64,000 nucleotides of DNA from Anaerolineae bacterium (GTDB lineage: Bacteria; Chloroflexota; Anaerolineae; Aggregatilineales; Phototrophicaceae): the NCBI GenBank assembly GCA_022843745.1, contig JALHNB010000012.1, forward strand, positions 1 through 64,000. The letters run 5' to 3'. This document shows positions 1 to 64,000 of the stretch, one piece after another. The number at the start of each line of letters is the position of its first letter. The stretch's first letter is position 1. Made by a program: the position numbers and the translations under genes. The notes below the pieces were generated by a model. The model worked only from the letters and a program-made list of their open reading frames with translations. It had not been told where the DNA came from and ran no database searches.

Positions 1-334
1 TTTACGCCGTCTCGCCCATCTCTTGCCCGCCACCTCCCGCATGTCCTGCCGTTCTCTCCATCCTTTGACCTTTCAGTCTCTCCGGCAGGTCTCTTAAGTT
101 GGTGCATATGGGGCATGATGCATCATGCCCATCTCCGTAAACCGAAATATTCGCCAAAACGTGGGTGTTCCTGACAATTAGGACACGATACATCGTGTCC
201 CTACGAAAACGTTGGCGCGTTATCCGTATTTAATTCTTAAACATTCATCATCAAGCCCCTACGAAGGCGGTTATTCGTGTTTTATTATCAAAACGCATTG
301 TCATAACCGCCTTTACTGAGCGACCAGCCTCCCC
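1..334. repeat. Gene-free left edge with two palindromic elements
   Basis: No convincing gene is seen here. Bases 111-130 form a perfect 20-bp palindrome (GGGCATGATGCATCATGCCC). Bases 181-200 form a second hairpin with 9-bp arms and a 2-base centre, followed by CTACGAAAAC. Both belong to the dispersed intergenic palindromes described elsewhere in the window. The stretch lies downstream of the minus-strand permease gene that ends at 335, so the hairpins could also serve as transcript ends; that is inference. Confidence 0.6.
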
Positions 335-1168
335 TTAACGAGTACCCGCAACGGCAATCGACTTGATGAAAAAGCGCTGCATGAACAGGAACAGAATCAG
401 CGGCGGCAGCAGCATCAACAGCGAACCGACCATCAGGAGGTCATAAGGATTCGCATAACTGCCGAGGATCGAGTTCAGGATCAGCGGTAGCGTGAACATT
501 TCGTTGCTGCGCAGCACGATCAGCGGCCAGAACAGGCTGCCCCACGACCCGCCGAAAATCAGGATCGCTAATGTCGCGATGCTTGGCAGGAGCGCTGGAA
601 CGGCCATCTGGAAAAAGATGCGCAGTTCGTTTGCGCCGTCAATGCGTGCCGCCTCCAGCATCTCATCCGGGATCGAGGTTTCAGCGCTCACGCGCATGAA
701 AAATACGCCAAATGATGGAATCAGCCCCGGAATAATCAGCCCTTGAAAGCTGTCCACCCAGCCGATGCGCACCATAATGATGAACAACGGCACAACCGTG
801 ATTTGCCCCGGCACAGCAAAGGTCAGCAGCACCAGGAAAAAGAGGAAATTGCGCAGCCGGAAGCGATATTTCGCGAAGCCAAACCCCGCCAATGTGCAAA
901 AAAAGCACGCGCCGACTACTGTGGTCGCCGTGACGATCACCGAATTCATGAACGCGCGCCAGATATCGACTCGCTCCTGAAGACGCGCGAAATTATCTGC
1001 CAGGTGCGGGCCGGGGAGAAAAACGGGCGGAAACTGAAAAATTTCGCTGTTGCTCCACGTCGCCCAGATAACGTTCCACCATAATGGGAAAACGAACAGC
1101 GCAGCAATGAATAACAACACGACCAGAATGATAATTTTTTGCCATATGGGCATATAACGTGTTGACAT
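335..1168 (-). CDS. Carbohydrate ABC transporter permease (MalG-like)
   Basis: Inner-membrane subunit of a sugar importer. The protein has about six hydrophobic segments and the cytoplasmic EAA loop (EAARIDGANELRIFFQMAVP) that contacts the ATPase, as in the MalG/UgpE group of binding-protein-dependent permeases. Length (277 aa) is normal. A longer start at 1180 exists, but the ATG at 1166-1168 overlaps the stop of the upstream permease by one base (TAATG), the usual arrangement for coupled permease pairs. The partner permease and binding protein lie directly upstream. No ATPase gene is nearby, so a shared MsmX-type ATPase is likely. Substrate is unknown; the neighbours suggest a sugar acid or oligosaccharide. 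Confidence 0.9.
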   Translation of the reverse strand: MSTRYMPIWQKIIILVVLLFIAALFVFPLWWNVIWATWSNSEIFQFPPVFLPGPHLADNFARLQERVDIWRAFMNSVIVTATTVVGACFFCTLAGFGFAKYRFRLRNFLFFLVLLTFAVPGQITVVPLFIIMVRIGWVDSFQGLIIPGLIPSFGVFFMRVSAETSIPDEMLEAARIDGANELRIFFQMAVPALLPSIATLAILIFGGSWGSLFWPLIVLRSNEMFTLPLILNSILGSYANPYDLLMVGSLLMLLPPLILFLFMQRFFIKSIAVAGTR

Positions 1169-2115
1169 TATTCCGTCCATCCCCGTCTACGTGCAACCAG
1201 CAGTTGGAAGACGCTGAGTAACATGATAAGTGCTGCCAGTAGCCAGCCCACCGCCGCCGCGCCACCCAGATCAAAATTGGCGAAACCCAGGCGATACATC
1301 TCCAGCACGGGTGTTGTTGCCGAGCCTAATGGCCCGCCGGATGGCCCGAACAGCACAAATGGCTCTTCGAAAATTTGCAGCGTGCCGATGGTGTTGATAA
1401 TCAACATGAACATGACGACAGGCCGGAGCAGCGGAAACGTGATAAAGCGGAATCGCTGCCATAAGGTTGCGCCGTCCAGTTCAGCCACTTCATAATAATC
1501 GTCGGGGATGCTCTGCAATCCCGCCATAAAAATGACGACCCAATAGCCGATCCAGCGCCAGCCGCCCGCGATAATCACGGAAGGTTTTGACCACTGTGTC
1601 GAATTGAGAAATGAGATTTCAATACCAAATTGAGCTAAAAAGCGTATTGCCAACCCGCCTGCCCCCAGGATGATGGCGAAGAGGATACCTGTCGCCACGC
1701 CGGAAACCAGATTGGGCATGTAGATGGCGGTGCGGAAAAGGCCGCTTGCCCGCCGTAAAAACGAAAGGTCGAGCAGGATCGCCAACAGCAGCGCGATTAC
1801 CAGTTGGAAGGTGTTGTTCACGACTACGTACCAGACCATGTTGGAGAACGCGGCGCGTACAGCCGGGTTGCCCAACACATACTGGTAATTGGCAAAGCCG
1901 ACCCACACGGTTTCCCGTGCCGACCAGCGCTGAAAACTGAGGATAAATGACCACACCACCGGGAAAACCCAGAAAAGCGAAAATAAGATGAAATAGGGCG
2001 CAATAAAAAGATAGGGGGCTACTTTTGGGCCAAGAATCTGATCGCGCCAGGAGTATTTTGGCTGCAATGTCGCTCCTCGATTGTATGAAAGTTCTTGCTG
2101 TGTTTCGGTATTCAT
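1168..2115 (-). CDS. Carbohydrate ABC transporter permease (MalF/UgpA-like)
   Basis: Second membrane subunit of the same importer, 315 aa, with six predicted membrane spans after a cytoplasmic N-terminal tail of about 35 residues. The EAA-loop equivalent is visible as EVAELDGATLWQRFRFITFP. This places it with the UgpA/MalF-type permeases that pair with MalG-like partners. It ends in a one-base overlap with the downstream permease. The binding protein gene lies about 195 bp upstream, separated by a G/C-rich hairpin repeat, so permease and binding-protein expression may be uncoupled at that point. Confidence 0.9.
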   Translation of the reverse strand: MNTETQQELSYNRGATLQPKYSWRDQILGPKVAPYLFIAPYFILFSLFWVFPVVWSFILSFQRWSARETVWVGFANYQYVLGNPAVRAAFSNMVWYVVVNNTFQLVIALLLAILLDLSFLRRASGLFRTAIYMPNLVSGVATGILFAIILGAGGLAIRFLAQFGIEISFLNSTQWSKPSVIIAGGWRWIGYWVVIFMAGLQSIPDDYYEVAELDGATLWQRFRFITFPLLRPVVMFMLIINTIGTLQIFEEPFVLFGPSGGPLGSATTPVLEMYRLGFANFDLGGAAAVGWLLAALIMLLSVFQLLVARRRGWTE

Positions 2116-2203
2116 AACCTGTCTTTAAGTTTTTGATTCGATCCTCACCCCCGACCACTGCGCGTCTCCAATGCGTTGAAGAGGGAGTCAATCGGGTTTT
2201 AAG

Positions 2204-2229
2204 CCCCTCCCCATTGCTATGGGGAGGGG
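2204..2229. repeat. CCCCTCCCCAT hairpin repeat
   Basis: An inverted repeat with 11-bp arms (CCCCTCCCCAT and ATGGGGAGGGG) around a TGCT loop, followed by TTTGGGGTGGGG. It lies between the solute-binding-protein gene and its permeases. A partial copy of the same sequence type occurs near 21092-21119, and related G/C-rich hairpins lie at 9902-9999 and 23031-23095, so it is a dispersed intergenic element. In this position it could attenuate transcription into the permease genes, which is inference. Confidence 0.65.
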
Positions 2230-2310
2230 TTTGGGGTGGGGATACTGAACAACGCTATTTAATGGCGGGGAGCGTCAAATACCTCACCTTAAAAATCCTG
2301 GTTGAACGAC

Positions 2311-3645
2311 TTACTTGATCCCGCGACTGTCCTGAAGCGCCCGAACTGAGTCGGCTCCGGCCTTCAGAGCTTCTTCAGGTTCAGCATTTTCATTCAGGAT
2401 GCGGAACATGGCATCATTGATCGCGGTGCCAGTATCGGATTCGAACGCACTTGTAACCAGACGCGGGAATGGGGATTCCTCGGCAAACACATCCAGGAAA
2501 ACCTGGAATGTGAACTGGTCGGCGAGCATCGGTGACGGCTCATCGCGCATCGCTTCCAGCCCTGGCAGATAAGTGGCAAACGCGCCAGAGAATGTTTTCA
2601 TATGTGCTACAGTCCCCTCGACGGACAGGCGCATGTGGGTCGCGATTTCCCGTGCCAATGCCTGCTGTTCTTCGGGGATAATCGACGGGATCACCAATCC
2701 TAGTCCTGCGCCGATGGAGGTTCGCTTGCTGTTGTCATTGAGGCGTGGCAGTTTTGTCACCCGCCATTTTCCTGCTGTTTCGGGCGCGTTGGCAACCAGT
2801 ACGAAATCCAGGTAGTTCGGATACTGGATGGTTGCGATCTGCCCATCCTTATGCGCCTGCCACTCCTGTGGGCCTTCAACTTCCAGGGTCACGCCAGAGT
2901 CCCACAGCTTTTTCGCCATGATGGCAGCCTGGATATGCTCGGCTGAGTCGAAAATGATGTTGCCCTCGGCATCAAACGGCCCGGTGGTATTCTGGGCGGC
3001 GATGTTGTTAAAGACCGTGCTGTTCGCATTCATCGTCATGATGCTTGCGCCAGTGGCTTCCTTAATGGCCTGACCGACGGTAATCATATCTTCATAAGTC
3101 GCCAGCAGTTCGGCAACTTCGTCAGGGTCAGTCGGCAGCCCGGCAGCTTCAAAAATATCAATGCGATACCCCAGCATATTCACGATGGTATCGTCGGGGA
3201 TATGATAATGCTTGCCTTCGATCAATCCTTCGTCCCAGATTGGGGCGAAAATATCATCTTTATACTGCTCAACCTGGTCGGTGACTTCCATAATCGACTG
3301 GGTATTCACCAGCGGACGATAATAGGGATTATGGGTACGGAAAATCGAAGGTAGGCCTTCCGGGATACCTGCCGCCAGCGACGTAAGCGCCTTCTGGTGT
3401 AGATCAGCATAGGGCAGTGCTGTCCATTTGAACTCCACATCCGGGAACTTGGTGTTCAGGCCGGACAATTCTTCGACCAGCTTCCACTGTTCCGGCGTTT
3501 CCCACATCCACATTTCGACCACTTGCTTGGCCTGCCCAATGACCGCAGGTATACCAAATGTTGAAAGGCCCGCCCCGGCTGCCAGAGCACCAGCACCCTT
3601 CAAAAACTGCCGCCGACTTAAAGACTGTTTATTTTTTACTTGCAT
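2311..3645 (-). CDS. Tat-exported sugar ABC transporter solute-binding protein
   Basis: Extracytoplasmic binding protein of family 1, 444 aa. The N-terminus carries a twin-arginine signal (SRRQFLKGAGALAAGAG, about residues 9-26), so export in a folded state by the Tat system is expected. The rest is typical of UgpB/MalE-like proteins, with aromatic residues that could line the sugar pocket and a C-terminal helix-rich region. It is the first gene of the importer that continues into the two permeases. The gene upstream on the same strand encodes a cyclase-family hydrolase. The ligand cannot be read from the sequence. Confidence 0.88.
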   Translation of the reverse strand: MQVKNKQSLSRRQFLKGAGALAAGAGLSTFGIPAVIGQAKQVVEMWMWETPEQWKLVEELSGLNTKFPDVEFKWTALPYADLHQKALTSLAAGIPEGLPSIFRTHNPYYRPLVNTQSIMEVTDQVEQYKDDIFAPIWDEGLIEGKHYHIPDDTIVNMLGYRIDIFEAAGLPTDPDEVAELLATYEDMITVGQAIKEATGASIMTMNANSTVFNNIAAQNTTGPFDAEGNIIFDSAEHIQAAIMAKKLWDSGVTLEVEGPQEWQAHKDGQIATIQYPNYLDFVLVANAPETAGKWRVTKLPRLNDNSKRTSIGAGLGLVIPSIIPEEQQALAREIATHMRLSVEGTVAHMKTFSGAFATYLPGLEAMRDEPSPMLADQFTFQVFLDVFAEESPFPRLVTSAFESDTGTAINDAMFRILNENAEPEEALKAGADSVRALQDSRGIK

Positions 3646-3759
3646 TGAATATTCTCCTAAAATTATTGAAACGAACTTGCGATCTCTATCTTCTAACCTG
3701 GATAAGGATTGATTTCCTTATTTTGATTGCGGTATTTACAGATAAATGCTCTGATGTTC

Positions 3760-4638
3760 TCACACTAAAACGACGGGCCTCACCCACGAGCCTGTTGCGC
3801 CCGTAAACTTCAGTGGCAAACAGATAAAGCAGCCCTCGGAGACGCCATCAGCCGCCACATCGTCGAGATATAAATTTTCGATGAGATGGACACCGTGCTC
3901 GACCAGCATTGCACGGTGAGTCGTCACAGCCGGGTCTTTGAATGGCAGCGGCTCTGTGCCTGTCGTATCCGTCCCCAGCACCGCCATCCCCTGCTCATAT
4001 AACCATTCGGCTGCGGTTGGCCCCACCCCCGGCTCACCAGCCTGGAACGCCTTGATGTCGGTGTAGAACTCGCGAATTTTTCCGGTTCGCACGATTACGA
4101 TGTCGCCCTGCCGGATGCTGACACCCTGCGCGGTCATCGCCTGTTGCAGATCATCAATCGTGATGTCATAGCCATCGTGCAACGCCTCGACACCCTTTAA
4201 CCCGGCAATATCCAGAATCACGCAGCGCCCGATGATCGGCTTGACGGTTTCGATGCCGTACTGAGTCCAGCCGCGATCTGTGCGAACCTCTGCTGCCTGC
4301 GCCCCGCCGAAGATGCGATTTTCATATTGGATGTGAACGAAAGCGTCGATGTGAGTGCTGACATGCAGGCTGCCGATGATGGTTTCTGCTGAAAATTGAA
4401 ATGGGCCTTGCTTACCCATTTCCTCCGGGGAGACGCGGGTTAAATAGGAAAAGGGCGTAAATGCGCCGGGGCCGCCCTGCGGAATGCGCTCGTTGATTTC
4501 CAAGCCCAGGTCATAGGTTTTCCCTTGTTTGACCAGGCTCAAAGCGGAAAGCAGGTCAGCGGGTGCGATTCTGGCAAGCGCTCCAAAAACATCTTGAGCT
4601 TCCATAAAACCTCGCGCGGATACTTTTGGTGTTCCCAT
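3760..4638 (-). CDS. Cyclase-family (kynurenine formamidase-like) metal hydrolase
   Basis: A 292-aa protein of the Cyclase family (PF04199), which includes bacterial kynurenine formamidase and several lactone or amide hydrolases. The metal-binding signature HxGTHxDxPxH is recognisable as LHVSTHIDAFVHIQ near residues 102-115, with Ser for Gly and Phe for Pro. The protein is longer than KynB (about 210 aa), as in cyclase-like proteins found next to sugar-acid genes. It is transcribed divergently from the GntR regulator at 4806 and in line with the importer, so a lactonase or hydrolase step on the imported compound is plausible. The kynurenine reaction itself is not supported by context. Confidence 0.78.
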   Translation of the reverse strand: MGTPKVSARGFMEAQDVFGALARIAPADLLSALSLVKQGKTYDLGLEINERIPQGGPGAFTPFSYLTRVSPEEMGKQGPFQFSAETIIGSLHVSTHIDAFVHIQYENRIFGGAQAAEVRTDRGWTQYGIETVKPIIGRCVILDIAGLKGVEALHDGYDITIDDLQQAMTAQGVSIRQGDIVIVRTGKIREFYTDIKAFQAGEPGVGPTAAEWLYEQGMAVLGTDTTGTEPLPFKDPAVTTHRAMLVEHGVHLIENLYLDDVAADGVSEGCFICLPLKFTGATGSWVRPVVLV

Positions 4639-4654
4639 AAAACTAATTCAAAAA

Positions 4655-4784
4655 CATCATGCACGATATATGATACATACTATTTTGATGATTTGTCAAA
4701 TACTCATCAACAAAATGATTTTATGCCTGATTCTATTTGCCAATTTACTACAAATCATGTATGATGCACGATAAATTGTACATG
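4655..4784. promoter_or_regulatory. Divergent control region, candidate GntR operators
   Basis: The gap between the cyclase gene and the GntR gene is A/T-rich. It contains a direct repeat ATGCACGATA at 4659-4668 and 4764-4773. Next to these lie ATGATACAT (4671-4679) and ATGTATGAT (4758-4766), which resemble half-sites of FadR-type operators, and an ATGTA...TACAT inverted pair at 4758-4762 and 4779-4783. One site sits close to each divergent start, as expected for an autoregulated regulator controlling both directions. The operator assignment is inference. Confidence 0.45.
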
Positions 4785-4805
4785 AACCGTTGATCGAGAA
4801 TATGT

Positions 4806-5501
4806 ATGCCTGACAATCATGTTGTGAAATCCAATAAAAACATCCTTCGCGCCCCCAAGAAAGTCAGCCTGGTTGATCTTGCTTACGAAGCGATCCTTGA
4901 GGCGATTATTGATCGTAAATTCCAGCCCGGTTCGCAGTTGGGCATTGACTGGCTGGCATCCGAACTCCAGATGAGCAACACCCCGATCCGTGAGGCGCTG
5001 GCGCGTATCGCTGCCCTGCGCCTAGTCATCCAGAACAACAATCGCGGCTTTACGGTCAGCCCCCTGCTCTCGGAGTCGGAGTTTCACAATTTATTTGAAG
5101 TACGCCATCTGTTGGAAATCCATGCCCTTAGCACCTGCGATCTCAAAAATAACCGTCCTGTGATTGATGAACTCGAAAAGCTGGTCGCCCGAATGCCTTA
5201 TGTCGAAGAAGGCCCGCTGTATCGCGATTTCCGCGAATTTATTCGGATTGACCACCTGTTTCATCACACATTAATCAGCATGTCCGAGAATACCTTTCTG
5301 CGGAGAAGCTGGGATGATCTCTATTTTCACCTTCACGTTGGGCGCTTGTATGCAGGCGCGGGGATTATTGATTTTAATTTTGGCGTTCGTGAACATCAGG
5401 AAATTCTGAATATGCTGCGCACGGGGGATCGAGGCAGCCTGATCGCCAAAGCCAGTCAGCATATCAAGCAAGCTGAACAGCGTTTGCAGCCACTTATCTA
5501 A
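4806..5501 (+). CDS. GntR-family transcriptional regulator with FCD domain
   Basis: A 231-aa regulator of the FadR subfamily. Residues about 20-90 form the winged helix (SLVDLAYEAILEAIIDRKF, then MSNTPIREALARIAALRLV, the typical recognition-helix sequence). Residues about 95-225 form the helical FCD effector domain, with His residues (for example near H145 and H149) that in this family bind a metal and a carboxylate ligand. Regulators of this type usually respond to sugar acids or organic acids. Its neighbours, an enolase-superfamily enzyme, a dehydrogenase and an importer, fit control of a sugar-acid pathway. It is 15 bp upstream of the next gene and probably co-transcribed. Confidence 0.88.
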   Translation: MPDNHVVKSNKNILRAPKKVSLVDLAYEAILEAIIDRKFQPGSQLGIDWLASELQMSNTPIREALARIAALRLVIQNNNRGFTVSPLLSESEFHNLFEVRHLLEIHALSTCDLKNNRPVIDELEKLVARMPYVEEGPLYRDFREFIRIDHLFHHTLISMSENTFLRRSWDDLYFHLHVGRLYAGAGIIDFNFGVREHQEILNMLRTGDRGSLIAKASQHIKQAEQRLQPLI

Positions 5502-5516
5502 CCTACAGGTAAAAAT

Positions 5517-6620
5517 ATGACCCTCAAAATTGACCGTGTTGATACTTATATTCTTAAAGTTCCGTTGCCAAAACCTGTCGCCGATTCGATCTACTACCGC
5601 ACCCATTGGCATGTGCCGGTGGTCGAGATTCACACCAGTGATGGCCTGGTTGGAACGGGCTATTCCGGCCTATGGGCGGGCGAAGAACTGCTCAACATGA
5701 CTATTGATCGTTACATTGGCCCGATGATTATGGGGCGTGATCCGAGTGAAATTCACAAAATCTGGCGCGATGTTTACTGGTCGCCGCTGCATTGGGTCGG
5801 ACGCGCAGGTATCGCCCACATGGCAATGTCGATGGTCGATGTCGCCTTGTGGGATTTGGCTGCGCAGCGTGCCGAGCTTCCTCTCTGGCGTTTGCTTGGC
5901 GGCAGGCACAGCACTCTCCTCACTTACAACACCGACGGCGGTTGGCTGAATTTTACGACGGAAGAACTGCTCGAAGACATTCAGGGCATTATTTCACGTG
6001 GCTGGAAGCGCGTCAAAATGAAAGTCGGCGGCCCTGACCCGCGCGTCGATATTGCCCGCGTCAAAGCAGTGCGCGAGGCTATCGGCGATGATATTACGCT
6101 CAAGGTCGATGTAAATCAGCGCTGGGATCGCATCACCGCGCAGTTGACGATTCCGAAATTGGCTGAACTCGACATCGCCTGGGTCGAAGAACCGCTGCAT
6201 CCCGATGATGTGATTGGTCATGCCGCGTTGGTCGCCAAGAGCAGCATCCCGATTGCGCTCGGCGAAAATATTTACAACGCCGAGCATTTCGCGACCTTTT
6301 TGGCGATGAACGCTGTCGATATTGTTCAGGTGGATGTCACGCGCGTGGCCGGGATCACCGAGTGGCTGCGAATCGCCCATAACGCGCAGGAACAATCGCG
6401 CTGGGTTGTGCCACACGCGGGTGATATGTGCCAGGTTCACCAGCATCTTGTCGGTGGTATGGGTGGCGATTTCCCGGCGATGATTGAATATTTGCCCTGG
6501 GCGCGTGAAATTTTCGAAGACCCCATGACTGTCAAGGATGGCATTTGTACGCTGCCGGAGATTCCAGGCGCTTCCAGCAAAATGCGTGCCGATGCCCGTG
6601 AACGATTCGAGGCCGAATAA
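5517..6620 (+). CDS. Mandelate racemase/muconate lactonizing enzyme family protein
   Basis: Enolase-superfamily enzyme, 367 aa. All catalytic positions of the mandelate racemase subgroup are visible at nearly constant offset from the mandelate racemase numbering: the KxK acid-base pair (K167-M-K169), metal ligands D198, E224 and E250, and the His-Asp dyad D273 and H300. This subgroup abstracts the alpha-proton of a carboxylate; most members near sugar transporters are acid-sugar dehydratases (galactonate, rhamnonate, fuconate, gluconate types). The exact substrate cannot be assigned. It overlaps the next gene by one base (TAATG), indicating translational coupling. Confidence 0.88.
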   Translation: MTLKIDRVDTYILKVPLPKPVADSIYYRTHWHVPVVEIHTSDGLVGTGYSGLWAGEELLNMTIDRYIGPMIMGRDPSEIHKIWRDVYWSPLHWVGRAGIAHMAMSMVDVALWDLAAQRAELPLWRLLGGRHSTLLTYNTDGGWLNFTTEELLEDIQGIISRGWKRVKMKVGGPDPRVDIARVKAVREAIGDDITLKVDVNQRWDRITAQLTIPKLAELDIAWVEEPLHPDDVIGHAALVAKSSIPIALGENIYNAEHFATFLAMNAVDIVQVDVTRVAGITEWLRIAHNAQEQSRWVVPHAGDMCQVHQHLVGGMGGDFPAMIEYLPWAREIFEDPMTVKDGICTLPEIPGASSKMRADARERFEAE

Positions 6621-7585
6621 TGACTGTGGGGATTGCCTTTATCGGTGCTGGCGCGATCTCAGAACTGCATTCAAAGGCTGTTGCCGCTTGCCGTGATGCG
6701 CGTCTCGTCAGCTTGTACGATGCGAATCCCGAACGTGCTGCTGCGGCTTCCCAGGCTTATGGCTGTCGTGCAGCGGAATCAATTGACGCGCTGCTCGATG
6801 ACCCGAACGTGCAGGCGGTATCCGTGCTGTCGCCTGTCGAACTGCATCATGAACATGCGTTAAAAGCACTACGAGCCGGAAAGCATGTACTGGTCGAGAA
6901 ACCTGTTGGCATGTCCCGCGCCGAGATCATCGACATCCGCGACGTAGCCCAGGCCAGCGGCAAACTTTGCGTCCCCGGCCACAATTACATTTATGAGCCG
7001 GGTGTTATTCGCATCAAAAGACTGATCGACGCGGGTGAATTTGGGCAGGTCGTCAGCGCATGGGTGTTATATACCGTCTTTCACCCCCGCCCCATCGCCG
7101 CCAAATATCCCGGTGTGCTGCGGCAGATCATCACCCATCATCTCTATTCGCTGCTCTACCTGCTCGGCAAACCCATTCGCCTTTCCGCGATGGCAGCCGA
7201 AACACGGGTCGAAAAATTGGATCGCGAAGATCAGGTCACGCTGATTTTAGAGATGCCGGGTGGCGTGTTGGTTAATCTGTTCGCCAGTTTTGCCGCTGAT
7301 GACCAGACCAGTGACCCCTGGACAGTAATGTTCAAAGTGCTTGGCACTAAAGGCGGCGGCAGCTATAGCTGGCGTGATTCGGTGATTACGGAAGCGGGAG
7401 TCGGCCTATCGTGGCGCTACCCGGCCTATGAGAGCAGCATCGTCCACGAAGTCGATCATTTCGTGCGCCGCTGCATTCTGGATGGTGAACCGCCGCTTTC
7501 GACCCTCGACGATGCGCTGACCGCCCATTCGATCATCGAGGCCGCCGAAGAGTCGATCAAATCGGGGCGGACGATCACAATTTAG
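6620..7585 (+). CDS. Gfo/Idh/MocA-family oxidoreductase
   Basis: NAD(P)-dependent sugar dehydrogenase-type protein of 321 aa. The N-terminal Rossmann fold begins GIAFIGAGAISELHSKA, and the family signature EKPVGMS is present at about residues 91-97, containing the conserved Lys. The C-terminal half is the alpha/beta dimerisation and substrate domain. It starts inside the stop codon of the enolase-family gene, so the two are made together. In such loci these enzymes oxidise or reduce a sugar, inositol or sugar acid; the substrate is not determined here. Confidence 0.88.
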   Translation: MTVGIAFIGAGAISELHSKAVAACRDARLVSLYDANPERAAAASQAYGCRAAESIDALLDDPNVQAVSVLSPVELHHEHALKALRAGKHVLVEKPVGMSRAEIIDIRDVAQASGKLCVPGHNYIYEPGVIRIKRLIDAGEFGQVVSAWVLYTVFHPRPIAAKYPGVLRQIITHHLYSLLYLLGKPIRLSAMAAETRVEKLDREDQVTLILEMPGGVLVNLFASFAADDQTSDPWTVMFKVLGTKGGGSYSWRDSVITEAGVGLSWRYPAYESSIVHEVDHFVRRCILDGEPPLSTLDDALTAHSIIEAAEESIKSGRTITI

Positions 7586-7695
7586 TATTCGTAAGGGCAT
7601 CATTTAGCGATACGCCCTTTAACAAATGATTGCGACACACGCAGAGACGATCCCGGCGGGTCGCCTTTTAATAAATTATCACGGAACACCTCTGT

Positions 7696-7723
7696 GTAGG
7701 GGCACGGCGCGCCGTGCCCCTAC
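7696..7723. repeat. 28-bp perfect palindromic intergenic element
   Basis: A fully self-complementary 28-bp sequence beginning GTAGGGGCACGG and ending CCGTGCCCCTAC. It is the cleanest member of the GTAGGGGC...GCCCCTAC family scattered through the window. It lies between the Gfo/Idh/MocA gene and the glycosidase gene and extends into the reading frame upstream of the glycosidase, which is one reason to prefer the inner start at 7786. Confidence 0.85.
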
Positions 7724-7785
7724 GGAAACTTTCTCGAATTGATTATCCAATATTAGACACCAACATTTTAGGAATAGATCACCGC

Positions 7786-9876
7786 ATGGACAACATTCTT
7801 CTCGACAACGGAAAAATTGTTATCGAAATTGAGCGCGAAAACGGGCGCATCATCCGCTTCGACCACCAATCGCTGGCGATCCATCTCGTCCAGGAGGCAC
7901 GTCTCGCCGAAAATTTCCGCGTCATGCTTCCCCTGCCCTATCTCCGCGCCCACTACATCCTCGGCAAGGATCAGAAATTAGCTGACGCAAAAGTGGAAAA
8001 TAACCGCTGCCAACTGACGTGGGACGGACTTGACTCCGCCTATGGGCATTTCGACATTCGCATCACGCAGACGATCACACTCGATGGCGACGATGTAACC
8101 TTCAGCATCGAGGTTGAAAATCGTTCCGCTTATATCATCGAGGAAGTGTTCAACGTCGCGCTCGGCGGCATGTCAAACTTCACGGAGCGCGAGGACTGGC
8201 GTTTACATTGGGCGAATTGGGGCGGTCAGGGTTCGGAGTGGGCGTTTTACGATGTGTTCCCCGGCTCATATCTGGGGCCGTCCAACCCGGTCTGGACTGC
8301 GATGTATCACAAAGAACTGAGTATGCCCTGGGTGTCGCTCTATAATGCCAAAACCCGGCGCGGTGTTTACATCGGCAACCATGACCGCGAAGTTCGCCAC
8401 AGCATGGTTTTTGCGCAGATATTCCCCTCCACCGTTTATCGCCATGCCCAGACTTCCGGCATTAATGCCAATGTCGCGCAAGGCTGGCCTGACCCCGCTA
8501 TTGCTGGTGACAAGCCCATCGGTGTCACCCTGTCGTGGAATAATTTCCCATTCCTCAAGCAAAACGAAAGCTGGAGTGGCCCGCCCATTGTGTTCCATTT
8601 TCACGATGGAATCTGGTGGGATGCCGCGGATTATTTTCGCGACTGGTACGACACGCACACCACACTCGATAAATCCGATAGCTGGCTTTCTTATGAAGAT
8701 GCGTGGCAGTCCACTATCATCAGCTATCCCGACGATCAGATCGGATTTCGATTTGCCGATCTGCCAAAAGTCGCCGCCGATGCCAAAGCCGCCGGAATCA
8801 ATGTGATTCAGATTGACGGATGGGACATTGGCGGGCTGGATCGTGGCTATCCGCAATATTTGCCCGACCCGCGTCTGGGGTCATGGGAAGATTTTGAAAA
8901 AGCGATTGCCGACTGTGCGGCGATGGGTGTTTATGTGCTGGTTTTCAGCAATTTGCAGTGGATCAACATCGAAACCGATTGGTTCAAGGATGAGCTTCAC
9001 CGTTACGCCAATCGCGACCCGCATGGAAATATTCGCGGGGGTATGGGGTGGGAATATAACACCAGCCTCGGCCAGCAGAGTCAGCCGATCTACCGCATGA
9101 TTCACGCCAATATGATGAAGCCCGAAATTCGGAACATTCTGGTGGATCAGTTGATGAATATCGTTCGCCTCGGTGCGCCGGGGACGCAGATCGACAAACT
9201 CGGCGCGATGTGGGAATTTGATTATTCGCCGGACAGCCCTCTCCCGCCGGATCGTGCCACGATGCAGGGTGTGCTGGATTCCATCGTGGAATATTATCAG
9301 CAGTCCCGCGCGGCGAACCCCAATTTCCGTATCGCCAGTGAGGTGCATTGGGATCGCATCATGCCCTATGTCGATGCCGCTTATGCGCGATTTTTTAACC
9401 TCGACCACAAGCCGACTTACGAGCATACTTTCCCGGAGTATCGCCAATCGTGCTGCATTACGGGCGATTATGACTTCGGATTGGTCAACAACAGCCTGCG
9501 CTTCGGTCACATCATCAACGTCGAAGCCCGCTGCATACACGGCACCGCCGCTGATGTACCCGAACTTGCGCGTTATGTCGCCGAAGCCCTGCGCATTCGC
9601 CGCGAACTGCGCGATGTGCTGTGGGACAGCCGCCTGATCGAGCCTGTTGACGTGAAAGTGGAAGGCGATCTACTATCTGGACTGCACCAGAGCCGCGTCA
9701 ATAATCGTCAGGCGCTCGTCCTCAATCACTTCAAGCCAGAGTCCGTGTCCGCAAAAATCACCTATCCCAAAAATCAGGCCACGCTTTATCGCCCATTCAA
9801 AGCGCCGGAGTCGATCACTCTGCCTGCGACGATCACCGTCCCGCGCGATGAATTCGCAATTTTGATTTTTGAGTGA
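7786..9876 (+). CDS. Putative glycoside hydrolase, DUF6259 / clan GH-D-like TIM barrel
   Basis: A large (696 aa) cytoplasmic protein without signal peptide. Residues about 1-270 look like an N-terminal beta-sandwich. The central part looks like an alpha-galactosidase-type (beta/alpha)8 barrel, with strand motifs VIQIDGWDIGG, VYVLVFSNLQW and GTQIDKLGAMW; the Asp in QIDKLG is a candidate nucleophile. A C-terminal beta domain follows. This resembles DUF6259 and GH36-like proteins, but I cannot confirm the family from sequence alone. A longer frame reaches back to 7714, but it runs through a palindromic repeat, so ATG 7786 is preferred. Its place after the acid-sugar genes suggests release of the sugar used by the locus. 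Confidence 0.65.
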   Translation: MDNILLDNGKIVIEIERENGRIIRFDHQSLAIHLVQEARLAENFRVMLPLPYLRAHYILGKDQKLADAKVENNRCQLTWDGLDSAYGHFDIRITQTITLDGDDVTFSIEVENRSAYIIEEVFNVALGGMSNFTEREDWRLHWANWGGQGSEWAFYDVFPGSYLGPSNPVWTAMYHKELSMPWVSLYNAKTRRGVYIGNHDREVRHSMVFAQIFPSTVYRHAQTSGINANVAQGWPDPAIAGDKPIGVTLSWNNFPFLKQNESWSGPPIVFHFHDGIWWDAADYFRDWYDTHTTLDKSDSWLSYEDAWQSTIISYPDDQIGFRFADLPKVAADAKAAGINVIQIDGWDIGGLDRGYPQYLPDPRLGSWEDFEKAIADCAAMGVYVLVFSNLQWINIETDWFKDELHRYANRDPHGNIRGGMGWEYNTSLGQQSQPIYRMIHANMMKPEIRNILVDQLMNIVRLGAPGTQIDKLGAMWEFDYSPDSPLPPDRATMQGVLDSIVEYYQQSRAANPNFRIASEVHWDRIMPYVDAAYARFFNLDHKPTYEHTFPEYRQSCCITGDYDFGLVNNSLRFGHIINVEARCIHGTAADVPELARYVAEALRIRRELRDVLWDSRLIEPVDVKVEGDLLSGLHQSRVNNRQALVLNHFKPESVSAKITYPKNQATLYRPFKAPESITLPATITVPRDEFAILIFE

Positions 9877-9901
9877 GTAAACCCTAGAGGCTTGAACTTT
9901 T

Positions 9902-9999
9902 ACCCCTCATCCCCGACCCTTCTCCCACAAGGGGAGAAGGGAGTAAATACAATTTTAAGTCCCTCGCCCCTCGTGGGAGAGGGATTTAGGGTGAGGGGC
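9902..9999. repeat. Pair of G/C-rich hairpins downstream of the glycosidase gene
   Basis: Two adjacent inverted repeats lie here: CTTCTCCC-ACAA-GGGGAGAAGG and the CCCTCGCCCCTC...GAGGGATTTAGGGTGAGGGGC element. They are flanked by CCCCTCATCCC and GTGAGGGGC ends. They belong to the dispersed G/C-rich palindromes of this genome and probably end the glycosidase transcript; the terminator role is inference, since no long T-run follows. Confidence 0.5.
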
Positions 10000-10145
10000 A
10001 AGTATGCGGTCAAATGAAGGTGCATAACATGTTCTAGCAATTCGCGATTCGATAGTTCTTTAGTCCACTCTCGCACTCCTTTACGCGCCAAACAGTGCCG
10101 ACACACATAAAATAGGGCATGTCGAATCGCGTAAAGGGGTGCATT

Positions 10146-11960
10146 TTGAAAAATCTCATCGCTGGTATTTTCGCTATTTTTGCCCTGTTCGCGCTGACTT
10201 TTTCGCCCGTTCACGCGGCGGGTGTGGTCAGCGCACCCTGCAACCAGGCAGCGCTTCAATCGGCGCTTTCCGGCGGCGGTGATGTGACCTTCAACTGCGG
10301 CACGGCGACGATTACGCTCACCTCCCCGCTGACCATTACGCAGACCACGACGATTGACGGTGGTGGGCAGATTACCCTCAGCGGCGGCGGCACAACCCGC
10401 ATGATTGAACACACCGCCGGGACGCTGACTCTCGAAAATATCACGCTCACCAATGGTCGGGCGCAGGGCGTGAACACCGATGCCAACGGCTCGGCTATCC
10501 GCAGTCGCTATCAAGGCACAGCGCCGACTCTGAATCTCAACAATGTCACGATCAGCAGCAACACGACGAATCTGACCTCATTTTCTGGCGGAGGCATCAG
10601 CGCCTACGATTTTGGCGGCGCGGTGTTTACGCAGGGCGGTTATCTCACCGTCACTGACAGTACCTTCAGCAGCAACACGTCAACCAACAGTGCGGGTGCG
10701 GCGATTCACGGCCTGCGCAGCGACATCATTATCTCGAATACCACATTTACCAATAATGTCTCCGATGGCGGTGGGCAAGGCGGCGCGATTTATGTAGATG
10801 GCGCACAGCCCAATAACGGTGTGGTTCGCATCACGGGTGGGTCATTCAGCGGAAATACGGCTTTTAACCAGGGCGGCGCACTCTATGTTCACCTGTATCA
10901 GAACAACGATGCGGTGACGATTGACGGCGTGAGCTTTTTCAATAATTCTGTCAATGGTGGCACAAACGGGTTGGGCGGTGCGTTCAGCGGTGGTAACGGG
11001 CGCGTGACGGTTCGCAACAGCCTGTTCTCCGGCAACGCTGTAGATCGCCCTGGCACAGCCGATGGCAGCGGCGGTGCGTTCGCCAGCGCGGAAACAGCGG
11101 TCATTACCATTGCCAATTCGACCTTTACGGGCAACCGCGCGGAAGGCATCTCGTTTAATGCCAACGGCGGCGCGATCTATATCGTCAATAACAGCCAGCA
11201 ATTTCAGATTATCAACAGCACGATTGCCGGAAATTTCGCGGGTTGGGTCGGCGGCGGGATCAGCAGTAGTGCCAATGGCAGGCTGATAAACACGATTGTC
11301 GCCAATAACACGGCGGATAACGGCCCGAATACCTGGGATATTCAGCAGCAGTGTTCGGCGCAGTTGGTCAACGGTGGTGGCAATATTCAGTACCCGCCGA
11401 AAAATCCGAACCCCAATTTTTTCAACGAAACGATCTGCGCGAGCAATATCACGATTGCCAATCCGTTGCTGAGTGCGCTCGGCAACAACGGCGGCGCGAC
11501 GCAGACGATGGCAATTCCCGCCAACAGTCCGGCTGTGGATGCCGGAAATCAATCGTACTGTACGGCCTCACCTGTGAGCGACCTCGACCAGCGCGGCTAT
11601 TTCCGCACCTTTGACGGCGATGGCGACGGCGCGTTCACCTGCGACATCGGGGCATTCGAATTTTCGTCGTTTAATATCACGTCCGCGCCAAACGTCCAGC
11701 CGCGCATCAACGCCTATACCACCGCCACGCCGACTCTGCGCTGGGAATCATTGGCCTGGGCGATGAACTATGAAATTCAGATCGACAACACGGCGGGTTT
11801 TAATGCGCCGCTGGCTTTCACAGGGATGACAGTGAGTACCCTGGTGAACGTCCCTACGCTGACCAACGGCGTTTATTATTGGCGTGTGCGCGGCCTGCCA
11901 ACCACTGGCGCACCCGGCGCATGGAGTGGGACGGAAACATTCGCCGTGAATGTGCCGTGA
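10146..11960 (+). CDS. Secreted parallel beta-helix protein (choice-of-anchor Q type)
   Basis: A secreted protein of about 604 aa. The proposed TTG start at 10146 follows AAAGGGGTG at good spacing and gives a clean signal peptide (MKNLIAGIFAIFALFALTF, cleavage after VHAA). An upstream ATG at 10119 would add nine residues and spoil the signal. Residues about 50-430 are repeated short beta strands with Asn ladders (NNVTISSNTT, NSTFTGNRA, NSTIAGNFAG), typical of right-handed parallel beta-helix surface proteins. A DxDQRGYxR segment and a C-terminal fibronectin-like domain (PTLRWESLAWAMNYEIQI) follow. It probably acts at the cell surface as an adhesin or polysaccharide-binding protein. No catalytic residues can be named. 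Confidence 0.8.
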   Translation: MKNLIAGIFAIFALFALTFSPVHAAGVVSAPCNQAALQSALSGGGDVTFNCGTATITLTSPLTITQTTTIDGGGQITLSGGGTTRMIEHTAGTLTLENITLTNGRAQGVNTDANGSAIRSRYQGTAPTLNLNNVTISSNTTNLTSFSGGGISAYDFGGAVFTQGGYLTVTDSTFSSNTSTNSAGAAIHGLRSDIIISNTTFTNNVSDGGGQGGAIYVDGAQPNNGVVRITGGSFSGNTAFNQGGALYVHLYQNNDAVTIDGVSFFNNSVNGGTNGLGGAFSGGNGRVTVRNSLFSGNAVDRPGTADGSGGAFASAETAVITIANSTFTGNRAEGISFNANGGAIYIVNNSQQFQIINSTIAGNFAGWVGGGISSSANGRLINTIVANNTADNGPNTWDIQQQCSAQLVNGGGNIQYPPKNPNPNFFNETICASNITIANPLLSALGNNGGATQTMAIPANSPAVDAGNQSYCTASPVSDLDQRGYFRTFDGDGDGAFTCDIGAFEFSSFNITSAPNVQPRINAYTTATPTLRWESLAWAMNYEIQIDNTAGFNAPLAFTGMTVSTLVNVPTLTNGVYYWRVRGLPTTGAPGAWSGTETFAVNVP

Positions 11961-11975
11961 TATTCTTATGATGTC

Positions 11976-12040
11976 TGTAGAGGCGAGTCGCCGAGTCATC
12001 TCTATTGGGAAAATTATGGGCGCAAGCCTTGCGCCCCTAC
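11976..12040. repeat. Two palindromic intergenic elements
   Basis: TGTAGAGGCGAGTCGCCGAGTC at 11976-11997 is an imperfect member of the GTAGGGGC family. GGGCGCAAG-C-CTTGCGCCC at 12018-12036, followed by CTACGAAAAC, is a near-perfect one. They fill the gap between the convergent beta-helix and murQ genes and may end transcription from both sides. Confidence 0.65.
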
Positions 12041-12094
12041 GAAAACGGTTCGCGATGACCGATTTATTTGCATGACAGAGCAATTATTGCTCGC

Positions 12095-12973
12095 CTATCT
12101 CCCGATCACACGGCGCAGAAAGCCCTGCTCCCGCGCCAGCATCGCGCGTGCGTCATCGGCGGTTATGCCCAAAAGCGTCATTACAATCGCCGTTTTGACC
12201 TGATGATTGGCGCGTTCCAGCACCAACCCGGCCTCGTCCTCGCTCAGATTGGTCACTTCGGAGACGATCCGGCGGGCGCGTGCTGCCAATTTTACGTTAC
12301 TGACGCGGACATCGACCATGAGGTTGCCATACGTTTTGCCGAGGCGGATCATGACGGTGGTGCTGATCGAATTGAGGATCAGTTTTTGCGCAGTTCCGGC
12401 CTTCAGGCGCGTTGATCCGGTAATCGCTTCCGGCCCGGTCAGCGCCGCGATCTTGATTTTTGCCGCGTCCAATACCACCGACGGTGTGCTGCATACGATC
12501 CCGACGGTTCCCGCGCCGATTTCATTGGCGGTTTCCAGTGCTGCTACCACGTAGGGCGTTCGCCCACTCGCCGCAATCCCCACGACGGCATCTTTTGCGG
12601 TTACATTCCGCGCCAATAAATCCGCGCGTCCCCCTTCGCGGCTGTCCTCCGCGCCTTCGATTCCCGTGATGAGGGCATCCTTGCCGCCCGCGATGAGCGC
12701 CTGCACCAGTTCGGGATCGACGCTAAACGTGGGTACACATTCTGCTGCGTCCAGCACCGCCAACCGCCCACTCGTCCCTGCACCAACGTAAATCAGCCGC
12801 CCACCCTCGCGCAGTCGCGCCACGATCATATCCACTGCTTCGGCGACAGCGGGCAAGACCACGCGGACAGCCGCCGCGACTGTTGCATCCTCGCCGTTGA
12901 TGAGTTCCAGAATTTGCAGCGTAGTGCGTTGGTCAATATCCAGCGTGAGTGGATTGCGTTGTTCGGTCAGCAT
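12095..12973 (-). CDS. murQ: N-acetylmuramic acid 6-phosphate etherase
   Basis: Cleaves the lactyl ether of MurNAc-6-phosphate to give GlcNAc-6-phosphate and D-lactate in cell-wall sugar recycling. The protein is 292 aa, the usual length for MurQ. The N-terminus TEQRNPLTLDID, the SIS-domain phosphosugar loop GAGTSGRLAVLDAAE (about residues 64-78, with the family Glu at 78) and IEGAEDSREGG are characteristic. The C-terminal three-helix region (AARARRIVSEVTNLSEDEAGLVL) is also present. It stands alone: no MurNAc transporter or kinase is adjacent. It is convergent with the beta-helix gene. Confidence 0.95.
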   Translation of the reverse strand: MLTEQRNPLTLDIDQRTTLQILELINGEDATVAAAVRVVLPAVAEAVDMIVARLREGGRLIYVGAGTSGRLAVLDAAECVPTFSVDPELVQALIAGGKDALITGIEGAEDSREGGRADLLARNVTAKDAVVGIAASGRTPYVVAALETANEIGAGTVGIVCSTPSVVLDAAKIKIAALTGPEAITGSTRLKAGTAQKLILNSISTTVMIRLGKTYGNLMVDVRVSNVKLAARARRIVSEVTNLSEDEAGLVLERANHQVKTAIVMTLLGITADDARAMLAREQGFLRRVIGR

Positions 12974-13121
12974 GAGCCTATCCTTCTATGTGCGGTAACA
13001 TACATTCGGTTATTTTTCATTCTTTATCCCGTTTAGTTTCGGCAAGTCTCATGTAAGCTCTAGTTTGTTGTATTAACTTTATCGGAGAAATGCGCCCTTG
13101 TAAGACGCATGTACGGAGCTT

Positions 13122-14564
13122 ATGTTTCGACTTATCCGCTACTTTTCCATTACCAGTTTAGCCGCCTTTGTCATTGTTACCATCATTCTCGGTGTATTTT
13201 ATCGCCAGCTCGCGATCAACGATCTGATTGTGTTGGGCGAGAACAACAACGTAGCACTCACACAAACCTTTGCTAATTCACTCTGGCCGGATTTTGAGCA
13301 GTTTGTCATGAATGCTTCCGATCTGTCTCCCGAACAACTTGCCGAATCGCCGGAAATCGACCAACTCCGGATGGACGTATTGACGCAGATGAACGGCCTC
13401 AGTATTGTCAAAATCAAGGTTTATAATCTGGACGGTTTGACTGTTTTCTCAACGGATCCCACTCAGATTGGTCAGGATAAAAGCACCAACGCGGGATTTT
13501 TGTCAGCGCGTTCCGGCCAGGTGGCAACTGAACTCACCCACCGCGATAGTTTCAGTGCTTTTGAAGGGATAATTGAAAATCGGGATGTCATTTCCAGCTA
13601 TGTGCCGATTCTGAGCAAAGGCATCATCAAAGGTGTTTTTGAAGTTTATGACGACGTAACGCCCCTTCTGCTGCTCATTCAGGAGACGCAGCGGAATGTG
13701 ATTATTGGCGTCACTCTCATGCTGGGCATTCTCTACGCCGTTTTGTTTTTCATCGTCCGTCATGGCGACAGGATTATCCAGCAGCAGCGCCGCGAACGAG
13801 AGCGTGTGGAGGAAGCACTGCGGTTGGCACGCGATGAGGCGTTGGCGGCTCTGCATTTCAAGCAGCAAATTTTAGCCAATGTCAGCCATGACGCGCGTAC
13901 ACCCATCACAGTCATTACCTTATATACGGAGATGTTGCAGAATCACCTTTACGGCCCCGTGAACGATAAGCAGCGTAACGCGCTCGACAGTATTCACGTC
14001 AGTACACGCCAACTCCTGTTCTTTTTCACCACTCTGCTTGATGAGGCACAATTGAATGCGGGCAAAGTTGTTTTGCGTGATACTGAATTTGTGCCGTCAG
14101 ATTTGCTAAAAAATCTCGAAGCCAGTATAAAGCCGATGGCAGATAAAAAGGCGCTTGCCCTGAATACCTCTGCTGCTGGCCTGCCGGATACCCTTCGTGG
14201 CGATCCTGACCGCCTTGAACAGATTTTGCTCAATCTGGTATACAATGCCATCAAATTCACTGATAGCGGGACGATTAATGTTAAGCTTTACCTCTCTGAT
14301 GAGCACCATTGGGCGCTGTCCGTTTCGGATACAGGTATTGGCATTGCACCAGAAATGCATGAACGAATTTTTGAAGCCTTCTGGCAGGTTGACGGTTCTA
14401 CTACTCGTTCATCGGCAACCGGCGTTGGCCTGGGTTTGTCGATCATTAAGCAGCTCGCTGAACTGATGAATGGAAAAGTATCTGTACAAAGCGAATTGGG
14501 GCAAGGCAGCACATTTATCGTCACCCTGCCGTTAAGTGGAAAGAACGTATCTGATGAATCATAA
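13122..14564 (+). CDS. Membrane sensor histidine kinase
   Basis: A 480-aa two-component sensor. Membrane spans at about residues 7-29 and 193-213 flank an extracytoplasmic sensing domain of about 160 residues that I cannot name. A short coiled coil (QQRRERERVEEALRLARDEA) leads to the HisKA domain, with phospho-acceptor H256 in NVSHDARTP. The HATPase domain shows the N box (LNLVYNAIKF), G1 (DTGIGIAPEMHE) and G2 (GVGLGLSIIKQL). A GGAG lies close upstream of the ATG. It overlaps the response regulator gene by 11 bp, so the pair is translationally coupled. The signal is unknown. Confidence 0.9.
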   Translation: MFRLIRYFSITSLAAFVIVTIILGVFYRQLAINDLIVLGENNNVALTQTFANSLWPDFEQFVMNASDLSPEQLAESPEIDQLRMDVLTQMNGLSIVKIKVYNLDGLTVFSTDPTQIGQDKSTNAGFLSARSGQVATELTHRDSFSAFEGIIENRDVISSYVPILSKGIIKGVFEVYDDVTPLLLLIQETQRNVIIGVTLMLGILYAVLFFIVRHGDRIIQQQRRERERVEEALRLARDEALAALHFKQQILANVSHDARTPITVITLYTEMLQNHLYGPVNDKQRNALDSIHVSTRQLLFFFTTLLDEAQLNAGKVVLRDTEFVPSDLLKNLEASIKPMADKKALALNTSAAGLPDTLRGDPDRLEQILLNLVYNAIKFTDSGTINVKLYLSDEHHWALSVSDTGIGIAPEMHERIFEAFWQVDGSTTRSSATGVGLGLSIIKQLAELMNGKVSVQSELGQGSTFIVTLPLSGKNVSDES

Positions 14565-14925
14565 TCTCGCGTTCATCATCGAAGATGATAGCGACCTGGC
14601 CGCAATTTTCGCCTTCATTTTGACTGAAAAAGGGCTGGAAACTGAAATTATTTCGGATGGGCGAATGGCTATCGAAAAAATCGAATCCAGACTCCCTGGT
14701 TTGATTATGCTGGATATACATCTGCCACATGTCTCCGGCGCAAGCATCCTGACGCAGATTCGCGCTCAACCACGGCTTGCGTCCATCAAAGTGTTAGTTG
14801 TTACTGCCGACCCCACCAGCATGAATGGAATTGAAGAATTAGCTGATCTGACCCTGCTTAAGCCAGTCAGTTATACCCAGATCAATGATCTCATTGACCG
14901 TCTCATTCAAAAAACAGCTTCGTAG
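14554..14925 (+). CDS. Receiver-only response regulator (CheY-like)
   Basis: A single receiver domain of 123 aa without an output domain. Acidic pocket D11-D12, phospho-acceptor D54 (MLDIHLP), T84 and K103 (LLKPVS) are all present. The ATG at 14554 is preferred over 14536 because GGAAAGAA lies at a suitable distance. It overlaps the histidine kinase stop by 11 bp. It must act by protein contact, for example on another kinase or an enzyme. The gene 72 bp downstream is gap, which may simply be a neighbour. Confidence 0.9.
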   Translation: MNHNLAFIIEDDSDLAAIFAFILTEKGLETEIISDGRMAIEKIESRLPGLIMLDIHLPHVSGASILTQIRAQPRLASIKVLVVTADPTSMNGIEELADLTLLKPVSYTQINDLIDRLIQKTAS

Positions 14926-14997
14926 CTGTACATTTCTCGTAGGATTTGGTAATCTCATGAACCTGTCGTTAGATAAATCCATTGAGGAATACAAATC

Positions 14998-15996
14998 ATG
15001 GCAAATATAGCAATTCACGGTTTTGGTCGCATTGGTCGTTCAGCGCTCAAGGCGGCACTCAAGAACAATCAGTTTACCCCTGTTTCGGTCTCGGATATTC
15101 GGGATATCCCGACTCTCGCGGCGATCTTTAAGGCCGATTCGAACTATGGTCTCTGGCCGGAAGATGTGAAAGCCGTCAGCGATGGTTTCGAGATCGGTGG
15201 GCGCCATATTCCCTATTTTGACTCCAGCAAAGAACTGCCGGACTGGGGAGCATTAGGGGTTGATCTGGTCATCGATTGCACCGGGCGGGCGACCTCACGT
15301 GCAGGCGCACAGCCGCATCTGGATCGTGGCGCGAAACGTGTGTTGGTTAGCGCTGCAAGCAAGAGTTTACAGGATTGCGATGCCTTCCTGCTGCTGGGCA
15401 TCAACGCCGAACAATATGACCCTGCCAAACACAAAATCGTCAGCATGGCAAGCTGCACCACCAACGCCCTCGCACCTGTGGTCAAGGTGCTGCGTGACAA
15501 TATCGGCATCGAGCAAGGCTTCTTCTCGACCATTCACGCCTATACCAACACCCAATCGCTGACCGATCAGCCGATGAAAGATCGCCGCGATTCGTGGGCA
15601 GCCGTCGAAAATATCATCCCGTCATCATCCGGTGCAGCGAAGGCGCTTGGCTTCATTTGGAGCGATCTGCAAATGACCGGCAAGGCTTATCGTGTCCCCA
15701 CCCGCACGGGCAGCATCGCCGAAATTACCGCGACGGTCAGCCGTAAGACGACTGCCGATGAATTGCGCGATCTTTTCCGCAAAGCCGCTTCGACTGCCCC
15801 ACTCAAAGGTATCATGAGCGTTCTGGAAGACGAGTGGGCATCATCGCGCATCGTCGGCGATCCGCACTCCTCGATTATCGACCTGCCGCTCACTCAGGTG
15901 CTTGGCGATAATCTGGTGTCGATTGCCGCCTGGTATGACAACGAAATGGGATATGCCACCCGTCTCGCGGACATGGCTGTCTACCTGACGAAGTAA
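14998..15996 (+). CDS. gap: Glyceraldehyde-3-phosphate dehydrogenase, type I
   Basis: Glycolytic enzyme, 332 aa. The N-terminal NAD-binding motif HGFGRIGRSALKAAL, the active-site Cys153 in SMASCTTNALAPV and the partner His180 in FFSTIHAYTNTQ are intact. The C-terminal WYDNEMGYATRLADM is the family signature. The adenine-pocket residue region reads VSDIRD, consistent with NAD rather than NADP use. No other glycolytic genes are adjacent, whereas pgk or tpi often follow gap elsewhere. Two palindromic elements immediately follow the stop codon. Confidence 0.95.
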   Translation: MANIAIHGFGRIGRSALKAALKNNQFTPVSVSDIRDIPTLAAIFKADSNYGLWPEDVKAVSDGFEIGGRHIPYFDSSKELPDWGALGVDLVIDCTGRATSRAGAQPHLDRGAKRVLVSAASKSLQDCDAFLLLGINAEQYDPAKHKIVSMASCTTNALAPVVKVLRDNIGIEQGFFSTIHAYTNTQSLTDQPMKDRRDSWAAVENIIPSSSGAAKALGFIWSDLQMTGKAYRVPTRTGSIAEITATVSRKTTADELRDLFRKAASTAPLKGIMSVLEDEWASSRIVGDPHSSIIDLPLTQVLGDNLVSIAAWYDNEMGYATRLADMAVYLTK

Positions 15997-16017
15997 GACA
16001 ATTTTCCCACGAAATGC

Positions 16018-16091
16018 GTAGGGGTGCAGTGCGCTGCACCCCTACAATATGTGTGTAAAATCGTAGGGGCAGGTCTCAGACCTGCCCCTAC
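16018..16091. repeat. Two adjacent palindromic elements between convergent genes
   Basis: Positions 16018-16045 carry a 28-bp palindrome with one imperfect central pair (GTAGGGGTGCAG...CTGCACCCCTAC). Positions 16063-16091 carry a 29-bp one with central C (GTAGGGGCAGGTCT...AGACCTGCCCCTAC). They share ends and differ in core. They lie between gap and the convergently transcribed binding-protein gene. Confidence 0.85.
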
Positions 16092-16159
16092 ATTGTTGAT
16101 ATATCTTGTACGACCAGCTCAAAAAATTAAAGCTAATCGCTAACGGCTAAAAGTTGTTC

Positions 16160-17692
16160 TTAAGCGTTCGCTGCGACCCATTCGTCGATCTGGCGCTGGG
16201 CTTCCGCGAGGACGCGATCAATGCCCGCGTCTTTTTCGCGCTGCTGGAACGCCGCGATGCCGCGTTCTGGATCGTCAGGATCGACAATGCCGTTTGCCAG
16301 CGGTTCACCGTATTCCGTGCCAAGTGAGGTGAGTGCAGCCGCTTCTGTCTGGACGTTGGCAGCGTCGAATGTGAACCCAAGCAGCGGTGAAGGGGGCGTC
16401 TGGGTGTTCAGATCATAGGTCGCCTCCCACACGCCGACCTGCGCCCGATCAATGATGTAAGCGTTGAACTGGTTGCCAAACTGCCAGTCGGTATTGGGGT
16501 TATACTTGACCTCTGCCCAGGTCGTCGCGGGGGCGGCAGGCCGGATCAGCTCAATCGTTTCGTCTTCCCATTCCCAGTGCGTCCCTTGGATGCCCTTGCA
16601 GAACAGGTTATAAACTTCCTTGTTGGTGTTCATCAGTTCGAGCACCATCATCGCGCGTTCGGGGTTCGGTGAGTTAGAGCTAATGCCCGTGAGTGTCGCT
16701 GTAACGGCAGGTGTGGTCAGAATCGGATTGTAAAGAATCTTATCGCGTACTGGGAAGCCCAGGAGCGCTTCATTTTCAACCTCGCCACCGGGCTTGATCG
16801 TGCCGCTGATCATCATAGCATATTTGCCAGCACGGAAGTTAGCGCGCGGCTCGTCACCGGATAGGCGATCTGGGGGCAGAAAACCCGCCTGACTCCAGGC
16901 ATAGGCCATCTCCGCCCGCTGGCGGAAATCTTCGGTGCCAGAGAATATGACTGCTTGCCGGAAATCGAAATCGTCACCCTTTACGGCCAGGCCGTAAAGA
17001 TTCTCGTTATCCCATGTGCCAATGGTAACACCAAAGCTCAGATAGGCTGCATATTCCAGGTTCGGGTCTTCGCCGCTGTCCACATAGTCCTTGACCGTCT
17101 GGAGCAGACTGGTCAATTCGTCGTAGCTGGTCATATTGTCGATGGTTGCGCCCAGGTCGAGCTTGTCGATGATCTCGCGTTTGATCGTGAAGCCCTGTGG
17201 GCGCGGGAAAATCTGCTGGTTGATGACTCCATAAATACTGCCACGAATGCGAGCCGCATTCCAGGTCGTCTCCGGCATACTGTCCCACAGGCCGGGTGCA
17301 TGTTCCAGCAGCAGATCGTCCAGCGGTGCGAGGTATTCGTTGTTCACATTGCTGTAGTAATTGTTGATCCACGAGGCGGTGTAGGCGATGTCATAGACTT
17401 CACCACCTGCGTTAATCAGCGCCATTTTGTCATTGAACGCGCCCCAGTCGGTGGCCTCCATGATGACTTCGGCATTGATGCGCTCTTTGAGGATCACATT
17501 CAGTGCATCCTGGACAGCTTGCAGGTCTTCCGGCGGCTGTCCGCCATAAATCCAGCGCAGGGTGACGAACGGCAAATCCTGGGCGGAGACGCGCGAGAGC
17601 AGCCCGGCCATCGGTGTCAGGCCGACTCCAGCGGCGGCAGCGGCAGCCCCAGCAGCCCTGATAAAACTACGACGAGACATTTTTTGAGACAT
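16160..17692 (-). CDS. Tat-exported ABC transporter solute-binding protein (LplA-like)
   Basis: Extracellular binding protein of 510 aa, the long LplA/YtcQ-like type used for oligosaccharides. The start at 17692 is chosen because GGAG precedes it by eight bases, and it gives a twin-arginine signal SRRSFIRAAGAAAAAAG. The mature part begins with FVTLRWIYGGQPPEDLQ. It is the last gene of an importer transcribed with two permeases upstream. No ATPase gene is present, as in the first importer. The substrate is not evident. The long form of this family is common next to polysaccharide-degrading enzymes. Confidence 0.88.
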   Translation of the reverse strand: MSQKMSRRSFIRAAGAAAAAAGVGLTPMAGLLSRVSAQDLPFVTLRWIYGGQPPEDLQAVQDALNVILKERINAEVIMEATDWGAFNDKMALINAGGEVYDIAYTASWINNYYSNVNNEYLAPLDDLLLEHAPGLWDSMPETTWNAARIRGSIYGVINQQIFPRPQGFTIKREIIDKLDLGATIDNMTSYDELTSLLQTVKDYVDSGEDPNLEYAAYLSFGVTIGTWDNENLYGLAVKGDDFDFRQAVIFSGTEDFRQRAEMAYAWSQAGFLPPDRLSGDEPRANFRAGKYAMMISGTIKPGGEVENEALLGFPVRDKILYNPILTTPAVTATLTGISSNSPNPERAMMVLELMNTNKEVYNLFCKGIQGTHWEWEDETIELIRPAAPATTWAEVKYNPNTDWQFGNQFNAYIIDRAQVGVWEATYDLNTQTPPSPLLGFTFDAANVQTEAAALTSLGTEYGEPLANGIVDPDDPERGIAAFQQREKDAGIDRVLAEAQRQIDEWVAANA

Positions 17693-17848
17693 TGAAAAAC
17701 TCCTTAATAAATAAACGATTCGCATTTAGCTATCAGCGGTCAGCATTTCGTTGCACTGATCGCTGCTGGAATACTGTTCTTAAATGGGTTTGCTTTTTTG
17801 TCATTCAAATTGATTTTCTCTGTGTTCTCTGTGTCTCTGTGGTTCAAT

Positions 17849-18760
17849 TTATTTGAATGATCCCAACGTGATCCCGCGAACGAGATACTTCTGGAAAAAC
17901 AGGAAAAATATCGCCGCTGGCCCGGTTGCTAATACAGCCATCGCCATACGCATCGTTTGCAGCGGAATTGCCTGCGTGCTCAGTTGGCGCATGTTCGCGA
18001 TCACGTTGGCATTGGCGAGCAAAATTTGCAGCAGGTATTGCAGCGGGTACAGGTTCGCATCGCTGATAAAATACAGCGCCAGTATCCAATCATTCCAGAT
18101 GCCGAGTGCGACAAACAGGCCAATTGTCGCCAGCGCGGGTTTTGAAAGCGGCAGCACAATCGCGAAAAAGATGCGCCACTCCCCTGCCCCGTCCACACGC
18201 GCCGCGTCCAGCAGTTCGCGCGGCAGTCCGGCGAAATACGTGCGCAAAATCAGCACATACCACACCCCGACCAGATGCGGAATAATCAACGCCAGGATAT
18301 TGTTGCGCAGCTTCAGATACTGCGTCATCAAAATATAGAACGGCACGATCCCGCCGTTAAACAACATCGTGAAAAACACGAAAAATGACAGCGGACGGCG
18401 TAGGCGAAAATCGGGCTGTGACAGCGGATAGGCCAGCATCGACATGACCAGGACGCCCAACACCGTGCCGACTAGTGTATTAAATATGGTCACGCCGTAA
18501 GCCCGGACTATCGCCGTCGGATCTTGCAGGACAAATGTGTAAGCCTCGGTGCTGAACTGGCTGGGGATCAGGCCATAACCGTTGCGGGTCAGCGCGATTT
18601 CGTCGGTGAGCGAGGCCGAAACCACCAGCAGCAGCGGCAGCAGGCAAGCCAGTGACCAGACGATCAGGATGATGTGGATACTGTAGCGCGCCAGGATTCC
18701 CATCAAGCGTTCAAAATCCTGCTGCCGCGCCGTTCGTAGAGTTTGTGAATAGGTCGCCAT
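17849..18760 (-). CDS. Carbohydrate ABC transporter permease (LplC/MalG-like)
   Basis: A 303-aa membrane subunit with six predicted spans. The EAA-loop equivalent is LLDAARVDGAGEWRIFFAIVLPLSKPAL, followed by GLFVALGIWNDWILALYFI. The ending YLVRGITLGSFK is typical of LplC/YtcP-type permeases that pair with long LplA-type binding proteins. It lies between the second permease upstream and the binding protein downstream, with gaps of about 110 and 155 bp, so internal promoters are possible. Confidence 0.9.
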   Translation of the reverse strand: MATYSQTLRTARQQDFERLMGILARYSIHIILIVWSLACLLPLLLVVSASLTDEIALTRNGYGLIPSQFSTEAYTFVLQDPTAIVRAYGVTIFNTLVGTVLGVLVMSMLAYPLSQPDFRLRRPLSFFVFFTMLFNGGIVPFYILMTQYLKLRNNILALIIPHLVGVWYVLILRTYFAGLPRELLDAARVDGAGEWRIFFAIVLPLSKPALATIGLFVALGIWNDWILALYFISDANLYPLQYLLQILLANANVIANMRQLSTQAIPLQTMRMAMAVLATGPAAIFFLFFQKYLVRGITLGSFK

Positions 18761-18791
18761 TTCTTCTCCTTAACGCTCTGCCTGGTTTTGC

Positions 18792-18821
18792 GTAGGGGCG
18801 ACCCGCCGGGTCCGCCCCTAC
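18792..18821. repeat. Palindromic element between permease genes
   Basis: A member of the GTAGGGGC...GCCCCTAC family with core GACCCGCCGGGTCC. It lies between two co-directional permease genes, so it would form a hairpin in their joint transcript and may modulate distal expression. The effect is inferred. Confidence 0.75.
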
Positions 18822-18868
18822 ATCTGGTTCATAAGCTGAAATGCTAAAATGCTGACTGGCTGAGACAC

Positions 18869-19867
18869 TTAAAATAAACTCAGTGGTTCGTCCTGCGACT
18901 CGATGCGCCGCACGACCCAATTGGCAGCCAGGACGAGGCCGAAACCGACTAGCGACTGATACAGGTTTGCCGCCGCCGCCATGCTCACATTCTGTAATTC
19001 GATCAGCGAACGATAGATAAAGGTATCCAGTACATCCGTTGTCGGATACAACAGCGCCTGGTTGCGCGGTACCTGATAGAAAAGTCCGAAATCCGCGCTG
19101 AAAATGCCACCCAGCGCCAGCAGGAGGTTAATCACGATGAGCGGCTTGAGCATCGGGAAGGTGATGAAGCGATACTGCTGCCATTTACTCGCGCCGTCGA
19201 TTTTGGCCGCTTCAAAAAGCTGTGGATCAATCGCCAGCATCCCGGAGAGATAAATCAGGCTGCCAATGCCCGCCCCACCCCACAACACCACCGTCAACAG
19301 AATCATCGGCCAGAATTCGCTGCTGTTGTACCAGGCTACCGGATCGCGCCCGATACTTTCCAGAAATTTGTTGATGACGCCGTTATCAGTTGAGAGCAGC
19401 GCGAAGACGAAATACGAAACGATCACCCACGAGATAAAGCGCGGGAGCAGGAGCATTGTCTGATAAAACTTGGTGAGGGCGCTGGTGTAAATCTCAAAAA
19501 TGAGCCACGCCAGCAGCAGCGCCACCACCAGCCCGATTGCGATAAACATCAGATTGAGGGTTACAGTGTTGCGTGTCGCGCGGACAGCGCTGTCCGTAGC
19601 GAACAAAAACTCAAAATTCTTGAGGCCAATCCAATCGCTTCCCGAAATACCGCGACGACCCTTATAATCCTGGAAGGCGATGACCACGCCGAACAGCGTG
19701 ACATACTTGAAGACGAAAATCCAGATGAGCGCAGGCAGTGCCATGAGAAACCAGGTGAGGTTGCGGCGGAAATGCTGACCGCGCATCGTCGTCAGTCCCC
19801 GCTGCATCCGGTTGGGCGCGGCTGCCGGAGCTGCCGCGATCTGCCCTTCTTTAACATGTATGTCCAT
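18869..19867 (-). CDS. Carbohydrate ABC transporter permease (LplB/UgpA-like)
   Basis: First gene of the second importer, 332 aa. It has an N-terminal cytoplasmic tail of about 40 residues, then six membrane spans. The conserved loop LFEAAKIDGASKWQQYRFITFPMLKPLI marks the ATPase contact. This N-terminal architecture (NLTWFLMALPALIWIFVFKYV, then IAFQDYKGRRGI) is characteristic of LplB-type permeases. The LacI regulator gene lies about 90 bp upstream on the same strand, separated by a repeat element. Confidence 0.9.
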   Translation of the reverse strand: MDIHVKEGQIAAAPAAAPNRMQRGLTTMRGQHFRRNLTWFLMALPALIWIFVFKYVTLFGVVIAFQDYKGRRGISGSDWIGLKNFEFLFATDSAVRATRNTVTLNLMFIAIGLVVALLLAWLIFEIYTSALTKFYQTMLLLPRFISWVIVSYFVFALLSTDNGVINKFLESIGRDPVAWYNSSEFWPMILLTVVLWGGAGIGSLIYLSGMLAIDPQLFEAAKIDGASKWQQYRFITFPMLKPLIVINLLLALGGIFSADFGLFYQVPRNQALLYPTTDVLDTFIYRSLIELQNVSMAAAANLYQSLVGFGLVLAANWVVRRIESQDEPLSLF

Positions 19868-19894
19868 AAATCTTATGCCCCGAAAAAACTAGTT

Positions 19895-19977
19895 TGAGTG
19901 CAGAGTTTAAAGTGCTGAGTAAAAAGTCACGACTTTACTGATGACCAAAACGCAGCACTCAGGACTTTAAACTTTCA
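19895..19977. repeat. GTTTAAAGTGCTGAGT inverted repeat element
   Basis: GAGTTTAAAGTGCTGAGT (about 19903-19920) and GCACTCAGGACTTTAAACT (about 19954-19974) are inverted copies with one mismatch. The right arm runs into the 3' end of the lacI gene and encodes its last residues. The same words recur at 27966-28131, so this is a second dispersed repeat family. Confidence 0.6.
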
Positions 19978-20987
19978 ACAGATAAAGGCGGCGCACATGA
20001 TGCCCGCTCGATAATTTTTGCGCGAAATGTGACCTGAAAATTTTCCATTTGTGGCTCACGCAGCAAATCCAACAACATCCGAACTGCCCAAAAACCTTCC
20101 AGATGGAGTGGGTACGCCACCGTCGTCAGCGGCGGATTATAGGTTGGTGCTTCGTCGGTCTCGTCGAACACCAGGACGGATAAGCGCTCCGGAATGGCAT
20201 AGCCCATCGCCTGGATAACAGGTAGTCCGACTCTGGCAGCGGCCTGATTGGAGAACATGATCGCGGTGATTTCCGGGCTGCGGGTCAGGACACTTCGGGC
20301 GACGCTGTCCGTTTCGCCCACTGCGATCCAGCGATCCAGCGGTTCAACTCCGAATTCTTGAAGGGCCTGTTGATAGCCTTGCAATCGCTCTTTTGCATAG
20401 CGAGCCTGAAGCCGCGCGAACACAAATCCGATATTGCGATGCCCCATTTCCAATAAATAGCGTGTTGCCCGATAGCCTTCATCAATTTCGTTGGGTATGG
20501 CTGCTGGCATCGCCAGATTGTATGACGGTGAACCCACCATCGCTGTCGGCACGTGTAATTTTTGTAATTGCGGAAATGCGAGGTCAGCAAAACGCGCCTC
20601 GACCATCAGAATCCCATCTGGGCGCAGTGTATCATCTTTAAAGTACAGATGTTTCGTGATGTCCTGGTTTTCTGAAGCGAAGCTGATGAGGCGAAGCTGT
20701 GCCTGATAACGGTCAACTGCGGCCTGGATGCCCTGGAGAATATCGCGGAAAAATTGGGTTGCTTCCATCCCGGAGGAGTGCAGGAGTGCAATTGACAACG
20801 GCCCGCCTTCAGACTGAAGTTCGCGAGCGTTGGAGGTTTTGCCATTGGTATGGTCGTCAAATTCTCGTAAGGCGTTATGCACTCGCTGGCGCAGCACGTC
20901 CGAAACGCCATCCTTGTTGTTCAGGACAAGCGAAACAGTCGTTTTGGAGACTCCGGCGCGGCTGGCGATTTCGCGAACAGTGGGCAT
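19959..20987 (-). CDS. LacI-family transcriptional regulator
   Basis: A 342-aa repressor. The N-terminal helix-turn-helix is PTVREIASRAGVSKTTVSLVLNN (residues 2-24), the canonical LacI form, followed by the hinge and a periplasmic-binding-protein-like sensor core (ATRYLLEMGHRNIGFVFARLQARYAKERLQGY). The frame continues upstream to 21287, but residues before Met at 20987 are encoded by repeats, so the inner ATG is taken; no strong ribosome binding site precedes it. It probably controls the importer transcribed downstream of it. A LacI-type operator occurs 28 kb away before melA, and whether this protein binds it is unknown. Confidence 0.87.
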   Translation of the reverse strand: MPTVREIASRAGVSKTTVSLVLNNKDGVSDVLRQRVHNALREFDDHTNGKTSNARELQSEGGPLSIALLHSSGMEATQFFRDILQGIQAAVDRYQAQLRLISFASENQDITKHLYFKDDTLRPDGILMVEARFADLAFPQLQKLHVPTAMVGSPSYNLAMPAAIPNEIDEGYRATRYLLEMGHRNIGFVFARLQARYAKERLQGYQQALQEFGVEPLDRWIAVGETDSVARSVLTRSPEITAIMFSNQAAARVGLPVIQAMGYAIPERLSVLVFDETDEAPTYNPPLTTVAYPLHLEGFWAVRMLLDLLREPQMENFQVTFRAKIIERASCAPPLSVESLKS

Positions 20988-21397
20988 AAAGTTTATTTTC
21001 GGACAAACAAACGGACAAACAAACGGACAATTTCGCTTAAGGTAGCACGTTTCACGGGGGCTGTCAAGAAATTGCTGAGGGATGTAAGGCTTGTCCCCAC
21101 CCCAAGCCCCTCCCCATAGCACTTTTACGACACGACACTTATCGACATTGGCTTGGTTTTTTATCGTCAGGGCGGGTCTCAGACCCGCCCCTACACACCT
21201 GCAAACCTGGCTCGTAGGGGCAGGTCTCAGACCTGCCCATGTGCAAAAAGTTGCCGATTCCCCCAAAAATGTCGTGTTGCGAACCATAGCACTAGAGAAG
21301 GATTTCAGATCGATCCGACTCCCCCTTCAATGCTTTGAAGAGGGAGAAAACGGCGCTGAGGGCGTGGTTATTAAGGGTAGGTGAATTGGAGCAGGTA
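20988..21397. repeat. Gene-free gap with tandem repeat and palindromic elements
   Basis: No gene seen. Positions 21000-21030 hold two full and one partial copy of a 12-bp tandem repeat (CGGACAAACAAA) directly upstream of the LacI start. Positions 21092-21119 hold half of the CCCCTCCCCAT element. Positions 21169-21194 and 21214-21239 hold two GTAGGGGC-type palindromes with GGTCTCAGACC cores. The reading frame across these sequences is fortuitous. Confidence 0.7.
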
Positions 21398-21814
21398 TTA
21401 CGATTTGCGCGTTAGGATAATAACGGGAATGACGCGCGTCGTTTTGTTCTTATACTCGGTAAAACCGGGATGTTTGGCTTCGACCTTTTCGTAAAGCTGT
21501 GTGCGCTCTGGCTCTGCGGCAACTGTCGCCAGGACGGGAAATTGCTCCGTACCGATTTCGATGCTGGCCTCTGGGTTGGCGACAATGTTGCGATACCAGT
21601 CGGGATCGGTGGGTGCGCCGCCTTTTGAGGCAACGATGACATATCGTTCACCATCAGCCATACACATCAACGGGTTAATCCGCGGCAGTCCGCTTTTCGC
21701 GCCTATGGTATGCAGCAGGAGCAGCGTGGAACCCGCAAATGGCCCACCTACTATGCCTTTATTTGCGCGAAACTCCTCGATAATCTTTTGATTCCAATCA
21801 TTCATTTCACTCAT
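21398..21814 (-). CDS. Deazaflavin (F420)-dependent nitroreductase-family protein
   Basis: A 138-aa protein of the Ddn-like split beta-barrel family (PF04075), which reduces quinones or nitro compounds with F420H2. The features GPFAGSTLLLLHTIGAKSGLPRINPL, the repeated VIVASKGGAPTDPDWYRNIVANPEASIEI and the Arg-rich end are diagnostic. In this family the G-A-K-S-G segment contacts the cofactor phosphate tail. It implies the organism makes F420, as many Chloroflexota do. It is monocistronic. Confidence 0.85.
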   Translation of the reverse strand: MSEMNDWNQKIIEEFRANKGIVGGPFAGSTLLLLHTIGAKSGLPRINPLMCMADGERYVIVASKGGAPTDPDWYRNIVANPEASIEIGTEQFPVLATVAAEPERTQLYEKVEAKHPGFTEYKNKTTRVIPVIILTRKS

Positions 21815-22031
21815 TCGTGTGTCCTCCAGATATCAATCTGCGCTGCGATGATAGTTAGAAATTGCGCCTTCAGTATATAGAAGACTCGTAAGCGTAGGAT
21901 ATTCCCAGTGCGTGTTCAAAATGCCTAAAACGGCTGCTGCGATAACAAATCGGAAATTTATGTGTAAATGAGGGTATAAGGAAGGGATACCAGAGGCACA
22001 TCACGACGATATGCCTCTGCTTTGGCGTGAA

Positions 22032-22814
22032 TTACGAATCGGCGGTGGTGTCTTCCAGCAAGTCGCGGACGTTCAACGGCTGCACGGGACGGGCGTTAAG
22101 TTCGAAAAGTGAGGTAAAAGCTTCCAGTTGAGCTGCGGACAACTCGACAGGTGTAGACAGTACCAGCCAGCGCACATCCTGTGTGCAAGGTGGAGTAGTG
22201 AGTGAGCCAGAGTAGGTGCTGTAAAGTATGGACTCCGGCATAAGATCAGCCGCGTTAATCACGATGTCGGTAGGCTGCGGATCGCCTTTTTCGGCGGGCA
22301 GATTACCAAAAATCGCGGCGAAAGCGGGATTCTCAGTCTCACCCTGCTTGAGCATCACGCCGACAACCGCGCCGACATTACCGGCTGCGTCGAGATGCAC
22401 AAAATGCAATTCCATATCAAACGCTTCACCGTTGATAGTATGTTCGCTGGGGTGGTGGAAATGGAATTGGGCGAGATGGTATTCCGTTTCATTATAAGTG
22501 ATCGAACTGCCCTCGTCGTACTTCACCTGGATAGTATGCCCATTATTGAAAATATTGAGCGCGGAGGGATTGTAATGAAACGTGATTCCTGTCAGATCAT
22601 CCGCTTCTGCGCCGGAAATATCAATCGGCGACTGCGCATGGCCTGTCGAACACAGTTCATAGCGGGCATCAAGGCTGCCCCAGGCTTCTGGCCCTTCCTC
22701 GCCTTCATATGTCCAGTGTGGCGGCTCTCCCGGCGCGGCTTCTTCACCATTCGCGACCATGACATTCAGCAGCATCCATGCGAGTATGACAAAGACAATT
22801 TTCAGATGCTTCAA
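22032..22814 (-). CDS. Periplasmic alpha-carbonic anhydrase
   Basis: Interconverts CO2 and bicarbonate. The zinc ligands are His118 and His120 (AQFHFHHPSEH) and His137 (MELHFVH), with the 17-residue spacing of bacterial alpha-class enzymes. QSPIDI and the C-terminal TTPPCTQDVRWLVL are family signatures. A TTG start at 22814 is preferred: it follows AGGGGGAAG at good distance and gives a signal peptide MKHLKIVFVILAWMLL. A longer TTG start at 22853 has no ribosome binding site. The ppc gene lies about 415 bp upstream on the same strand, and its substrate is bicarbonate. Confidence 0.92.
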   Translation of the reverse strand: MKHLKIVFVILAWMLLNVMVANGEEAAPGEPPHWTYEGEEGPEAWGSLDARYELCSTGHAQSPIDISGAEADDLTGITFHYNPSALNIFNNGHTIQVKYDEGSSITYNETEYHLAQFHFHHPSEHTINGEAFDMELHFVHLDAAGNVGAVVGVMLKQGETENPAFAAIFGNLPAEKGDPQPTDIVINAADLMPESILYSTYSGSLTTPPCTQDVRWLVLSTPVELSAAQLEAFTSLFELNARPVQPLNVRDLLEDTTADS

Positions 22815-22966
22815 GATTCTTCCCCCTTTTATGTGAAATGGTTGTCCTGGCAATACGTGTGTGGCGTACTGCCAAGATCAAGCATATTTGAGGAATGAGT
22901 CCCGAAACGTTGAGAATATAACGAGGCGAAGTCATACCCGCTGTGAGCGTTTATCATTGAAATTTT

Positions 22967-23161
22967 GTAGGGGCGACTCGGCGAGTCTCAAGCAACAAGA
23001 TAGACCTCAATGGAAGCGATTTCTCGCTCATAAACCCCCACCCAACCTCCCCCGAATTCGGGGGAGGAGGCTGCCGCAGGCAGACGGAGGGGGTCAGAAG
23101 ACATACAATTTGCACCATTAAGACTTATTTTGATGCCTGAGACTCGCCGAGTTGCCCCTAC
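22967..23161. repeat. Composite repeat block between carbonic anhydrase and ppc
   Basis: A GTAGGGGCGACTCGGCGAGTC element at 22967-22987 and an inverted partner GAGACTCGCCGAGTTGCCCCTAC at 23139-23161 flank a G/C-rich hairpin (CCTCCCCCGAATTCGGGGGAGG, about 23050-23071). The outer elements share the same GACTCGGCGAGTC core in opposite orientation. This could be a small composite insertion or two independent copies. No gene is seen. Confidence 0.65.
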
Positions 23162-23230
23162 ACAAACGCTACCGATGATTTTTTTGTTGCTTCACGCCTG
23201 CGATAGCAAAAAGCTGACTGCTGACTGTCC

Positions 23231-25924
23231 CTACCCCGTCGTTTTCATCCCCGCCGCGATGCCGTTGACCGTCGCCAGCACCGCGTCCAACACGCGCTCA
23301 TACTCCGGCGTGTCCGGCTCAAGGGTGCGCAGTTCGCGTAAAAGTGCGACCTGGATGAAATTCAGCGGATCGACATACGGGTTGCGCCGTTCAATCGAGC
23401 GTTTGATGACAGGTACGTCGTCGAGTACCTCATTTTGCTTCAGAATCGCGGCGATCATGCGGCAGGTACGCTCATGTTCGTCCTTGATGCGGCTGAAAAT
23501 TTCGTCGCGAATCGCGGCATCATCAACCAGTGAAGCGTAGAGTTCGGCGATTCCCATATCGGCTTTTGCCACGTCAAGCTGCAAATTCTGGATTACGGTG
23601 TTGAAGAACGGCCAGCGCCCAACCATCTCTTGCAGCAGTTCCAGATTATCAGCTTTTTGCTGGCTGAATGTCTCCAGCGCCGTACCTGTGCCATACCAGC
23701 TTGGGATGATGGCGCGGCTTTGCATCCACGAAAACACCCAGGGAATAGCGCGGATCGACTCAAAGCCACCTTTCGCACGTTTAGCAGGACGCGAACTGAT
23801 CGGCAAACGTGCCAGTTCGCTGATCGGCGTGGCGTGCTGCCAGTATTCGATAAAGCCCGGTGTCTCATAAACCAGCGAACGATAGGCTTTTTGCCCCAAC
23901 TGTGCCATTTCAGCCATCGCGGCAGGCCACTGCGGTAAAACTTCGGTTTCCAGCGGCGCACCCATCGCGATCAGGCCAGCGTGCATCACCTGATGCACAT
24001 GCCGTCGGGCAATGTCAGCGTTGCCATAGCGGTAGGCGATGACTTCACCCTGCTCGGTAATTTTGATACCCCCGCGCAGCGAAAGCGGTGGCTGCGAAAG
24101 AATCGAGCGATTGGTTGGCCCCCCGCCCCGCCCAATACTGCCGCCGCGTCCATGAAAAAGCTGAAGTGAGACTCCCCGTGCCGCGCATAACTCCGTCAAT
24201 GTTTGCTGCGCGTCGTAGAGATTCCAGTTGGAGGCCAGATAGCCGCCGTCCTTGCTGCTGTCGGAATAGCCGATCATGATTTGCTGGCGGAGTCCGCGCC
24301 GCACGCCACGTACTTCCATGTGCTTGATGTATTTGGGGTTATCGAACAGCGTGGTCATGATCGCCGTGCCGCGATGCAGGTCGTCAATCGTCTCGAACAG
24401 CGGCACGAGATCGACATGATCCTGAATCCGCACTTCGTTCGCCAGCAGCAGCATGGTCAGAATATCGCTCGGCTGCTGGCTCATACTGGAAATCACACTG
24501 TCAATCGCGATTTCCCCATACTGCCGATGCGCCTGGGCGATCATGCGCCATGTGTTAATCACACGCTGCGTCGTCTCGGAAAAGCCGGAGACATCCGTCG
24601 GGAAGAACGGACGTGGGTTGCCAATTTCCCGCGTGAGAAGCGCCTGTTTTTCGACTTCCGGCAGCGCTTTATAATCCTCGCACAGGCCGTAGTAGGCGAA
24701 TAATTCGTGCATGGCTGTTGCCTGCAAGCGCGCATCCTCGCGAATATCCAGCGGGACGAGATGCAACCCGAATAATCGCACTTTGCGGATCAGGCGCAGC
24801 AGCGAACCGTTGGCGACGTGCAGCCCTTTATTTTCGCGGAGGCTGTCATCCACCAGCAGCAGGTCGCGCAGGAGTTCACGGCTGCTCTGGTAGGTGTCGT
24901 CGTTGAGCTTGTTCCAGATGGCTTCCATCTGTTGGCGGTAGATTTCGCCGGGATATCGGGCGGCGACTTTTTCGTCGGTGACGGTTTTCAGTAATGGTTC
25001 AGAAATACTTGCCTCGTCCACCGATTGTGTATAGTGTTCGCGCAGCGTCTCAATTTCACTCAGATAGGCATTCCGCGCCGCCTGCCGCAGAGTCGCCAGT
25101 GTTTCCAGTGTGACGTCGCTCGTGACGTTCGGGTTTCCGTCGCGATCCCCGCCGATCCACGACCCATAGCGCAGAATAGCCGGTGGATTTGACCAGTCAT
25201 GCCCCGGATAATGCTTATTCAGGCTGGCTTCCAGGTCGTCATAAATATCAATAGCCACGTCCATGATGACGGTTGTGATGAAGTACAGGCCAAAATCGAC
25301 TTCATCGCTGACCATCGTCCGCGAGGCGCGTGTGGCGCGTGTCTGCCACAGTTCTTCGATTTCCTCGCGCAGACCCGCCTCCAAAGTGCGCTCCTCACGT
25401 GGTGTCAGGCTTTGGCGATCCCGCACCGCCATCATGCGGGTGATTTCGCGCAGTTTAATGAGGACTTCCTTGCGCTTGGCTTCGGAAGGATGCGCGGTCA
25501 GCACCAGACGGACGCGCAGATGATCAAGCAAATGCTGCATATCTTCAGCGGTCATCCCGGTTTGGTGCAGCGTTTGGATGGCATCGTCAATTGACTCGGA
25601 CAATACGCCTTCGCTTTCACGTTGGCGCAGCACCCGGACGCGCTGTTGATCTTCTGCGATATTGATGAGCTGAAAATAATTGCTGAAGGCTTTTATCAGA
25701 ACGCGCCTGGCATCCAGATCGAGGCCGTTAATCATCATCGCGAGATGAGCAGTGGCATCCGGTTGGTGCTGACGACGGGTTTTGGCGAGTGCGCGAACCC
25801 TCTCGACCAGATCGAAAGCCTCATCGCCGCTTTGTTCGCGGATCGTCTCGCCGAGCAGGTTGCCGAGCAAACGAATATCAAAGCTCAAATTGCCGACTAA
25901 ATCTAGCGTTCCTGTATCGCGCAC
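23231..25924 (-). CDS. ppc: Phosphoenolpyruvate carboxylase
   Basis: Anaplerotic enzyme converting PEP and bicarbonate to oxaloacetate. At 897 aa it is full length. Diagnostic motifs are LTAHPSEAKRK with catalytic His145 (Ser replaces the usual Thr), GGDRDGNPNVT, GYSDSSKDGGYL, the glycine-rich loop FHGRGGSIGRGGGPT and RAIPWVFSWMQSR. The last residues are NGIAAGMKTTG, close to the usual NTG end. A GTG start at 25924 is preceded by AGGGAG at eight bases. Likely transcribed alone or with carbonic anhydrase downstream. Confidence 0.96.
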   Translation of the reverse strand: MRDTGTLDLVGNLSFDIRLLGNLLGETIREQSGDEAFDLVERVRALAKTRRQHQPDATAHLAMMINGLDLDARRVLIKAFSNYFQLINIAEDQQRVRVLRQRESEGVLSESIDDAIQTLHQTGMTAEDMQHLLDHLRVRLVLTAHPSEAKRKEVLIKLREITRMMAVRDRQSLTPREERTLEAGLREEIEELWQTRATRASRTMVSDEVDFGLYFITTVIMDVAIDIYDDLEASLNKHYPGHDWSNPPAILRYGSWIGGDRDGNPNVTSDVTLETLATLRQAARNAYLSEIETLREHYTQSVDEASISEPLLKTVTDEKVAARYPGEIYRQQMEAIWNKLNDDTYQSSRELLRDLLLVDDSLRENKGLHVANGSLLRLIRKVRLFGLHLVPLDIREDARLQATAMHELFAYYGLCEDYKALPEVEKQALLTREIGNPRPFFPTDVSGFSETTQRVINTWRMIAQAHRQYGEIAIDSVISSMSQQPSDILTMLLLANEVRIQDHVDLVPLFETIDDLHRGTAIMTTLFDNPKYIKHMEVRGVRRGLRQQIMIGYSDSSKDGGYLASNWNLYDAQQTLTELCAARGVSLQLFHGRGGSIGRGGGPTNRSILSQPPLSLRGGIKITEQGEVIAYRYGNADIARRHVHQVMHAGLIAMGAPLETEVLPQWPAAMAEMAQLGQKAYRSLVYETPGFIEYWQHATPISELARLPISSRPAKRAKGGFESIRAIPWVFSWMQSRAIIPSWYGTGTALETFSQQKADNLELLQEMVGRWPFFNTVIQNLQLDVAKADMGIAELYASLVDDAAIRDEIFSRIKDEHERTCRMIAAILKQNEVLDDVPVIKRSIERRNPYVDPLNFIQVALLRELRTLEPDTPEYERVLDAVLATVNGIAAGMKTTG

Positions 25925-26004
25925 GATGGCAGCTCCCTATTTTCAGTTTTATCAACAATAGTATTGCGGGCTTCGTTATCGGATGAATTCAAAAAAAGGT
26001 ACAA

Positions 26005-26010
26005 TATAAT
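26005..26010 (+). promoter_or_regulatory. Candidate -10 box for the gene at 26061
   Basis: A perfect TATAAT lies 50 bp upstream of the ATG. No good -35 is present at the usual spacing, so the assignment is tentative. Confidence 0.35.
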
Positions 26011-26060
26011 CAATCAATTCACGGTCAGATTTTACAGCGAATGTTCGTGGATACAAAACG

Positions 26061-26540
26061 ATGACAAAAAATTCAGGCCAGAGAGATTTTAGAACGCTGC
26101 TTTTATGTGTGATAGCACTCCCCATATTGGTCGGCGTTGGTGCGCTGGTATCCCTCCAATCTTCCAAACCCACATTTGACCCCGCCAGCTTTGGACTGCC
26201 TGAATTTGTCGGCGATTTTCGGATACTGATTGTTCAAACCTCAGATAACACCGTTTGTATGTTGCCTATAGAAAAGAGTCTGACCTTACAGGCACTTGTA
26301 CCAGGGGCAAAAGCTTTGCTCGACCATGACCCAATACCCGTTGAAAGTATTCAGGCTCTCAAGGAACAAGGTTGGGATATTTTATATACTGGGCCTGAGA
26401 CAACGCGGGAAGAAAGTGTGAAGGTGATTGAGGACAGGAATGAACATAATCGAGCGAATGGATGTTTCAGATCGTATGCCAACCTGTTTGCAAAGTATGA
26501 ACACCTTATAACCTGGAGTCCTCTTATTCCCGCCCCATAA
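26061..26540 (+). CDS. Small membrane-anchored protein of unknown function
   Basis: A 159-aa protein that I do not recognise. A single hydrophobic segment (about residues 12-33, LLLCVIALPILVGVGALVSL) follows a short basic N-terminus, giving a signal anchor with the rest outside. The outer part contains two Cys residues (near VCMLPIE and NGCFRSY), which could form a disulfide. It is divergent from ppc and about 90 bp before the SH3/peptidase gene. No homologous domain can be named. Confidence 0.6.
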   Translation: MTKNSGQRDFRTLLLCVIALPILVGVGALVSLQSSKPTFDPASFGLPEFVGDFRILIVQTSDNTVCMLPIEKSLTLQALVPGAKALLDHDPIPVESIQALKEQGWDILYTGPETTREESVKVIEDRNEHNRANGCFRSYANLFAKYEHLITWSPLIPAP

Positions 26541-26633
26541 CAAATATGTACCTCTTATTCAGCAAACATCAAGGCTAGTCTCTTGTTTCAATCGCTATGA
26601 TTGAAGTAGAGGATTAAGGAGAAAAAATCAACG

Positions 26634-27953
26634 ATGTCGAATTTTTTTGTGACCATTCGCGGGATTGTCGAAAATCCATCCATTACTGAAATCAATATTC
26701 GATCATCCCCCAGCACCAGCGGCACGTTTCTATTTAAAGCGCCCGTTGGCATGGCGAATCTGCCTGTGATCGAAGTCGCGGCGGACGCTGAGGGTAAAAA
26801 TTTCCAGAACAAAATTTATAACTGGCTCAAAGTGACCTTCCCCAGCGGTCAGGCAGGTTGGGCGCGTGACGATCTGGTCGAAGTGAGCGGCGATGGCTCG
26901 GCTTTCGGCTATGGCGTGGTGGCGAATAAAACGCTGGCTTTTGCGTTGAATAGAGCCGTGCTTGCCGCGCCTGTTCCTGCTGCGCCCCCTGCTCCCGCCG
27001 CACCTGCCAGCCCTGCTGTTCCCGCCAGAGCCGCTGCTCCAGTTGCTCCGGCAGCCCCCGCCCCTGCTGCTCCTGCCGCGCCTGTGCCTGCACCCAGGCC
27101 GGATGTGCCAGTCGCGCCCGCAGCGCCTACTGTTCCCGCTGGTGCGACGATTGCCAAAGGGGTTTGCACCGCTATCGTGATTATGCGCGACGGCGCGAAT
27201 GCCCGCAGCGCCCCAACCACGACTGGCGCACTGGTTTTCAAAGCCCCACGTGATGCCAGCTTTAAGATCGAACAGGTACGTCAAGGCGATGGCGGCGACA
27301 CGTTTAAATGGGTGAATGGCACGCTTCAGGGTCAAAAGGTCTGGATGCGCGAGGACGTGCTGCGCTACGAGGGCGATACTGAATTTTACGGTCTCGGCAA
27401 GCCGGATTTGTACCCTGCCCCGATGAAAAACCGCTGGTGGGTGCGCGGCTTTACGGGCGTGAATCCTGCCGATCATTGGGGATGGGATTTCGGCGCAGCA
27501 ACGGGTGAACCGATTTTTTGCGGCCCCAAAGGTGGGCTGGTCACGGCATCGGTTGAATGCGTCAAGTGTGCGGGCGGCAAAAGCTTTAAAAATTTTGGCA
27601 TCGGCCTCAGCAACCCCACCGCGCTTGGCGACCCGGCCTGGAATTTTGGCTACGGGCATTATGTGATCGTGCGTTATCTCAACGAGGTACTGCCCGAATC
27701 CAGCAAGCAGCTCTTGGAGCAAAAAGGATTGGCAGGCGGGCATCTGTTCGCGATGTACGCCCATCTCGACAGTCGTGCGGTCAACGCGGGTGTCACGCTT
27801 GGCCCGAACGCGCTGGTCGGCACTTGCGGCGATACGGGCAACTCAGAAGCGACACATCTGCATCTCGAAGTTCGCGCGTCCACCAACCCGAATGATCCCT
27901 GGGCGAATATGAAGAAAAATCTGCTCGATCCGGTGATTTTATTCGGGCGTTAG
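26634..27953 (+). CDS. SH3-domain protein with M23 (LytM-type) peptidase domain
   Basis: A 439-aa putative cell-wall hydrolase. Residues about 1-105 and 175-250 are two bacterial SH3-like modules (INIRSSPSTSGTFLFKAP; NARSAPTTTGALVFKAP). They are joined by a Pro/Ala linker (about 115-170). The C-terminus is an M23 metallopeptidase-like domain with zinc-site motifs HWGWDFG and THLHLEVR and the intermediate VGTCGDTGNS. No signal peptide or membrane segment is visible at the N-terminus, which is odd for a wall enzyme. Its first module is nearly duplicated in the next gene. Confidence 0.82.
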   Translation: MSNFFVTIRGIVENPSITEINIRSSPSTSGTFLFKAPVGMANLPVIEVAADAEGKNFQNKIYNWLKVTFPSGQAGWARDDLVEVSGDGSAFGYGVVANKTLAFALNRAVLAAPVPAAPPAPAAPASPAVPARAAAPVAPAAPAPAAPAAPVPAPRPDVPVAPAAPTVPAGATIAKGVCTAIVIMRDGANARSAPTTTGALVFKAPRDASFKIEQVRQGDGGDTFKWVNGTLQGQKVWMREDVLRYEGDTEFYGLGKPDLYPAPMKNRWWVRGFTGVNPADHWGWDFGAATGEPIFCGPKGGLVTASVECVKCAGGKSFKNFGIGLSNPTALGDPAWNFGYGHYVIVRYLNEVLPESSKQLLEQKGLAGGHLFAMYAHLDSRAVNAGVTLGPNALVGTCGDTGNSEATHLHLEVRASTNPNDPWANMKKNLLDPVILFGR

Positions 27954-27965
27954 AGAGTGTGTCAG

Positions 27966-28131
27966 CAAAAGGTAGAGGACTGAGTACCCAGGACTGAAGA
28001 CTGAGTCTAAGTACAAAATCCTGAGTACCGAGTGCTGAGTAAAAGATAGATTCCGAAACTCAGCACTCAGCACTTTAAACTCAGCACTATTTTCACTCAG
28101 TTCTCTAGCCTCAGTCCTCAGTCCTAAAAAG
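27966..28131. repeat. CTGAGT/ACTCAG repeat cluster
   Basis: An intergenic stretch built from repeated words: GACTGAG, AGTGCTGAGT on the left, and ACTCAGCACT, CCTCAGTCCT on the right, so that left and right halves are inverted. It is the fuller copy of the repeat at 19895-19977. It lies between two co-directional SH3-protein genes. Confidence 0.65.
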
Positions 28132-28156
28132 GCTGATCGCCAAAAAGGAATTTAAA

Positions 28157-29365
28157 ATGACAAGTAACCAGATTTTTACGGCAACGATTCGTGGGATACC
28201 GGAAAACCCCAGCATCAAAGAGATCAACATTCGCTCTGGCCCAGCGACAGTCAATATGCTGGTGCTGAAAGCAGCAGTCGGCGTGAGTGGCCTGACGATC
28301 CTCGACGTGATGCCGGATTCGCAGGGGAGTGTTTTTCAGGGCAAAATCTATCAGTGGTTTAAGCTGCAATTCCCGAATACCGTCGTCGGTTGGGCGCGTG
28401 ATGATCTGATTTCGATTTCCGGCGATGGTCGCGCATTCGGCTATGGCAATATTCTCACGCCCACTTTTGCCTTCACATTGACTCGCAACGCCGCGCCTGT
28501 CCCCGCGCCGCCTGTAACACTTGTGCCACCTGTTGTAATACCCGGCCCACCTGTAGTGACTACACCTGTCCCTGCGCCGCCTGCACCTGTCGCACCCGCC
28601 GCGCCAGTACCTGCACCGCCGCCGCCTGCTCCTCCTGCCGCGCCCGTCACGCTCGATTTGAATCGGGTGCGGATCGCGGCGTTTAATATCACGGCGGGAT
28701 TTGAAGGCGGCGGCTACAGCACGTACCAGAATTACGATGCGGGCATTGTCAGTTATGGTCGTTTCCAATTTACGCTCGTCACCGATGGCATTTTCCGGCT
28801 GATCGATATGTTCTCGTCGCGCTCAGGCAGCGGGATTGCGGCGGAACTGCGCGGCAGCTATATGGAACGTGCGCGTAAAAATGACCCGACGCTGCGTCAG
28901 GATCAGCGTTTTAAGCAGTTGCTCATCGAAGCAGGCAGAGACCCGGTGATGCAGGCCGCGCAGGACGAACTGGCGACGGAAAAATACTGGAATGTCGTGC
29001 TGGACTTGAGCATCAGGCCGCGCGGGTATCAGACTGCACTGGCACACGCGCTCATTTTCGACATGGGTATCAATTTCGGCACTCGTCACGGCTTCATCAC
29101 CAAAGCGGAAGAAGAATCCGGCTTTTCGGCGCGTACCAATGTCAGTGGAAACCTACCCGCCGAGCAAAAAATCATCACGCGGCTGGCGGAAATTCGCAAG
29201 CAGTCGCATGACCGTCAGGCCGAACGCGATAATTTGCCTGGCCTGCGTGTGCGCGGTGATTTCTGGGTGAATTTCTGCAAACAAGGCGATTGGGATTTAC
29301 AGGGTGATTCCAACGGCATGGTGACGGTCAAGCCGGGTGTCATCGTCAAAGTGCGAAATTTCTGA
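28157..29365 (+). CDS. SH3-domain protein with chitosanase (GH46)-like domain
   Basis: A 402-aa protein. Its N-terminal module (about residues 1-110: TIRGIPENPSIKEINIRSGPATVNMLVLKA, then VGWARDDLISISGDGRAFGYGN) is paralogous to that of the previous gene. A Pro-rich linker (about 115-172) follows. The C-terminal 225 residues contain ITAGFEGGGYSTYQNYDAG and IVSYGRFQFT, resembling the catalytic entrance of GH46 chitosanases with a candidate acid Glu. It probably cuts an amino-sugar polymer. No signal peptide is visible. The two genes look like tandem duplicates that received different catalytic ends. Confidence 0.7.
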   Translation: MTSNQIFTATIRGIPENPSIKEINIRSGPATVNMLVLKAAVGVSGLTILDVMPDSQGSVFQGKIYQWFKLQFPNTVVGWARDDLISISGDGRAFGYGNILTPTFAFTLTRNAAPVPAPPVTLVPPVVIPGPPVVTTPVPAPPAPVAPAAPVPAPPPPAPPAAPVTLDLNRVRIAAFNITAGFEGGGYSTYQNYDAGIVSYGRFQFTLVTDGIFRLIDMFSSRSGSGIAAELRGSYMERARKNDPTLRQDQRFKQLLIEAGRDPVMQAAQDELATEKYWNVVLDLSIRPRGYQTALAHALIFDMGINFGTRHGFITKAEEESGFSARTNVSGNLPAEQKIITRLAEIRKQSHDRQAERDNLPGLRVRGDFWVNFCKQGDWDLQGDSNGMVTVKPGVIVKVRNF

Positions 29366-29382
29366 GGATAGGCGCTTTTGCC

Positions 29383-30048
29383 TTGACTGATCACGCACCA
29401 CTCCCTTCGAAAAAACTAAGCCTGCTGCAACAGCATTGGCCTTTGCTTGCAGCAGGCGTGTCGTTATTTTTTGCCTTGTTGATATTTTTCTATATCCGCA
29501 ATCAGTTTAGCGCCGCTTATCCAAATTTCTACCAGCCAGAAAATAGCGAAACCGTTGAATATTGGACGCTGCTATCTAGCCATGAATCCCTCGGATACCC
29601 CTTCTCAGGATACCTGATTCTATTGGCTATCCTTATTGTGGTAGTCGGCTCCTGGACTGCTGTTGGATATTCACAAACGAACCGACTGGCCGTTGTTGGT
29701 TTGGCTTTGGCTGCTAATGGGTTTGCCCTCTTGACCTGCGCCAGTCTATTTTTGTCGCCAGTCTTAGCAGACGGGACAGTGATGCGTCATATTGAGACTG
29801 TCGAATTTGGAGAACATACTTATCATGCGACTTTCTCCAGAACACGCGGCGGTGGGGCGGATTGGGTTGAATCAAGATATTTATTATTCGAATGTGACCA
29901 AGGATGAGCAATTTGCCAACCGATTTACTGGCAATATGATATTCCTTATGAGCCAGTGGAGAAAGTATCGTTGGTACTCGACTCTAGTAAAAGCAAACTG
30001 GACTTTTGGGTTGATGGTGAGACTGTTTTTACTGTGCAATCCAGTTGA
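29383..30048 (+). pseudogene. Membrane protein gene interrupted by in-frame TGA
   Basis: A TTG start behind GAGGATAGG opens a frame encoding a multi-span membrane protein (hydrophobic segments near residues 20-42, 65-92 and 97-122). The frame meets TGA at 29905-29907 but continues open for 46 more codons to TGA at 30046-30048. The extension reads as real protein (PIYWQYDIPYEPVEKVSLVL, then SKLDFWVDGETVFTVQSS), so the internal TGA most likely replaced TGG. It may be a nonsense mutation, a sequencing error or a readthrough site. Without readthrough the product is 174 aa. The family is not recognised. Confidence 0.6.
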
Positions 30049-30084
30049 CCTAACACCGACTCATGTACCGCGCTGTATGCCCAC

Positions 30085-30240
30085 CGTCCACCAATAACAG
30101 ATACCCCATAATGAAAGAGGAAGTATTCGACGCCATTTTTGCATCTATGCTTGCAACAGCTTACCTTTCCACCTGGCGCAAACGCCTGCCAAAAGTCATC
30201 GACACGACAAGACAATATCAGTAAACTCATAGTCGTTCGT
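30085..30240 (-). mobile_element. Remnant of an IS982-like transposase N-terminus
   Basis: On the minus strand, from 30240, the frame reads MSLLILSCRVDDFWQAFAP. The next frame continues RWKGKLLQA, stop, MQKWRR. The order VDDFxQAFxPxWxxxLL...R resembles the start of IS982-type transposases, with a frameshift and stop codon showing decay. No terminal inverted repeats or remaining catalytic part were found. It sits just downstream of the interrupted membrane gene. Confidence 0.4.
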
Positions 30241-30274
30241 TTTTTAGAAGCGCTAACGAAAGCAGATAATCGAC

Positions 30275-31363
30275 ATGAGTGAGCCTCGGCAGAACATCGC
30301 TGCAACAAGCCTGCATCAAAGGTCTATCGTGATTGATGGTCACTCAGATTTTCTGGTGGCGCTGGCGGATGGTCGGATGCACCTGTGTGACCGTGTGGAA
30401 GTGGAATCACCACAGACCTGGGATGGCGCATCCTATGTGCGGATGACACCCATGAAAACGCCCTATACTCTCGATCCCTATTCGCTTTGGTATGGATGTA
30501 TGGGCCAGTATGATATTCCACGCTGGCGAGAGGGCGGTGTCACGGCTCAAGTGCTGGCGATTTACCTCAGTGAAGACGAACTGCATAGCCCCCTCGAACG
30601 AGCGTTGGATATGGTAGCCGCCTTTCACCACGAGATCGAAGCCAACCCTGACACACTGCTGCACGCAACAACGGCTGCCGACATCCGCCGCGCCAAAGTC
30701 GAGGACAAAACAGCGCTCCTGTTGAGCTTTGAAGGCGGTGAGCCTTTAGGACGTAATCTCACGCTGCTTGATATTTTTTATCGTCTCGGCCTGCGCATGA
30801 TTTCGCTGACGCACAGCCGTCGCAACGACCTGGCAGACGGAACGCAGTTTCACACTCAGACTGGTGGATTGACTTCGCTGGGGCATGAACTTATCGAGCG
30901 CATGAATACGCTGGGCATGGTCATTGATCTGGCTCATTTGAGTGATGCCGGGGTGTGGGAAGTGGTGGAAAGATCGAAATCTCCCGTGATTTATTCGCAC
31001 ACCTCCATAGGCGACTCACCCGGCTACAAAACCGCCCTGACTGCCATTGATCCACAGCATGGAACATCCAAACTGCGGGCGGTAGCTGATAAAGGAGGTG
31101 TTGCCTGCGCAATTTTCTTCAATCAGGCCGATGCCAACGCCATCGTAGATGACATCGAAACGATGATCGACCATGTTGGCCCAGACCACGTTGGCATTGG
31201 CAGCGATTTTTTTAGCCTTGCTTATGTACCGCGCGATGTAGAAGATATATCGAAGCTGCCCCGGCTGACCGAAGCAATGGTCGAGCGCGGCTTCAGCGAT
31301 GACACCATCGAAAAGGTGTTAGGGGGCAACCTGCTTCGGGTATTCGAGTCTGTGCTGAAGTGA
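30275..31363 (+). CDS. Membrane dipeptidase (renal dipeptidase, peptidase M19)
   Basis: A 362-aa zinc dipeptidase. The metal-binding HxD is IDGHSDFLVAL (about residues 21-31). The bridging Glu is in SFEGGEPLG, the later His ligands in SLTHSRRNDLADGT and IYSHTSIGDSPGYK, and the final Asp in GIGSDFF. The layout agrees with M19 dipeptidases that split dipeptides, including D-amino-acid dipeptides from the cell wall. No signal peptide is seen, so a cytoplasmic role is likely. Confidence 0.92.
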   Translation: MSEPRQNIAATSLHQRSIVIDGHSDFLVALADGRMHLCDRVEVESPQTWDGASYVRMTPMKTPYTLDPYSLWYGCMGQYDIPRWREGGVTAQVLAIYLSEDELHSPLERALDMVAAFHHEIEANPDTLLHATTAADIRRAKVEDKTALLLSFEGGEPLGRNLTLLDIFYRLGLRMISLTHSRRNDLADGTQFHTQTGGLTSLGHELIERMNTLGMVIDLAHLSDAGVWEVVERSKSPVIYSHTSIGDSPGYKTALTAIDPQHGTSKLRAVADKGGVACAIFFNQADANAIVDDIETMIDHVGPDHVGIGSDFFSLAYVPRDVEDISKLPRLTEAMVERGFSDDTIEKVLGGNLLRVFESVLK

Positions 31364-31548
31364 TGACTGTGTGAGATACCCAACCAGGCCAAAAGATTTT
31401 CCAGATAAGCGTTTACGCCTTCACCACACCTGAGACAAGCCCTCGAATGCGTGTCTCTGAAAACTCACCGAAAAATTCACCGTAACTTTTTCGCTCCTCT
31501 CCTGTCGTATTGAGCAGTAACCTTTATTCATCGACTGGAGTTTCTACT

Positions 31549-32538
31549 GTGCAGAATGATAAACTACTCTACAAATTGTTACTTTCTAGTGTAATGCTGC
31601 TGCTCATCATAGCCGCAGCCCTTCCAGCAGTCATGCAGGACAATACAGGTCGGCTGACACCTGTTCCAAATGATGCTTTTACGCTGACGGGCATATTGGA
31701 AAGCATCAATAATCAGCAAATCGTGGTTGATGGCACCCCCATTGACATCCGCGTTGCCAACCTGAACACACGCCTGACGCTGGGTGATATGGTCAGTGTG
31801 CAAGGTTCGCTCATTCAGGGTATTTTCACGGCGCAAAATGTGAATTTACCCGATGTAGTGACAACCCCCGAAGTTACCACCAATGAGTCCAGCGCCGCCA
31901 ATAACGATAACTTTGAGTTTCGTGGGATTGTCGAATCCATTGACGATGGCTTTGGTGTCATATCCGGGCAGCGGGTGGAAATCGCCAATAATATTGCGAC
32001 TCCACTGATTGTCGGCCAGTTCGTCCGGGTTAAGGGGAGTGTGCGGGATGGGATTTTCGCCGTCCGTGAGATCAGAACCCCGAATAACGAAGGTTCTTTC
32101 GACGACGACCTCGATGACCGTTTTGATGACGATGATCTGTCGATCCCGGCGGGTTGTGTGGTGAGCGCTCCGTCAGGCTGGGTCAGCTACTCGATTCGCT
32201 CTGGTGATACATTGAGCAGCATTGCCTCCCGCAGTGGCAGCCGTGTATCCGAACTGGTGCAGGTCAATTGTCTGAGCAATCCGCGCTTTATTGTTAGCGG
32301 AACCGCCCTGCTCCTCCCGCGTGTGCCAACCAGTTTCCCCACTTCCGGTGGCGGCAACGAAAGCAGTCGTTCACAAAACTCACCTAATAACTCTGGTGGC
32401 AACGAAAGCAGTCGTTCGCAAAATTCATCCAATAACTCCGGTGGCAGTAACGAAAGTTCCGGCAGCCGTCCGCAGCCTCCTCCCAGCAATTCAGGCGGTA
32501 ATGAAAGCTCCGGCAGCAGTTCCGGTAGCAATAGCTAA
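31549..32538 (+). CDS. Exported LysM protein with two OB-like (DUF5666-type) repeats
   Basis: The GTG at 31549 follows GGAG by eight bases and starts a signal peptide (NDKLLYKLLLSSVMLLLIIAA); a TTG at 31510 is possible but less good. After it come two similar modules of about 55 residues (FTLTGILESINNQQIVVDGT and FEFRGIVESIDDGFGVISGQ), an Asp-rich spacer, one LysM (VSYSIRSGDTLSSIASRSG) and a Ser/Asn/Gly tail of repeated NESSRSQNS units. LysM binds peptidoglycan, so the protein is probably held at the wall. The 329-aa protein has no catalytic domain that I can see. Confidence 0.78.
   Translation: MQNDKLLYKLLLSSVMLLLIIAAALPAVMQDNTGRLTPVPNDAFTLTGILESINNQQIVVDGTPIDIRVANLNTRLTLGDMVSVQGSLIQGIFTAQNVNLPDVVTTPEVTTNESSAANNDNFEFRGIVESIDDGFGVISGQRVEIANNIATPLIVGQFVRVKGSVRDGIFAVREIRTPNNEGSFDDDLDDRFDDDDLSIPAGCVVSAPSGWVSYSIRSGDTLSSIASRSGSRVSELVQVNCLSNPRFIVSGTALLLPRVPTSFPTSGGGNESSRSQNSPNNSGGNESSRSQNSSNNSGGSNESSGSRPQPPPSNSGGNESSGSSSGSNS
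32346..32534 (+). repeat. Coding tandem repeat in the Ser/Asn/Gly tail
   Basis: The tail of the LysM protein is built from near-repeats of about 54-57 bp (GGTGGCAACGAAAGCAGTCG ...), at least two clear copies and further decayed ones. Each encodes GGNESSRSQNSxNNS or a variant. Such low-complexity tails are prone to length change. Confidence 0.65.
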
Positions 32539-32608
32539 CATTGTTTCACTGAGGGTTGGCGCACAACCAACCCTCTCACCCTGAAAATACAGGCTAAGGA
32601 AATAAATC

Positions 32609-33430
32609 GTGACGTTCAACTTCCTGTTCTCAATCCGTAAATTCATGTTTATCCTGGTGTTGATTGCCTTCTATCTGGCGGTGCAGAGCATCGTGGGAAA
32701 ATATGTCGAAGCCTATGCCGGGACAGAAAGCCCACACATTCTCTCGGAACTGGTTCGACTGTTCAACATCAATCGCGAAAGCAGTATTCCCACCTGGTAT
32801 GCCTCATCACTGCTGCTGTTCTGTGCCATTTTGCTTGGGCTAATCGCGTATATCAAGTTTGTGCGTGAGGAGAGTCATCGGCACTATTGGCTGGGTTTAT
32901 CCTTCGTCTTCCTTTATCTCTCCATTGACGAAGCCTCGGAAATTCATGAACGTCTGACGGTACCACTTCAGGTCGTATTCGACACCAGCGGCCCGCTGTA
33001 TTTCGCGTGGATGATCGTGTTTATCCCGCTTGTCCTGCTTTTCGGGGCTGTCTATTTCCGCTTCTGGATCAACCTGGAACCACGTATCCGAAAACTGTTT
33101 CTGCTGGCGGGCGTGATCTACATCGGTGGCGCGATTGGTGTCGAGATGGTCGGCTCTAATTTGTGGTATGTGGGGGACGGAACCAGTCTTGTCTACTCGA
33201 CCATTGGCACAATTGAGGAATTCCTCGAAATGCTGGGTGCTGTGACGCTGATCTATACCCTGCTGACCTATATCGCCGGGACTGCCAGCGATCTTCAGAT
33301 TGATATACGCCCCGTCGGGCAAACAGTCAGCGTGAATGAAACGATACAGGAAACGTTGTGGCAAAAGAAAATAATCAATGCCACGCTGTACGGAAATAAC
33401 TCACGCATCGAGATGATCCAGAATGACTGA
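32609..33430 (+). CDS. Six-span integral membrane protein, function unknown
   Basis: A GTG start at 32609 follows AAGGA by eight bases. The 273-aa protein has about six membrane segments (near residues 10-28, 64-82, 90-108, 125-150, 170-190 and 205-230) and a charged C-terminal tail. The acidic run LSIDEASEIHERLT lies between segments 3 and 4. I cannot assign a family. It follows the LysM protein by 70 bp and could be co-transcribed. Confidence 0.7.
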   Translation: MTFNFLFSIRKFMFILVLIAFYLAVQSIVGKYVEAYAGTESPHILSELVRLFNINRESSIPTWYASSLLLFCAILLGLIAYIKFVREESHRHYWLGLSFVFLYLSIDEASEIHERLTVPLQVVFDTSGPLYFAWMIVFIPLVLLFGAVYFRFWINLEPRIRKLFLLAGVIYIGGAIGVEMVGSNLWYVGDGTSLVYSTIGTIEEFLEMLGAVTLIYTLLTYIAGTASDLQIDIRPVGQTVSVNETIQETLWQKKIINATLYGNNSRIEMIQND

Positions 33431-33500
33431 GCGATCCTGACACATCGGAATTGAAAGCCACTTCTGTACAGCGAACAGATTGCCAGGGCGTTTCAGGCTT

Positions 33501-34505
33501 TCAGTTTTGATGCACCAGGCTGATAACCACATTGCCCTTTTTGTGTCCATTTTCGATGTATTGGTGAGCCTCAGCCGTCTGTTCCAATGGATAGCAGCGA
33601 TCAATGACCGATTTGAACTTGCCTGCCTCTGCAAGTTCCTTGATGAAAATGAGATCATCCGGCTTTTCCGATGACAATGCACAGATCACTTTTTTACTGC
33701 TGAATCTCGAAGTCCAGAGCATCTGGAAAAGCTGTTTCATCTTGAAGCTGACATAGAGCAGATGTCCATTTGGCGTGAGCGAATTTTTGCAACGCGCGAA
33801 CGAAACTTTGCCGAGTACGTCAAAAATCAGGTCATAGGTTTCACCGTTCCGGGTAAAATCTTCTTTGGTGTAATCAATGACCTTATCTGCGCCCAATGCT
33901 TTCACGAATTCCAATCTAGGCGTACCACACACGCCTGTAACTTCTGCGCCAAAATGCTTGGCAAGCTGAACGGCAGCCGAGCCGATCCCGCCAGAAGCGC
34001 CGTTAATCAGCACTTTTTGGCCGTGCTGAATATTGACTTTTCTCAGCAGACTCAATGCGGTCAACGCCCCACCCGGAATGGTGGCTGCTTCTTCATAGGT
34101 CATGTTGGTGGGTTTGATGGCGACCAGGCCGTCTTCAGGCATACAGAGATATTCCGCATTCGCCCCCATGTGCATCCCCCGAAAGCCGAAAACCGAGTCG
34201 CCCTGCTTGAATCGCGTCACGCCTTTGCCGACGGCCTCGATTTTTCCTGCAAACTCACTCCCCAGGACACCTTTTTTCGGTTTTCTGAAACCGAACTCTA
34301 TACGGGCAAAGAGCCAAAAGAGGGAAGGCATATAAAACTCTTCAGGGGCGATGGCACCAAGTTTTCGGGCGATCATATCTCCAAAATTGATCGAACTCGC
34401 ATGGATTTTTATCAGGATTTCGTTGTCCTTCGGCGCTGGTTTTTCCATCTCCTGAAGATGCAGGACATCCGGTGATCCGTATTGTGTATATACAACTGCT
34501 TTCAT
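33501..34505 (-). CDS. Zinc-free MDR-type NAD(P)-dependent oxidoreductase
   Basis: A 334-aa medium-chain dehydrogenase of the quinone-oxidoreductase type. The ATG at 34505 is chosen because GGAG lies nine bases upstream; the longer start at 34553 lacks one. The GroES-like N-terminal domain (about 1-125) lacks the structural zinc Cys lobe. The Rossmann motif is [28 protein letters not shown] at about residues 148-175. KVIDYTKEDF is typical of the NAD(P)H:quinone oxidoreductase-like subgroup. The next gene upstream is a closely similar paralogue. The substrate is not known; enones or quinones are usual. Confidence 0.87.
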   Translation of the reverse strand: MKAVVYTQYGSPDVLHLQEMEKPAPKDNEILIKIHASSINFGDMIARKLGAIAPEEFYMPSLFWLFARIEFGFRKPKKGVLGSEFAGKIEAVGKGVTRFKQGDSVFGFRGMHMGANAEYLCMPEDGLVAIKPTNMTYEEAATIPGGALTALSLLRKVNIQHGQKVLINGASGGIGSAAVQLAKHFGAEVTGVCGTPRLEFVKALGADKVIDYTKEDFTRNGETYDLIFDVLGKVSFARCKNSLTPNGHLLYVSFKMKQLFQMLWTSRFSSKKVICALSSEKPDDLIFIKELAEAGKFKSVIDRCYPLEQTAEAHQYIENGHKKGNVVISLVHQN

Positions 34506-34611
34506 GGGTTTTTCTCCTATTGTGTGATGCTGCGTGTAAAGTAGAGGCGTCATATATTGAGCCTCTACGCGAACTGTTACTTCTGGCGACTGGCTTTGCG
34601 ATATATGTTTA

Positions 34612-35505
34612 TTAGGCTACGGCGATGACGACATTGCCTTTTTTGTGTTGTTTTTCGACATAACGATGGGCGTCGCGGATTTGCTCCAGCGGATAGCAGC
34701 GGTCAATGATGGGTTTGAGCCTGCCTGTCTCAGTCAGTTCCTTGAGGAACGCCATTTCATCTTTTGTTTCCTTCGGGTTTCCCATGACGCTCATGAATAT
34801 CCCCTTCGGCGTGAGCGCCTGCCTGCTTTTCGATTTTGAAAATTTTCCGACGGCATCAAAAATAAGGTCGTACTGCGCTCCGCTGGCTGCAAAATCTTCC
34901 TGGGTGTAGTCAATGACATGATCGACACCCAATGATCTGACCATCTCGACATTCGTGGTGCTGCATACCCCGGTCACTTCTGCCCCAAAATATTGAGCGA
35001 TCTGTGCCGCATAGGTGCCGACGCTGCCCGATGCGCCGTAGATCAGCACTTTTTGCCCGCGCTGGATATTGCCGTCTCGCAGAAAACGCAGGGCTGTCAT
35101 CCCGCCAATCGGGACGGCGGCTGCCTGCTCATAGCTCAGATTCGCGGGTTTAATTGCGATCATCTCATCTTCGGGCAGGCAGCGATATTCGGCATACGCA
35201 CCGAAAGCAAATCCACACGAGGCAAAAACCGCATCGCCCGGTTTATATCGTCTGACATTTTTGCCGATTGCTTCTACATCTCCGGCTAACTCAAAGCCGA
35301 GTATGTTAACTTTGCGCGGCCAAAGAAGGCCGTTAAAAATTCTTGCCAGGAACGGGTCGGCCTTTCTCATGCGCCAGTCCCCGGCAGTGACGGTTGTAGC
35401 CCGCACACGAATCAGAATTTCGTTGTCTTTCGGTGTCGGCTTTGCGATCTCCTTGAGATGAAGGACATCCGGTGATCCATATCTTGTGTACACAACTGCT
35501 TTCAT
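34612..35505 (-). CDS. Zinc-free MDR-type oxidoreductase, paralogue
   Basis: A 297-aa protein clearly related to the downstream gene (the same start [19 protein letters not shown] and the same ending [26 protein letters not shown]). It lacks about 35 residues found in the middle and C-terminal part of its neighbour. The nucleotide-binding motif is [27 protein letters not shown]. The pair looks like a tandem duplication. It starts three bases downstream of the XRE regulator stop, so the regulator and the two enzymes may form one operon. Confidence 0.87.
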
Positions 35506-35508
35506 GGT

Positions 35509-35730
35509 TTAGCGATCTTTCTCTTCGTAAATGAATACTTCTTCCAAGGGCGTGTTAAAGACACGCGCGATGCGAAAAGCCAGTTCCAGTGAAGGCGAGT
35601 ATTGCCCCTTTTCGATGGCGATGATGGTTTGTCGTGTCACGCCCACTTTATCGGCGAGTTCCTGCTGGGTCATCTCATTCTGATTGAAACGGAGTTTCCG
35701 AATGGTGTTCGTGATGAGGGTTTTGCTCAT
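35509..35730 (-). CDS. XRE-family (Cro/CI-type) HTH regulator
   Basis: A 73-aa protein that is almost only a helix-turn-helix domain (NEMTQQELADKVGVTRQTIIAIEKGQYSPSLELAFRIARVF) plus PLEEVFIYEE, the typical ending of a small single-domain regulator class. In many bacteria this class is encoded directly after a small multi-span membrane protein, as here: the membrane gene ends one base before this ATG (TGAGATG). It probably regulates its own operon. Confidence 0.9.
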   Translation of the reverse strand: MSKTLITNTIRKLRFNQNEMTQQELADKVGVTRQTIIAIEKGQYSPSLELAFRIARVFNTPLEEVFIYEEKDR

Positions 35731-35731
35731 C

Positions 35732-36178
35732 TCAGAACCCTCTCCGGTAATAATAGAACTGGGAAATATCGGAAATGATCTGCGACAACATGCCGGCGAG
35801 CAGAAGAATGATGAACATCGCCGCGGGGGGCAGACTGATCACCAGCGATCCTACTGCCAGAATGAAGCCGATAATAAACACATAACCGCCGTTCGTCTGG
35901 GCTTTCAACTCAATCAGCTTGTCACGTTCATCGGTAATGGGTGGCTCTTCTTCTCGCGTAGCGATGGCGTTGAGGATGGCGAAAATGATAGCAGTGATAA
36001 TTTTCGCGACAATCGACACCGGGATTAAGATCAGGAAGAATGATCCCCAAAAGTGAAAAATTTCTGGCGAGTACGGGGTGGCTGCCGGGTATCTTTGAAT
36101 CATGTAGGCTGAATAAAGCACAGAGATCACAATCGTCTCGACTAAAGATACAAGGGCGCGGCGTTCTTGATAGGACAT
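35732..36178 (-). CDS. Small four-span membrane protein next to XRE regulator
   Basis: The start at 36178 follows GAGGAAAGC; a longer start at 36202 is less well supported. The 148-aa product has four hydrophobic segments (near 10-28, 41-66, 93-112 and 115-135) and a charged loop PITDERDKLIELKAQTNGG, the signature of DUF2178-like membrane proteins that partner with small XRE regulators. Function is not established. It may sense membrane state or control the regulator, which is inference. Confidence 0.75.
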   Translation of the reverse strand: MSYQERRALVSLVETIVISVLYSAYMIQRYPAATPYSPEIFHFWGSFFLILIPVSIVAKIITAIIFAILNAIATREEEPPITDERDKLIELKAQTNGGYVFIIGFILAVGSLVISLPPAAMFIILLLAGMLSQIISDISQFYYYRRGF

Positions 36179-36286
36179 GCTTTCCTCTCGATGTCTGTTC
36201 ATGCTTACTTCAAGTATGATATGTTGAACAAATAGTATGCTAAAACGTACATGATGTCAAGTATTATTTACATTCAGTGGCAAAAA

Positions 36287-36312
36287 ATACGACCATATTT
36301 TTATGGTCGTAT
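36287..36312. promoter_or_regulatory. 11-bp hairpin with TTTT loop
   Basis: ATACGACCATA (36287-36297) and TATGGTCGTAT (36302-36312) are perfect inverted repeats around TTTT. They lie in the gap between the divergent membrane-protein gene and the plus-strand gene at 36438. It could be an operator for a dimeric regulator such as the XRE protein, or a structured leader. Neither is shown. Confidence 0.4.
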
Positions 36313-36437
36313 ACTGGCAGCAATTGGGGAACTGCCCCGCTGGCGGTTCTGCAACCCAACGCTAAGGGAAAACCCTCCTATTATGCACCAACCCCTTATG
36401 ATGAAAATGGAATTGATTATTCAGGAGGTAGATTGTG

Positions 36438-36983
36438 ATGCAAACCCTACAAGCATTTTTCGTGGAAAACAACAGTAGAGATATTTTCACGATTGGGCGC
36501 TATGTGCAGCAATATGTAAACGAAAACTGGCAGGTGGTGTTTCAGGCAGAACGTGACGAGATGGTGCGGTTGTACCCAGAGATCGGGGACAGCGTTTACG
36601 GGGTGTATGGGAACAAGCTATTTAAAGCCCTGCACGAGGAATTCAAAACCAATGGTCTACGGGCGACACCCAGACTGCCGGGCAGCCTGAACATATCGCG
36701 TGAATGGGGCGACGATGATCGCGACCGGCAGCGGTGGATGTGGAGCAAAGTCGTCGGACAGGATGGTACACCTGTAGGAACGATTGTCACAATTTTTTAC
36801 CATGATCATGTCGAGATTCGCATTCCCCACGTTTTGAAAGTGATCGCCTTAAAAGAAACCAGCAAAGGGGCGGTTATCGAGGCGCTTTCGAGAATGTCAG
36901 CGGATTTTGCAAATGCGGTGGATATGAAGAAAGAAATTGAACTGTACATGCAGCAGATGGAGCAATCATCGGCTGAGTCGTAA
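36438..36983 (+). CDS. Hypothetical cytoplasmic protein
   Basis: The ATG at 36438 is eight bases after a strong GGAGGT; a GTG at 36435 is also in frame. The 181-aa soluble protein has no recognised domain. Features are an aromatic and acidic N-terminal half (YVQQYVNENWQVVFQAERDEMVRLYPEIGDSV), a middle WMWSKVVGQDGTPVGTIVTIFY beta segment and a C-terminal helix. No obvious link to its neighbours. Confidence 0.65.
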   Translation: MQTLQAFFVENNSRDIFTIGRYVQQYVNENWQVVFQAERDEMVRLYPEIGDSVYGVYGNKLFKALHEEFKTNGLRATPRLPGSLNISREWGDDDRDRQRWMWSKVVGQDGTPVGTIVTIFYHDHVEIRIPHVLKVIALKETSKGAVIEALSRMSADFANAVDMKKEIELYMQQMEQSSAES

Positions 36984-37310
36984 TTCTGATAGTTGCTGCC
37001 GCTGAGAGCTTTGAATCCTCAGCTAAAGGAAGCTGGAAACCACTAAAGAGGTTGAGGGTGTTTCGGGTGGCTCCGCCAGTTGATACTCGTGCCACACTGG
37101 ACGAAAAATCTGCCAGAAATCATCGAAGGCAACGAATAACTCGACTAAAACTGTCCATTGGGAGACCTTTCCTCTTTGGCCTAGACACCTTAAGAGTAGC
37201 GGTTTTCGCTCCAGGTCTCCCACTTTGCTTATCCATAACTGAGGTTAGACTAACCGTGAAAACTTCAATGATCGGGTTGGCGCAGAGGGATCATCTTACG
37301 CGAAATCAGC
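36984..37310. other. Gene-free gap with transposase debris and inverted repeat
   Basis: On the minus strand, 37223 down to 37023 reads VLVELFVAFDDFWQIFRPVWHEYQLA, resembling the beginning of an IS982-type transposase, and then runs out. GGGAGACCT (about 37159-37167) and AGGTCTCCC (about 37213-37221) form an inverted repeat. No intact gene or transposon end is seen. Confidence 0.4.
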
Positions 37311-39119
37311 CTACAGTCCCGTTTTATCTGCGATAACCTGCTGCGCCCGCGCGATAAAATCGTCAACGCTCATCGCGCCCAGGTTTTCCTCGGTACGCAG
37401 TCGGACGGAAACCGCGTCATTTTCGACCTCACGTTTTCCGACCACCAGCATATACGGGATTTTTTGCTCCTGCCCCTGGCGAATCTTATGTCCCATGCGG
37501 TTGTCGCTGGTATCGACCTGAACGCGGATATGCGCCGCCTTCAACTTTGCGGCCACTTCCTGACAATAGGCAACCTGATCGTCGGTGATTGGGATCAGGA
37601 GCGCTTGCACCGGACACAGCCACACTGGGAATACGCCCGCGTAGTGTTCGATCAACACGCCGAAAAAGCGCTCCATACTGCCCAGAAGCGCCCGGTGAAC
37701 CATGTATGGGCGATGCCGTTCGCCGTCCGCACCCACATAGGAAATATCGAAGCGCTCCGGCAGGTTGAAATCGAACTGAATCGTCGATAGCTGCCATTCC
37801 CTGCTTAAAGCATCCTTGACCTTGATGTCGATTTTCGGGCCATAGAATGCGCCACCGCCCGCATCAACGTCATAAGGTAATTCGGCGCGTTTGAGTGCCA
37901 TCTCCAGCACCGCTTCGGCACGATCCCAATTGGGCGCTTCGCCGACGAATTTTTCCGGGCGTGTACTCAGATACGCCTGGAAATCCTCGAAGCCGAAAGC
38001 CCGCAGCATATTCAGGCAGAAATTCAGCGCGAAGTCGATTTCCGCCTCGACCTGATCCGGTGTACAGAAGTGGTGAGCATCATCCTGTGTAAAGCCGCGC
38101 ACGCGCAGTAAACCATGCAGCGTCCCACTGCGCTCAAAGCGATAAACCGTCCCCATCTCGGCAAAGCGTAACGGCAGATCGCGATACGAACGGGTGTGAC
38201 TGGTGTAAATGTGCATGTGGAACGGGCAGTTCATCGGCTTGAGATAATAATCCTGCTCGTCCAGTTCAATCGGTGCGTACATGCTTTCGGCGTAAAAATC
38301 GAGATGTCCGCTGGTTTCCCAGAGCGTCGATTTGCCGATATGCGGCGTATAAACGAAATCATAGCCGCTGGCCTCATGCAAATCCTGCCAGAATCGCTCA
38401 ACCGTTTTGCGCATCAGGCCGCCGTTGGGATGCCAAAGAATCAACCCCGCGCCGACCTCCTCATTGGTGCTGAACAAGTCAAGCTGCTTGCCGATCACAC
38501 GATGATCGCGCCGTGCCGCCTCGTCCAGCCGCCATAAATACTGTTCCAATTCTTCCGACGTGCGCCATGCTGTGCCGTAAATCCGCTGCAACATCGGATT
38601 TTTTTCGTCGCCACGCCAATATGCCCCGGCGATGCTCATCAGCTTGATCGCGTCCGGGTTGATCTGGCCTGTGCTTGCGACGTGCGGGCCGCGACACAAA
38701 TCGGTAAATGTATCCTGCGTGTAGACGGTGATTTCCGGCGCTTCATTGACCGGATTTCCATTGTCGTTCACCTGCCCCGCTTGCAGACCCGCGATCAGTT
38801 CGAGCTTAAACGGTTGGTCAGCGAAGATTTTTTTCGCTTCGTCAGCGGAAACGGCGCGGTATGTAAACGGATAGTCGCCTTTGATGATGTCGCGCATCCG
38901 GCTTTCGATCTGCGCCAGATCATCGGGAGTCAGGGTACGGGGAAGGTCGAAGTCGTAGTAAAAACGATCTTCGATGGGCGGGCCGATGGCGATGTGCGCG
39001 TCTGGAAACATTTCCAGCACGGCTTGCGCCATGACATGCGCGGCGGAGTGGCGGATTTTGTACAGGTCGGGGGGATAATTCGGGGGGATAACCTTTTCTG
39101 CAATTTCCTGAACAGACAT
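37311..39119 (-). CDS. thrS: Threonyl-tRNA synthetase lacking the N-terminal TGS domain
   Basis: Charges tRNA-Thr. At 602 aa it is about 40 residues shorter than E. coli ThrRS. The protein begins almost directly with the N2 editing domain (DLYKIRHSAAHVMAQAVLEMFPDAHIAIGPP), so the TGS domain is absent. The class II core is complete: motif 1 WHPNGGLMRKTVERFW, zinc ligands including KPMNCPFHMHIYTSHTRSY, motif 2 GTVYRFERSGTLHGLLRVRGFTQDDAHHFC, motif 3 HRALLGSMERFFGVLIEH, and the anticodon-binding domain at the end. ATG 39119 is used, with AGGAGG 12 bases upstream. Expression is predicted to be under the T-box leader. Confidence 0.96.
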   Translation of the reverse strand: MSVQEIAEKVIPPNYPPDLYKIRHSAAHVMAQAVLEMFPDAHIAIGPPIEDRFYYDFDLPRTLTPDDLAQIESRMRDIIKGDYPFTYRAVSADEAKKIFADQPFKLELIAGLQAGQVNDNGNPVNEAPEITVYTQDTFTDLCRGPHVASTGQINPDAIKLMSIAGAYWRGDEKNPMLQRIYGTAWRTSEELEQYLWRLDEAARRDHRVIGKQLDLFSTNEEVGAGLILWHPNGGLMRKTVERFWQDLHEASGYDFVYTPHIGKSTLWETSGHLDFYAESMYAPIELDEQDYYLKPMNCPFHMHIYTSHTRSYRDLPLRFAEMGTVYRFERSGTLHGLLRVRGFTQDDAHHFCTPDQVEAEIDFALNFCLNMLRAFGFEDFQAYLSTRPEKFVGEAPNWDRAEAVLEMALKRAELPYDVDAGGGAFYGPKIDIKVKDALSREWQLSTIQFDFNLPERFDISYVGADGERHRPYMVHRALLGSMERFFGVLIEHYAGVFPVWLCPVQALLIPITDDQVAYCQEVAAKLKAAHIRVQVDTSDNRMGHKIRQGQEQKIPYMLVVGKREVENDAVSVRLRTEENLGAMSVDDFIARAQQVIADKTGL

Positions 39120-39146
39120 GATGAACAATGACCTCCTACCAGGTGC

Positions 39147-39440
39147 TTACGTTGATTTTCCGGGCGCGAGGCAAAATAAAATCCCGCGCCCTACTGGGAC
39201 GAGAGATTGTTTATCCTCGCGGTTCCACCCAGTTTAATCAATCAAGTAGGATTGATTCACTCTTTAAGCATGTGACGGTGCCACCCGGATGACCATAATG
39301 ACTCAAAAATCTGAGCGTTCCGGTCATCGGCTCAGAGGGGGTATCCAATCGACGCTGCCTTGTGGTCGAGCTTCCAGCCTGTGACTCAACCTCTCTGTGG
39401 GCATCTATCGAAAAGACATGTCCTCATCAACGCCTTTATG
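39147..39440 (-). promoter_or_regulatory. T-box riboswitch leader of thrS
   Basis: Reading the minus strand: TGGGTGGAACCGCG (39218-39231) is the conserved T-box sequence. Its CUGGG and CGAG pair with CUCG...CCCAG further on to make the antiterminator. The competing hairpin CTCGTCC-CAGTA-GGGCGCGGG is followed by TTTTATTTT, a terminator. A perfect stem III (AATCAATC/GATTGATT) lies just upstream of the T-box. Further upstream are a Stem I with AGAGAGG and a GGAAGC distal region, and an ACC triplet in GGATACCCCC as candidate Thr specifier. Uncharged tRNA-Thr would turn on thrS. The specifier position is inference. Confidence 0.88.
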
Positions 39441-39445
39441 GATAC

Positions 39446-39474
39446 ATTATACAGTAATATTTCCTGAAATCGAA
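39446..39474 (-). promoter_or_regulatory. Promoter of the thrS leader
   Basis: A perfect -10 box TATAAT (reverse of 39446-39451) and TTCGAT at 17-bp spacing (39469-39474) sit directly upstream of the T-box leader. The -35 match is weak. The same TTCGAT-17-TATAAT layout recurs before the gene at 63459. Confidence 0.55.
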
Positions 39475-39513
39475 GTCTATTTCTGACGACGCTTCGTGGG
39501 GAGGCATCTTGAT

Positions 39514-40413
39514 TCACATCCCGCGAAGTAATGGGCGGTCAGTTGCAAGGTCTTTTTGCAGCAGCTCGCCCGTCTCTTTGGCCTGCCGCCCGATGATCGT
39601 CGCAATTGTGCGGATAATATCGCGGGCTTCATCCCACCAGAGTTCCTCACGTTCTTCCAGCTTTTGTGCGCAAACCTCTTCCACTATTCCCTGGTAGTAC
39701 AGGGCAAGGGTTGGTTGATGATCGCGAAGACTCAGATTATTGGCTACGCCGAGTTCGCTTTTGAGCGCTGCTGCGGTTCGCCCCCACAATCCTCGATAAA
39801 CATCATCGGTAGCCGTTGCGTAGTGTCGTGGTGTCAGGATATCTCGCACAAAATCCGCCAGCGCTGCGGTGAACTGGTTTCGCTTAATTTTGCTGTCAAT
39901 CCGCATTTGAATCCAGCGATCATCCTTGCCCTGTTTGCGATGATATTCAATGAAGGCATCCAGCAGCCTATCGGGATTGGTTATACCTTCAATAATTTTA
40001 TTGGGTTCACGCCGCACCTCATCCACAAAAGCCCCTGCCGCTGCCAGAAAACGACGGATTTCGTCAAGCATAGGGCGATCCTGTTTCACACGCATATATT
40101 GGGCAATCAGGTACAACCCTTTGTCAGTCGTATATTCGCGTTTGTAGGTCTTGCCGTCGTTTGCCTTATATGGCAGACGTACAATTGAATTGGACATCTG
40201 CTGTCCTGCACTGGTTTTCTTAAACATCGACCATAAATTGCGTATGTTGTTTTCGCCAGTTAATCCCCGCATCCAATCCTGAACCGCATAATAAGTTCCT
40301 TCTGCGGTCTGCGTATGCGCCAGCTGGAAATTCCAACGTTTTGCGACAATCAGCGGTAGCGGGGTATCATTTTCATTTGAAACGTCATCGGGAATGAGGG
40401 GCAAGTTGGACAT
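39514..40413 (-). CDS. DinD / BRO-N-like protein, possible antirepressor
   Basis: A 299-aa protein. Segments RWNFQLAHTQTAEGTYYAVQDWMRGLTGENNIRNLWSMFKK (about residues 26-66) look like a BRO/antirepressor N-terminal domain. The C-terminal part (VYRGLWGRTAAALKSELGV, then SLRDHQPTLALYYQGIVEE) resembles the DNA-damage-inducible protein D family (compare YxGLYG...DHM). Relatives in phages displace a repressor; DinD antagonises RecA filaments. It is divergent from a small HTH gene at 40512, an arrangement like a phage or island switch. Its exact role is not known. Confidence 0.6.
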   Translation of the reverse strand: MSNLPLIPDDVSNENDTPLPLIVAKRWNFQLAHTQTAEGTYYAVQDWMRGLTGENNIRNLWSMFKKTSAGQQMSNSIVRLPYKANDGKTYKREYTTDKGLYLIAQYMRVKQDRPMLDEIRRFLAAAGAFVDEVRREPNKIIEGITNPDRLLDAFIEYHRKQGKDDRWIQMRIDSKIKRNQFTAALADFVRDILTPRHYATATDDVYRGLWGRTAAALKSELGVANNLSLRDHQPTLALYYQGIVEEVCAQKLEEREELWWDEARDIIRTIATIIGRQAKETGELLQKDLATDRPLLRGM

Positions 40414-40426
40414 GACCTGTTCCTTT

Positions 40427-40451
40427 ATCTGCTGTAAAATCTATGCAGATA
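40427..40451. promoter_or_regulatory. Inverted repeat in divergent switch region
   Basis: TATCTGC (40427-40433) and GCAGATA (40445-40451) form a 7-bp inverted repeat in the A/T-rich 98-bp gap between the antirepressor-like gene and the HTH gene. It is a candidate operator for the HTH protein. Confidence 0.4.
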
Positions 40452-40511
40452 GAATATCTAAAAGGCATAATAATGTCAACTAGATTCAATTTTTGATAAC
40501 CAGATTGTAAT

Positions 40512-40769
40512 ATGAAAAAACGTGTCTTGAAGAATCGACTGCTCACCTTGATCCAGGAGCGTGAGCAGAAAATCAGCCGCCGAATCAAATTGAAAGACCT
40601 GGCGGAGTTTGTCGGCGTGACTAATCACACGATCACGAGCTGGATTCGCAATGACGTGCGCAAGTATGAAGCGCACATCATTGAAGGTTTTTGCGACTAT
40701 TTCGATTGCGATATTAACGATTTGCTCTATTTTGAAATGTTGGATGTCGAACCCGCCCCTGAGGCGTGA
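40512..40769 (+). CDS. Small Cro/CI-type HTH regulator
   Basis: An 85-aa protein with an XRE-like helix-turn-helix (IKLKDLAEFVGVTNHTITSWIRNDVRKYEAHIIEGFCDYFDCDINDLLYFE), ending in an acidic tail. The domain fills the protein, so it binds DNA as a dimer without effector domain. Divergent from the DinD/BRO-like gene and probably its repressor. Only 17 bp separate its stop from the end of the convergent gene at 40787. Confidence 0.85.
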   Translation: MKKRVLKNRLLTLIQEREQKISRRIKLKDLAEFVGVTNHTITSWIRNDVRKYEAHIIEGFCDYFDCDINDLLYFEMLDVEPAPEA

Positions 40770-40786
40770 TTGAATACAAATGGCCT

Positions 40787-41242
40787 CTAATTGATTCCTG
40801 CCCGCTGCTTCAACGCCTGGAGGAAACCGGCCTCTTCTGAGGATATTTTTTCTCCGCGACCAAACATGCCCTCGCCGGCTTCGTGGGCGACCTGCTGCGC
40901 CAGCGCCACCAGGAACGCGCGGTAGCCGGGGCCATCCGGGTCGTCACCCAAAATTGACAGCACCAGATCAACCTGCTCTAAAACGGCGTTGCCGCTGACC
41001 AGCGTTTTTTCTGTCGGGAGTTCATCTTTTGTCAGGTTTGAGGCAAAGGCAAAACACTCTTGCAGAAGAACGTTGCCCTGAAACGGCTCGACAGCCGCCT
41101 GCATAAATTCTAACCCGGCTTTGAGTTCCATCGTAAAGCTGACCGGGCCAGTTTTATCGACCTGGGCTGTTCCCGCTATCAACCATATGGGAAGTTCCAA
41201 AAGAATCTGAAGTTCTTCGTCGCTATAGTGTTTCAAGATCAA
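40787..41242 (-). CDS. Hypothetical cytoplasmic protein
   Basis: A 151-aa acidic, probably all-helical protein with no named domain. The pattern ISSEEAGFLQALKQRAGI at the C-terminus and the helices GYRAFLVALAQQVAHEAGEG suggest a small helical bundle. It is the last gene of the colinear galactoside cluster, 27 bp after the DUF4058 gene, and may be translated from the same transcript. Confidence 0.6.
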   Translation of the reverse strand: MILKHYSDEELQILLELPIWLIAGTAQVDKTGPVSFTMELKAGLEFMQAAVEPFQGNVLLQECFAFASNLTKDELPTEKTLVSGNAVLEQVDLVLSILGDDPDGPGYRAFLVALAQQVAHEAGEGMFGRGEKISSEEAGFLQALKQRAGIN

Positions 41243-41269
41243 TCTCCTTAAACCATTGCTTTCAGTGTA

Positions 41270-42226
41270 TCAGGCATTGTTGAGCGCGGCGATTCGGGTT
41301 AGCGCTTCCTCAAGTGCTACCGGCTCGACGGCGAACGGCCCTGTCTCTAAGTCGATGCCCTGCTGCGCCTTGTCTAGAACTGTCACCATACGCGCGGCGA
41401 TTCGCGCTTGATCGGCTGGGCTATAGCGCTCAAAATTCAGTGGAAATTGCGAATAATCGACAAAATCGCCATAATACCCTTCCTCAAGTGTCTTACGGTA
41501 TGGCAAGCCGAAATCGAAATCCAGAGTATCGCCAGCATTGAGTGGAATCGTCGCTATTGGAAGTGGCTTATCGACATCAAATGGAATAACTTGAGTGGGG
41601 CCTTTCTCAAGAATTGGGCGTGGATCAATAATGATGATACGGTAAGGGTGAGCTTGCAGATGCCCTATGCTGTAATCAAAAATCGTACGAAATGTTGGGC
41701 TAGATTCGTGAAGATAATCGAGTTCAATAAATACCAATCCATTGATGAGCAAATCGAGTCGCTTACGTTGATAGGCTTGTGCATCGCCACTGTTTCCTTT
41801 GTTGCTTGGTGAAAGCAATTCGACCCAGGCCACAGGAGCATCTGTTTGCATGTCTTTCGATTCAAATGGGTAGACAGCTACGGCCCAAAAAGGCGTTTCA
41901 CTCAATTCATCTTCGTCAAGGAGTTCACCGAAAGGAATAGTTTGTGCCATTGCCATTGTCGTCGATGGTTGAAATTGGCGTTGCGGGTTTAAATCAGAAA
42001 TCAAAACATCTGACTTTGGGCTTCCACCTTTTTCACGTCGTATCTGGAGCGATTGCTCTAATTTTGTGATGTAACCCAGCGGACGCAACTGTGCCATGAG
42101 TGTATCTGCGAGATGGACAATGTGGCGCGTATGAAAACTACTCCATTCACCTTCAGCCTGCCAATAGCTATGCAGATGCGGATTGATACCCGGATATTGA
42201 TTTTTGACCGAGCGAACTGGCTTCAT
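41270..42226 (-). CDS. DUF4058 family protein
   Basis: A 318-aa protein with the DUF4058 pattern: NQYPGINPHLHSYWQAEGEWSSFHTRHIVHLADTLMAQL at the N-terminus, SLQIRR, a central VAWVELLSPSNKGN (conserved ELLSPSNK) and IELDYLHESSP. Start 42226 follows an AGGG; the longer start at 42280 would overlap galK. The family is common in Cyanobacteria and Chloroflexota and unexplained; the ELLSPxNK core resembles Uma2/PD-(D/E)XK nucleases. A second copy lies at 55598. Confidence 0.85.
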   Translation of the reverse strand: MKPVRSVKNQYPGINPHLHSYWQAEGEWSSFHTRHIVHLADTLMAQLRPLGYITKLEQSLQIRREKGGSPKSDVLISDLNPQRQFQPSTTMAMAQTIPFGELLDEDELSETPFWAVAVYPFESKDMQTDAPVAWVELLSPSNKGNSGDAQAYQRKRLDLLINGLVFIELDYLHESSPTFRTIFDYSIGHLQAHPYRIIIIDPRPILEKGPTQVIPFDVDKPLPIATIPLNAGDTLDFDFGLPYRKTLEEGYYGDFVDYSQFPLNFERYSPADQARIAARMVTVLDKAQQGIDLETGPFAVEPVALEEALTRIAALNNA

Positions 42227-42242
42227 AATGTTGCCCTCGAAT

Positions 42243-43379
42243 CTATAACACCTCTGCCCCGTTAGTCGCGCTGCACACATAAATATTCGGTGTCAGGTTC
42301 GCCGTCTTTTGATAGGTCGCGCTGACGGCATCAGCAAACGTTTCAGCGCTTTCTGAGTGAACGAGCGCCACCGCACAGCCGCCAAATCCCGCTCCGGTCA
42401 TCCGTGCGCCGTAGCAGCTTTCCTGTGCCTGAGCGCACCGTACCATGATATTCAGATTATCGCTGGACACCTCAAAATCGTCGCGCAGGCTGTCATGGCT
42501 GGCGTTCATCAATACGCCTAAACGGACAGCGTCGCCCCGGCGCATGGCTTCAGCCGCTTCTACCGTGCGGTCATTTTCCGAAATGACATGGCGGGCGCGG
42601 CGGCGAGTCATCTCGTCCAGCTCGGCGGCGCGGCTGTGAAATTCCTCCATCGTCACATCACGCAGCGCAGTTACGCCGAAAAATCGCGCAGCGGCTTCAC
42701 ATTGGCTGCGGCGTTCGTTATATGCCGAATCGACCAGCCCGCGCCGGGTGGCGGTATCCAGTACGACAATCGACGTATTGGGCGGTAGCGGCACAAGCTG
42801 CGTATCCAGCGAACGGCAGTCGATCAGCAGCGCGTGATTTTCGACTCCTGCGGCAGAAATCATCTGATCCATGATGCCGCAGTTCATGCCGACCCATTCG
42901 TTTTCCGCACGCTGTGCCAGCCGTGCCATCGTCGCTGCATTCCAGGGAAGATTCGACGTGACTCCGAATGCCCGTGCCGTCGCCAGTTCAACCGACGCCG
43001 ATGACGACAAACCCGCGCCAATCGGCACATCCCCAGCCAGCACACCGTCCCATCCTTGCAGCGTGTAGCCTGCCGCCTTCAGCACCCAGGTAACACCTTT
43101 GACGTATTCCGACCAGCCTGCCTGCTCATTTTCAAATTTTGATAACGGAAATTTGGCTGTTTCGTCAAAATCGAGCGAGTGTGCCACGACCTGACCGTCT
43201 TCGCGGGGACGCAGCGCGATATATGTCGCCCGGTTAATCGCCATCGGCAGGACAAAGCCGTCGTTGTAGTCGGTGTGTTCGCCGATCAGGTTGACTCGCC
43301 CCGGCGCACGGACAACCGCCGAGGGCGCTGAGCCAAAGCGTTTTTGAAATTCTTGCGTGACTTGCTGTTGTAGGGACAT
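42243..43379 (-). CDS. galK: Galactokinase
   Basis: Phosphorylates galactose to galactose-1-phosphate with ATP (Leloir pathway). The 378-aa protein is full length. Motifs: the galactokinase signature APGRVNLIGEHTDYNDGFVLPMAI (about residues 25-48), the GHMP ATP loop VPIGAGLSSSASVELATA and the C-terminal MTGAGFGGCAVALV. It is in a cluster with galT and melA, separated from galT by a Uma2 gene. Confidence 0.96.
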   Translation of the reverse strand: MSLQQQVTQEFQKRFGSAPSAVVRAPGRVNLIGEHTDYNDGFVLPMAINRATYIALRPREDGQVVAHSLDFDETAKFPLSKFENEQAGWSEYVKGVTWVLKAAGYTLQGWDGVLAGDVPIGAGLSSSASVELATARAFGVTSNLPWNAATMARLAQRAENEWVGMNCGIMDQMISAAGVENHALLIDCRSLDTQLVPLPPNTSIVVLDTATRRGLVDSAYNERRSQCEAAARFFGVTALRDVTMEEFHSRAAELDEMTRRRARHVISENDRTVEAAEAMRRGDAVRLGVLMNASHDSLRDDFEVSSDNLNIMVRCAQAQESCYGARMTGAGFGGCAVALVHSESAETFADAVSATYQKTANLTPNIYVCSATNGAEVL

Positions 43380-43412
43380 GGGTATCTCTTTAATTGATGA
43401 AAGTAAAAACGA

Positions 43413-44000
43413 CTAATCTTCCACATCGGGCAGCGCGAACAAATCTTTGATACTGATCTCCAGGCCAGGGAAAAGTGATTCGGCGCGTAAAGTGTCACTC
43501 TCTCCATAAATCCGAATCTGGTTAACCCCGTGAATATGTTGGTGTAGTTCGTGCTGGTCAGGGTACAGCACCCACACTTGCACTGTACCATAAGCAAAAT
43601 AATCACGGATTTTGGCGAGTAATTCCTGGGCGCTGTCATCCGGCGACATCACTTCGATTGCCAAATCTGGCGCACCAGGAAAGGGCAGCCCCAAATCAAA
43701 ATCCTTTGGCAGACGACCTTTGCGGATAAACGAAGCATCGGGGATGCGCGTCTTACGAACACCAGTCTCAGGGTCAATATACAGGACATAAATGAGATTG
43801 TCGGTGCAAACGTAGCCCAGTTTGTTTGGTGTGGCGAAATCATAAAGCACTCGATAAGCATTACCCGCGACAATCACATGCCTGAAGCCAACTGGTGACA
43901 TCTCTACAATCTCCCCATCAATAATTTCAAACCGTCCCTCTTTCGCAGCCAGTCTGAGCAAATCTTGCATCGTGATTGGTTTAATTAAAACTGCGTCCAT
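43413..44000 (-). CDS. Uma2-family (DUF820) putative restriction-endonuclease-fold protein
   Basis: A 195-aa PD-(D/E)XK nuclease-like protein. The start at 44000 follows AGAGGA. Typical features are ITMQDLLRLAAKEGRFEIIDGEIVEMSPVG, the acidic motif GAPDLAIEVMSPDDSAQELLAKIRDYFAYGTVQVWVLYP and KTRIPDASFIRKGR. Uma2 proteins are abundant in Chloroflexota and Cyanobacteria; their role is unknown. It lies between galT and galK with spacings of 18 and 33 bp, so it seems to be co-transcribed with sugar genes. Confidence 0.88.
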   Translation of the reverse strand: MDAVLIKPITMQDLLRLAAKEGRFEIIDGEIVEMSPVGFRHVIVAGNAYRVLYDFATPNKLGYVCTDNLIYVLYIDPETGVRKTRIPDASFIRKGRLPKDFDLGLPFPGAPDLAIEVMSPDDSAQELLAKIRDYFAYGTVQVWVLYPDQHELHQHIHGVNQIRIYGESDTLRAESLFPGLEISIKDLFALPDVED

Positions 44001-44018
44001 TATTGCATCCTCTATCAA

Positions 44019-45053
44019 TCAACCCTGCTTCTTATAATGCACTTCCGACAGTCCGCGCAGACGTTCCGCCGCCTGCTCTGCCGTCAGGTCGCGCTGGACT
44101 TCAGCCATCATCTCATAGCCGACCATGAATTTTTTGACCGTTGCCGAACGCAGCAGCGGCGGGTAAAAATGGGCGTGAAGCTGCCAGTGCTGGTAATCGC
44201 CGTCCGTCGGTGCGCCGTGCCAGCCCATCGAATATGGAAATGAGACTTCAAATAAATTGTCGTAGCGCGTCAGCAGTCGCTTCAAGATGTCTGCCAGCGA
44301 ATCGCGCTCGTCGTCGCTCAAATCCGGCAGACGCAGCACGTGGCGTTTGGGCAGCAGCATGGTCTCGAACGGCCAGAACGCCCAGTATGGCACGACAAAA
44401 AGCCAATGCTCATTTTCCACGACCACTCGTTCGCCCTGCTCCAGTTCCAGCGCGGCGTAATCGACCAGCAGTGGCGAACGATGCTCGACAAAATATGCCC
44501 GCTGGTGATCATTCTCTTTCGAGATTTCGTTGGGCAGCACCGTTTCCGCCCACACCTGCCCGTGAGGATGCGGGTTCGAGCAGCCCATAATTTCGCCCTT
44601 GTTCTCGAAAATCTGCACCCAGCGATATTTTGGCCCCAGTTCGCTGACCTGATCTGCCCATACATCCACGACCTTGCGGATGTCAGCGGCGGGCATCTCC
44701 GGCAGTGTTAAATTATGGCGTGGCGAAAAGCAGATCACGCGGCTTGTCCCCTGTACACCTTCAGCCACTAATAATAGATTGGCCGATTCGGGTGGCGCGG
44801 GTGTATCCGGCAAAATCGCGGCAAAATCGTTCGTAAAAACAAAGGTACTGGTATATGGCGGATTGTTCAGGCCGCCTGCGCGTTCGTTGCCAGGGCAAAG
44901 ATAGCATTTCGGGTCATATGGTGCGCGGTCATCCTGCGGCGGACGCTCGACTTTGCCCTGCCAGGGGCGCTTGTTGCGGTGCGGCGAAACCAGCACGTAT
45001 TCGCCCGTAAGCGGGTTATAACGGCGGTGCGGGTGATCAGTGGGGTTAAACAT
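44019..45053 (-). CDS. galT: Galactose-1-phosphate uridylyltransferase
   Basis: Exchanges UMP between UDP-glucose and galactose-1-phosphate. The 344-aa protein has the HIT-like fold motifs: [19 protein letters not shown] at the N-terminus, the Cys zinc site region [12 protein letters not shown] and the active-site [12 protein letters not shown] (HPH) near residues 158-169. The C-terminal [15 protein letters not shown] contains later His ligands. Upstream it is 32 bp from a secreted-protein gene; downstream come Uma2 and galK. Confidence 0.96.
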
Positions 45054-45085
45054 ATTCAGTCCTCAACAAGGCAAACAAATAATCA

Positions 45086-46429
45086 TCAGGGGCAAGTCAA
45101 CGACGGTTGCCCGTTTATCAGCAGATAACGTCCAAAGCGTGCGTCAGGATTAACGGCGTAAACGCGCAGAATAGCCTGTTCGCCGCTGCTGAAAATATTC
45201 GGCAAAACGAGATCGTAGCCCTGGAAACCGCTGATGCCCAACACCGTCACCAGATCGCTTCGAAAGCTGTTCGCCGTCGCGTGGTCGATCAATTCTTCTT
45301 CACCAGCGGCGTTGACGCGGTAGACTTCGATTTCCAGAGGTTCATCGGAAGTACCCGCGTCATAAGCCCAACCCGCCACGCGCAGACAGTTAGCTAAATC
45401 AACATAACCATATGGTGTTGTCAGGTCAGATGGTCGCAGTTCGTATAACTGGCGCATCGAATCCTGCACCTGCGCCAATGTCCCGACGATGACAAAGCTT
45501 TCGTAAGTATAAACCTGCGGCATCAATGGCTGCTCGACGCGCCCTATGCTCCATTTGTTGGTGCTGTTAGCGGAGTCTGGATTCTCATAGCCCAATATCG
45601 AATATTGCGTCACCTGCTCGGTGGTGTATGCCCCCATCGCGTACTCGCCATCGGGTGTCGAAAGAATCGGCGGCAAACCGCTGGCGCTGACAAAGCTGAA
45701 TGGAAATGAATCGCCTGCCGATTCTGCCGCGCTCAATTCGCCGCTTGAGGGGTCAAAAAACCAGTATTGGTTAAATTCGTATGTCAGGTAGCCTGTAGGG
45801 ATTTCTAACGACAAGGCTTTTGCGCCGTCCGGCACGATGATATTGGCGGTCATGCGGATCACATTTTCCAGGCCTGCATAGCCAATTTCCACTGTTTTGT
45901 GCAGCACGGAATCGGAAACGAGCGAGGTATTGACACCTTTTTCGATCCCTTCGGGACAAATTCCGCCTTGCTCGTCCGGTGCTGTCCAGTAGGCGGGCAG
46001 CGATGTGGTCGAAAGTATGTTGGCTGCGGCACTGCATACACTGAGTAAGCGGCTGGTCGAGGTGGAACTACGTGCGTCTGCCATAGAGCCACCTTCTGTC
46101 GGATTCAAACACTCTCCCTGACCGTTGACCTGCCAGGCGTATTGAATCTGCCGCCCATGATCGAAGGCATTGACGAATTCTTTGCCGTTCCAGGTGAGCG
46201 AATCAATCGCGCCGCCAAATCGCGCCGAGATTTTCAGTGTGAGGGATTCGCCGTTGACGGTTGCGCGGAGTTCGCGTGTGTAATTTGCGTCAATATTCGT
46301 CTCGCAAATTTCCTCAGCGGAGACAGATGATGCAGCACTTAAAATGATAACGAAGATGATTACAAATAACGCTAAACGCAATCTCATATTCAACAATTTT
46401 CTGAATACATTGGTTTTATCAAATGTCAT
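45086..46429 (-). CDS. Secreted protein of unknown function in the galactoside cluster
   Basis: A 447-aa exported protein. An inner Met at 46387 would begin the signal MRLRLALFVIIFVIILSAASS; the longer start at 46429 leaves a 14-residue extension. The mature part begins SAEEICETNIDANYTRELRATVNGESLTLKISARFGGAIDSLTWNGKEFVNAFDHGRQIQYAW, which resembles the start of a galactose-mutarotase or glycosidase beta-sandwich. The last ~110 residues (YGYVDLANCLRVAGWAYDAGTSDEPLEIEVYRV) look like a separate beta domain. No catalytic residues can be named. It fits binding or modification of sugars outside the cell. Confidence 0.7.
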   Translation of the reverse strand: MTFDKTNVFRKLLNMRLRLALFVIIFVIILSAASSVSAEEICETNIDANYTRELRATVNGESLTLKISARFGGAIDSLTWNGKEFVNAFDHGRQIQYAWQVNGQGECLNPTEGGSMADARSSTSTSRLLSVCSAAANILSTTSLPAYWTAPDEQGGICPEGIEKGVNTSLVSDSVLHKTVEIGYAGLENVIRMTANIIVPDGAKALSLEIPTGYLTYEFNQYWFFDPSSGELSAAESAGDSFPFSFVSASGLPPILSTPDGEYAMGAYTTEQVTQYSILGYENPDSANSTNKWSIGRVEQPLMPQVYTYESFVIVGTLAQVQDSMRQLYELRPSDLTTPYGYVDLANCLRVAGWAYDAGTSDEPLEIEVYRVNAAGEEELIDHATANSFRSDLVTVLGISGFQGYDLVLPNIFSSGEQAILRVYAVNPDARFGRYLLINGQPSLTCP

Positions 46430-46444
46430 ATCTTATGTGAAGCA

Positions 46445-47296
46445 TTACGGCTTGGGACGTTGCCCATTATGTGGTGGGCCAAAATTGGAGTAGTCAATTA
46501 CCCAATCCCTACTCTGAAGATATGTGTCAAGATAGCCACCTGAAATCGCTATCTCTCTATAGATCATGTTAAAGTCTTCAGCGAAGCTAGTTAGATCGAC
46601 TTGGACACGTTGCATAGCATCGAGATCATACTTTACTGTAGTTGGGTCTATCACAATTTGACCCTTAACTATATTGCTGTCTATGAAAAAATGATTTTGG
46701 CCTATACTGCACCATATTAAACCATAATGGTCAAGATGATCCCTTATAATCATACGATCAATACATCTTTTTAGGGGGTTGGCTATCTGGTTTATACCCC
46801 TGCCTTGAACTAGGTCGCGCGTTGAACGCGGCGTATAATTCCAAACTTCATGATTGGGTTTGACTTCGACTCGGGGTTTTTGGGTAACTACAATAGTTAC
46901 GAGATTGCTTAATGCATTTAGACTGCTATATAGGCTAGAGTATATTGCTTTCCATGTTCTGCGAATGTTGATTAGGTGTTCTCCCGTCGATGTATTTCGG
47001 TTCAGTTCAGAACCCAGTTCATTGAAAAAGCTGATTGCATCAGCCATATTTGTATAGACAGAATAATGTGTAAGACTAATCCCAATTAGATCAGTCCATT
47101 CCTCATCCGAAAGTGGAGTATGTCCCGTTTTCCACCAAACGCAATTCTGATCTGGGTTAACTTTAGCCTGTGGCGCTCTTAGCACTTCTCGAAATTGCCA
47201 CCAATATTCCATATATTTCTGTGTAAAAGGCTTAAAGGTTTCCTCAATAGCATCGCCACCATATCCGCCTTGAGTAAAGTCTATATCCTGACTCAT
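46445..47296 (-). CDS. Orphan protein with lower G+C content
   Basis: A 283-aa soluble protein that I do not recognise. Trp/Tyr-rich N-terminus (KYMEYWWQFREVL), Asn-rich helices and SRTRDLVQGRG-like segments in the middle are its visible features. The DNA is clearly more A/T-rich and uses A/T-ending codons more than the genes on each side, which suggests recent acquisition. It sits between melA and the secreted protein in the same orientation, so the cluster may have been interrupted by it. Confidence 0.65.
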   Translation of the reverse strand: MSQDIDFTQGGYGGDAIEETFKPFTQKYMEYWWQFREVLRAPQAKVNPDQNCVWWKTGHTPLSDEEWTDLIGISLTHYSVYTNMADAISFFNELGSELNRNTSTGEHLINIRRTWKAIYSSLYSSLNALSNLVTIVVTQKPRVEVKPNHEVWNYTPRSTRDLVQGRGINQIANPLKRCIDRMIIRDHLDHYGLIWCSIGQNHFFIDSNIVKGQIVIDPTTVKYDLDAMQRVQVDLTSFAEDFNMIYREIAISGGYLDTYLQSRDWVIDYSNFGPPHNGQRPKP

Positions 47297-47384
47297 TCTG
47301 AGTTTCCTGCTACTTTTGCGTTTGACATATTAGCCTGCCAGCATCCCAAAAGCTGAGACGCTGACAGGCTGAAATGCTGACGAG

Positions 47385-48683
47385 CTAGTTGTACTGCGGC
47401 AGCCAATCGCCGTGTGCTTCGATCAGGTCATCCACCAGCGACCAGATTTGATCGAGCGAAAGTTCGGCGGCGGTGTGTGGGTCGAGCATAGCGGCGTGAT
47501 AGATGTGTTCGCGCTTGCGGGTCAGCGCGGCCTCGACGATGAGCGATTGCACGTTGATATTGGTTTGCATCAGCGCGGCGAGCTGTGGCGGCAGTTTGCC
47601 GATTTTCGTCGGCTGTAAACCGTTTTTGTCTACCAGGCAAGGCACTTCTACGCAGCAGCCCTGGGGCAAGTTGTCGATCAGGCCGACATTGGGAACATTG
47701 CCATAAATGACGACTGGCTCGTCCGTCTCCATGCTGTTGATGATCTGTGAGCCGTATTCCATGCTGCGTTCGACCTCAAACGGCACCGTTGGGTTTTCAA
47801 GCTCGGCGCGGAGTTGGTGCCAGCCTGCAAGCTGATTTTCGCAGCGGGTGATGTATTCATCCAGCGGAATGTTAAATTCTTCGATCAGATCAGGGCGGTC
47901 ACGCTTGATGAAATAGGGTGTGTATTCGGCGAAATGTTCGCTCGACTCGGTTACGAAGTAGCCCAGACGCTTGAGCATCTCGTAGCGGACGCGATTCCAG
48001 TCCGGTACCCGGTCTTCTGCGATGACTTTGTGCATCAGTGGGTACAGATTTTCGCCATCGCGCTCGAATTTCAGATAGAACGCCATGTGGTTAATACCCG
48101 CACACAGGTAATTGATTTCGTCGGGGTCGATGCCCATGTCACGCGCCAGTTGGTGCGCTGTTCCCTGGACACTGTGGCAGAGGCCGACAGTCTTGATCGT
48201 GCTGGCACGGCTGATCGCCCAGCAAACCGATGCCATAGGATTGACGTAATTCAGCAGTGTCGCGTCTGGGCAAAGCTCCTCCATGTCCTTCGTGACATCC
48301 TGGAACACACGGATGGTACGCAGTCCGCGCATGATGCCGCCGATTCCGAGCGTGTCGGCGATGGTCTGGCGAAGGCCATATTTTTTGGGAATTTCGAAAT
48401 CGGTGACAGTACCGGGTTTGTAACCGCCAATCTGGAACATGGTAATGGCGTAATCCGCGCCGTCAAGCGATTTGCGGCGGTCTGTGGTGGCTTCAATCGT
48501 CGGTTTCACGCCCAACGTATCAGCGACACGATGCGCGACGACTTCAGATGTTTTCAGGCGTTCCGCGTCAATGTCGAAAAGGCTGATCGTCGAATTTGCC
48601 AGGTCGGGGTAGCTGAGAATATCTCCGAGCAGATTTTGAGCGAAGACCGTGCTTCCCGCGCCGATAAATGTGATCTTAGGCAT
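47385..48683 (-). CDS. melA: Alpha-galactosidase, glycoside hydrolase family 4
   Basis: NAD- and Mn-dependent alpha-galactosidase acting on melibiose-like galactosides. The 432-aa protein begins with the Rossmann motif MPKITFIGAGSTVFAQNLLGD. Family 4 markers are NYVNPMASVCWAI, GLCHSVQGTAHQLA (metal Cys and neighbouring His) and CAGINHMAFYLKF. The CHS motif favours alpha-galactosidase over 6-phospho-glucosidase members. It heads the colinear galactoside cluster and would feed galactose to galK and galT. Confidence 0.94.
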   Translation of the reverse strand: MPKITFIGAGSTVFAQNLLGDILSYPDLANSTISLFDIDAERLKTSEVVAHRVADTLGVKPTIEATTDRRKSLDGADYAITMFQIGGYKPGTVTDFEIPKKYGLRQTIADTLGIGGIMRGLRTIRVFQDVTKDMEELCPDATLLNYVNPMASVCWAISRASTIKTVGLCHSVQGTAHQLARDMGIDPDEINYLCAGINHMAFYLKFERDGENLYPLMHKVIAEDRVPDWNRVRYEMLKRLGYFVTESSEHFAEYTPYFIKRDRPDLIEEFNIPLDEYITRCENQLAGWHQLRAELENPTVPFEVERSMEYGSQIINSMETDEPVVIYGNVPNVGLIDNLPQGCCVEVPCLVDKNGLQPTKIGKLPPQLAALMQTNINVQSLIVEAALTRKREHIYHAAMLDPHTAAELSLDQIWSLVDDLIEAHGDWLPQYN

Positions 48684-48748
48684 TTCTGTACCTCATATGG
48701 ATGAATAAGTTTGATTGACCGTTTCGCATCGAAATGCGATTTCCGCCT

Positions 48749-48789
48749 ATTATATCGGTTCTGATCGCTTTTTGGAGCGCGCTCCAAAA
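48749..48789 (-). promoter_or_regulatory. melA promoter with LacI-type operator
   Basis: TTTTGGAGCGCGCTCCAAAA (48770-48789) is a perfect 20-bp palindrome of the sort bound by LacI/GalR-family repressors (central CG step). A perfect TATAAT (reverse of 48749-48754) lies 15 bp downstream of it on the minus strand, so the operator covers the -35 region. A second hairpin TCGCAT-CGAA-ATGCGA (48724-48739) is in the leader. This predicts sugar-responsive repression of the galactoside cluster. Confidence 0.65.
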
Positions 48790-48923
48790 CCAGCAAGTGA
48801 AGGGTATAAGGCTAACTTTTATCAATTTCTTAATTGGGTCAGTAATTGTTCTTAATACCTTTATGGTTATCATCGCGAAATCATAGAGTCCTCTGTACCT
48901 CTGTGTGTAGCTGGCTTACTACC

Positions 48924-48959
48924 GAAAGCGCCGCCCAAAATTTCCTCGGTGGCGCTTTC
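48924..48959. terminator. Hairpin after the PrimPol gene
   Basis: GAAAGCGCCGCC (48924-48935) pairs with GGTGGCGCTTTC (48948-48959) in a 12-bp stem with one G-T pair. It lies three bases from the stop codon of the PrimPol gene. No long T-run follows, so terminator activity is only likely. Confidence 0.5.
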
Positions 48960-48961
48960 AT

Positions 48962-51310
48962 TTAACGCAGGTGGCCGAATTTATGCTCACTGCGCAGCAC
49001 AGTAATCACAAACCCGGCTGGATTGGCGATGTTCGTGCGCTCAGATAGTTGCCCCAACATCCATTCCACCAACTTCACGCCGTATTTTTGCACGTGTTCA
49101 TAAGCTAATCCCCGTGCCAGCGCCCGATCAGGATTGATGGCGCGAACGGCCTCATACAGGCGATCCGCCAGCACCGTCTCACGCGGACTTAAATCTGGCA
49201 ATTGCTGCACGATGGGCTGGGCTTTAACTTTAAACGGCTTGCTGTGCTTGTCATGCCAGACTTTGCGCCACCATTTTTTGCACTGTTCCGGGTCTTTCCA
49301 GATGCTTTCGGGAATCAATTCCCAGATTGTGTGTTTACAGCGTTGGCATTCACCGGGCATATCAACCTGAATCTCCGTGCGGAGACAGCTTGGGCAGAGC
49401 CAGAACGTTTTACTCGGCACTGGAACTTCTGCATAGTGCTGATGGGATTCGAATATTTGTTCTGGTTGAGGTGCTTCGTTTACATTATTGTGAATTTCTT
49501 CACGAATAATTTGCGTCTTATGATGTTCATGATCTGGCTCTTTGTGCCAGCCGAACTCAAGCTGCTGTGGCCCATAGCGATAGAAATTCCAGTGCTGCCG
49601 CGTCAGATACAAGCTTCGAAATCTTCGTAATAAATTGAGAGCCAGACCTTGAATTGGCGGGAAACGCTTGCCGTCGCCGCGCTCGATAAATAGCCCCTTA
49701 GCCGCCTCCTTTTTGAATGGTAGCGAATGCGCTACGTCCCATGTCAGCGGTGTCTGGTGATATTTAAGCGTCACCTGAAGCCCGATCTGGCGGTCATAAC
49801 GGCGACATGTCCACACTGAAATTCCTAGACGTTGCGAGAGCCAGTGGCGTGAATATGTGGCAGGTCGTCGCTGAAATAACCCACGCTGTAACGCCTGACG
49901 ATAGGCTTTCGGGCTTTTCAGGTCTTCGGCGAGAATCGGGTCACCGTGCGTCAATTTGACATTGAGACTTCGGCACAGGGCGGCGTTATCGGGCATCAGA
50001 AACCAGCGGGATGGGCAACCAATACTTCGGTATAAATCATTTTTGATTCGTTTTGCACCCCTAACAAAAACGCATTTTTTTTGTTTGTGGTAATGACTAT
50101 GCGCAGCGTTAGCGGTTTTTGTCTTTGGGGGGTTTACGGGGGGTTCAGCCGTCTTCACCGCTTTGAAAATATGTTTTCCAGCGGGTGCAATGGTGCGAAT
50201 TGCATCCTGCACAGCCCGTCTGCCGATCCCATAAATTTTTAACAGCGAACAGGCCACGCGCTCGGTGAAAATCATGCCCGCCTTAATACCCGCCAGCAAA
50301 AGTCCATCCAAAACCCGCGCTGCTGCTGTGCATCCCATTTGCAGGAGTTTTTCGCGGATGCTGTTAGAAATCGCGTAATTGACAGCTTTGCGTAACGGTT
50401 GACGCGCCGGACGTTTGAATGCACTTTTAATGGTCTGAACAGCTTCGCGGCGGCGCATCTCTGGCGTTTCGCGGGTATGATCGCTGCGGGGCGGCTGAAT
50501 AATATGGATTTCGACCAGTTTTTTGACGACTTCGGTCTGTATCCAGCCGCTATCCCGTAAATAAATTGCGATTTTCAGGAGCGCGTTGTTACGGCCAATT
50601 TCCGCCGCCAGTGTACGATACCAATTCCTAATAGCCTCGTTTGAAAGCGACGGCAGCGCTTCACCCAGAATGCCCGTTAAACGTTTGCTGCTGTCGCCCA
50701 TGACCTCGACAGCGGCAACGTTACGCGGAAGATTTTGCGCAAATCCACGCATTTCGACGGCGCGATAGGTGTCCAAAAACGCCCGAATGCGGTTAAAACT
50801 GTGCTGCGAGAGCGTTACGAGATCAAAAGTCTGGGAAACTTCCCATCGTTTCCCGTCGATGATCGTCGGCGGCGCGACCACATAGGTCGATTGTGCCTGA
50901 AAATCCGCGCCATTGATGCGCTTGTTGAGCAGTTTCATGCCGGATGGAACGCGGTAATAATAATGGGGCAAACCACGCCCGCCGGATCGAATCGTGAATG
51001 TCTGCGCCAGATCGGGACAGCAGCGGGCAAACGCCTCTGCCATGTCCTGACGGTCAAAATCGAGTACCGCTAATTTCGAAATGGAGCCGCAAATAAGCGC
51101 TAATCCGCCGTAACGGTTATCACAGAACCACGAATCGATTTCCTCTCTGCTGGCACGCCGAAATTGATAATCTGACCAATTAATGGCTGCTACTTTAGCC
51201 TTCTCTGGTTGCGAATCACCCCAGATTGGAATGACCGACCAGCCCAGATTTCGGTACAAATGCGCCGATTCACGCAGCTCAGAGGCGTAAATTTCACGCG
51301 AATTTAACAC
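48962..51310 (-). CDS. PrimPol-type replication protein with C-terminal zinc finger
   Basis: A 782-aa protein. Residues about 8-165 are a bifunctional primase/polymerase (PrimPol) domain: catalytic D84-x-D86 (AVLDFDRQD), the SGGRGLPH116 loop and DFQAQSTYVVAPPT. A long central part without a recognised helicase Walker motif follows, then a four-Cys zinc finger (C639, C642, C655, C658: CPSC...CQRC), and a C-terminal NPAGFVITVLR helix like those of replication initiators. The start is GTG at 51310. Such proteins prime or start replication of plasmids and integrative elements. It is followed upstream by a non-coding region and parAB, which supports a replicon role. Confidence 0.8.
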   Translation of the reverse strand: MLNSREIYASELRESAHLYRNLGWSVIPIWGDSQPEKAKVAAINWSDYQFRRASREEIDSWFCDNRYGGLALICGSISKLAVLDFDRQDMAEAFARCCPDLAQTFTIRSGGRGLPHYYYRVPSGMKLLNKRINGADFQAQSTYVVAPPTIIDGKRWEVSQTFDLVTLSQHSFNRIRAFLDTYRAVEMRGFAQNLPRNVAAVEVMGDSSKRLTGILGEALPSLSNEAIRNWYRTLAAEIGRNNALLKIAIYLRDSGWIQTEVVKKLVEIHIIQPPRSDHTRETPEMRRREAVQTIKSAFKRPARQPLRKAVNYAISNSIREKLLQMGCTAAARVLDGLLLAGIKAGMIFTERVACSLLKIYGIGRRAVQDAIRTIAPAGKHIFKAVKTAEPPVNPPKTKTANAAHSHYHKQKKCVFVRGAKRIKNDLYRSIGCPSRWFLMPDNAALCRSLNVKLTHGDPILAEDLKSPKAYRQALQRGLFQRRPATYSRHWLSQRLGISVWTCRRYDRQIGLQVTLKYHQTPLTWDVAHSLPFKKEAAKGLFIERGDGKRFPPIQGLALNLLRRFRSLYLTRQHWNFYRYGPQQLEFGWHKEPDHEHHKTQIIREEIHNNVNEAPQPEQIFESHQHYAEVPVPSKTFWLCPSCLRTEIQVDMPGECQRCKHTIWELIPESIWKDPEQCKKWWRKVWHDKHSKPFKVKAQPIVQQLPDLSPRETVLADRLYEAVRAINPDRALARGLAYEHVQKYGVKLVEWMLGQLSERTNIANPAGFVITVLRSEHKFGHLR

Positions 51311-51549
51311 AAAACGCGCTCTTTCTAGAGGACGCCCATTGCTAAATTCGCGAATTACCGTTACACTAAATCATGGGATTGATGAGGTGTTTTGCAGATT
51401 TTTAGACGGTTGCCGTTGAAACAACCATCTGCGCTACTACGATCCACTGAACCACAAAAGTGCCTGGTAGTGAGTGAACCGCATGAATCTGGTAAAACTT
51501 TAGTCAGTGTTAGCGGTAAACTAAAATTCAGCTAGAATGCCTCTGATAG

Positions 51550-51591
51550 TTAAAAAGCCTGTTCCCTTTTTGGGAGTTGGGCTTTTTAATT
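51550..51591. terminator. Bidirectional hairpin terminator
   Basis: TTAAAAAGCC pairs with GGCTTTTTAA, enclosing an inner TCCC-TTTTT-GGGA stem. The arms end in A-rich and T-rich tracts on both sides, so transcripts from either strand could end here. Confidence 0.65.
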
Positions 51592-51816
51592 TTTAGGACA
51601 AAACGCAAACCGTAAACTATCTTTCATTAACCATTCGAATCATACACCACGCTCTCGATTCTCGCAAATGGCAGCTAACGCGCTCAGATTCCCTCTAGAT
51701 CGCGCGTAAAGGCCGATTTCCCGCGTTTAAGACCATAAAATGTTAAGTTGTAGCTGAAGCCGTTAAAAACGCGCTCAGGCTGTTTTTTCGTTCTCGAAAA
51801 CTTAGCGATTTCTCAA

Positions 51817-51845
51817 TTGCCATGCACACGAAAATCGACTACACT
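51817..51845 (+). promoter_or_regulatory. Promoter of the candidate small RNA
   Basis: TTGCCA (51817-51822) and TACACT (51840-51845) are separated by exactly 17 bp, a good sigma-70 match inside a region with no protein gene. Confidence 0.6.
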
Positions 51846-51851
51846 AGCTCC

Positions 51852-51958
51852 TAATTGTTTTCCAAAACTCGTCAGCATCTTCGCTGACGTTGGCGTGGTC
51901 AACCCCTCGTTGATCGCCGAGACCGTGTTCTAGCTGGCTTAGAATGCGGTCTTTTTTT
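51852..51958 (+). ncRNA. Candidate small structured RNA between PrimPol and parB
   Basis: A promoter-like sequence is followed by three hairpins in row: 51870-51889 (7-bp stem CGTCAGC/GCTGACG), 51892-51918 (GGCG...CGCC with an inner GTCAA/TTGAT) and 51921-51951 (12-bp stem with two G-T pairs), then TTTTTTT at 51952-51958, a textbook intrinsic terminator. The predicted RNA is about 107 nt. It is antisense to any PrimPol transcript that starts upstream of 51958, so it could be a counter-transcribed copy-number regulator. No known RNA family is recognised. Confidence 0.55.
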
Positions 51959-52128
51959 AAATTTCGTATCCCAAAATTACTCCGTGATATAAGTCCCTGA
52001 TAAGTGTTTAGCTCCCCTACCCTGCCCTTTCGGGTCGTTTATTGGATGAAAATCTGCGAAAAAAGCCGTTTTTTTGACCTTCCGACCTCGCCGGAACGCG
52101 GTGGGGGAGGGGCATATCGCAATCTGGG

Positions 52129-53316
52129 TTAACGTCCGTTGCGTTTTCGATCATCCTGTAGCGCCCGTTTTAGCTCGTCTAACCAGCGCTCATGTTCCCC
52201 AATCGTCTGCAACGCTTTCTGCCGATCCTGGTCGTTGAGGATGTCCAGTTTGGCGGCATACGACCAGATTTTGCCGATGCGCTTTTTGTTGATGGCCTCG
52301 ACAAACGGGTTCGAGGGGTCTGAGACCGTTACGGACGTAACGGTCTCATGCGGCGACACCGTTACGGACGTAACACTCGTTTTATCGAAATTGCGAATTT
52401 CCCACTCGGTCAGGTTATGGTCATCGGCGTAATGCCACGACTCGTCATCGAGTTTGAGAAGACCCCGATAATGACGAATCTGTCCTGCGCTCTTTAACCC
52501 GATAGCCGTCAGAATTTTTTCACTCTGACGTAACGGTATGCGAAACTTGTTTCCATCTGCGACCTGCGCGTAATAGGCACGTTCCGACTGCCCTTCGTCA
52601 ATAATTTCCGCGAAGGATCGAAATTCAACCCCTTCCTGCCGCAGCAAATCCATAATCAGGATCGCCAGTTGCCGTGCTTTACTGATCGCGTTCAGGTCGG
52701 CGCGGGCATTGTTCTCGCCAGCTTGCCGCCATACATCCATCTGATCGACGATACGCGCTGGGATTTTTGACCACTGCCCATCGGAGAAAAAATTATTGAG
52801 CAGGTGATAAGCGATCCAGCGACGTTCACCCGTTTCCAGTCGATATTTGCGCCCGGTATGCACGATGGTGATCGGGTTTGTCAGCCCGACCTGCCGGATA
52901 TTGGCAGCTAATCGCGCAACGCTCAACAACGCTTTTTCGAGTGGCCCCGCGTCATCCGGGATTTCTTTTGACTCGTCAAAATCCTCTGTCCCGATCTGAG
53001 TCAAATGGGCTTTGACATCAAAATAATCGTTTTTTTCGCGTTCAACGGCCTGTATCCACACATCAAAAAGCGACCCAAGCGCTTCGGGTTCGCCTGTCCA
53101 GAAATTGCGTATAACCGACGGGATAATTCTGCGAGGCTGCGTAAAATCCGGGTAAATATCAAAGATACTGATCGGCTTGGCAACCTGACGCTGCTCGGCG
53201 ATGTCCAATGTGCCAGAATTGAAAATCGCGTCGGTAGCGTCCTGCGAAGTGACCTGCGCAGAAGCATTAAATACGTTGATGTCGTGGTCGCGACCACGAC
53301 GGACGCTCTTAGACAT
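52129..53316 (-). CDS. parB: ParB-like partition protein
   Basis: A 395-aa CTPase/DNA-binding protein of the ParB/RepB/Spo0J type. The N-terminal nuclease-like domain has the LANIRQVGLTNPITIVHTGRKYRLETGERRWIAYHLL block (residues about 135-172), with GERRW as the CTP-binding motif. A central helix-turn-helix region follows (IPLRQSEKILTAIGLKSAGQIRHYRGLLKL). The C-terminal part carries a TSVTVS repeat created by two palindromes in the DNA. It begins inside the last codons of parA (8-bp overlap), so both are translated together. It is longer than chromosomal ParB (about 300 aa), as in element-borne forms. Confidence 0.85.
   Translation of the reverse strand: MSKSVRRGRDHDINVFNASAQVTSQDATDAIFNSGTLDIAEQRQVAKPISIFDIYPDFTQPRRIIPSVIRNFWTGEPEALGSLFDVWIQAVEREKNDYFDVKAHLTQIGTEDFDESKEIPDDAGPLEKALLSVARLAANIRQVGLTNPITIVHTGRKYRLETGERRWIAYHLLNNFFSDGQWSKIPARIVDQMDVWRQAGENNARADLNAISKARQLAILIMDLLRQEGVEFRSFAEIIDEGQSERAYYAQVADGNKFRIPLRQSEKILTAIGLKSAGQIRHYRGLLKLDDESWHYADDHNLTEWEIRNFDKTSVTSVTVSPHETVTSVTVSDPSNPFVEAINKKRIGKIWSYAAKLDILNDQDRQKALQTIGEHERWLDELKRALQDDRKRNGR
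52321..52374. repeat. Candidate parS sites inside parB
   Basis: Bases 52321-52348 form a palindrome with 13-bp perfect arms and a GA centre (TGAGACCGTTACG-GA-CGTAACGGTCTCA, written here in parts). The 14-bp core GTTACGGACGTAAC recurs exactly 33 bp further at 52361-52374. The two copies share 17 bp (52326-52342 region). This is the only long palindrome in the partition genes and is a candidate ParB-binding centromere. The 33-bp phase also explains the TSVTVS repeat in the protein. Confidence 0.55.
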
Positions 53317-54097
53317 GCGCCATTGCTCCCTCGATGCGCTCTATCAGCCCCATAGCCTCGGCTGCCGCTTTTGTTTCGGGCGCAATCGAAAAGACAGGTC
53401 GCCGCATGGTCGCTGCTTCTGCCCAGATGGTGCGCTGCATGATCGGAGGCCACACCAACGCGCCAAACTGCTTTTGCAATTCGCGCAGATTTTCCGAATG
53501 TTCGACAGTCTGGGTGCGGAACATCGTCGGAATAATACCCAGAACTTCGATATTGCCGAGATTCCATTTATCGCGGTAGCTCTGCGCGGCCTGCCGATGC
53601 GAGATGCTTTCGACCAGCCCATCAAACGATAAATATTCGCATTTTGTGGGGTAAATAATGGCATCTGTCGCCAGATAGATCGACCCATGCAGCAGCGATG
53701 GAGTAGGGGAAGTATCGAAAACGACATAATCAATCGCGTTGGATAATTCTTGCAGGCGATCATGGACAGCGAAGGCATCCGAGGTCGAATTGGCGATATT
53801 GCGGGTTTCGACGTTGGACGGAATGACGAATAGCTGTCCCACGACAGGCTTGCCAGGAATCTGATATTGATCGGGTGGGATAAAGCGCATGACCTCTTTG
53901 AAGGGCATATCTCGCACGAGCAGATTATACAGACCCGGCTCTTTTGCCAGCCCTGACATGACGGTTGCATGACCCTGCGGATCGGCATCCACCAGGACAA
54001 CGCGATAGTCTTTGACAGCAAGCCCGGCGGCGATATGCGTTGCCAGGGTTGTCTTCCCGACACCGCCTTTTTCATTGAGTAGCGTGATAACTTTCAT
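53309..54097 (-). CDS. parA: ParA-family ATPase
   Basis: A 262-aa deviant Walker ATPase for DNA segregation. Motifs: Walker A KGGVGKTT (residues 10-17), switch VLVDADPQGHATVMSG, Walker B-like IDYVVFDTSPTPSLL and ILGIIPTMF. There is no N-terminal helix-turn-helix extension, so it is the short type often accompanied by a separate regulator. The ATG has GAGGTCG upstream. It overlaps parB by 8 bp and is preceded by a winged-helix gene. Confidence 0.93.
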   Translation of the reverse strand: MKVITLLNEKGGVGKTTLATHIAAGLAVKDYRVVLVDADPQGHATVMSGLAKEPGLYNLLVRDMPFKEVMRFIPPDQYQIPGKPVVGQLFVIPSNVETRNIANSTSDAFAVHDRLQELSNAIDYVVFDTSPTPSLLHGSIYLATDAIIYPTKCEYLSFDGLVESISHRQAAQSYRDKWNLGNIEVLGIIPTMFRTQTVEHSENLRELQKQFGALVWPPIMQRTIWAEAATMRRPVFSIAPETKAAAEAMGLIERIEGAMAHV

Positions 54098-54188
54098 GAT
54101 CGACCTCGATTATAAATCAAGCTGTTAGACCGGGCTGTTTATTGTTAGATAATAATTTTGTATTATGAATTTTTACAGGTGGCTTCAA

Positions 54189-54437
54189 TTAAGCCCCATC
54201 TGCAAGTCGGTAGACAAATTCAAAGCCAATCGGTGTCCGGTTATCCCGAAACTCGATTTGAATCAGCCCTCTCGCCTGGAGGATTTCGAGCATGGCAATG
54301 TCATAGGCCGACAGTTTGCGCTTCTCAATCGCTTTGGCGAGTTCGCTTCGGTTGAACCAACGATCTGGTGATTCTTTCATAACGTCGAATAACCTGCTTG
54401 AACGTTTTTCCAGGCGCGATGTGGTTTTCTCGAACAT
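54189..54437 (-). CDS. Small winged-helix protein upstream of parA
   Basis: An 82-aa protein: MFEKTTSRLEKRSSRLFDVM, then a likely winged helix (RWFNRSELAKAIEKRKLSAYDIAMLEILQARGLIQIEFRDN, residues about 27-67) and a short tail. GGAG lies nine bases before the ATG. I know no named family. Its place at the head of the parAB operon suggests that it regulates that operon, which is inference, since ParA here lacks its own DNA-binding domain. Confidence 0.7.
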   Translation of the reverse strand: MFEKTTSRLEKRSSRLFDVMKESPDRWFNRSELAKAIEKRKLSAYDIAMLEILQARGLIQIEFRDNRTPIGFEFVYRLADGA

Positions 54438-54482
54438 TCAACAAAACTCCGCAAATACATATCGACCAAAATGCTTAATGTG

Positions 54483-54510
54483 ATTATAGCGCTTTATGAC
54501 TTTGGTGCAA
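54483..54510 (-). promoter_or_regulatory. Promoter of the wHTH-parA-parB operon
   Basis: A perfect TATAAT (reverse of 54483-54488) with TTGCAC at 16 bp spacing (reverse of 54505-54510) lies about 45 bp upstream of the winged-helix ATG. Confidence 0.55.
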
Positions 54511-54619
54511 GACAGCTAGCCAGAATACAAGTCATTTTACGACATAAGTAGACAGTGGCAACACCAATGAGTTCCCCGCGTGCGTCTGCTTAAATCTTTA
54601 TGTCGAAAATATGGAACTT

Positions 54620-54643
54620 GTAGGGGCGCATAGCTGTGCGCCC
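54620..54643. repeat. GTAGGGGC palindromic element
   Basis: GTAGGGGCGCATAGCTGTGCGCCC, a family member with core GCGCATAGCTGTGCGC, lies between the menA-like gene and the partition operon. Confidence 0.7.
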
Positions 54644-54656
54644 TTGAATTGATCGC

Positions 54657-55577
54657 CTACATTCCTAAATTTTGCGCGATGAGGTAAACCAGCCAGCCGA
54701 GGACGATCAACAGGCCGACGCGCCCATGTAATTTGGCGGTGCGCCCCTGCGCTTGATGGAGCAGGGCGGTATCGGTTTTGGTGTAGATGATCTGGATCAG
54801 GCGATAGGCTTCGGGGAGGGTAATCAGCGCGAGAAGGGTTGTCCAGGGGATCACATTTAATAAAACCATGATGATGAGGGCAACATAGGTTCCGCCCACC
54901 AGAAAAAGATATTCCGCACGAGCGCCACGCAAGCCAAGCATGAGCGCCAGTGTGCGCTTGTTGACGGCACGATCTGCGTCCATATCCCGGATATTGTTGG
55001 CATGGAGAATGGCCGCGACCATAAATGAAATTGGAATTGCCGCGATCACGGGGGTGATGTCGAACTGACGAGCCATCACGTAATATGCGCCCAACACCAT
55101 CAGCGGCCCCATAAAGATGCCGACGGCGACTTCGCCAAGCCCGTTATAGGCGAGAGGGAATGGCCCAGCGGTGTAGGTAATGACGACTAAAACGCCGCCT
55201 AAGCCAATCCACAACAGCATGGGGCCGCTGTGAATGAGCAGCAGTAACCCTATTAGTGATCCGGCAACAACAGAAACAATCGCGCCGATCAAAACATCAT
55301 TGGGCGTGAGGATTTGATTTTTGATCGTCATGCCTTGCCCGGCCTGTTTGAATTCGTCCGCACCGCGTTTGAAGTCAAAATATTCGTTGATGAAATTGGC
55401 AGCGATTTGCAAGAACAGCGCACCGATGAGTGACAGCACGAACGGGATGAGATCAAAAACGCCTTTTTGCAGCGCGATCACCGCCGCCAATCCGAGTGGA
55501 GCATAAGTTGCTGTCAGGGTGCGTGGACGTGCGGCGCTGTACCAGGCTGAAAATTTCTGATTTGTGAAAAAAGACAC
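54657..55577 (-). CDS. menA: UbiA-family prenyltransferase, MenA-like
   Basis: A 306-aa membrane protein with about eight or nine spans. It joins a polyprenyl chain to 1,4-dihydroxy-2-naphthoate in menaquinone synthesis. The first Asp-rich motif is NEYFDFKRGADE (about residues 63-74), and the second region is HANNIRDMDADRAVNKRTLAL. The N-terminus WYSAARPRTLTATYAPLGL is the MenA signature. No other men genes are near. The related UbiA paralogues (chlorophyll or heme O types) fit less well. Confidence 0.82.
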   Translation of the reverse strand: MSFFTNQKFSAWYSAARPRTLTATYAPLGLAAVIALQKGVFDLIPFVLSLIGALFLQIAANFINEYFDFKRGADEFKQAGQGMTIKNQILTPNDVLIGAIVSVVAGSLIGLLLLIHSGPMLLWIGLGGVLVVITYTAGPFPLAYNGLGEVAVGIFMGPLMVLGAYYVMARQFDITPVIAAIPISFMVAAILHANNIRDMDADRAVNKRTLALMLGLRGARAEYLFLVGGTYVALIIMVLLNVIPWTTLLALITLPEAYRLIQIIYTKTDTALLHQAQGRTAKLHGRVGLLIVLGWLVYLIAQNLGM

Positions 55578-55597
55578 TTTTAACTCCGAAGGGATGT

Positions 55598-56458
55598 TTA
55601 CCGAGCGCTGCTCATTTGTACCATAATTTGCCGGATAAAGGTCTGATCGGATGCGCTATAGGTGTGGAAACGTTCTGGTTCAGCCGCGTAGTCAAGCAAA
55701 TCGTTCCAGCGCCCAGCCTGAAATGTTTGTTGATAGACCGGATTCAGATCAAATTTGATTTTCTCGTCATTCGCCAGCGGGATCACAAATTTTTTGAGCG
55801 CTTCATCAACACGAAAACCATAGCCGCGTGCTTTTCCAAGATTCCAATCGGGGCGCGGGTCAGTAATCGTAATCCAATAGGGGTAAGCTTCGGGGTGAGT
55901 TGGGTAGGGGGGAACTTGAGCCACAATCGAGGGCGATTCGTGCAAATAATCAATTTCGATCAGCGGAATGAGATTTTCCAGGGCGTGAAAACGATTGACT
56001 AAATAAGCATCATAATTACTGCCGCCGGGTTTGTTGGATGGAGAGAGCAGTTCGATACGCACGACGATCTGACCGAGCTTGTGCTGCGCTAAAAGCTCAC
56101 GAACGACAACAGACTTAGGTTGTTTAATGGGTTCTACGACTTCGGCTACTGGTGCTTCCCATGTGGCGATTTCGACGACGTTCATACCCGCCAAAACTGA
56201 CTCGCCTCGTTGAAAAATGGCTATGTCAGGTTTGGGCGACGAAAGAGAGCGAATGCCACCAAAATCAAAATTCTCAATTTGGAGTGATTGTTCGCTAAAG
56301 GCAAGATAGTGACTGGGGAGATGGCTATTGAGATCATCCGCAATGTATGTGATATGTCGGCTGTGAAATGAAGGCCACATGGCAGGCTGGTCAATCGTGC
56401 CAGCGGTTTGCAGCAGGCTGTTGAGATGTGCGTTAATGCCGGGGTAGGGGTTAGGCAT
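55598..56458 (-). CDS. DUF4058 family protein (second copy)
   Basis: A 286-aa relative of the protein at 41270. It has NPYPGINAHLNSLLQTAGTIDQPAMWPSFHSRHITYIADDL at the N-terminus, SLQIENFDFGG, VRIELLSPSNKPGGSNYDAYLVNRF and LIEIDYLHESP. The shared ELLSPSNK and LHES blocks mark the family. It is immediately before menA (about 20 bp) but no link in function is evident. Confidence 0.85.
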   Translation of the reverse strand: MPNPYPGINAHLNSLLQTAGTIDQPAMWPSFHSRHITYIADDLNSHLPSHYLAFSEQSLQIENFDFGGIRSLSSPKPDIAIFQRGESVLAGMNVVEIATWEAPVAEVVEPIKQPKSVVVRELLAQHKLGQIVVRIELLSPSNKPGGSNYDAYLVNRFHALENLIPLIEIDYLHESPSIVAQVPPYPTHPEAYPYWITITDPRPDWNLGKARGYGFRVDEALKKFVIPLANDEKIKFDLNPVYQQTFQAGRWNDLLDYAAEPERFHTYSASDQTFIRQIMVQMSSAR

Positions 56459-56574
56459 AGGTTACTCTCAGAATCTTTGCTTGTGATTATAGCATAAGGG
56501 CGAGGCAGCACCTCGCCCTAAGGAGAGCAGCTTTATTGCCGATAATTTCCAGCGGCAAGTATCCTATACAATTT

Positions 56575-57111
56575 CTACGCCCGAAGCTGCTCGAAAAACG
56601 CCTTGCGGAACTTCGCAACCTTTGGCGCGACGACAGCGCGGCAGTACCCCTGGTTTGGATTTTTCACAAAGTATTCCTGGTGATAATCCTCAGCAGGGTA
56701 GAACTTCGGCAGTTCCGTAACCTCGGTCACAATCGGCGCACCCCAGATACCCGAAGCGTTGATTTCTGCAATCGTCTGTTCGGCGATGGCCTTCTGTTCC
56801 GGCGTGTGATAATAAATGGCGGAGCGATATTGCGTACCCACGTCCGCGCCCTGGCGGTTGAGGGTAGTGGGGTCGTGGATGGTGAAAAACACGTTCAGCA
56901 GATCGCGAAAACTGACAACATCGGCATCATATGTGACCTGGACGACCTCGGCATGTCCGGTTGTGCCGGTGCAGACCATGCGGTAGTCGGGGTTCGGCAG
57001 ATGCCCACCCATATAGCCGGAGACGACATCTTCAACGCCCTTGAGTTCGTCGTATACCGCTTCCAGACACCAGAAACATCCACCCGCGAGCGTTGCGACT
57101 TCGCGCTTCAT
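56575..57111 (-). CDS. msrA: Peptide methionine sulfoxide reductase A
   Basis: Reduces methionine-S-sulfoxide in proteins. The 178-aa protein begins REVATLAGGCFWCLEAVYDELKGV, with catalytic Cys12 in GCFWC. The other conserved blocks are GYMGGHLPNPDYRMVCTGTTGHAEVVQVTYD, DPTTLNRQGADVGTQYRSAIYY and YHQEYFVKNPNQGYC, where the last Cys may be the resolving one. GGAAAGG precedes the ATG. It is transcribed on the minus strand away from the CMD gene at 57307. Confidence 0.96.
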   Translation of the reverse strand: MKREVATLAGGCFWCLEAVYDELKGVEDVVSGYMGGHLPNPDYRMVCTGTTGHAEVVQVTYDADVVSFRDLLNVFFTIHDPTTLNRQGADVGTQYRSAIYYHTPEQKAIAEQTIAEINASGIWGAPIVTEVTELPKFYPAEDYHQEYFVKNPNQGYCRAVVAPKVAKFRKAFFEQLRA

Positions 57112-57306
57112 GATATGACCTTTCCATAAATTCGATAAACCGGAAACTCCATTGTAGTCTCCTCACATCATTGTTCCGTTTCAATAATATGAGAATCTGA
57201 AATAAAATTCATAACAATTTCAGGAGATTCTTAACTTAAAATCAGAATTATTCCCCATAATGACTTAAATACAAAGATCTACATCAGCATAAAGGCAATC
57301 AAAAAA

Positions 57307-57849
57307 ATGGCATATGTTCCAATTCTAGAATACGACAACGCTACCGATGCAAAAACGAAGGCTGTTTATGACGAAATTCGAGCCGAGCTTGGATTTGGCA
57401 TGGTTCCGAATTTATTCAAGTCGATGGCGACAAATCCCGATTTTCTGGAAGCGAACTGGAAAAAATTTCGTGGTACGGTTCTGCGCGGCGATCTCCCACG
57501 CACGTTAAAAGAGATGGTTGGTGTGGCGATTTCGCAGGCGAATAACAGCGAATATGCGCTCAAAGTACATTTACATGGACTCTCGGCACTGGGAATGAGC
57601 GAAGAAGTGCTGCGCCTGCTGGTTTCCGATTTTGAAGCCTGCCCGCTGCCTGCCCGCGAAAAAGCGGTTATTCGTTTTGGCCTGCTGGCCGCGACCAAAC
57701 CGCATGAATTGACGGAAGAACGTTTTGAAGAACTACGCAAATTAGGTTTGGACAACAGCGAAATTTATGAAGTGATCGCTACCGCCAATTTATTCACGGG
57801 AGTCAATCAATACACCGACTCGATCAAACTAGAGGTTGATTCACTTTGA
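57307..57849 (+). CDS. Carboxymuconolactone-decarboxylase (AhpD-like) fold protein without redox Cys
   Basis: A 180-aa all-helical protein. The AhpD-like signature E-x11-C-x2-C-x3-H aligns exactly with E69, S81, A84 and H88, so Glu and His are kept while both cysteines are lost. It cannot act as a thiol peroxidase in the usual way. CMD relatives without Cys can be decarboxylases or ligand-binding proteins. Its stop overlaps the start of the histidine kinase gene by four bases, so it could feed a signal to that kinase, which is inference. Confidence 0.82.
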   Translation: MAYVPILEYDNATDAKTKAVYDEIRAELGFGMVPNLFKSMATNPDFLEANWKKFRGTVLRGDLPRTLKEMVGVAISQANNSEYALKVHLHGLSALGMSEEVLRLLVSDFEACPLPAREKAVIRFGLLAATKPHELTEERFEELRKLGLDNSEIYEVIATANLFTGVNQYTDSIKLEVDSL

Positions 57850-59168
57850 GTAAACGCGATACGGCAACTATCCCATCAGGTCGCTTGGAAGATCAGGATC
57901 GCGACCAACTGCTTGTGACGCTTCGGTCTGTATTGACGGAAGCTGAAGCGCTTTCGAGCCGTATCGCCGCTGTTAATGAAATCAGTGTCGCTGTCAATAA
58001 GACGCTGGATTTGAACGAAATCTTACGAGTTGTTGGCAAGCAGGTCAAATGGCTGCTGGACTTCGATCATTGCAGTGTGTGCCTGGAAAATGATGATGGT
58101 TCGTGGCGATTCAAGAATCTGTTCGGGGCGGTAGTTGAATTCAGCCCCGACATGATTCAGAATAGCCCCAATCTCAATTACCCGCTGAAAACAGGCCAGT
58201 CGCACCTGGTCATCAATGGTTCACCATCGCTGTTTCTGAACGATTTCCAATCGCAGATTATCATTCCATTGGTGAGTGAAGACATCGTGATGGGGACGAT
58301 TCACTTTGCCAGCACACAGTCCCGTGCTTATACCCAGGACGATTTGCGTATCGGCTACATGCTGGCGCTGCAACTTTCGGCGGCGATCCGTAACGCCAAA
58401 CTTTTCGATGAATTGAGACGCGCCGAAGTCGAACTCCGCAGACGTGCCGAGGAACTGGAAGACCGCAACCGCGAACTCGACGCTTATAATCACACCATTG
58501 CTCACGATCTCAAATCGCCGTTGACAGGCATTGTGCTGGCTGCCGATCTGGTCGATCTGCGCTTTGGCAAGGATTTGCCGGAAGTCGCGCGGTATCAGTT
58601 CAATATGATTAAAAACAACGGCAAGCGTATGGCGACGATGATCGACCAGCTTTTGTCGCTTGCCAAGCTGCGCGATGTTACAGGAACGGCGGTCAAGATC
58701 GACGTGGTGAGCGTGGTAGAAGGCGCATTGATGCGCTTCAACCATGTTCTCCAGGAAAAGGACATCTCCGTTGTCTATGCCGCCGATATGCCGCCTGCGA
58801 TGGGGCATGGTCAGTGGGTGGAAGAAATTTTTGCGAACCTCATCAGCAACGCCATCAAGTATATGGGCGAAGATAACGAAAGACCCTCCATCAATATTCG
58901 CGCTCTCATGCAGGGTGAAATGGTACGCTACGAAGTCCAGGATACTGGAGTCGGCATCGCTCCGGCGGATCAGGCACGACTGTTTGAGATGTTCACGCGG
59001 TTGCATACGGTCAAAGGCGCGGATGGTCTGGGTCTGGGACTCTCGATTGTTCACCGCATCGTCACCAAAATGGGCGGCAAGGTAGGCGTAGAGAGCGTTG
59101 TTGATAATGGCAGCACCTTCTGGTTTACGCTCCCTGCTGCCGTTGTCCTGACCCTGGAAGCGCAATAA
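57846..59168 (+). CDS. GAF-domain sensor histidine kinase (soluble)
   Basis: A 440-aa cytoplasmic kinase. The TTG start at 57846 overlaps the preceding stop (TTGA), with AGAGG upstream. A GAF domain (about residues 45-185) is followed by a coiled coil (ELRRAEVELRRRAEELEDRNRELDAYNH), HisKA with H220 in HTIAHDLKSPLTG, and HATPase (NLISNAIKYM, DTGVGIAP, GLGLGLSIVHRI). There is no membrane span, so it senses an internal signal or a small molecule through GAF. No receiver or response-regulator gene is adjacent. It is probably controlled by interaction with the CMD-fold protein or another partner. Confidence 0.88.
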   Translation: MSKRDTATIPSGRLEDQDRDQLLVTLRSVLTEAEALSSRIAAVNEISVAVNKTLDLNEILRVVGKQVKWLLDFDHCSVCLENDDGSWRFKNLFGAVVEFSPDMIQNSPNLNYPLKTGQSHLVINGSPSLFLNDFQSQIIIPLVSEDIVMGTIHFASTQSRAYTQDDLRIGYMLALQLSAAIRNAKLFDELRRAEVELRRRAEELEDRNRELDAYNHTIAHDLKSPLTGIVLAADLVDLRFGKDLPEVARYQFNMIKNNGKRMATMIDQLLSLAKLRDVTGTAVKIDVVSVVEGALMRFNHVLQEKDISVVYAADMPPAMGHGQWVEEIFANLISNAIKYMGEDNERPSINIRALMQGEMVRYEVQDTGVGIAPADQARLFEMFTRLHTVKGADGLGLGLSIVHRIVTKMGGKVGVESVVDNGSTFWFTLPAAVVLTLEAQ

Positions 59169-59210
59169 TTCGATTTTTTCTCAAACACTCTAAAATCTAA
59201 AACCGCTTTT

Positions 59211-59239
59211 TTGTCACTCCTTCCGCTTGGGCTTATAAT
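59211..59239 (+). promoter_or_regulatory. Strong sigma-70 promoter of acs
   Basis: TTGTCA (59211-59216) and TATAAT (59234-59239) are exactly 17 bp apart, upstream of the acs ribosome binding site. This is the best promoter match in the window. Confidence 0.75.
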
Positions 59240-59323
59240 TCCTCGCAACATAACCAAAATTTGAGGCTGATGGCTGACCGCTGCCAGCGAACAGTTTGCT
59301 TTATTTTCGAGGAGCAATTTTTC

Positions 59324-61231
59324 ATGAGTGACATGTCATTTAACCCCGCCACGACAGATTGGTACTACCCTACAGAGGACATCGTAAAAAATGCCCATGT
59401 GCCAGATTACGAGTCCGTCTACAAGGAGTCGATGTCCGATATTGAGGCGTTCTGGGCGAAACGCGCTTCAACGCTGGAATGGTTCAAGCCCTGGGACAAA
59501 GTTTTAGACAGCAGCAATGCGCCGTTTTACAAATGGTTCGTCGGCGGCAAAATCAATATTGCCCACAACGCGCTGGATCGCCACGTCAAGACCTGGCGCA
59601 AGAATAAAGTAGCGCTGATCTGGGAAGGGGAACCCGGCGATAAAAAAAGCTATTCCTACTGGCGCTTGTGGCAGGAAACCAATAAATTCGCGAACGTGCT
59701 GAAAAGTATGGGCGTGAAAAAAGGGGATCGCGTCACCATTTACATGGGGCGTATCCCGGAACTCATGATCGCGATGCTGGCCGTCGCTAAAATCGGCGCG
59801 ATTCACAGTGTCGTCTACGGCGGATTTTCTGAGCAGGCGCTGGCGGATCGCATCGAGGATGCCCAGAGCCGCGTGTTAATCACCTGCGACGGCGCGTGGC
59901 TGCGTGGAAATATTGTCGAACTAAAAAAGATGGCGGATCAGGCGGTTCATCGTTCGCCCGTCGTTGAAAGCGTAATCGTCGTCAAGCGCACCGGGCAGGA
60001 AGTACACATGGAGCAGGGGCGCGATTATTGGTATCACGACCTGATGGGCTTGCCGATTGCCAGCAATATTTGCGAAACCGAGCAGACCGATGCTGAAGAC
60101 CCACTGTTTATTCTCTACACCAGCGGCACAACTGGCAAGCCAAAAGGTATTCTGCACACGCACGGCGGCTATCAGGTTTACACTTCGACCACGCTGGAAT
60201 GGGTGTTTGACATCAAGGATGAGGATCGCTGGTGGTGCGCGGCTGACCCCGGCTGGATCACCGGACACAGCTATATCGTCTATTCGCCGCTGATTCTAGG
60301 CGCGACCAGCTTTATGTACGAGGGTGCGCCGACCTATCCCTATCCGAATCGCTGGTGGAAGATGGTCGAGGAATACGGAATCACGATTCTCTATACCGCG
60401 CCGACAGCTATTCGCGGCCTGATGCGTTTTGGTGATGCCTGGCCGAATCGCCATAATCTGAGCAGTTTGCGGCTGCTCGGTTCGGTAGGGGAGCCGATCA
60501 ACCCCGAAGCGTGGCGCTGGTATTACAATGTCATCGGCAAGGGAAAATCGCCAATTATGGATACGTGGTGGCAGACGGAAACGGGCGGATTCATGATTAC
60601 GCCGCTGCCATCGGTTGGCTTGAAACCCGGCAGCGCCACGCGACCATTCCCCGGAATCGAAGTCGATGTTGTGGACGATGAGGGCAATTCCTGCGGACCG
60701 GATGAAGACGGCAAATTGGTCATCAAGCAGCCCTGGCCGAGTATGCTGCGGACGATTTACGGCGACCCGGATCGTTTCGTCCAGCAGTATTGGAAAGCTT
60801 ACGAAAAACAGGGCTGGTATCTGGCGGGAGATTCTGCACGTAAGGACAAAGACGGCTACATCTGGGTGATCGGGCGCATTGATGATGTGATTAAGGTCAG
60901 CGGCTATCGGCTCGGCACAGCGGAGATTGAATCCGGCCTTGTGAGCCACAAAGCGGTTGCGGAAGCGGCGGTCATCGGTGTGCCGGACGATGTGCGCGGC
61001 AACGTGATTTACGCCTACTGCATCCTCCGCGCGGGCTTCCAGGGGAGCGACGAACTGGTCGATCAACTCAAGGATCATATCCGCCACGAGGTCGGGCCTA
61101 TCGCCGTACCGACCAAGATTGAGTTCACAAATTTGCTTCCGAAAACGAGAAGCGGGAAGATTATGCGAAGAGTATTAAAATCGAGAGCATTAGGGTTGCC
61201 AGAAGGTGATATAAGTACGTTGGAGGAATAG
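59324..61231 (+). CDS. acs: Acetyl-CoA synthetase (AMP-forming)
   Basis: Activates acetate to acetyl-CoA through acetyl-AMP. The ATG at 59324 follows GAGGAG, giving 635 aa; the longer frame from 59261 is discarded. Motifs: the P-loop YTSGTTGKPKG, WGT-like GWITGHSYIVYSPL, DTWWQTETGG, the hinge GYRLGTAEIES and the C-terminal TRSGKIMRRVLK with the Lys that is commonly acetylated. The N-terminal WYYPTEDIVKNAHVPDYESVY is a little unlike E. coli Acs but suits acetate or propionate ligases. It is the first gene after a good promoter. Confidence 0.94.
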   Translation: MSDMSFNPATTDWYYPTEDIVKNAHVPDYESVYKESMSDIEAFWAKRASTLEWFKPWDKVLDSSNAPFYKWFVGGKINIAHNALDRHVKTWRKNKVALIWEGEPGDKKSYSYWRLWQETNKFANVLKSMGVKKGDRVTIYMGRIPELMIAMLAVAKIGAIHSVVYGGFSEQALADRIEDAQSRVLITCDGAWLRGNIVELKKMADQAVHRSPVVESVIVVKRTGQEVHMEQGRDYWYHDLMGLPIASNICETEQTDAEDPLFILYTSGTTGKPKGILHTHGGYQVYTSTTLEWVFDIKDEDRWWCAADPGWITGHSYIVYSPLILGATSFMYEGAPTYPYPNRWWKMVEEYGITILYTAPTAIRGLMRFGDAWPNRHNLSSLRLLGSVGEPINPEAWRWYYNVIGKGKSPIMDTWWQTETGGFMITPLPSVGLKPGSATRPFPGIEVDVVDDEGNSCGPDEDGKLVIKQPWPSMLRTIYGDPDRFVQQYWKAYEKQGWYLAGDSARKDKDGYIWVIGRIDDVIKVSGYRLGTAEIESGLVSHKAVAEAAVIGVPDDVRGNVIYAYCILRAGFQGSDELVDQLKDHIRHEVGPIAVPTKIEFTNLLPKTRSGKIMRRVLKSRALGLPEGDISTLEE

Positions 61232-61337
61232 TAATATAATGTATCGGTTTTTAGGGGCGGAACGAGAATGTCCGTCCCTGAAACCCCCGATCTTAGGCAT
61301 CCAAAATATTAAAACCAAGTAAAGTTGATTTCATATA

Positions 61338-62420
61338 CTATGGGTTTTTAGGCGCAGTCAGATTCATTCGCTCATAACTTGGAAAATCAATCACCCAAAT
61401 ATGAGTATCCTCTTCAAGTTGATCTGGGCTGGACTCGAATGCCAATTTACTGCCGTCCGGCGACCATGCAGGGAATGAATCATATCCTGGATTGCTGGAT
61501 GTCCAATTCAGGGGAGATGAACTATCCAACCTCAATAACCAGATGTCGCTGTTTCCAGTCCGTAGAGATGTAAACGCCAGTGTTGACCCATCCGGCGACC
61601 AAACCGGAAGCGAGTCAATAGCGGGACTATCTTCGGTCATATTCCTAGTTATGAATGATTGCATATCCATTAACCAGATATCCCAGTCGCTATCTTCAAA
61701 TACATTCATCGCGATGTAATCCCCTTTTGGCGACCAGGTAATTAGATTTACCCGTAACTCACTGGGGATCAGCTCGTTCGAACCCAGATTCTCAATTGAT
61801 GTCACCCAAACCCCTACTGGTTCTGTTATACGAGAACCATCAGAGGGAATACGCGCGACGGATGCAAGAGACTTACTATCTGGTGACCACGTAGGAGTAC
61901 GAAATGTATAATCGCTGCCGCCAGTCAAATTGATGATATGGAAATCGCTCATATCAATGACCCGTATATCATGGCGATATTGCGAGTTCGCGCTGGTTGA
62001 CTCTATGGCAATATAGCGACCATCCGGCGACCAAAGCGGGCGAGTATCATATTTCAGATTATCCACAGTTAAGTTTTTTAGATTGTTGCCGTCTTTTTCC
62101 ATAACCCAGATGTCATCATTTCCAGATCGTTGCGATATGAAAGCGATTTGCTGCCCGTCAGGTGACCAAACAGGATGGAAATTGTTAGTTGAGTGCGTGT
62201 TTGTCAAATTTGCTTGATCTGTCCCATCAGATCGCATCAGCCAAATATCTGAGCCTTCCAATGTGCTTTTAGAGTATGCAATCCAGTTTCCATCGGGCGA
62301 CCACGCAGGCTGACCATTGTAAACGGATGGGATATAAGCGGATAAGGTTGAGGATGCTGGTTGAGAGGCAAGGATTAAGCAGATAATTAGTCCAGCAACA
62401 AGATTTTGTCGTTTCAACAT
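61338..62420 (-). CDS. Secreted seven-bladed beta-propeller (TolB/PD40-like) protein
   Basis: A 360-aa exported protein. The signal peptide is MLKRQNLVAGLIICLILASQ. Seven WSPDG-type repeats (PAWSPDGNWIAYS, PVWSPDGQQIAFI, PLWSPDGRYIAIE, PTWSPDSKSLASV, ITWSPKGDYIAMN, PVWSPDGSTLAFT, PAWSPDGSKLAFE) spaced by about 45 residues predict a seven-bladed propeller like the TolB C-domain. No catalytic part is attached. It probably binds a protein or sugar outside the cell. Confidence 0.85.
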   Translation of the reverse strand: MLKRQNLVAGLIICLILASQPASSTLSAYIPSVYNGQPAWSPDGNWIAYSKSTLEGSDIWLMRSDGTDQANLTNTHSTNNFHPVWSPDGQQIAFISQRSGNDDIWVMEKDGNNLKNLTVDNLKYDTRPLWSPDGRYIAIESTSANSQYRHDIRVIDMSDFHIINLTGGSDYTFRTPTWSPDSKSLASVARIPSDGSRITEPVGVWVTSIENLGSNELIPSELRVNLITWSPKGDYIAMNVFEDSDWDIWLMDMQSFITRNMTEDSPAIDSLPVWSPDGSTLAFTSLRTGNSDIWLLRLDSSSPLNWTSSNPGYDSFPAWSPDGSKLAFESSPDQLEEDTHIWVIDFPSYERMNLTAPKNP

Positions 62421-62501
62421 TGCAGTATCGTTTTTAATTTGAAGATATTTTCAGAATACTACATTCTGGGCTTTATATAGCTAGACATTTTGTATTTGTA
62501 A

Positions 62502-62535
62502 AACAAAAAGGGCGACTCATCAGCCACCCTCTTTG
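62502..62535 (-). terminator. Intrinsic terminator after the LysM gene
   Basis: On the minus strand GGGTGGCT-GATG-AGTCGCCC forms an 8-bp stem with two G-T pairs, followed by TTTTTGTTTT. It lies 35 bp after the stop of the LysM gene at 62568. Confidence 0.75.
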
Positions 62536-62567
62536 TTGTCGTTTGTATATTTCACGGAGTCGTGAAA

Positions 62568-62990
62568 TCAGGGGATTTTCAAGACCTGTCCGGCGTAAAT
62601 CAGATTGACGTTGGCGATGTTATTCACCTGCGCAAGCGTGTTCAGAGAGACACCATAACGCTGGGCAATGCGAGAGAGCGTATCGCCGCGCTGAACGGTG
62701 TAGGTGGTGGTCGGCGTGCTGATTTTTACGCACAGATTCTGCCCGGCATAAATGCGGTTCGCATCACGGATACCGTTCATGCTTTGCAGCGTTGTCGTGC
62801 TGAGGTTATAGCGCAGGCCGATGCGATACAGATTTTCGCCACGCTGAACGGTGTGATACTGTGCGCAGGCCGCCGCATAATCCGAGGCTGAGGCCGATTG
62901 CAGCGATCCGACCATCCCGCTGCCGACGACCAGCAGGGTGGTCAGCGCGAGTAGAAATTTCCGATGTAGAGAGATAATTGTAGACACCAC
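62568..62990 (-). CDS. Exported protein with two LysM domains
   Basis: The GTG at 62990 (or 62987) follows AAGGA; a TTG at 63047 would give an unlikely long leader. The product of about 140 aa has a signal peptide ([21 protein letters not shown]) and two LysM domains: [29 protein letters not shown] and [29 protein letters not shown], each ending in IYAGQ.L. It binds peptidoglycan or chitin-like glycans at the cell surface. No enzyme domain is attached. Confidence 0.85.
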
Positions 62991-63458
62991 GATTTTGATT
63001 CCTTCTGTAAAACTGTGAAAATGTGTGATGTCTTTATTTAATCCCAAATGAAATAAACAAGATTGACGCTTGACCGATGCTCATCTGACGCACGAATCAA
63101 CGAGCGCTCTACGCCTCCCTGACGCAAAAATTAGAGGCAGGTTTGAACGCCTGCCCCTGAAGCCTGATCGTTTGGGATTGATGAGGATCACTTTAGCATT
63201 TTAAACGATTTTAATAGAACTTGTGTTCGAATCCTCTAACTCTGTGTCCAGAGTTTTCGCGCTTGATTCTCTCTATACTGGAAAGCAAAAACTGACTCCT
63301 GAAAGCCCTCGCGAAGTTCCACGCGGCAGTGGTTAAAATAATTGTGCTGTGGGAAATCATGCCTCTTTTGCTATTCGATCATTCACATTTCGCGCCTATA
63401 ATGTTCACTGTAAGTCTTTAAAGTCTATTGAGATCATTAATTGTTTGAGGTAAATCGT
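62991..63458. other. Gene-free gap upstream of the sugar dehydrogenase
   Basis: No gene or RNA is recognised. A decayed palindromic element (AGAGGCAGG...CCTGCCCCT) lies at 63132-63150. TTCGAT (63374-63379) and TATAAT (63397-63402), 17 bp apart, form a likely promoter for the gene at 63459. Confidence 0.55.
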
Positions 63459-64000
63459 ATGAGATCATTTCTAAAGTTGATAAATCGAACTCAAAAATGG
63501 CTGCTGATGGCCATGATCGGGATTTTATGGGGTTTGCTTTCGGTCAGCGCCATTCTCGCGCAGGAAGCGCCCGCGACGACGTTGCCGCCGGTGTTTACCG
63601 AGACATTGGTCGCTGGGGGCCTCAGCAGCCCGACTGCGATGGCTTTCGCGCCGGATGGTCGCCTGTTTGTGACCGAGCAGGGCGGCGATTTGCGGGTGAT
63701 TAAAAACGGCGTACTGCTGCCAACACCGTTTGTTGAACTCACCGTCAATTCGGCAAATGAACGCGGCTTGTTAGGTGTCGCGTTTGATCCAAATTTTGCC
63801 TCGAATCAGTATGTGTATGTCTACTATACGGCGACCAGCCCGGTTCACAATCGCGTCAGTCGCTTTACAGCCAATGGTGATGTTGCTGTACCCGGCAGCG
63901 AAGACCCTCTTCTTGAACTGAATAACCTCTCAGCGGGGAATCATAACGGCGGTGCGATCCATTTTGGCCCGGACGGCAAGCTGTATATCGGCTCTGGAGA
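63459..64000 (+). CDS. PQQ-type sugar dehydrogenase (glucose/sorbosone dehydrogenase), partial
   Basis: The gene runs off the right edge of the window; 180 codons are visible. A signal peptide (KWLLMAMIGILWGLLSVSAILA) is followed by the six-bladed propeller start of the soluble aldose dehydrogenase family: LSSPTAMAFAPDGRLFVTEQGGDLRVI, then ERGLLGVAFDPNF and SAGNHNGGAIHFGPDGKLYIGSG, where NHNGG is typical. These periplasmic enzymes oxidise sugars with PQQ. Whether this one binds PQQ cannot be judged from the visible part. Confidence 0.85.
   Translation, partial: MRSFLKLINRTQKWLLMAMIGILWGLLSVSAILAQEAPATTLPPVFTETLVAGGLSSPTAMAFAPDGRLFVTEQGGDLRVIKNGVLLPTPFVELTVNSANERGLLGVAFDPNFASNQYVYVYYTATSPVHNRVSRFTANGDVAVPGSEDPLLELNNLSAGNHNGGAIHFGPDGKLYIGSG

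Follow-up and report, generated by a model that had tools for sequence, protein, structure and literature searches.

A predicted ParABS partition locus coupled to a plasmid-type PrimPol gene at the menA-melA site in Anaerolineae

On many bacterial chromosomes, a single ParABS system acts through canonical parS sites that surround the origin. Systems of type Ia (Spo0J/Soj, KorB/IncC, Noc fold) combine a ParA Walker ATPase and a CTPase-type helix-turn-helix (HTH) ParB, encoded in one operon, with a local palindrome. Chromids and multipartite genomes, such as those with Vibrio chromosome II or of Burkholderia, have replicon-specific parABS modules, which coexist with different palindromes. Work on such systems includes PMC5450999, on Burkholderiales centromeres, and PMC3688505. 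Dual ParABS is reported for the Streptomyces linear plasmid SCP1 (PMC13245405), and a parS located within a parB gene is already known elsewhere (PMC12207404). Both ParABS and PrimPol are mentioned in PMC5512222 (polyvalent proteins) and PMC6563490 (Thaumarchaeota elements). In the titles and abstract openings returned by literature searches, with subscription journals mostly outside coverage, no ParABS-PrimPol locus is described in Anaerolineae.

The locus described here lies in the window, i.e., the whole 64,000-nucleotide stretch analysed, taken from contig JALHNB010000012.1 (C12) of an Anaerolineae draft genome. By sequence it has the components of type Ia systems, but its predicted parS sites are non-canonical and lie in ParB linker codons or, in another group, in the PrimPol gene, and several systems with different palindromes occur in one draft genome, often coupled to PrimPol. 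As in multipartite genomes, several ParABS with their own predicted centromeres are present in one cell; in contrast to these, there is no evidence of one module per replicon, and PrimPol can be lost in place. SCP1 resembles the window's genome in bearing two or more ParABS on a single DNA molecule; SCP1 is a plasmid, whereas the window module appears to be chromosomal and is kept across genera. The reading favoured here, which we consider probable, is that of a ParABS partition locus, coupled to PrimPol, which is fixed on the chromosome and passed on vertically.

Architecture of the locus and its proteins

The genes for a small winged-helix (wHTH) protein, ParA, ParB, and, after a gap, PrimPol all lie on one strand, flanked by menA and melA in the ORF list. 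The features are as follows.

42243-43379, minus strand: galactokinase (GalK), farther flank, common to three of the five other clade loci
47385-48683, minus strand: MelA-like glycosyl hydrolase of family 4, conserved flank outside the module
48962-51310, minus strand: PrimPol, 782 aa, Pfam Prim-Pol 70.2 bits
51311-52128, no strand: parB-primpol intergenic gap, 818 bp, non-coding by the ORF list
52129-53316, minus strand: ParB, CTPase-type centromere-binding protein, 395 aa, with TGERRW and EN..R..LNAI motifs
52321-52348, no strand: predicted parS site 1, 13-bp arms and 2-bp centre, TGAGACCGTTACGGACGTAACGGTCTCA, within parB
52360-52375, no strand: predicted parS site 2, CGTTACGGACGTAACA, 33 bp from site 1, within parB
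53309-54097, minus strand: ParA, Walker-type partition ATPase, 262 aa, AAA_31 102.5 bits, phrog_164 (ParA-like partition protein)
54189-54437, minus strand: small winged-helix (wHTH) protein, 82 aa
54657-55577, minus strand: MenA (UbiA family), conserved flank outside the module
59261-61231, plus strand: acetyl-CoA synthetase (Acs), farther flank, common to all five other clade loci

The gene order, the shared orientation, the 8-bp overlap of parA and parB, the 818-bp gap, and the 782-aa PrimPol agree exactly with an earlier note on this DNA. Its metabolic neighbours menA and melA were recovered in a Pfam scan of the flanks, and its zinc finger in PrimPol corresponds to a CxxC..CxxC zinc-ribbon-like segment. 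The gap is gene-free but not striking in itself: its promoter- and terminator-like sites are near the level of shuffled sequences (promoter-like sites 3 vs 1.0 +/- 1.0, terminator-like sites 2 vs 1.5 +/- 1.2), and the notable repeat sits in parB (52321-52375). As the gap also contains no outstanding repeat family, it was rejected as an iteron origin. No Rfam family reaches its gathering score in 48600-54900.

PrimPol comprises an N-terminal primase-polymerase domain (residues 19-158), a helical PriCT-like region, two winged-helix-like regions, the zinc-ribbon-like segment, and a helical C-terminus. The AlphaFold2 model has a mean pLDDT of 81 and a pTM of 0.48. All 25 homologues contain the Prim-Pol domain and six of them PriCT_1, for which the window protein gives no match. 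D84, D86, and H116 (DxD and H motifs), which we take to be the catalytic residues, are invariant in 25/25 homologues. By both profile and fold, the closest protein of known structure is ORF904, a replication protein of plasmid pRN1; there, too, a PrimPol domain is followed by a helical domain. In contrast to ORF904, the window protein has no recognised helicase domain, is apparently chromosomal, and is linked to ParABS; no helicase family was found in it, in its 25 homologues, or among the Pfam-scanned neighbours. The protein is of plasmid type, with intact primase-polymerase motifs.

ParA shares 77-79% identity with the orthologues that two other genera have at this locus. The ParB_N score of the window's ParB (20.8 bits) is on its own below the Pfam cut-off of 26.3; ParB_N is detected at E <= 0.01 in all 31 family members of the alignment, the residues E161-T162-G163-E164-R165-R166 are invariant across these 31, and the fold matches structures of Noc, KorB, and Spo0J. 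The locus has the features of type Ia ParABS: a ParA ATPase in an operon with ParB, a ParB with CTPase fold, GERR motif, and HTH, and a nearby palindromic centromere predicted from sequence. The wHTH protein, for which no Pfam family scores above its cut-off, has a homologue in the genome's second whole module, on contig C38 (23 identical columns in a pairwise alignment), and is a probable regulator of the par genes. Of 80 ParAB loci kept out of 94 found, all have ParA within 2.5 kb of ParB, 48 have PrimPol no more than 3 kb from ParB, in three arrangements, and 16 have wHTH homologues.

Predicted centromeres and the replication origin

Within the codons of the disordered linker of ParB, two copies of CCGTTACggacGTAACGG are found. 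The 16-bp core of site 1 (52327-52342) corresponds to ParB residues 325-330, and site 2 to residues 314-319. The earlier note had overlooked this predicted centromere.

The exact consensus CCGTWACN4GTWACGG occurs 35 times in the 98 family genomes, in 32 cases no farther than 2.6 kb from a listed family parB. Genus g22 supplies 26 of the 35, and outside g22 six of nine are at a parB. A backward control of the consensus gave 38 sites in 32 genomes and 86 in one further genome (G042), overall about as many, so the argument for parS rests on the location of the sites and not on their number. Confinement to parB is seen only for exact or one-mismatch sites; looser searches returned 6 matches in the window at up to three mismatches (4.84 expected), and 13 sites in the window's genome at up to two mismatches, against 49 for the backward control.

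The C38 module carries another conserved palindrome, AGTGTCGGN4CCGACACT. With at most one mismatch, 14 such sites were found, 10 of them no more than 2.2 kb away from a listed parB; in the window's genome four of five are at a parB, all of them at C38. The searches show that the putative centromere, a palindrome conserved within or next to parB, is nearly private to that gene. In another genus group, all five GTCGGAN2TCCGAC sites in 280 kb of one contig (G012:C1) lie inside PrimPol. The copy on C15 has two CGTCCCAATTGGGACG copies in its own parB only, with no confirmation in a relative, and comparison of the C52 copy with its relative L104 gave no shared palindrome with 6-bp arms.

The window's genome has no occurrence of the canonical parS core GTTNCACGTGNAAC, which is absent from 76/98 family genomes, including all 64 non-g22 genomes. 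The 22 genomes that have it all belong to g22, where 22 of 25 sites, in the form GTTACACGTGTAAC, fall inside a listed family parB or no more than 1.5 kb from one. This distribution, together with the single ParB match in each g13 genome, speaks for the locus being a divergent version of the main parABS by which these Anaerolineae segregate their chromosome, or serving as such in single-copy genera. We regard this as doubtful. The site cluster is local only, and the window's genome, a 117-contig draft, contains four ParAB pairs (the module and three more), none of them on the dnaA contig. Among 33 mostly draft genomes having both dnaA and a ParB match above 200 bits, the two are on separate contigs in 32, and in the one-contig closed genome G058 a distance of 2.1 Mb separates them. 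The alternative considered in the earlier note, a 'normal chromosomal parABS locus', holds only in part, given the four ParAB pairs, their absence from the dnaA contig, and the non-canonical parS.

GC skew was followed along G000:C12 (the window's contig), G012:C1 (280 of 353 kb), G049:C11, G073:C10, G061:C4 (120 of 482 kb), and G074:C32 (300 of 305 kb). A weak sign change at the module is seen in C12 and G074; the course is irregular in G012 and in G073, where no switch is clear, and flat in G061. G049:C11 has no switch, with 22/28 bins negative along 272 kb. As the switch is not consistent, skew was dropped as evidence for an origin at the module, which does not amount to disproof. In g22, PrimPol occurs in 32/34 genomes (absent in G075 and G080) and DnaA is apparently lost in 28/34. 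PrimPol as a substitute for DnaA was rejected, as PrimPol is present in 26/28 DnaA-negative and 6/6 DnaA-positive genomes and simple co-occurrence gives no support.

Conservation at the menA-melA site and coexisting modules

The window locus and five others (L069-L073) form one ParAB clade with a support of 1.0, spanning four genera. MenA and Acs flank all six loci, MelA five, and GalK four; the one locus without MelA is L069, whose contig ends inside PrimPol. Wherever both MenA and MelA are present (5/5), the module lies between them. The window, L069, and L070 have PrimPol; L071-L073 lack it and retain ParAB together with a parS-like site. In genus g13 (G047-G049), PrimPol and wHTH were not found at the equivalent locus, and PrimPol has no match anywhere in the genomes. 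ParAB persists where PrimPol is gone. The window's genome also has ParAB-only loci and two PrimPol-only loci (C11 and C93); together with the absence of PrimPol at the same site in one genus, these show that the coupling is not obligatory.

A functionless, decaying relic would fit the missing PrimPol and wHTH in g13, and broken copies do occur elsewhere in the family: PrimPol of L111 and ParA of L082 are each split in two frames, and several other family matches contain stops. It is nevertheless highly improbable, as the predicted parS site is conserved, the ParA and ParB frames are open at all six clade loci, and dN/dS of the g13 ParB is 0.18-0.22. Among relatives' genes, the only ones in the pairs, dN/dS is 0.014-0.12 for ParA (three pairs), 0.055-0.22 for ParB (eight pairs), and 0.15-0.19 for PrimPol (five pairs), with dS >1 and near saturation in many pairs. 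These values indicate that the relatives' module genes are under purifying selection.

Two of the window genome's ParAB pairs, those on C12 and C38, have sites matched across species and differ in their predicted centromere sequences. The C38 module has no flanking genes in common with its orthologues, so not every copy is fixed. Coexisting modules with different palindromes, as in multipartite genomes, would agree with C12 being part of a secondary replicon (chromid) that has the module as its replication and partition locus, one ParABS per replicon. ThrS on C12 is compatible with a chromid, and PMC13289182 reports replicons resembling chromids from another class of Chloroflexota. This reading is unlikely. 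The g13 locus persists without PrimPol, which is thus no essential initiator there; the missing skew switch at G049:C11 and the two PrimPol-only loci also count against it, although in draft genomes none of these points is decisive.

For a fixed chromosomal partition locus, the following mechanism is proposed. ParB would load as a CTP-dependent clamp on the two predicted parS sites in its own gene and spread along neighbouring DNA. ParA-ATP on the nucleoid would move or position the ParB-parS complex, such that the menA-melA chromosome region may be actively segregated or positioned, and the wHTH protein would regulate the par operon. PrimPol may be kept linked to the centromere, most likely for DNA priming or replication restart nearby, as in a plasmid ancestor at the plasmid origin. 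Because the C12 and C38 modules have different conserved palindromes, their ParB-parS pairs presumably no longer cross-react, which would allow several diverged ParABS copies to coexist.

A bolder, improbable extension is a polycentric chromosome with several mutually insulated ParABS centromeres, some hard-wired to a locally priming PrimPol as one travelling unit. The predicted centromere inside the PrimPol gene of one group would join centromere and primer-maker in this way. If true, built-in DnaA-independent priming sites could partly explain the apparent loss of DnaA in the sister genus g22. Where many chromosomes have one ParABS and canonical sites, most genomes of this family lack the canonical core, and diverged ParABS loci are present, often tied to PrimPol and with predicted centromeres in coding sequence. 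The CCGTTAC/CCGTAAC and GTGTCGG palindromes offer a natural series for the divergence of ParB-parS specificity, and the domestication of plasmid maintenance genes can be tested on this locus.

Plasmid and phage relatives and the descent of the module

Searches of 72,556 plasmid records and of phage records returned no match to ParB. PrimPol matches 5 plasmid and 18 phage records in its N-terminal part only, and the plasmid matches of ParA are generic (at least 5000 records). Around the ParA of a Leptolinea plasmid, no ParB or PrimPol of the window's family lies in the 12.7 kb examined. Plasmid pDEIPE02 of Deinococcus, with ParA, ParB, and PrimPol genes within 7.3 kb, is a parallel but distant case.

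Relatives of the same ParA/ParB family are found on phage contigs and in prophages or phage-plasmids of Anaerolineae (at 3.51 Mb in G058; IMG/VR L231-L237). An integrase or terminase is nearby in L185 and, among the IMG/VR loci scanned (L232-L234, L236, and L237), in L232, L233, L234, and L237, and weakly in L236; the wider family therefore still moves. These phage-type loci differ from the window module in that they lie outside the menA clade and have no PrimPol of the window's family in the stretches examined.

The replicon-type genes and these mobile relatives could suggest a recently integrated plasmid, IME, or phage-plasmid that is still able to leave. This is very improbable, as the module occupies the same site in four genera and ParB has no plasmid match. 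In line with the earlier note, which had seen neither integrase nor attachment repeat, a Pfam scan of 15 proteins encoded nearby in the window matched neither an integrase nor a relaxase family (3/15 without any match; small ORFs outside the scan), boundary repeats are weak with no convincing flanking repeat, and the window contains no tRNA. The view of a replicon-type maintenance module put forward in that note is borne out by ParAB, the predicted centromere, the ORF904-like PrimPol, and the ParAB relatives on phage contigs. Its proposal of an integrated plasmid or chromosomal relic is not: the comparison with relatives that it had suggested placed the module at the same position in 6/6 clade members, three without PrimPol, without plasmid or phage ParB matches and with dN/dS far below 1 in relatives, which is largely the pattern it had named as speaking against such an insertion. 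The fixed locus most likely descends from an old, domesticated plasmid or phage-plasmid partition/replication module, with an ancient integration event as its possible source.

In the closed genome of a cultured relative from the same family, ParB gives six matches and PrimPol none; the one of the six copies examined is of prophage type.

The ParAB–PrimPol module and its paralogues

The module contains four genes, with an 8-bp overlap between parA and parB and an 818-bp gap, and the ORF list agrees exactly with the earlier note on each of these points. The 782-aa protein was assigned to Prim-Pol and the 262-aa protein to ParA-type ATPase families (Pfam). ORF904 of plasmid pRN1 matches the PrimPol both by profile and by fold. 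The zinc-ribbon-like cysteines that the earlier note took for a zinc finger are present in the window protein and in the copy on contig C11 of the source genome (G000), and are lacking in the copies on C38 and C93. The window ParB on its own scores below the Pfam cut-off; ParB_N is matched by all 31 aligned members of its family (E ≤ 0.01), and a GERR motif is invariant across them. The ParB model (mean pLDDT 82) matches the structures of Noc, KorB, and Spo0J, with low whole-chain TM-scores and E-values down to 1.5e-5. The neighbours are indeed ordinary metabolic genes, encoding MenA (UbiA family), a MelA-like glycosyl hydrolase of family 4, galactokinase, GalT, acetyl-CoA synthetase, and ThrS. 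In addition, two DUF4058 proteins flank the module (41270-42280 and 55598-56458 of the window).

The genome of 7.96 Mb (117 contigs) harbours four ParAB pairs of the window's family, located on C12 (the window), C38, C52, and C15. It also harbours four long PrimPol genes, on C12, C38, C11, and C93, and one count adds a fifth, weaker match. ParAB and PrimPol occur together only on C12 and C38, both including a wHTH gene, in the order wHTH-ParA-ParB-PrimPol in the window and PrimPol-wHTH-ParA-ParB on C38. The PrimPol paralogues of C11 (locus L027, 5001-7364) and C93 (L028, 8600-11116) stand alone, without adjoining ParAB. C46 encodes a ParB-like protein on a contig without a ParA match, and C31 a further ParA with a different primase. 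The latter represents a second kind of element (L013, G000:C31:22000-40000, at 8200-11716), which pairs a 253-aa ParA with an AEP primase of the TOTE type that has a CHC2 zinc finger. It is adjoined by a 226-aa Mg-chelatase frame, presumably ComM-like, which begins at profile position 90 and is possibly a disrupted gene.

Predicted centromeres in and near parB

Two candidate parS sites were located in the window:

52321-52348, within parB (minus-strand gene): predicted parS palindrome with 13-bp arms
52360-52375, within parB (minus-strand gene): predicted second parS copy with one mismatch

Both coincide with the codons of ParB residues 314-330, mostly in a stretch that is disordered in the model (316-339). 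A search of the whole G000 genome with CGTTACGNNCGTAACG at up to one mismatch returned sites in the window parB only; at two mismatches, 11 additional sites were obtained, none of them at the window parB. The orthologues L069 and L070, two relatives of the window locus, carry the palindrome CGTAACN4GTTACG at ParB residues ~320 and 339, and in the relatives L071-L073 a parS-like palindrome immediately follows the parB stop codon.

Exact matches to CCGTWACN4GTWACGG number 35 in 25 of the 98 family genomes. Since the reversed-pattern control yields a similarly high count (38 sites in 32 genomes, and 86 in one genome), the number of sites is unremarkable, and it is their position near parB that stands out. 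Specifically, for 32 of the 35 a parB listed by the ParB search is no more than 2.6 kb away, the exceptions being the sites in G016:C4 and G052:C112 and one of the pair in G059:C35. A single genus of related species, g22, accounts for 26 sites; of the nine outside it, six accompany a parB. No canonical parS core (GTTNCACGTGNAAC) was found in any of the 64 genomes outside g22 or in 12 of the 34 g22 genomes. The remaining 22 contain 25 sites (control: 10). Of the 25, 22 fall inside a listed parB or no more than 1.5 kb from one; another, in G090, has a PrimPol match 1.5 kb away, and the last two, both in G062, are elsewhere. At the level of sequence, the g22 modules have a predicted parS similar to the canonical one, and the window clade has one similar to the g22 form minus its CACGTG centre.

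Other copies are associated with other palindromes. AGTGTCGGN4CCGACACT (up to one mismatch) occurs at 14 sites in seven genomes versus four for the control; ten have a listed parB no more than 2.2 kb away, one falls in a PrimPol match, and three are elsewhere. Four of the five G000 sites are at C38. GTCGGAN2TCCGAC occurs 23 times over six loci of genus g3, always within the PrimPol frame. On the 280 kb covered of contig G012:C1, all five sites are inside the PrimPol gene; L076 and L085, with five each, and L086, with four, have theirs at closely similar protein positions.

Position and conservation suggest that ParB reads these predicted parS sites, and ParB binding would then serve the segregation of the region. 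The ParAB copies may also be insulated from one another. ParABS is a known system, whereas here it is multi-copy, PrimPol-linked, and has its predicted centromere in coding sequence.

A shared site and mobile relatives

ParB profile matches were obtained in 79 of the 98 family genomes (E ≤ 0.001), a count that takes in a distant second tier of ~120-140 bits. Among named genomes there are 94 ParB loci, the best 80 of which were taken further. Nearly all are filed as Anaerolineae or Chloroflexi; the two labelled Bacteroidetes and Saprospiraceae are possibly misbinned. A ParA+ParB tree (FastTree; 95 loci, i.e., 104 minus nine identical copies; 619 columns) places the window and L069, L070, L071, L072, and L073 in one clade with a local support of 1.0. 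These relatives reside in G050, G038, G049, G048, and G047, respectively, from the genera g14, g7, and g13, and the window belongs to g1. A tblastn search with the window's flanking proteins found MenA and Acs at all six loci, of which five also have MelA and four have GalK; the L069 stretch stops inside PrimPol, and the L070 stretch gave no GalK. In each of the five loci whose stretch includes both, MenA and MelA bracket the module. L071-L073 retain ParA, ParB, and the parS-like site; neither PrimPol nor wHTH was detected at these loci, and PrimPol had no match anywhere in genomes G047-G049. PrimPol can be described as an attached component, with a putative role in the module.

MenA was found in only seven of the 80 kept loci, so other clades are placed elsewhere, and in L077 and L083 it is on the opposite side of the module. 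In g22, ParAB and PrimPol are convergent and have their own recurring neighbour genes. The C38 module shares no flanking gene family with its closest relatives, L078 and L136, in the stretches compared, so this copy may not be fixed.

Pairwise Nei-Gojobori dN/dS ratios among relatives, rough because many dS values exceed 1, were 0.014-0.12 for ParA (three of five pairs computable), 0.055-0.22 for ParB (eight pairs), and 0.15-0.19 for PrimPol (five of six pairs), indicating selection in these relatives. Some copies are broken: in L111 the PrimPol, and in L082 the ParA, is spread over two frames, and stop codons occur inside some ParB and PrimPol family matches.

ParB gave no matches in plasmid or phage collections (E ≤ 1e-5), and PrimPol matched five plasmid and 18 phage records by its N-terminal part only. 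The ParB family is also encoded on seven contigs of IMG/VR (L231-L237). Among the proteins scanned, which came from L232, L233, L234, L236, and L237, a terminase or integrase was found near ParAB in all of these loci except L236, a weak case. One is likewise present in L185 (G058:C1:3503000-3521000, at 3.51 Mb in a closed genome), a prophage-type locus combining integrase, terminase, and ParAB of the window's family. The IMG/VR loci and L185 fall outside the menA clade, and in the tree L231 is joined by L135, a locus that bears PrimPol. The Deinococcus peraridilitoris plasmid pDEIPE02 (L230) carries ParA, ParB, and PrimPol genes in 7.3 kb, with only distant PrimPol similarity.

The earlier note proposed an integrated plasmid or a chromosomal relic. 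Plasmid-type descent is probable, while the same menA-melA site across the clade and the selection in relatives speak against a recent insertion or a relic. We therefore lean towards a ParABS locus that is fixed, has a PrimPol attached, and probably descends from a plasmid or phage-plasmid; its ParAB pair is one of the genome's four. This leaning allows for selection pairs that include none of the window's own genes and for most parS sites coming from one genus. The direction of domestication can only be suggested, because the tree was rooted at its midpoint and support is weak at several of its deep nodes.

DnaA and GC skew

A dnaA match and a ParB above 200 bits are both present in 33 genomes, on separate contigs in 32; in the closed G058 they are 2.1 Mb apart. 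Bac_DnaA_C was matched in 60 of the 64 genomes outside g22, and had no match in 28 of the 34 g22 genomes (G061-G094, e.g., G061, G073, and G079). With the full-length G074 DnaA as query, strong orthologues (>700 bits) were recovered in six g22 genomes, and fragments of 18-31 bits or nothing in the others. Of these 34 drafts, most of them >90% complete, 28 thus appear to lack DnaA.

No consistent GC skew switch was seen around the examined modules. In G058, the skew (20 samples of 20 kb) changes sign at 0.56-0.84 Mb and 3.64-3.92 Mb, apart from a single weak deviation at 1.40 Mb. As these flips are far from dnaA, which is at ~1.1 kb of the record, the skew-defined origin is not at dnaA. The prophage-type element L185 is situated not far from the second switch.
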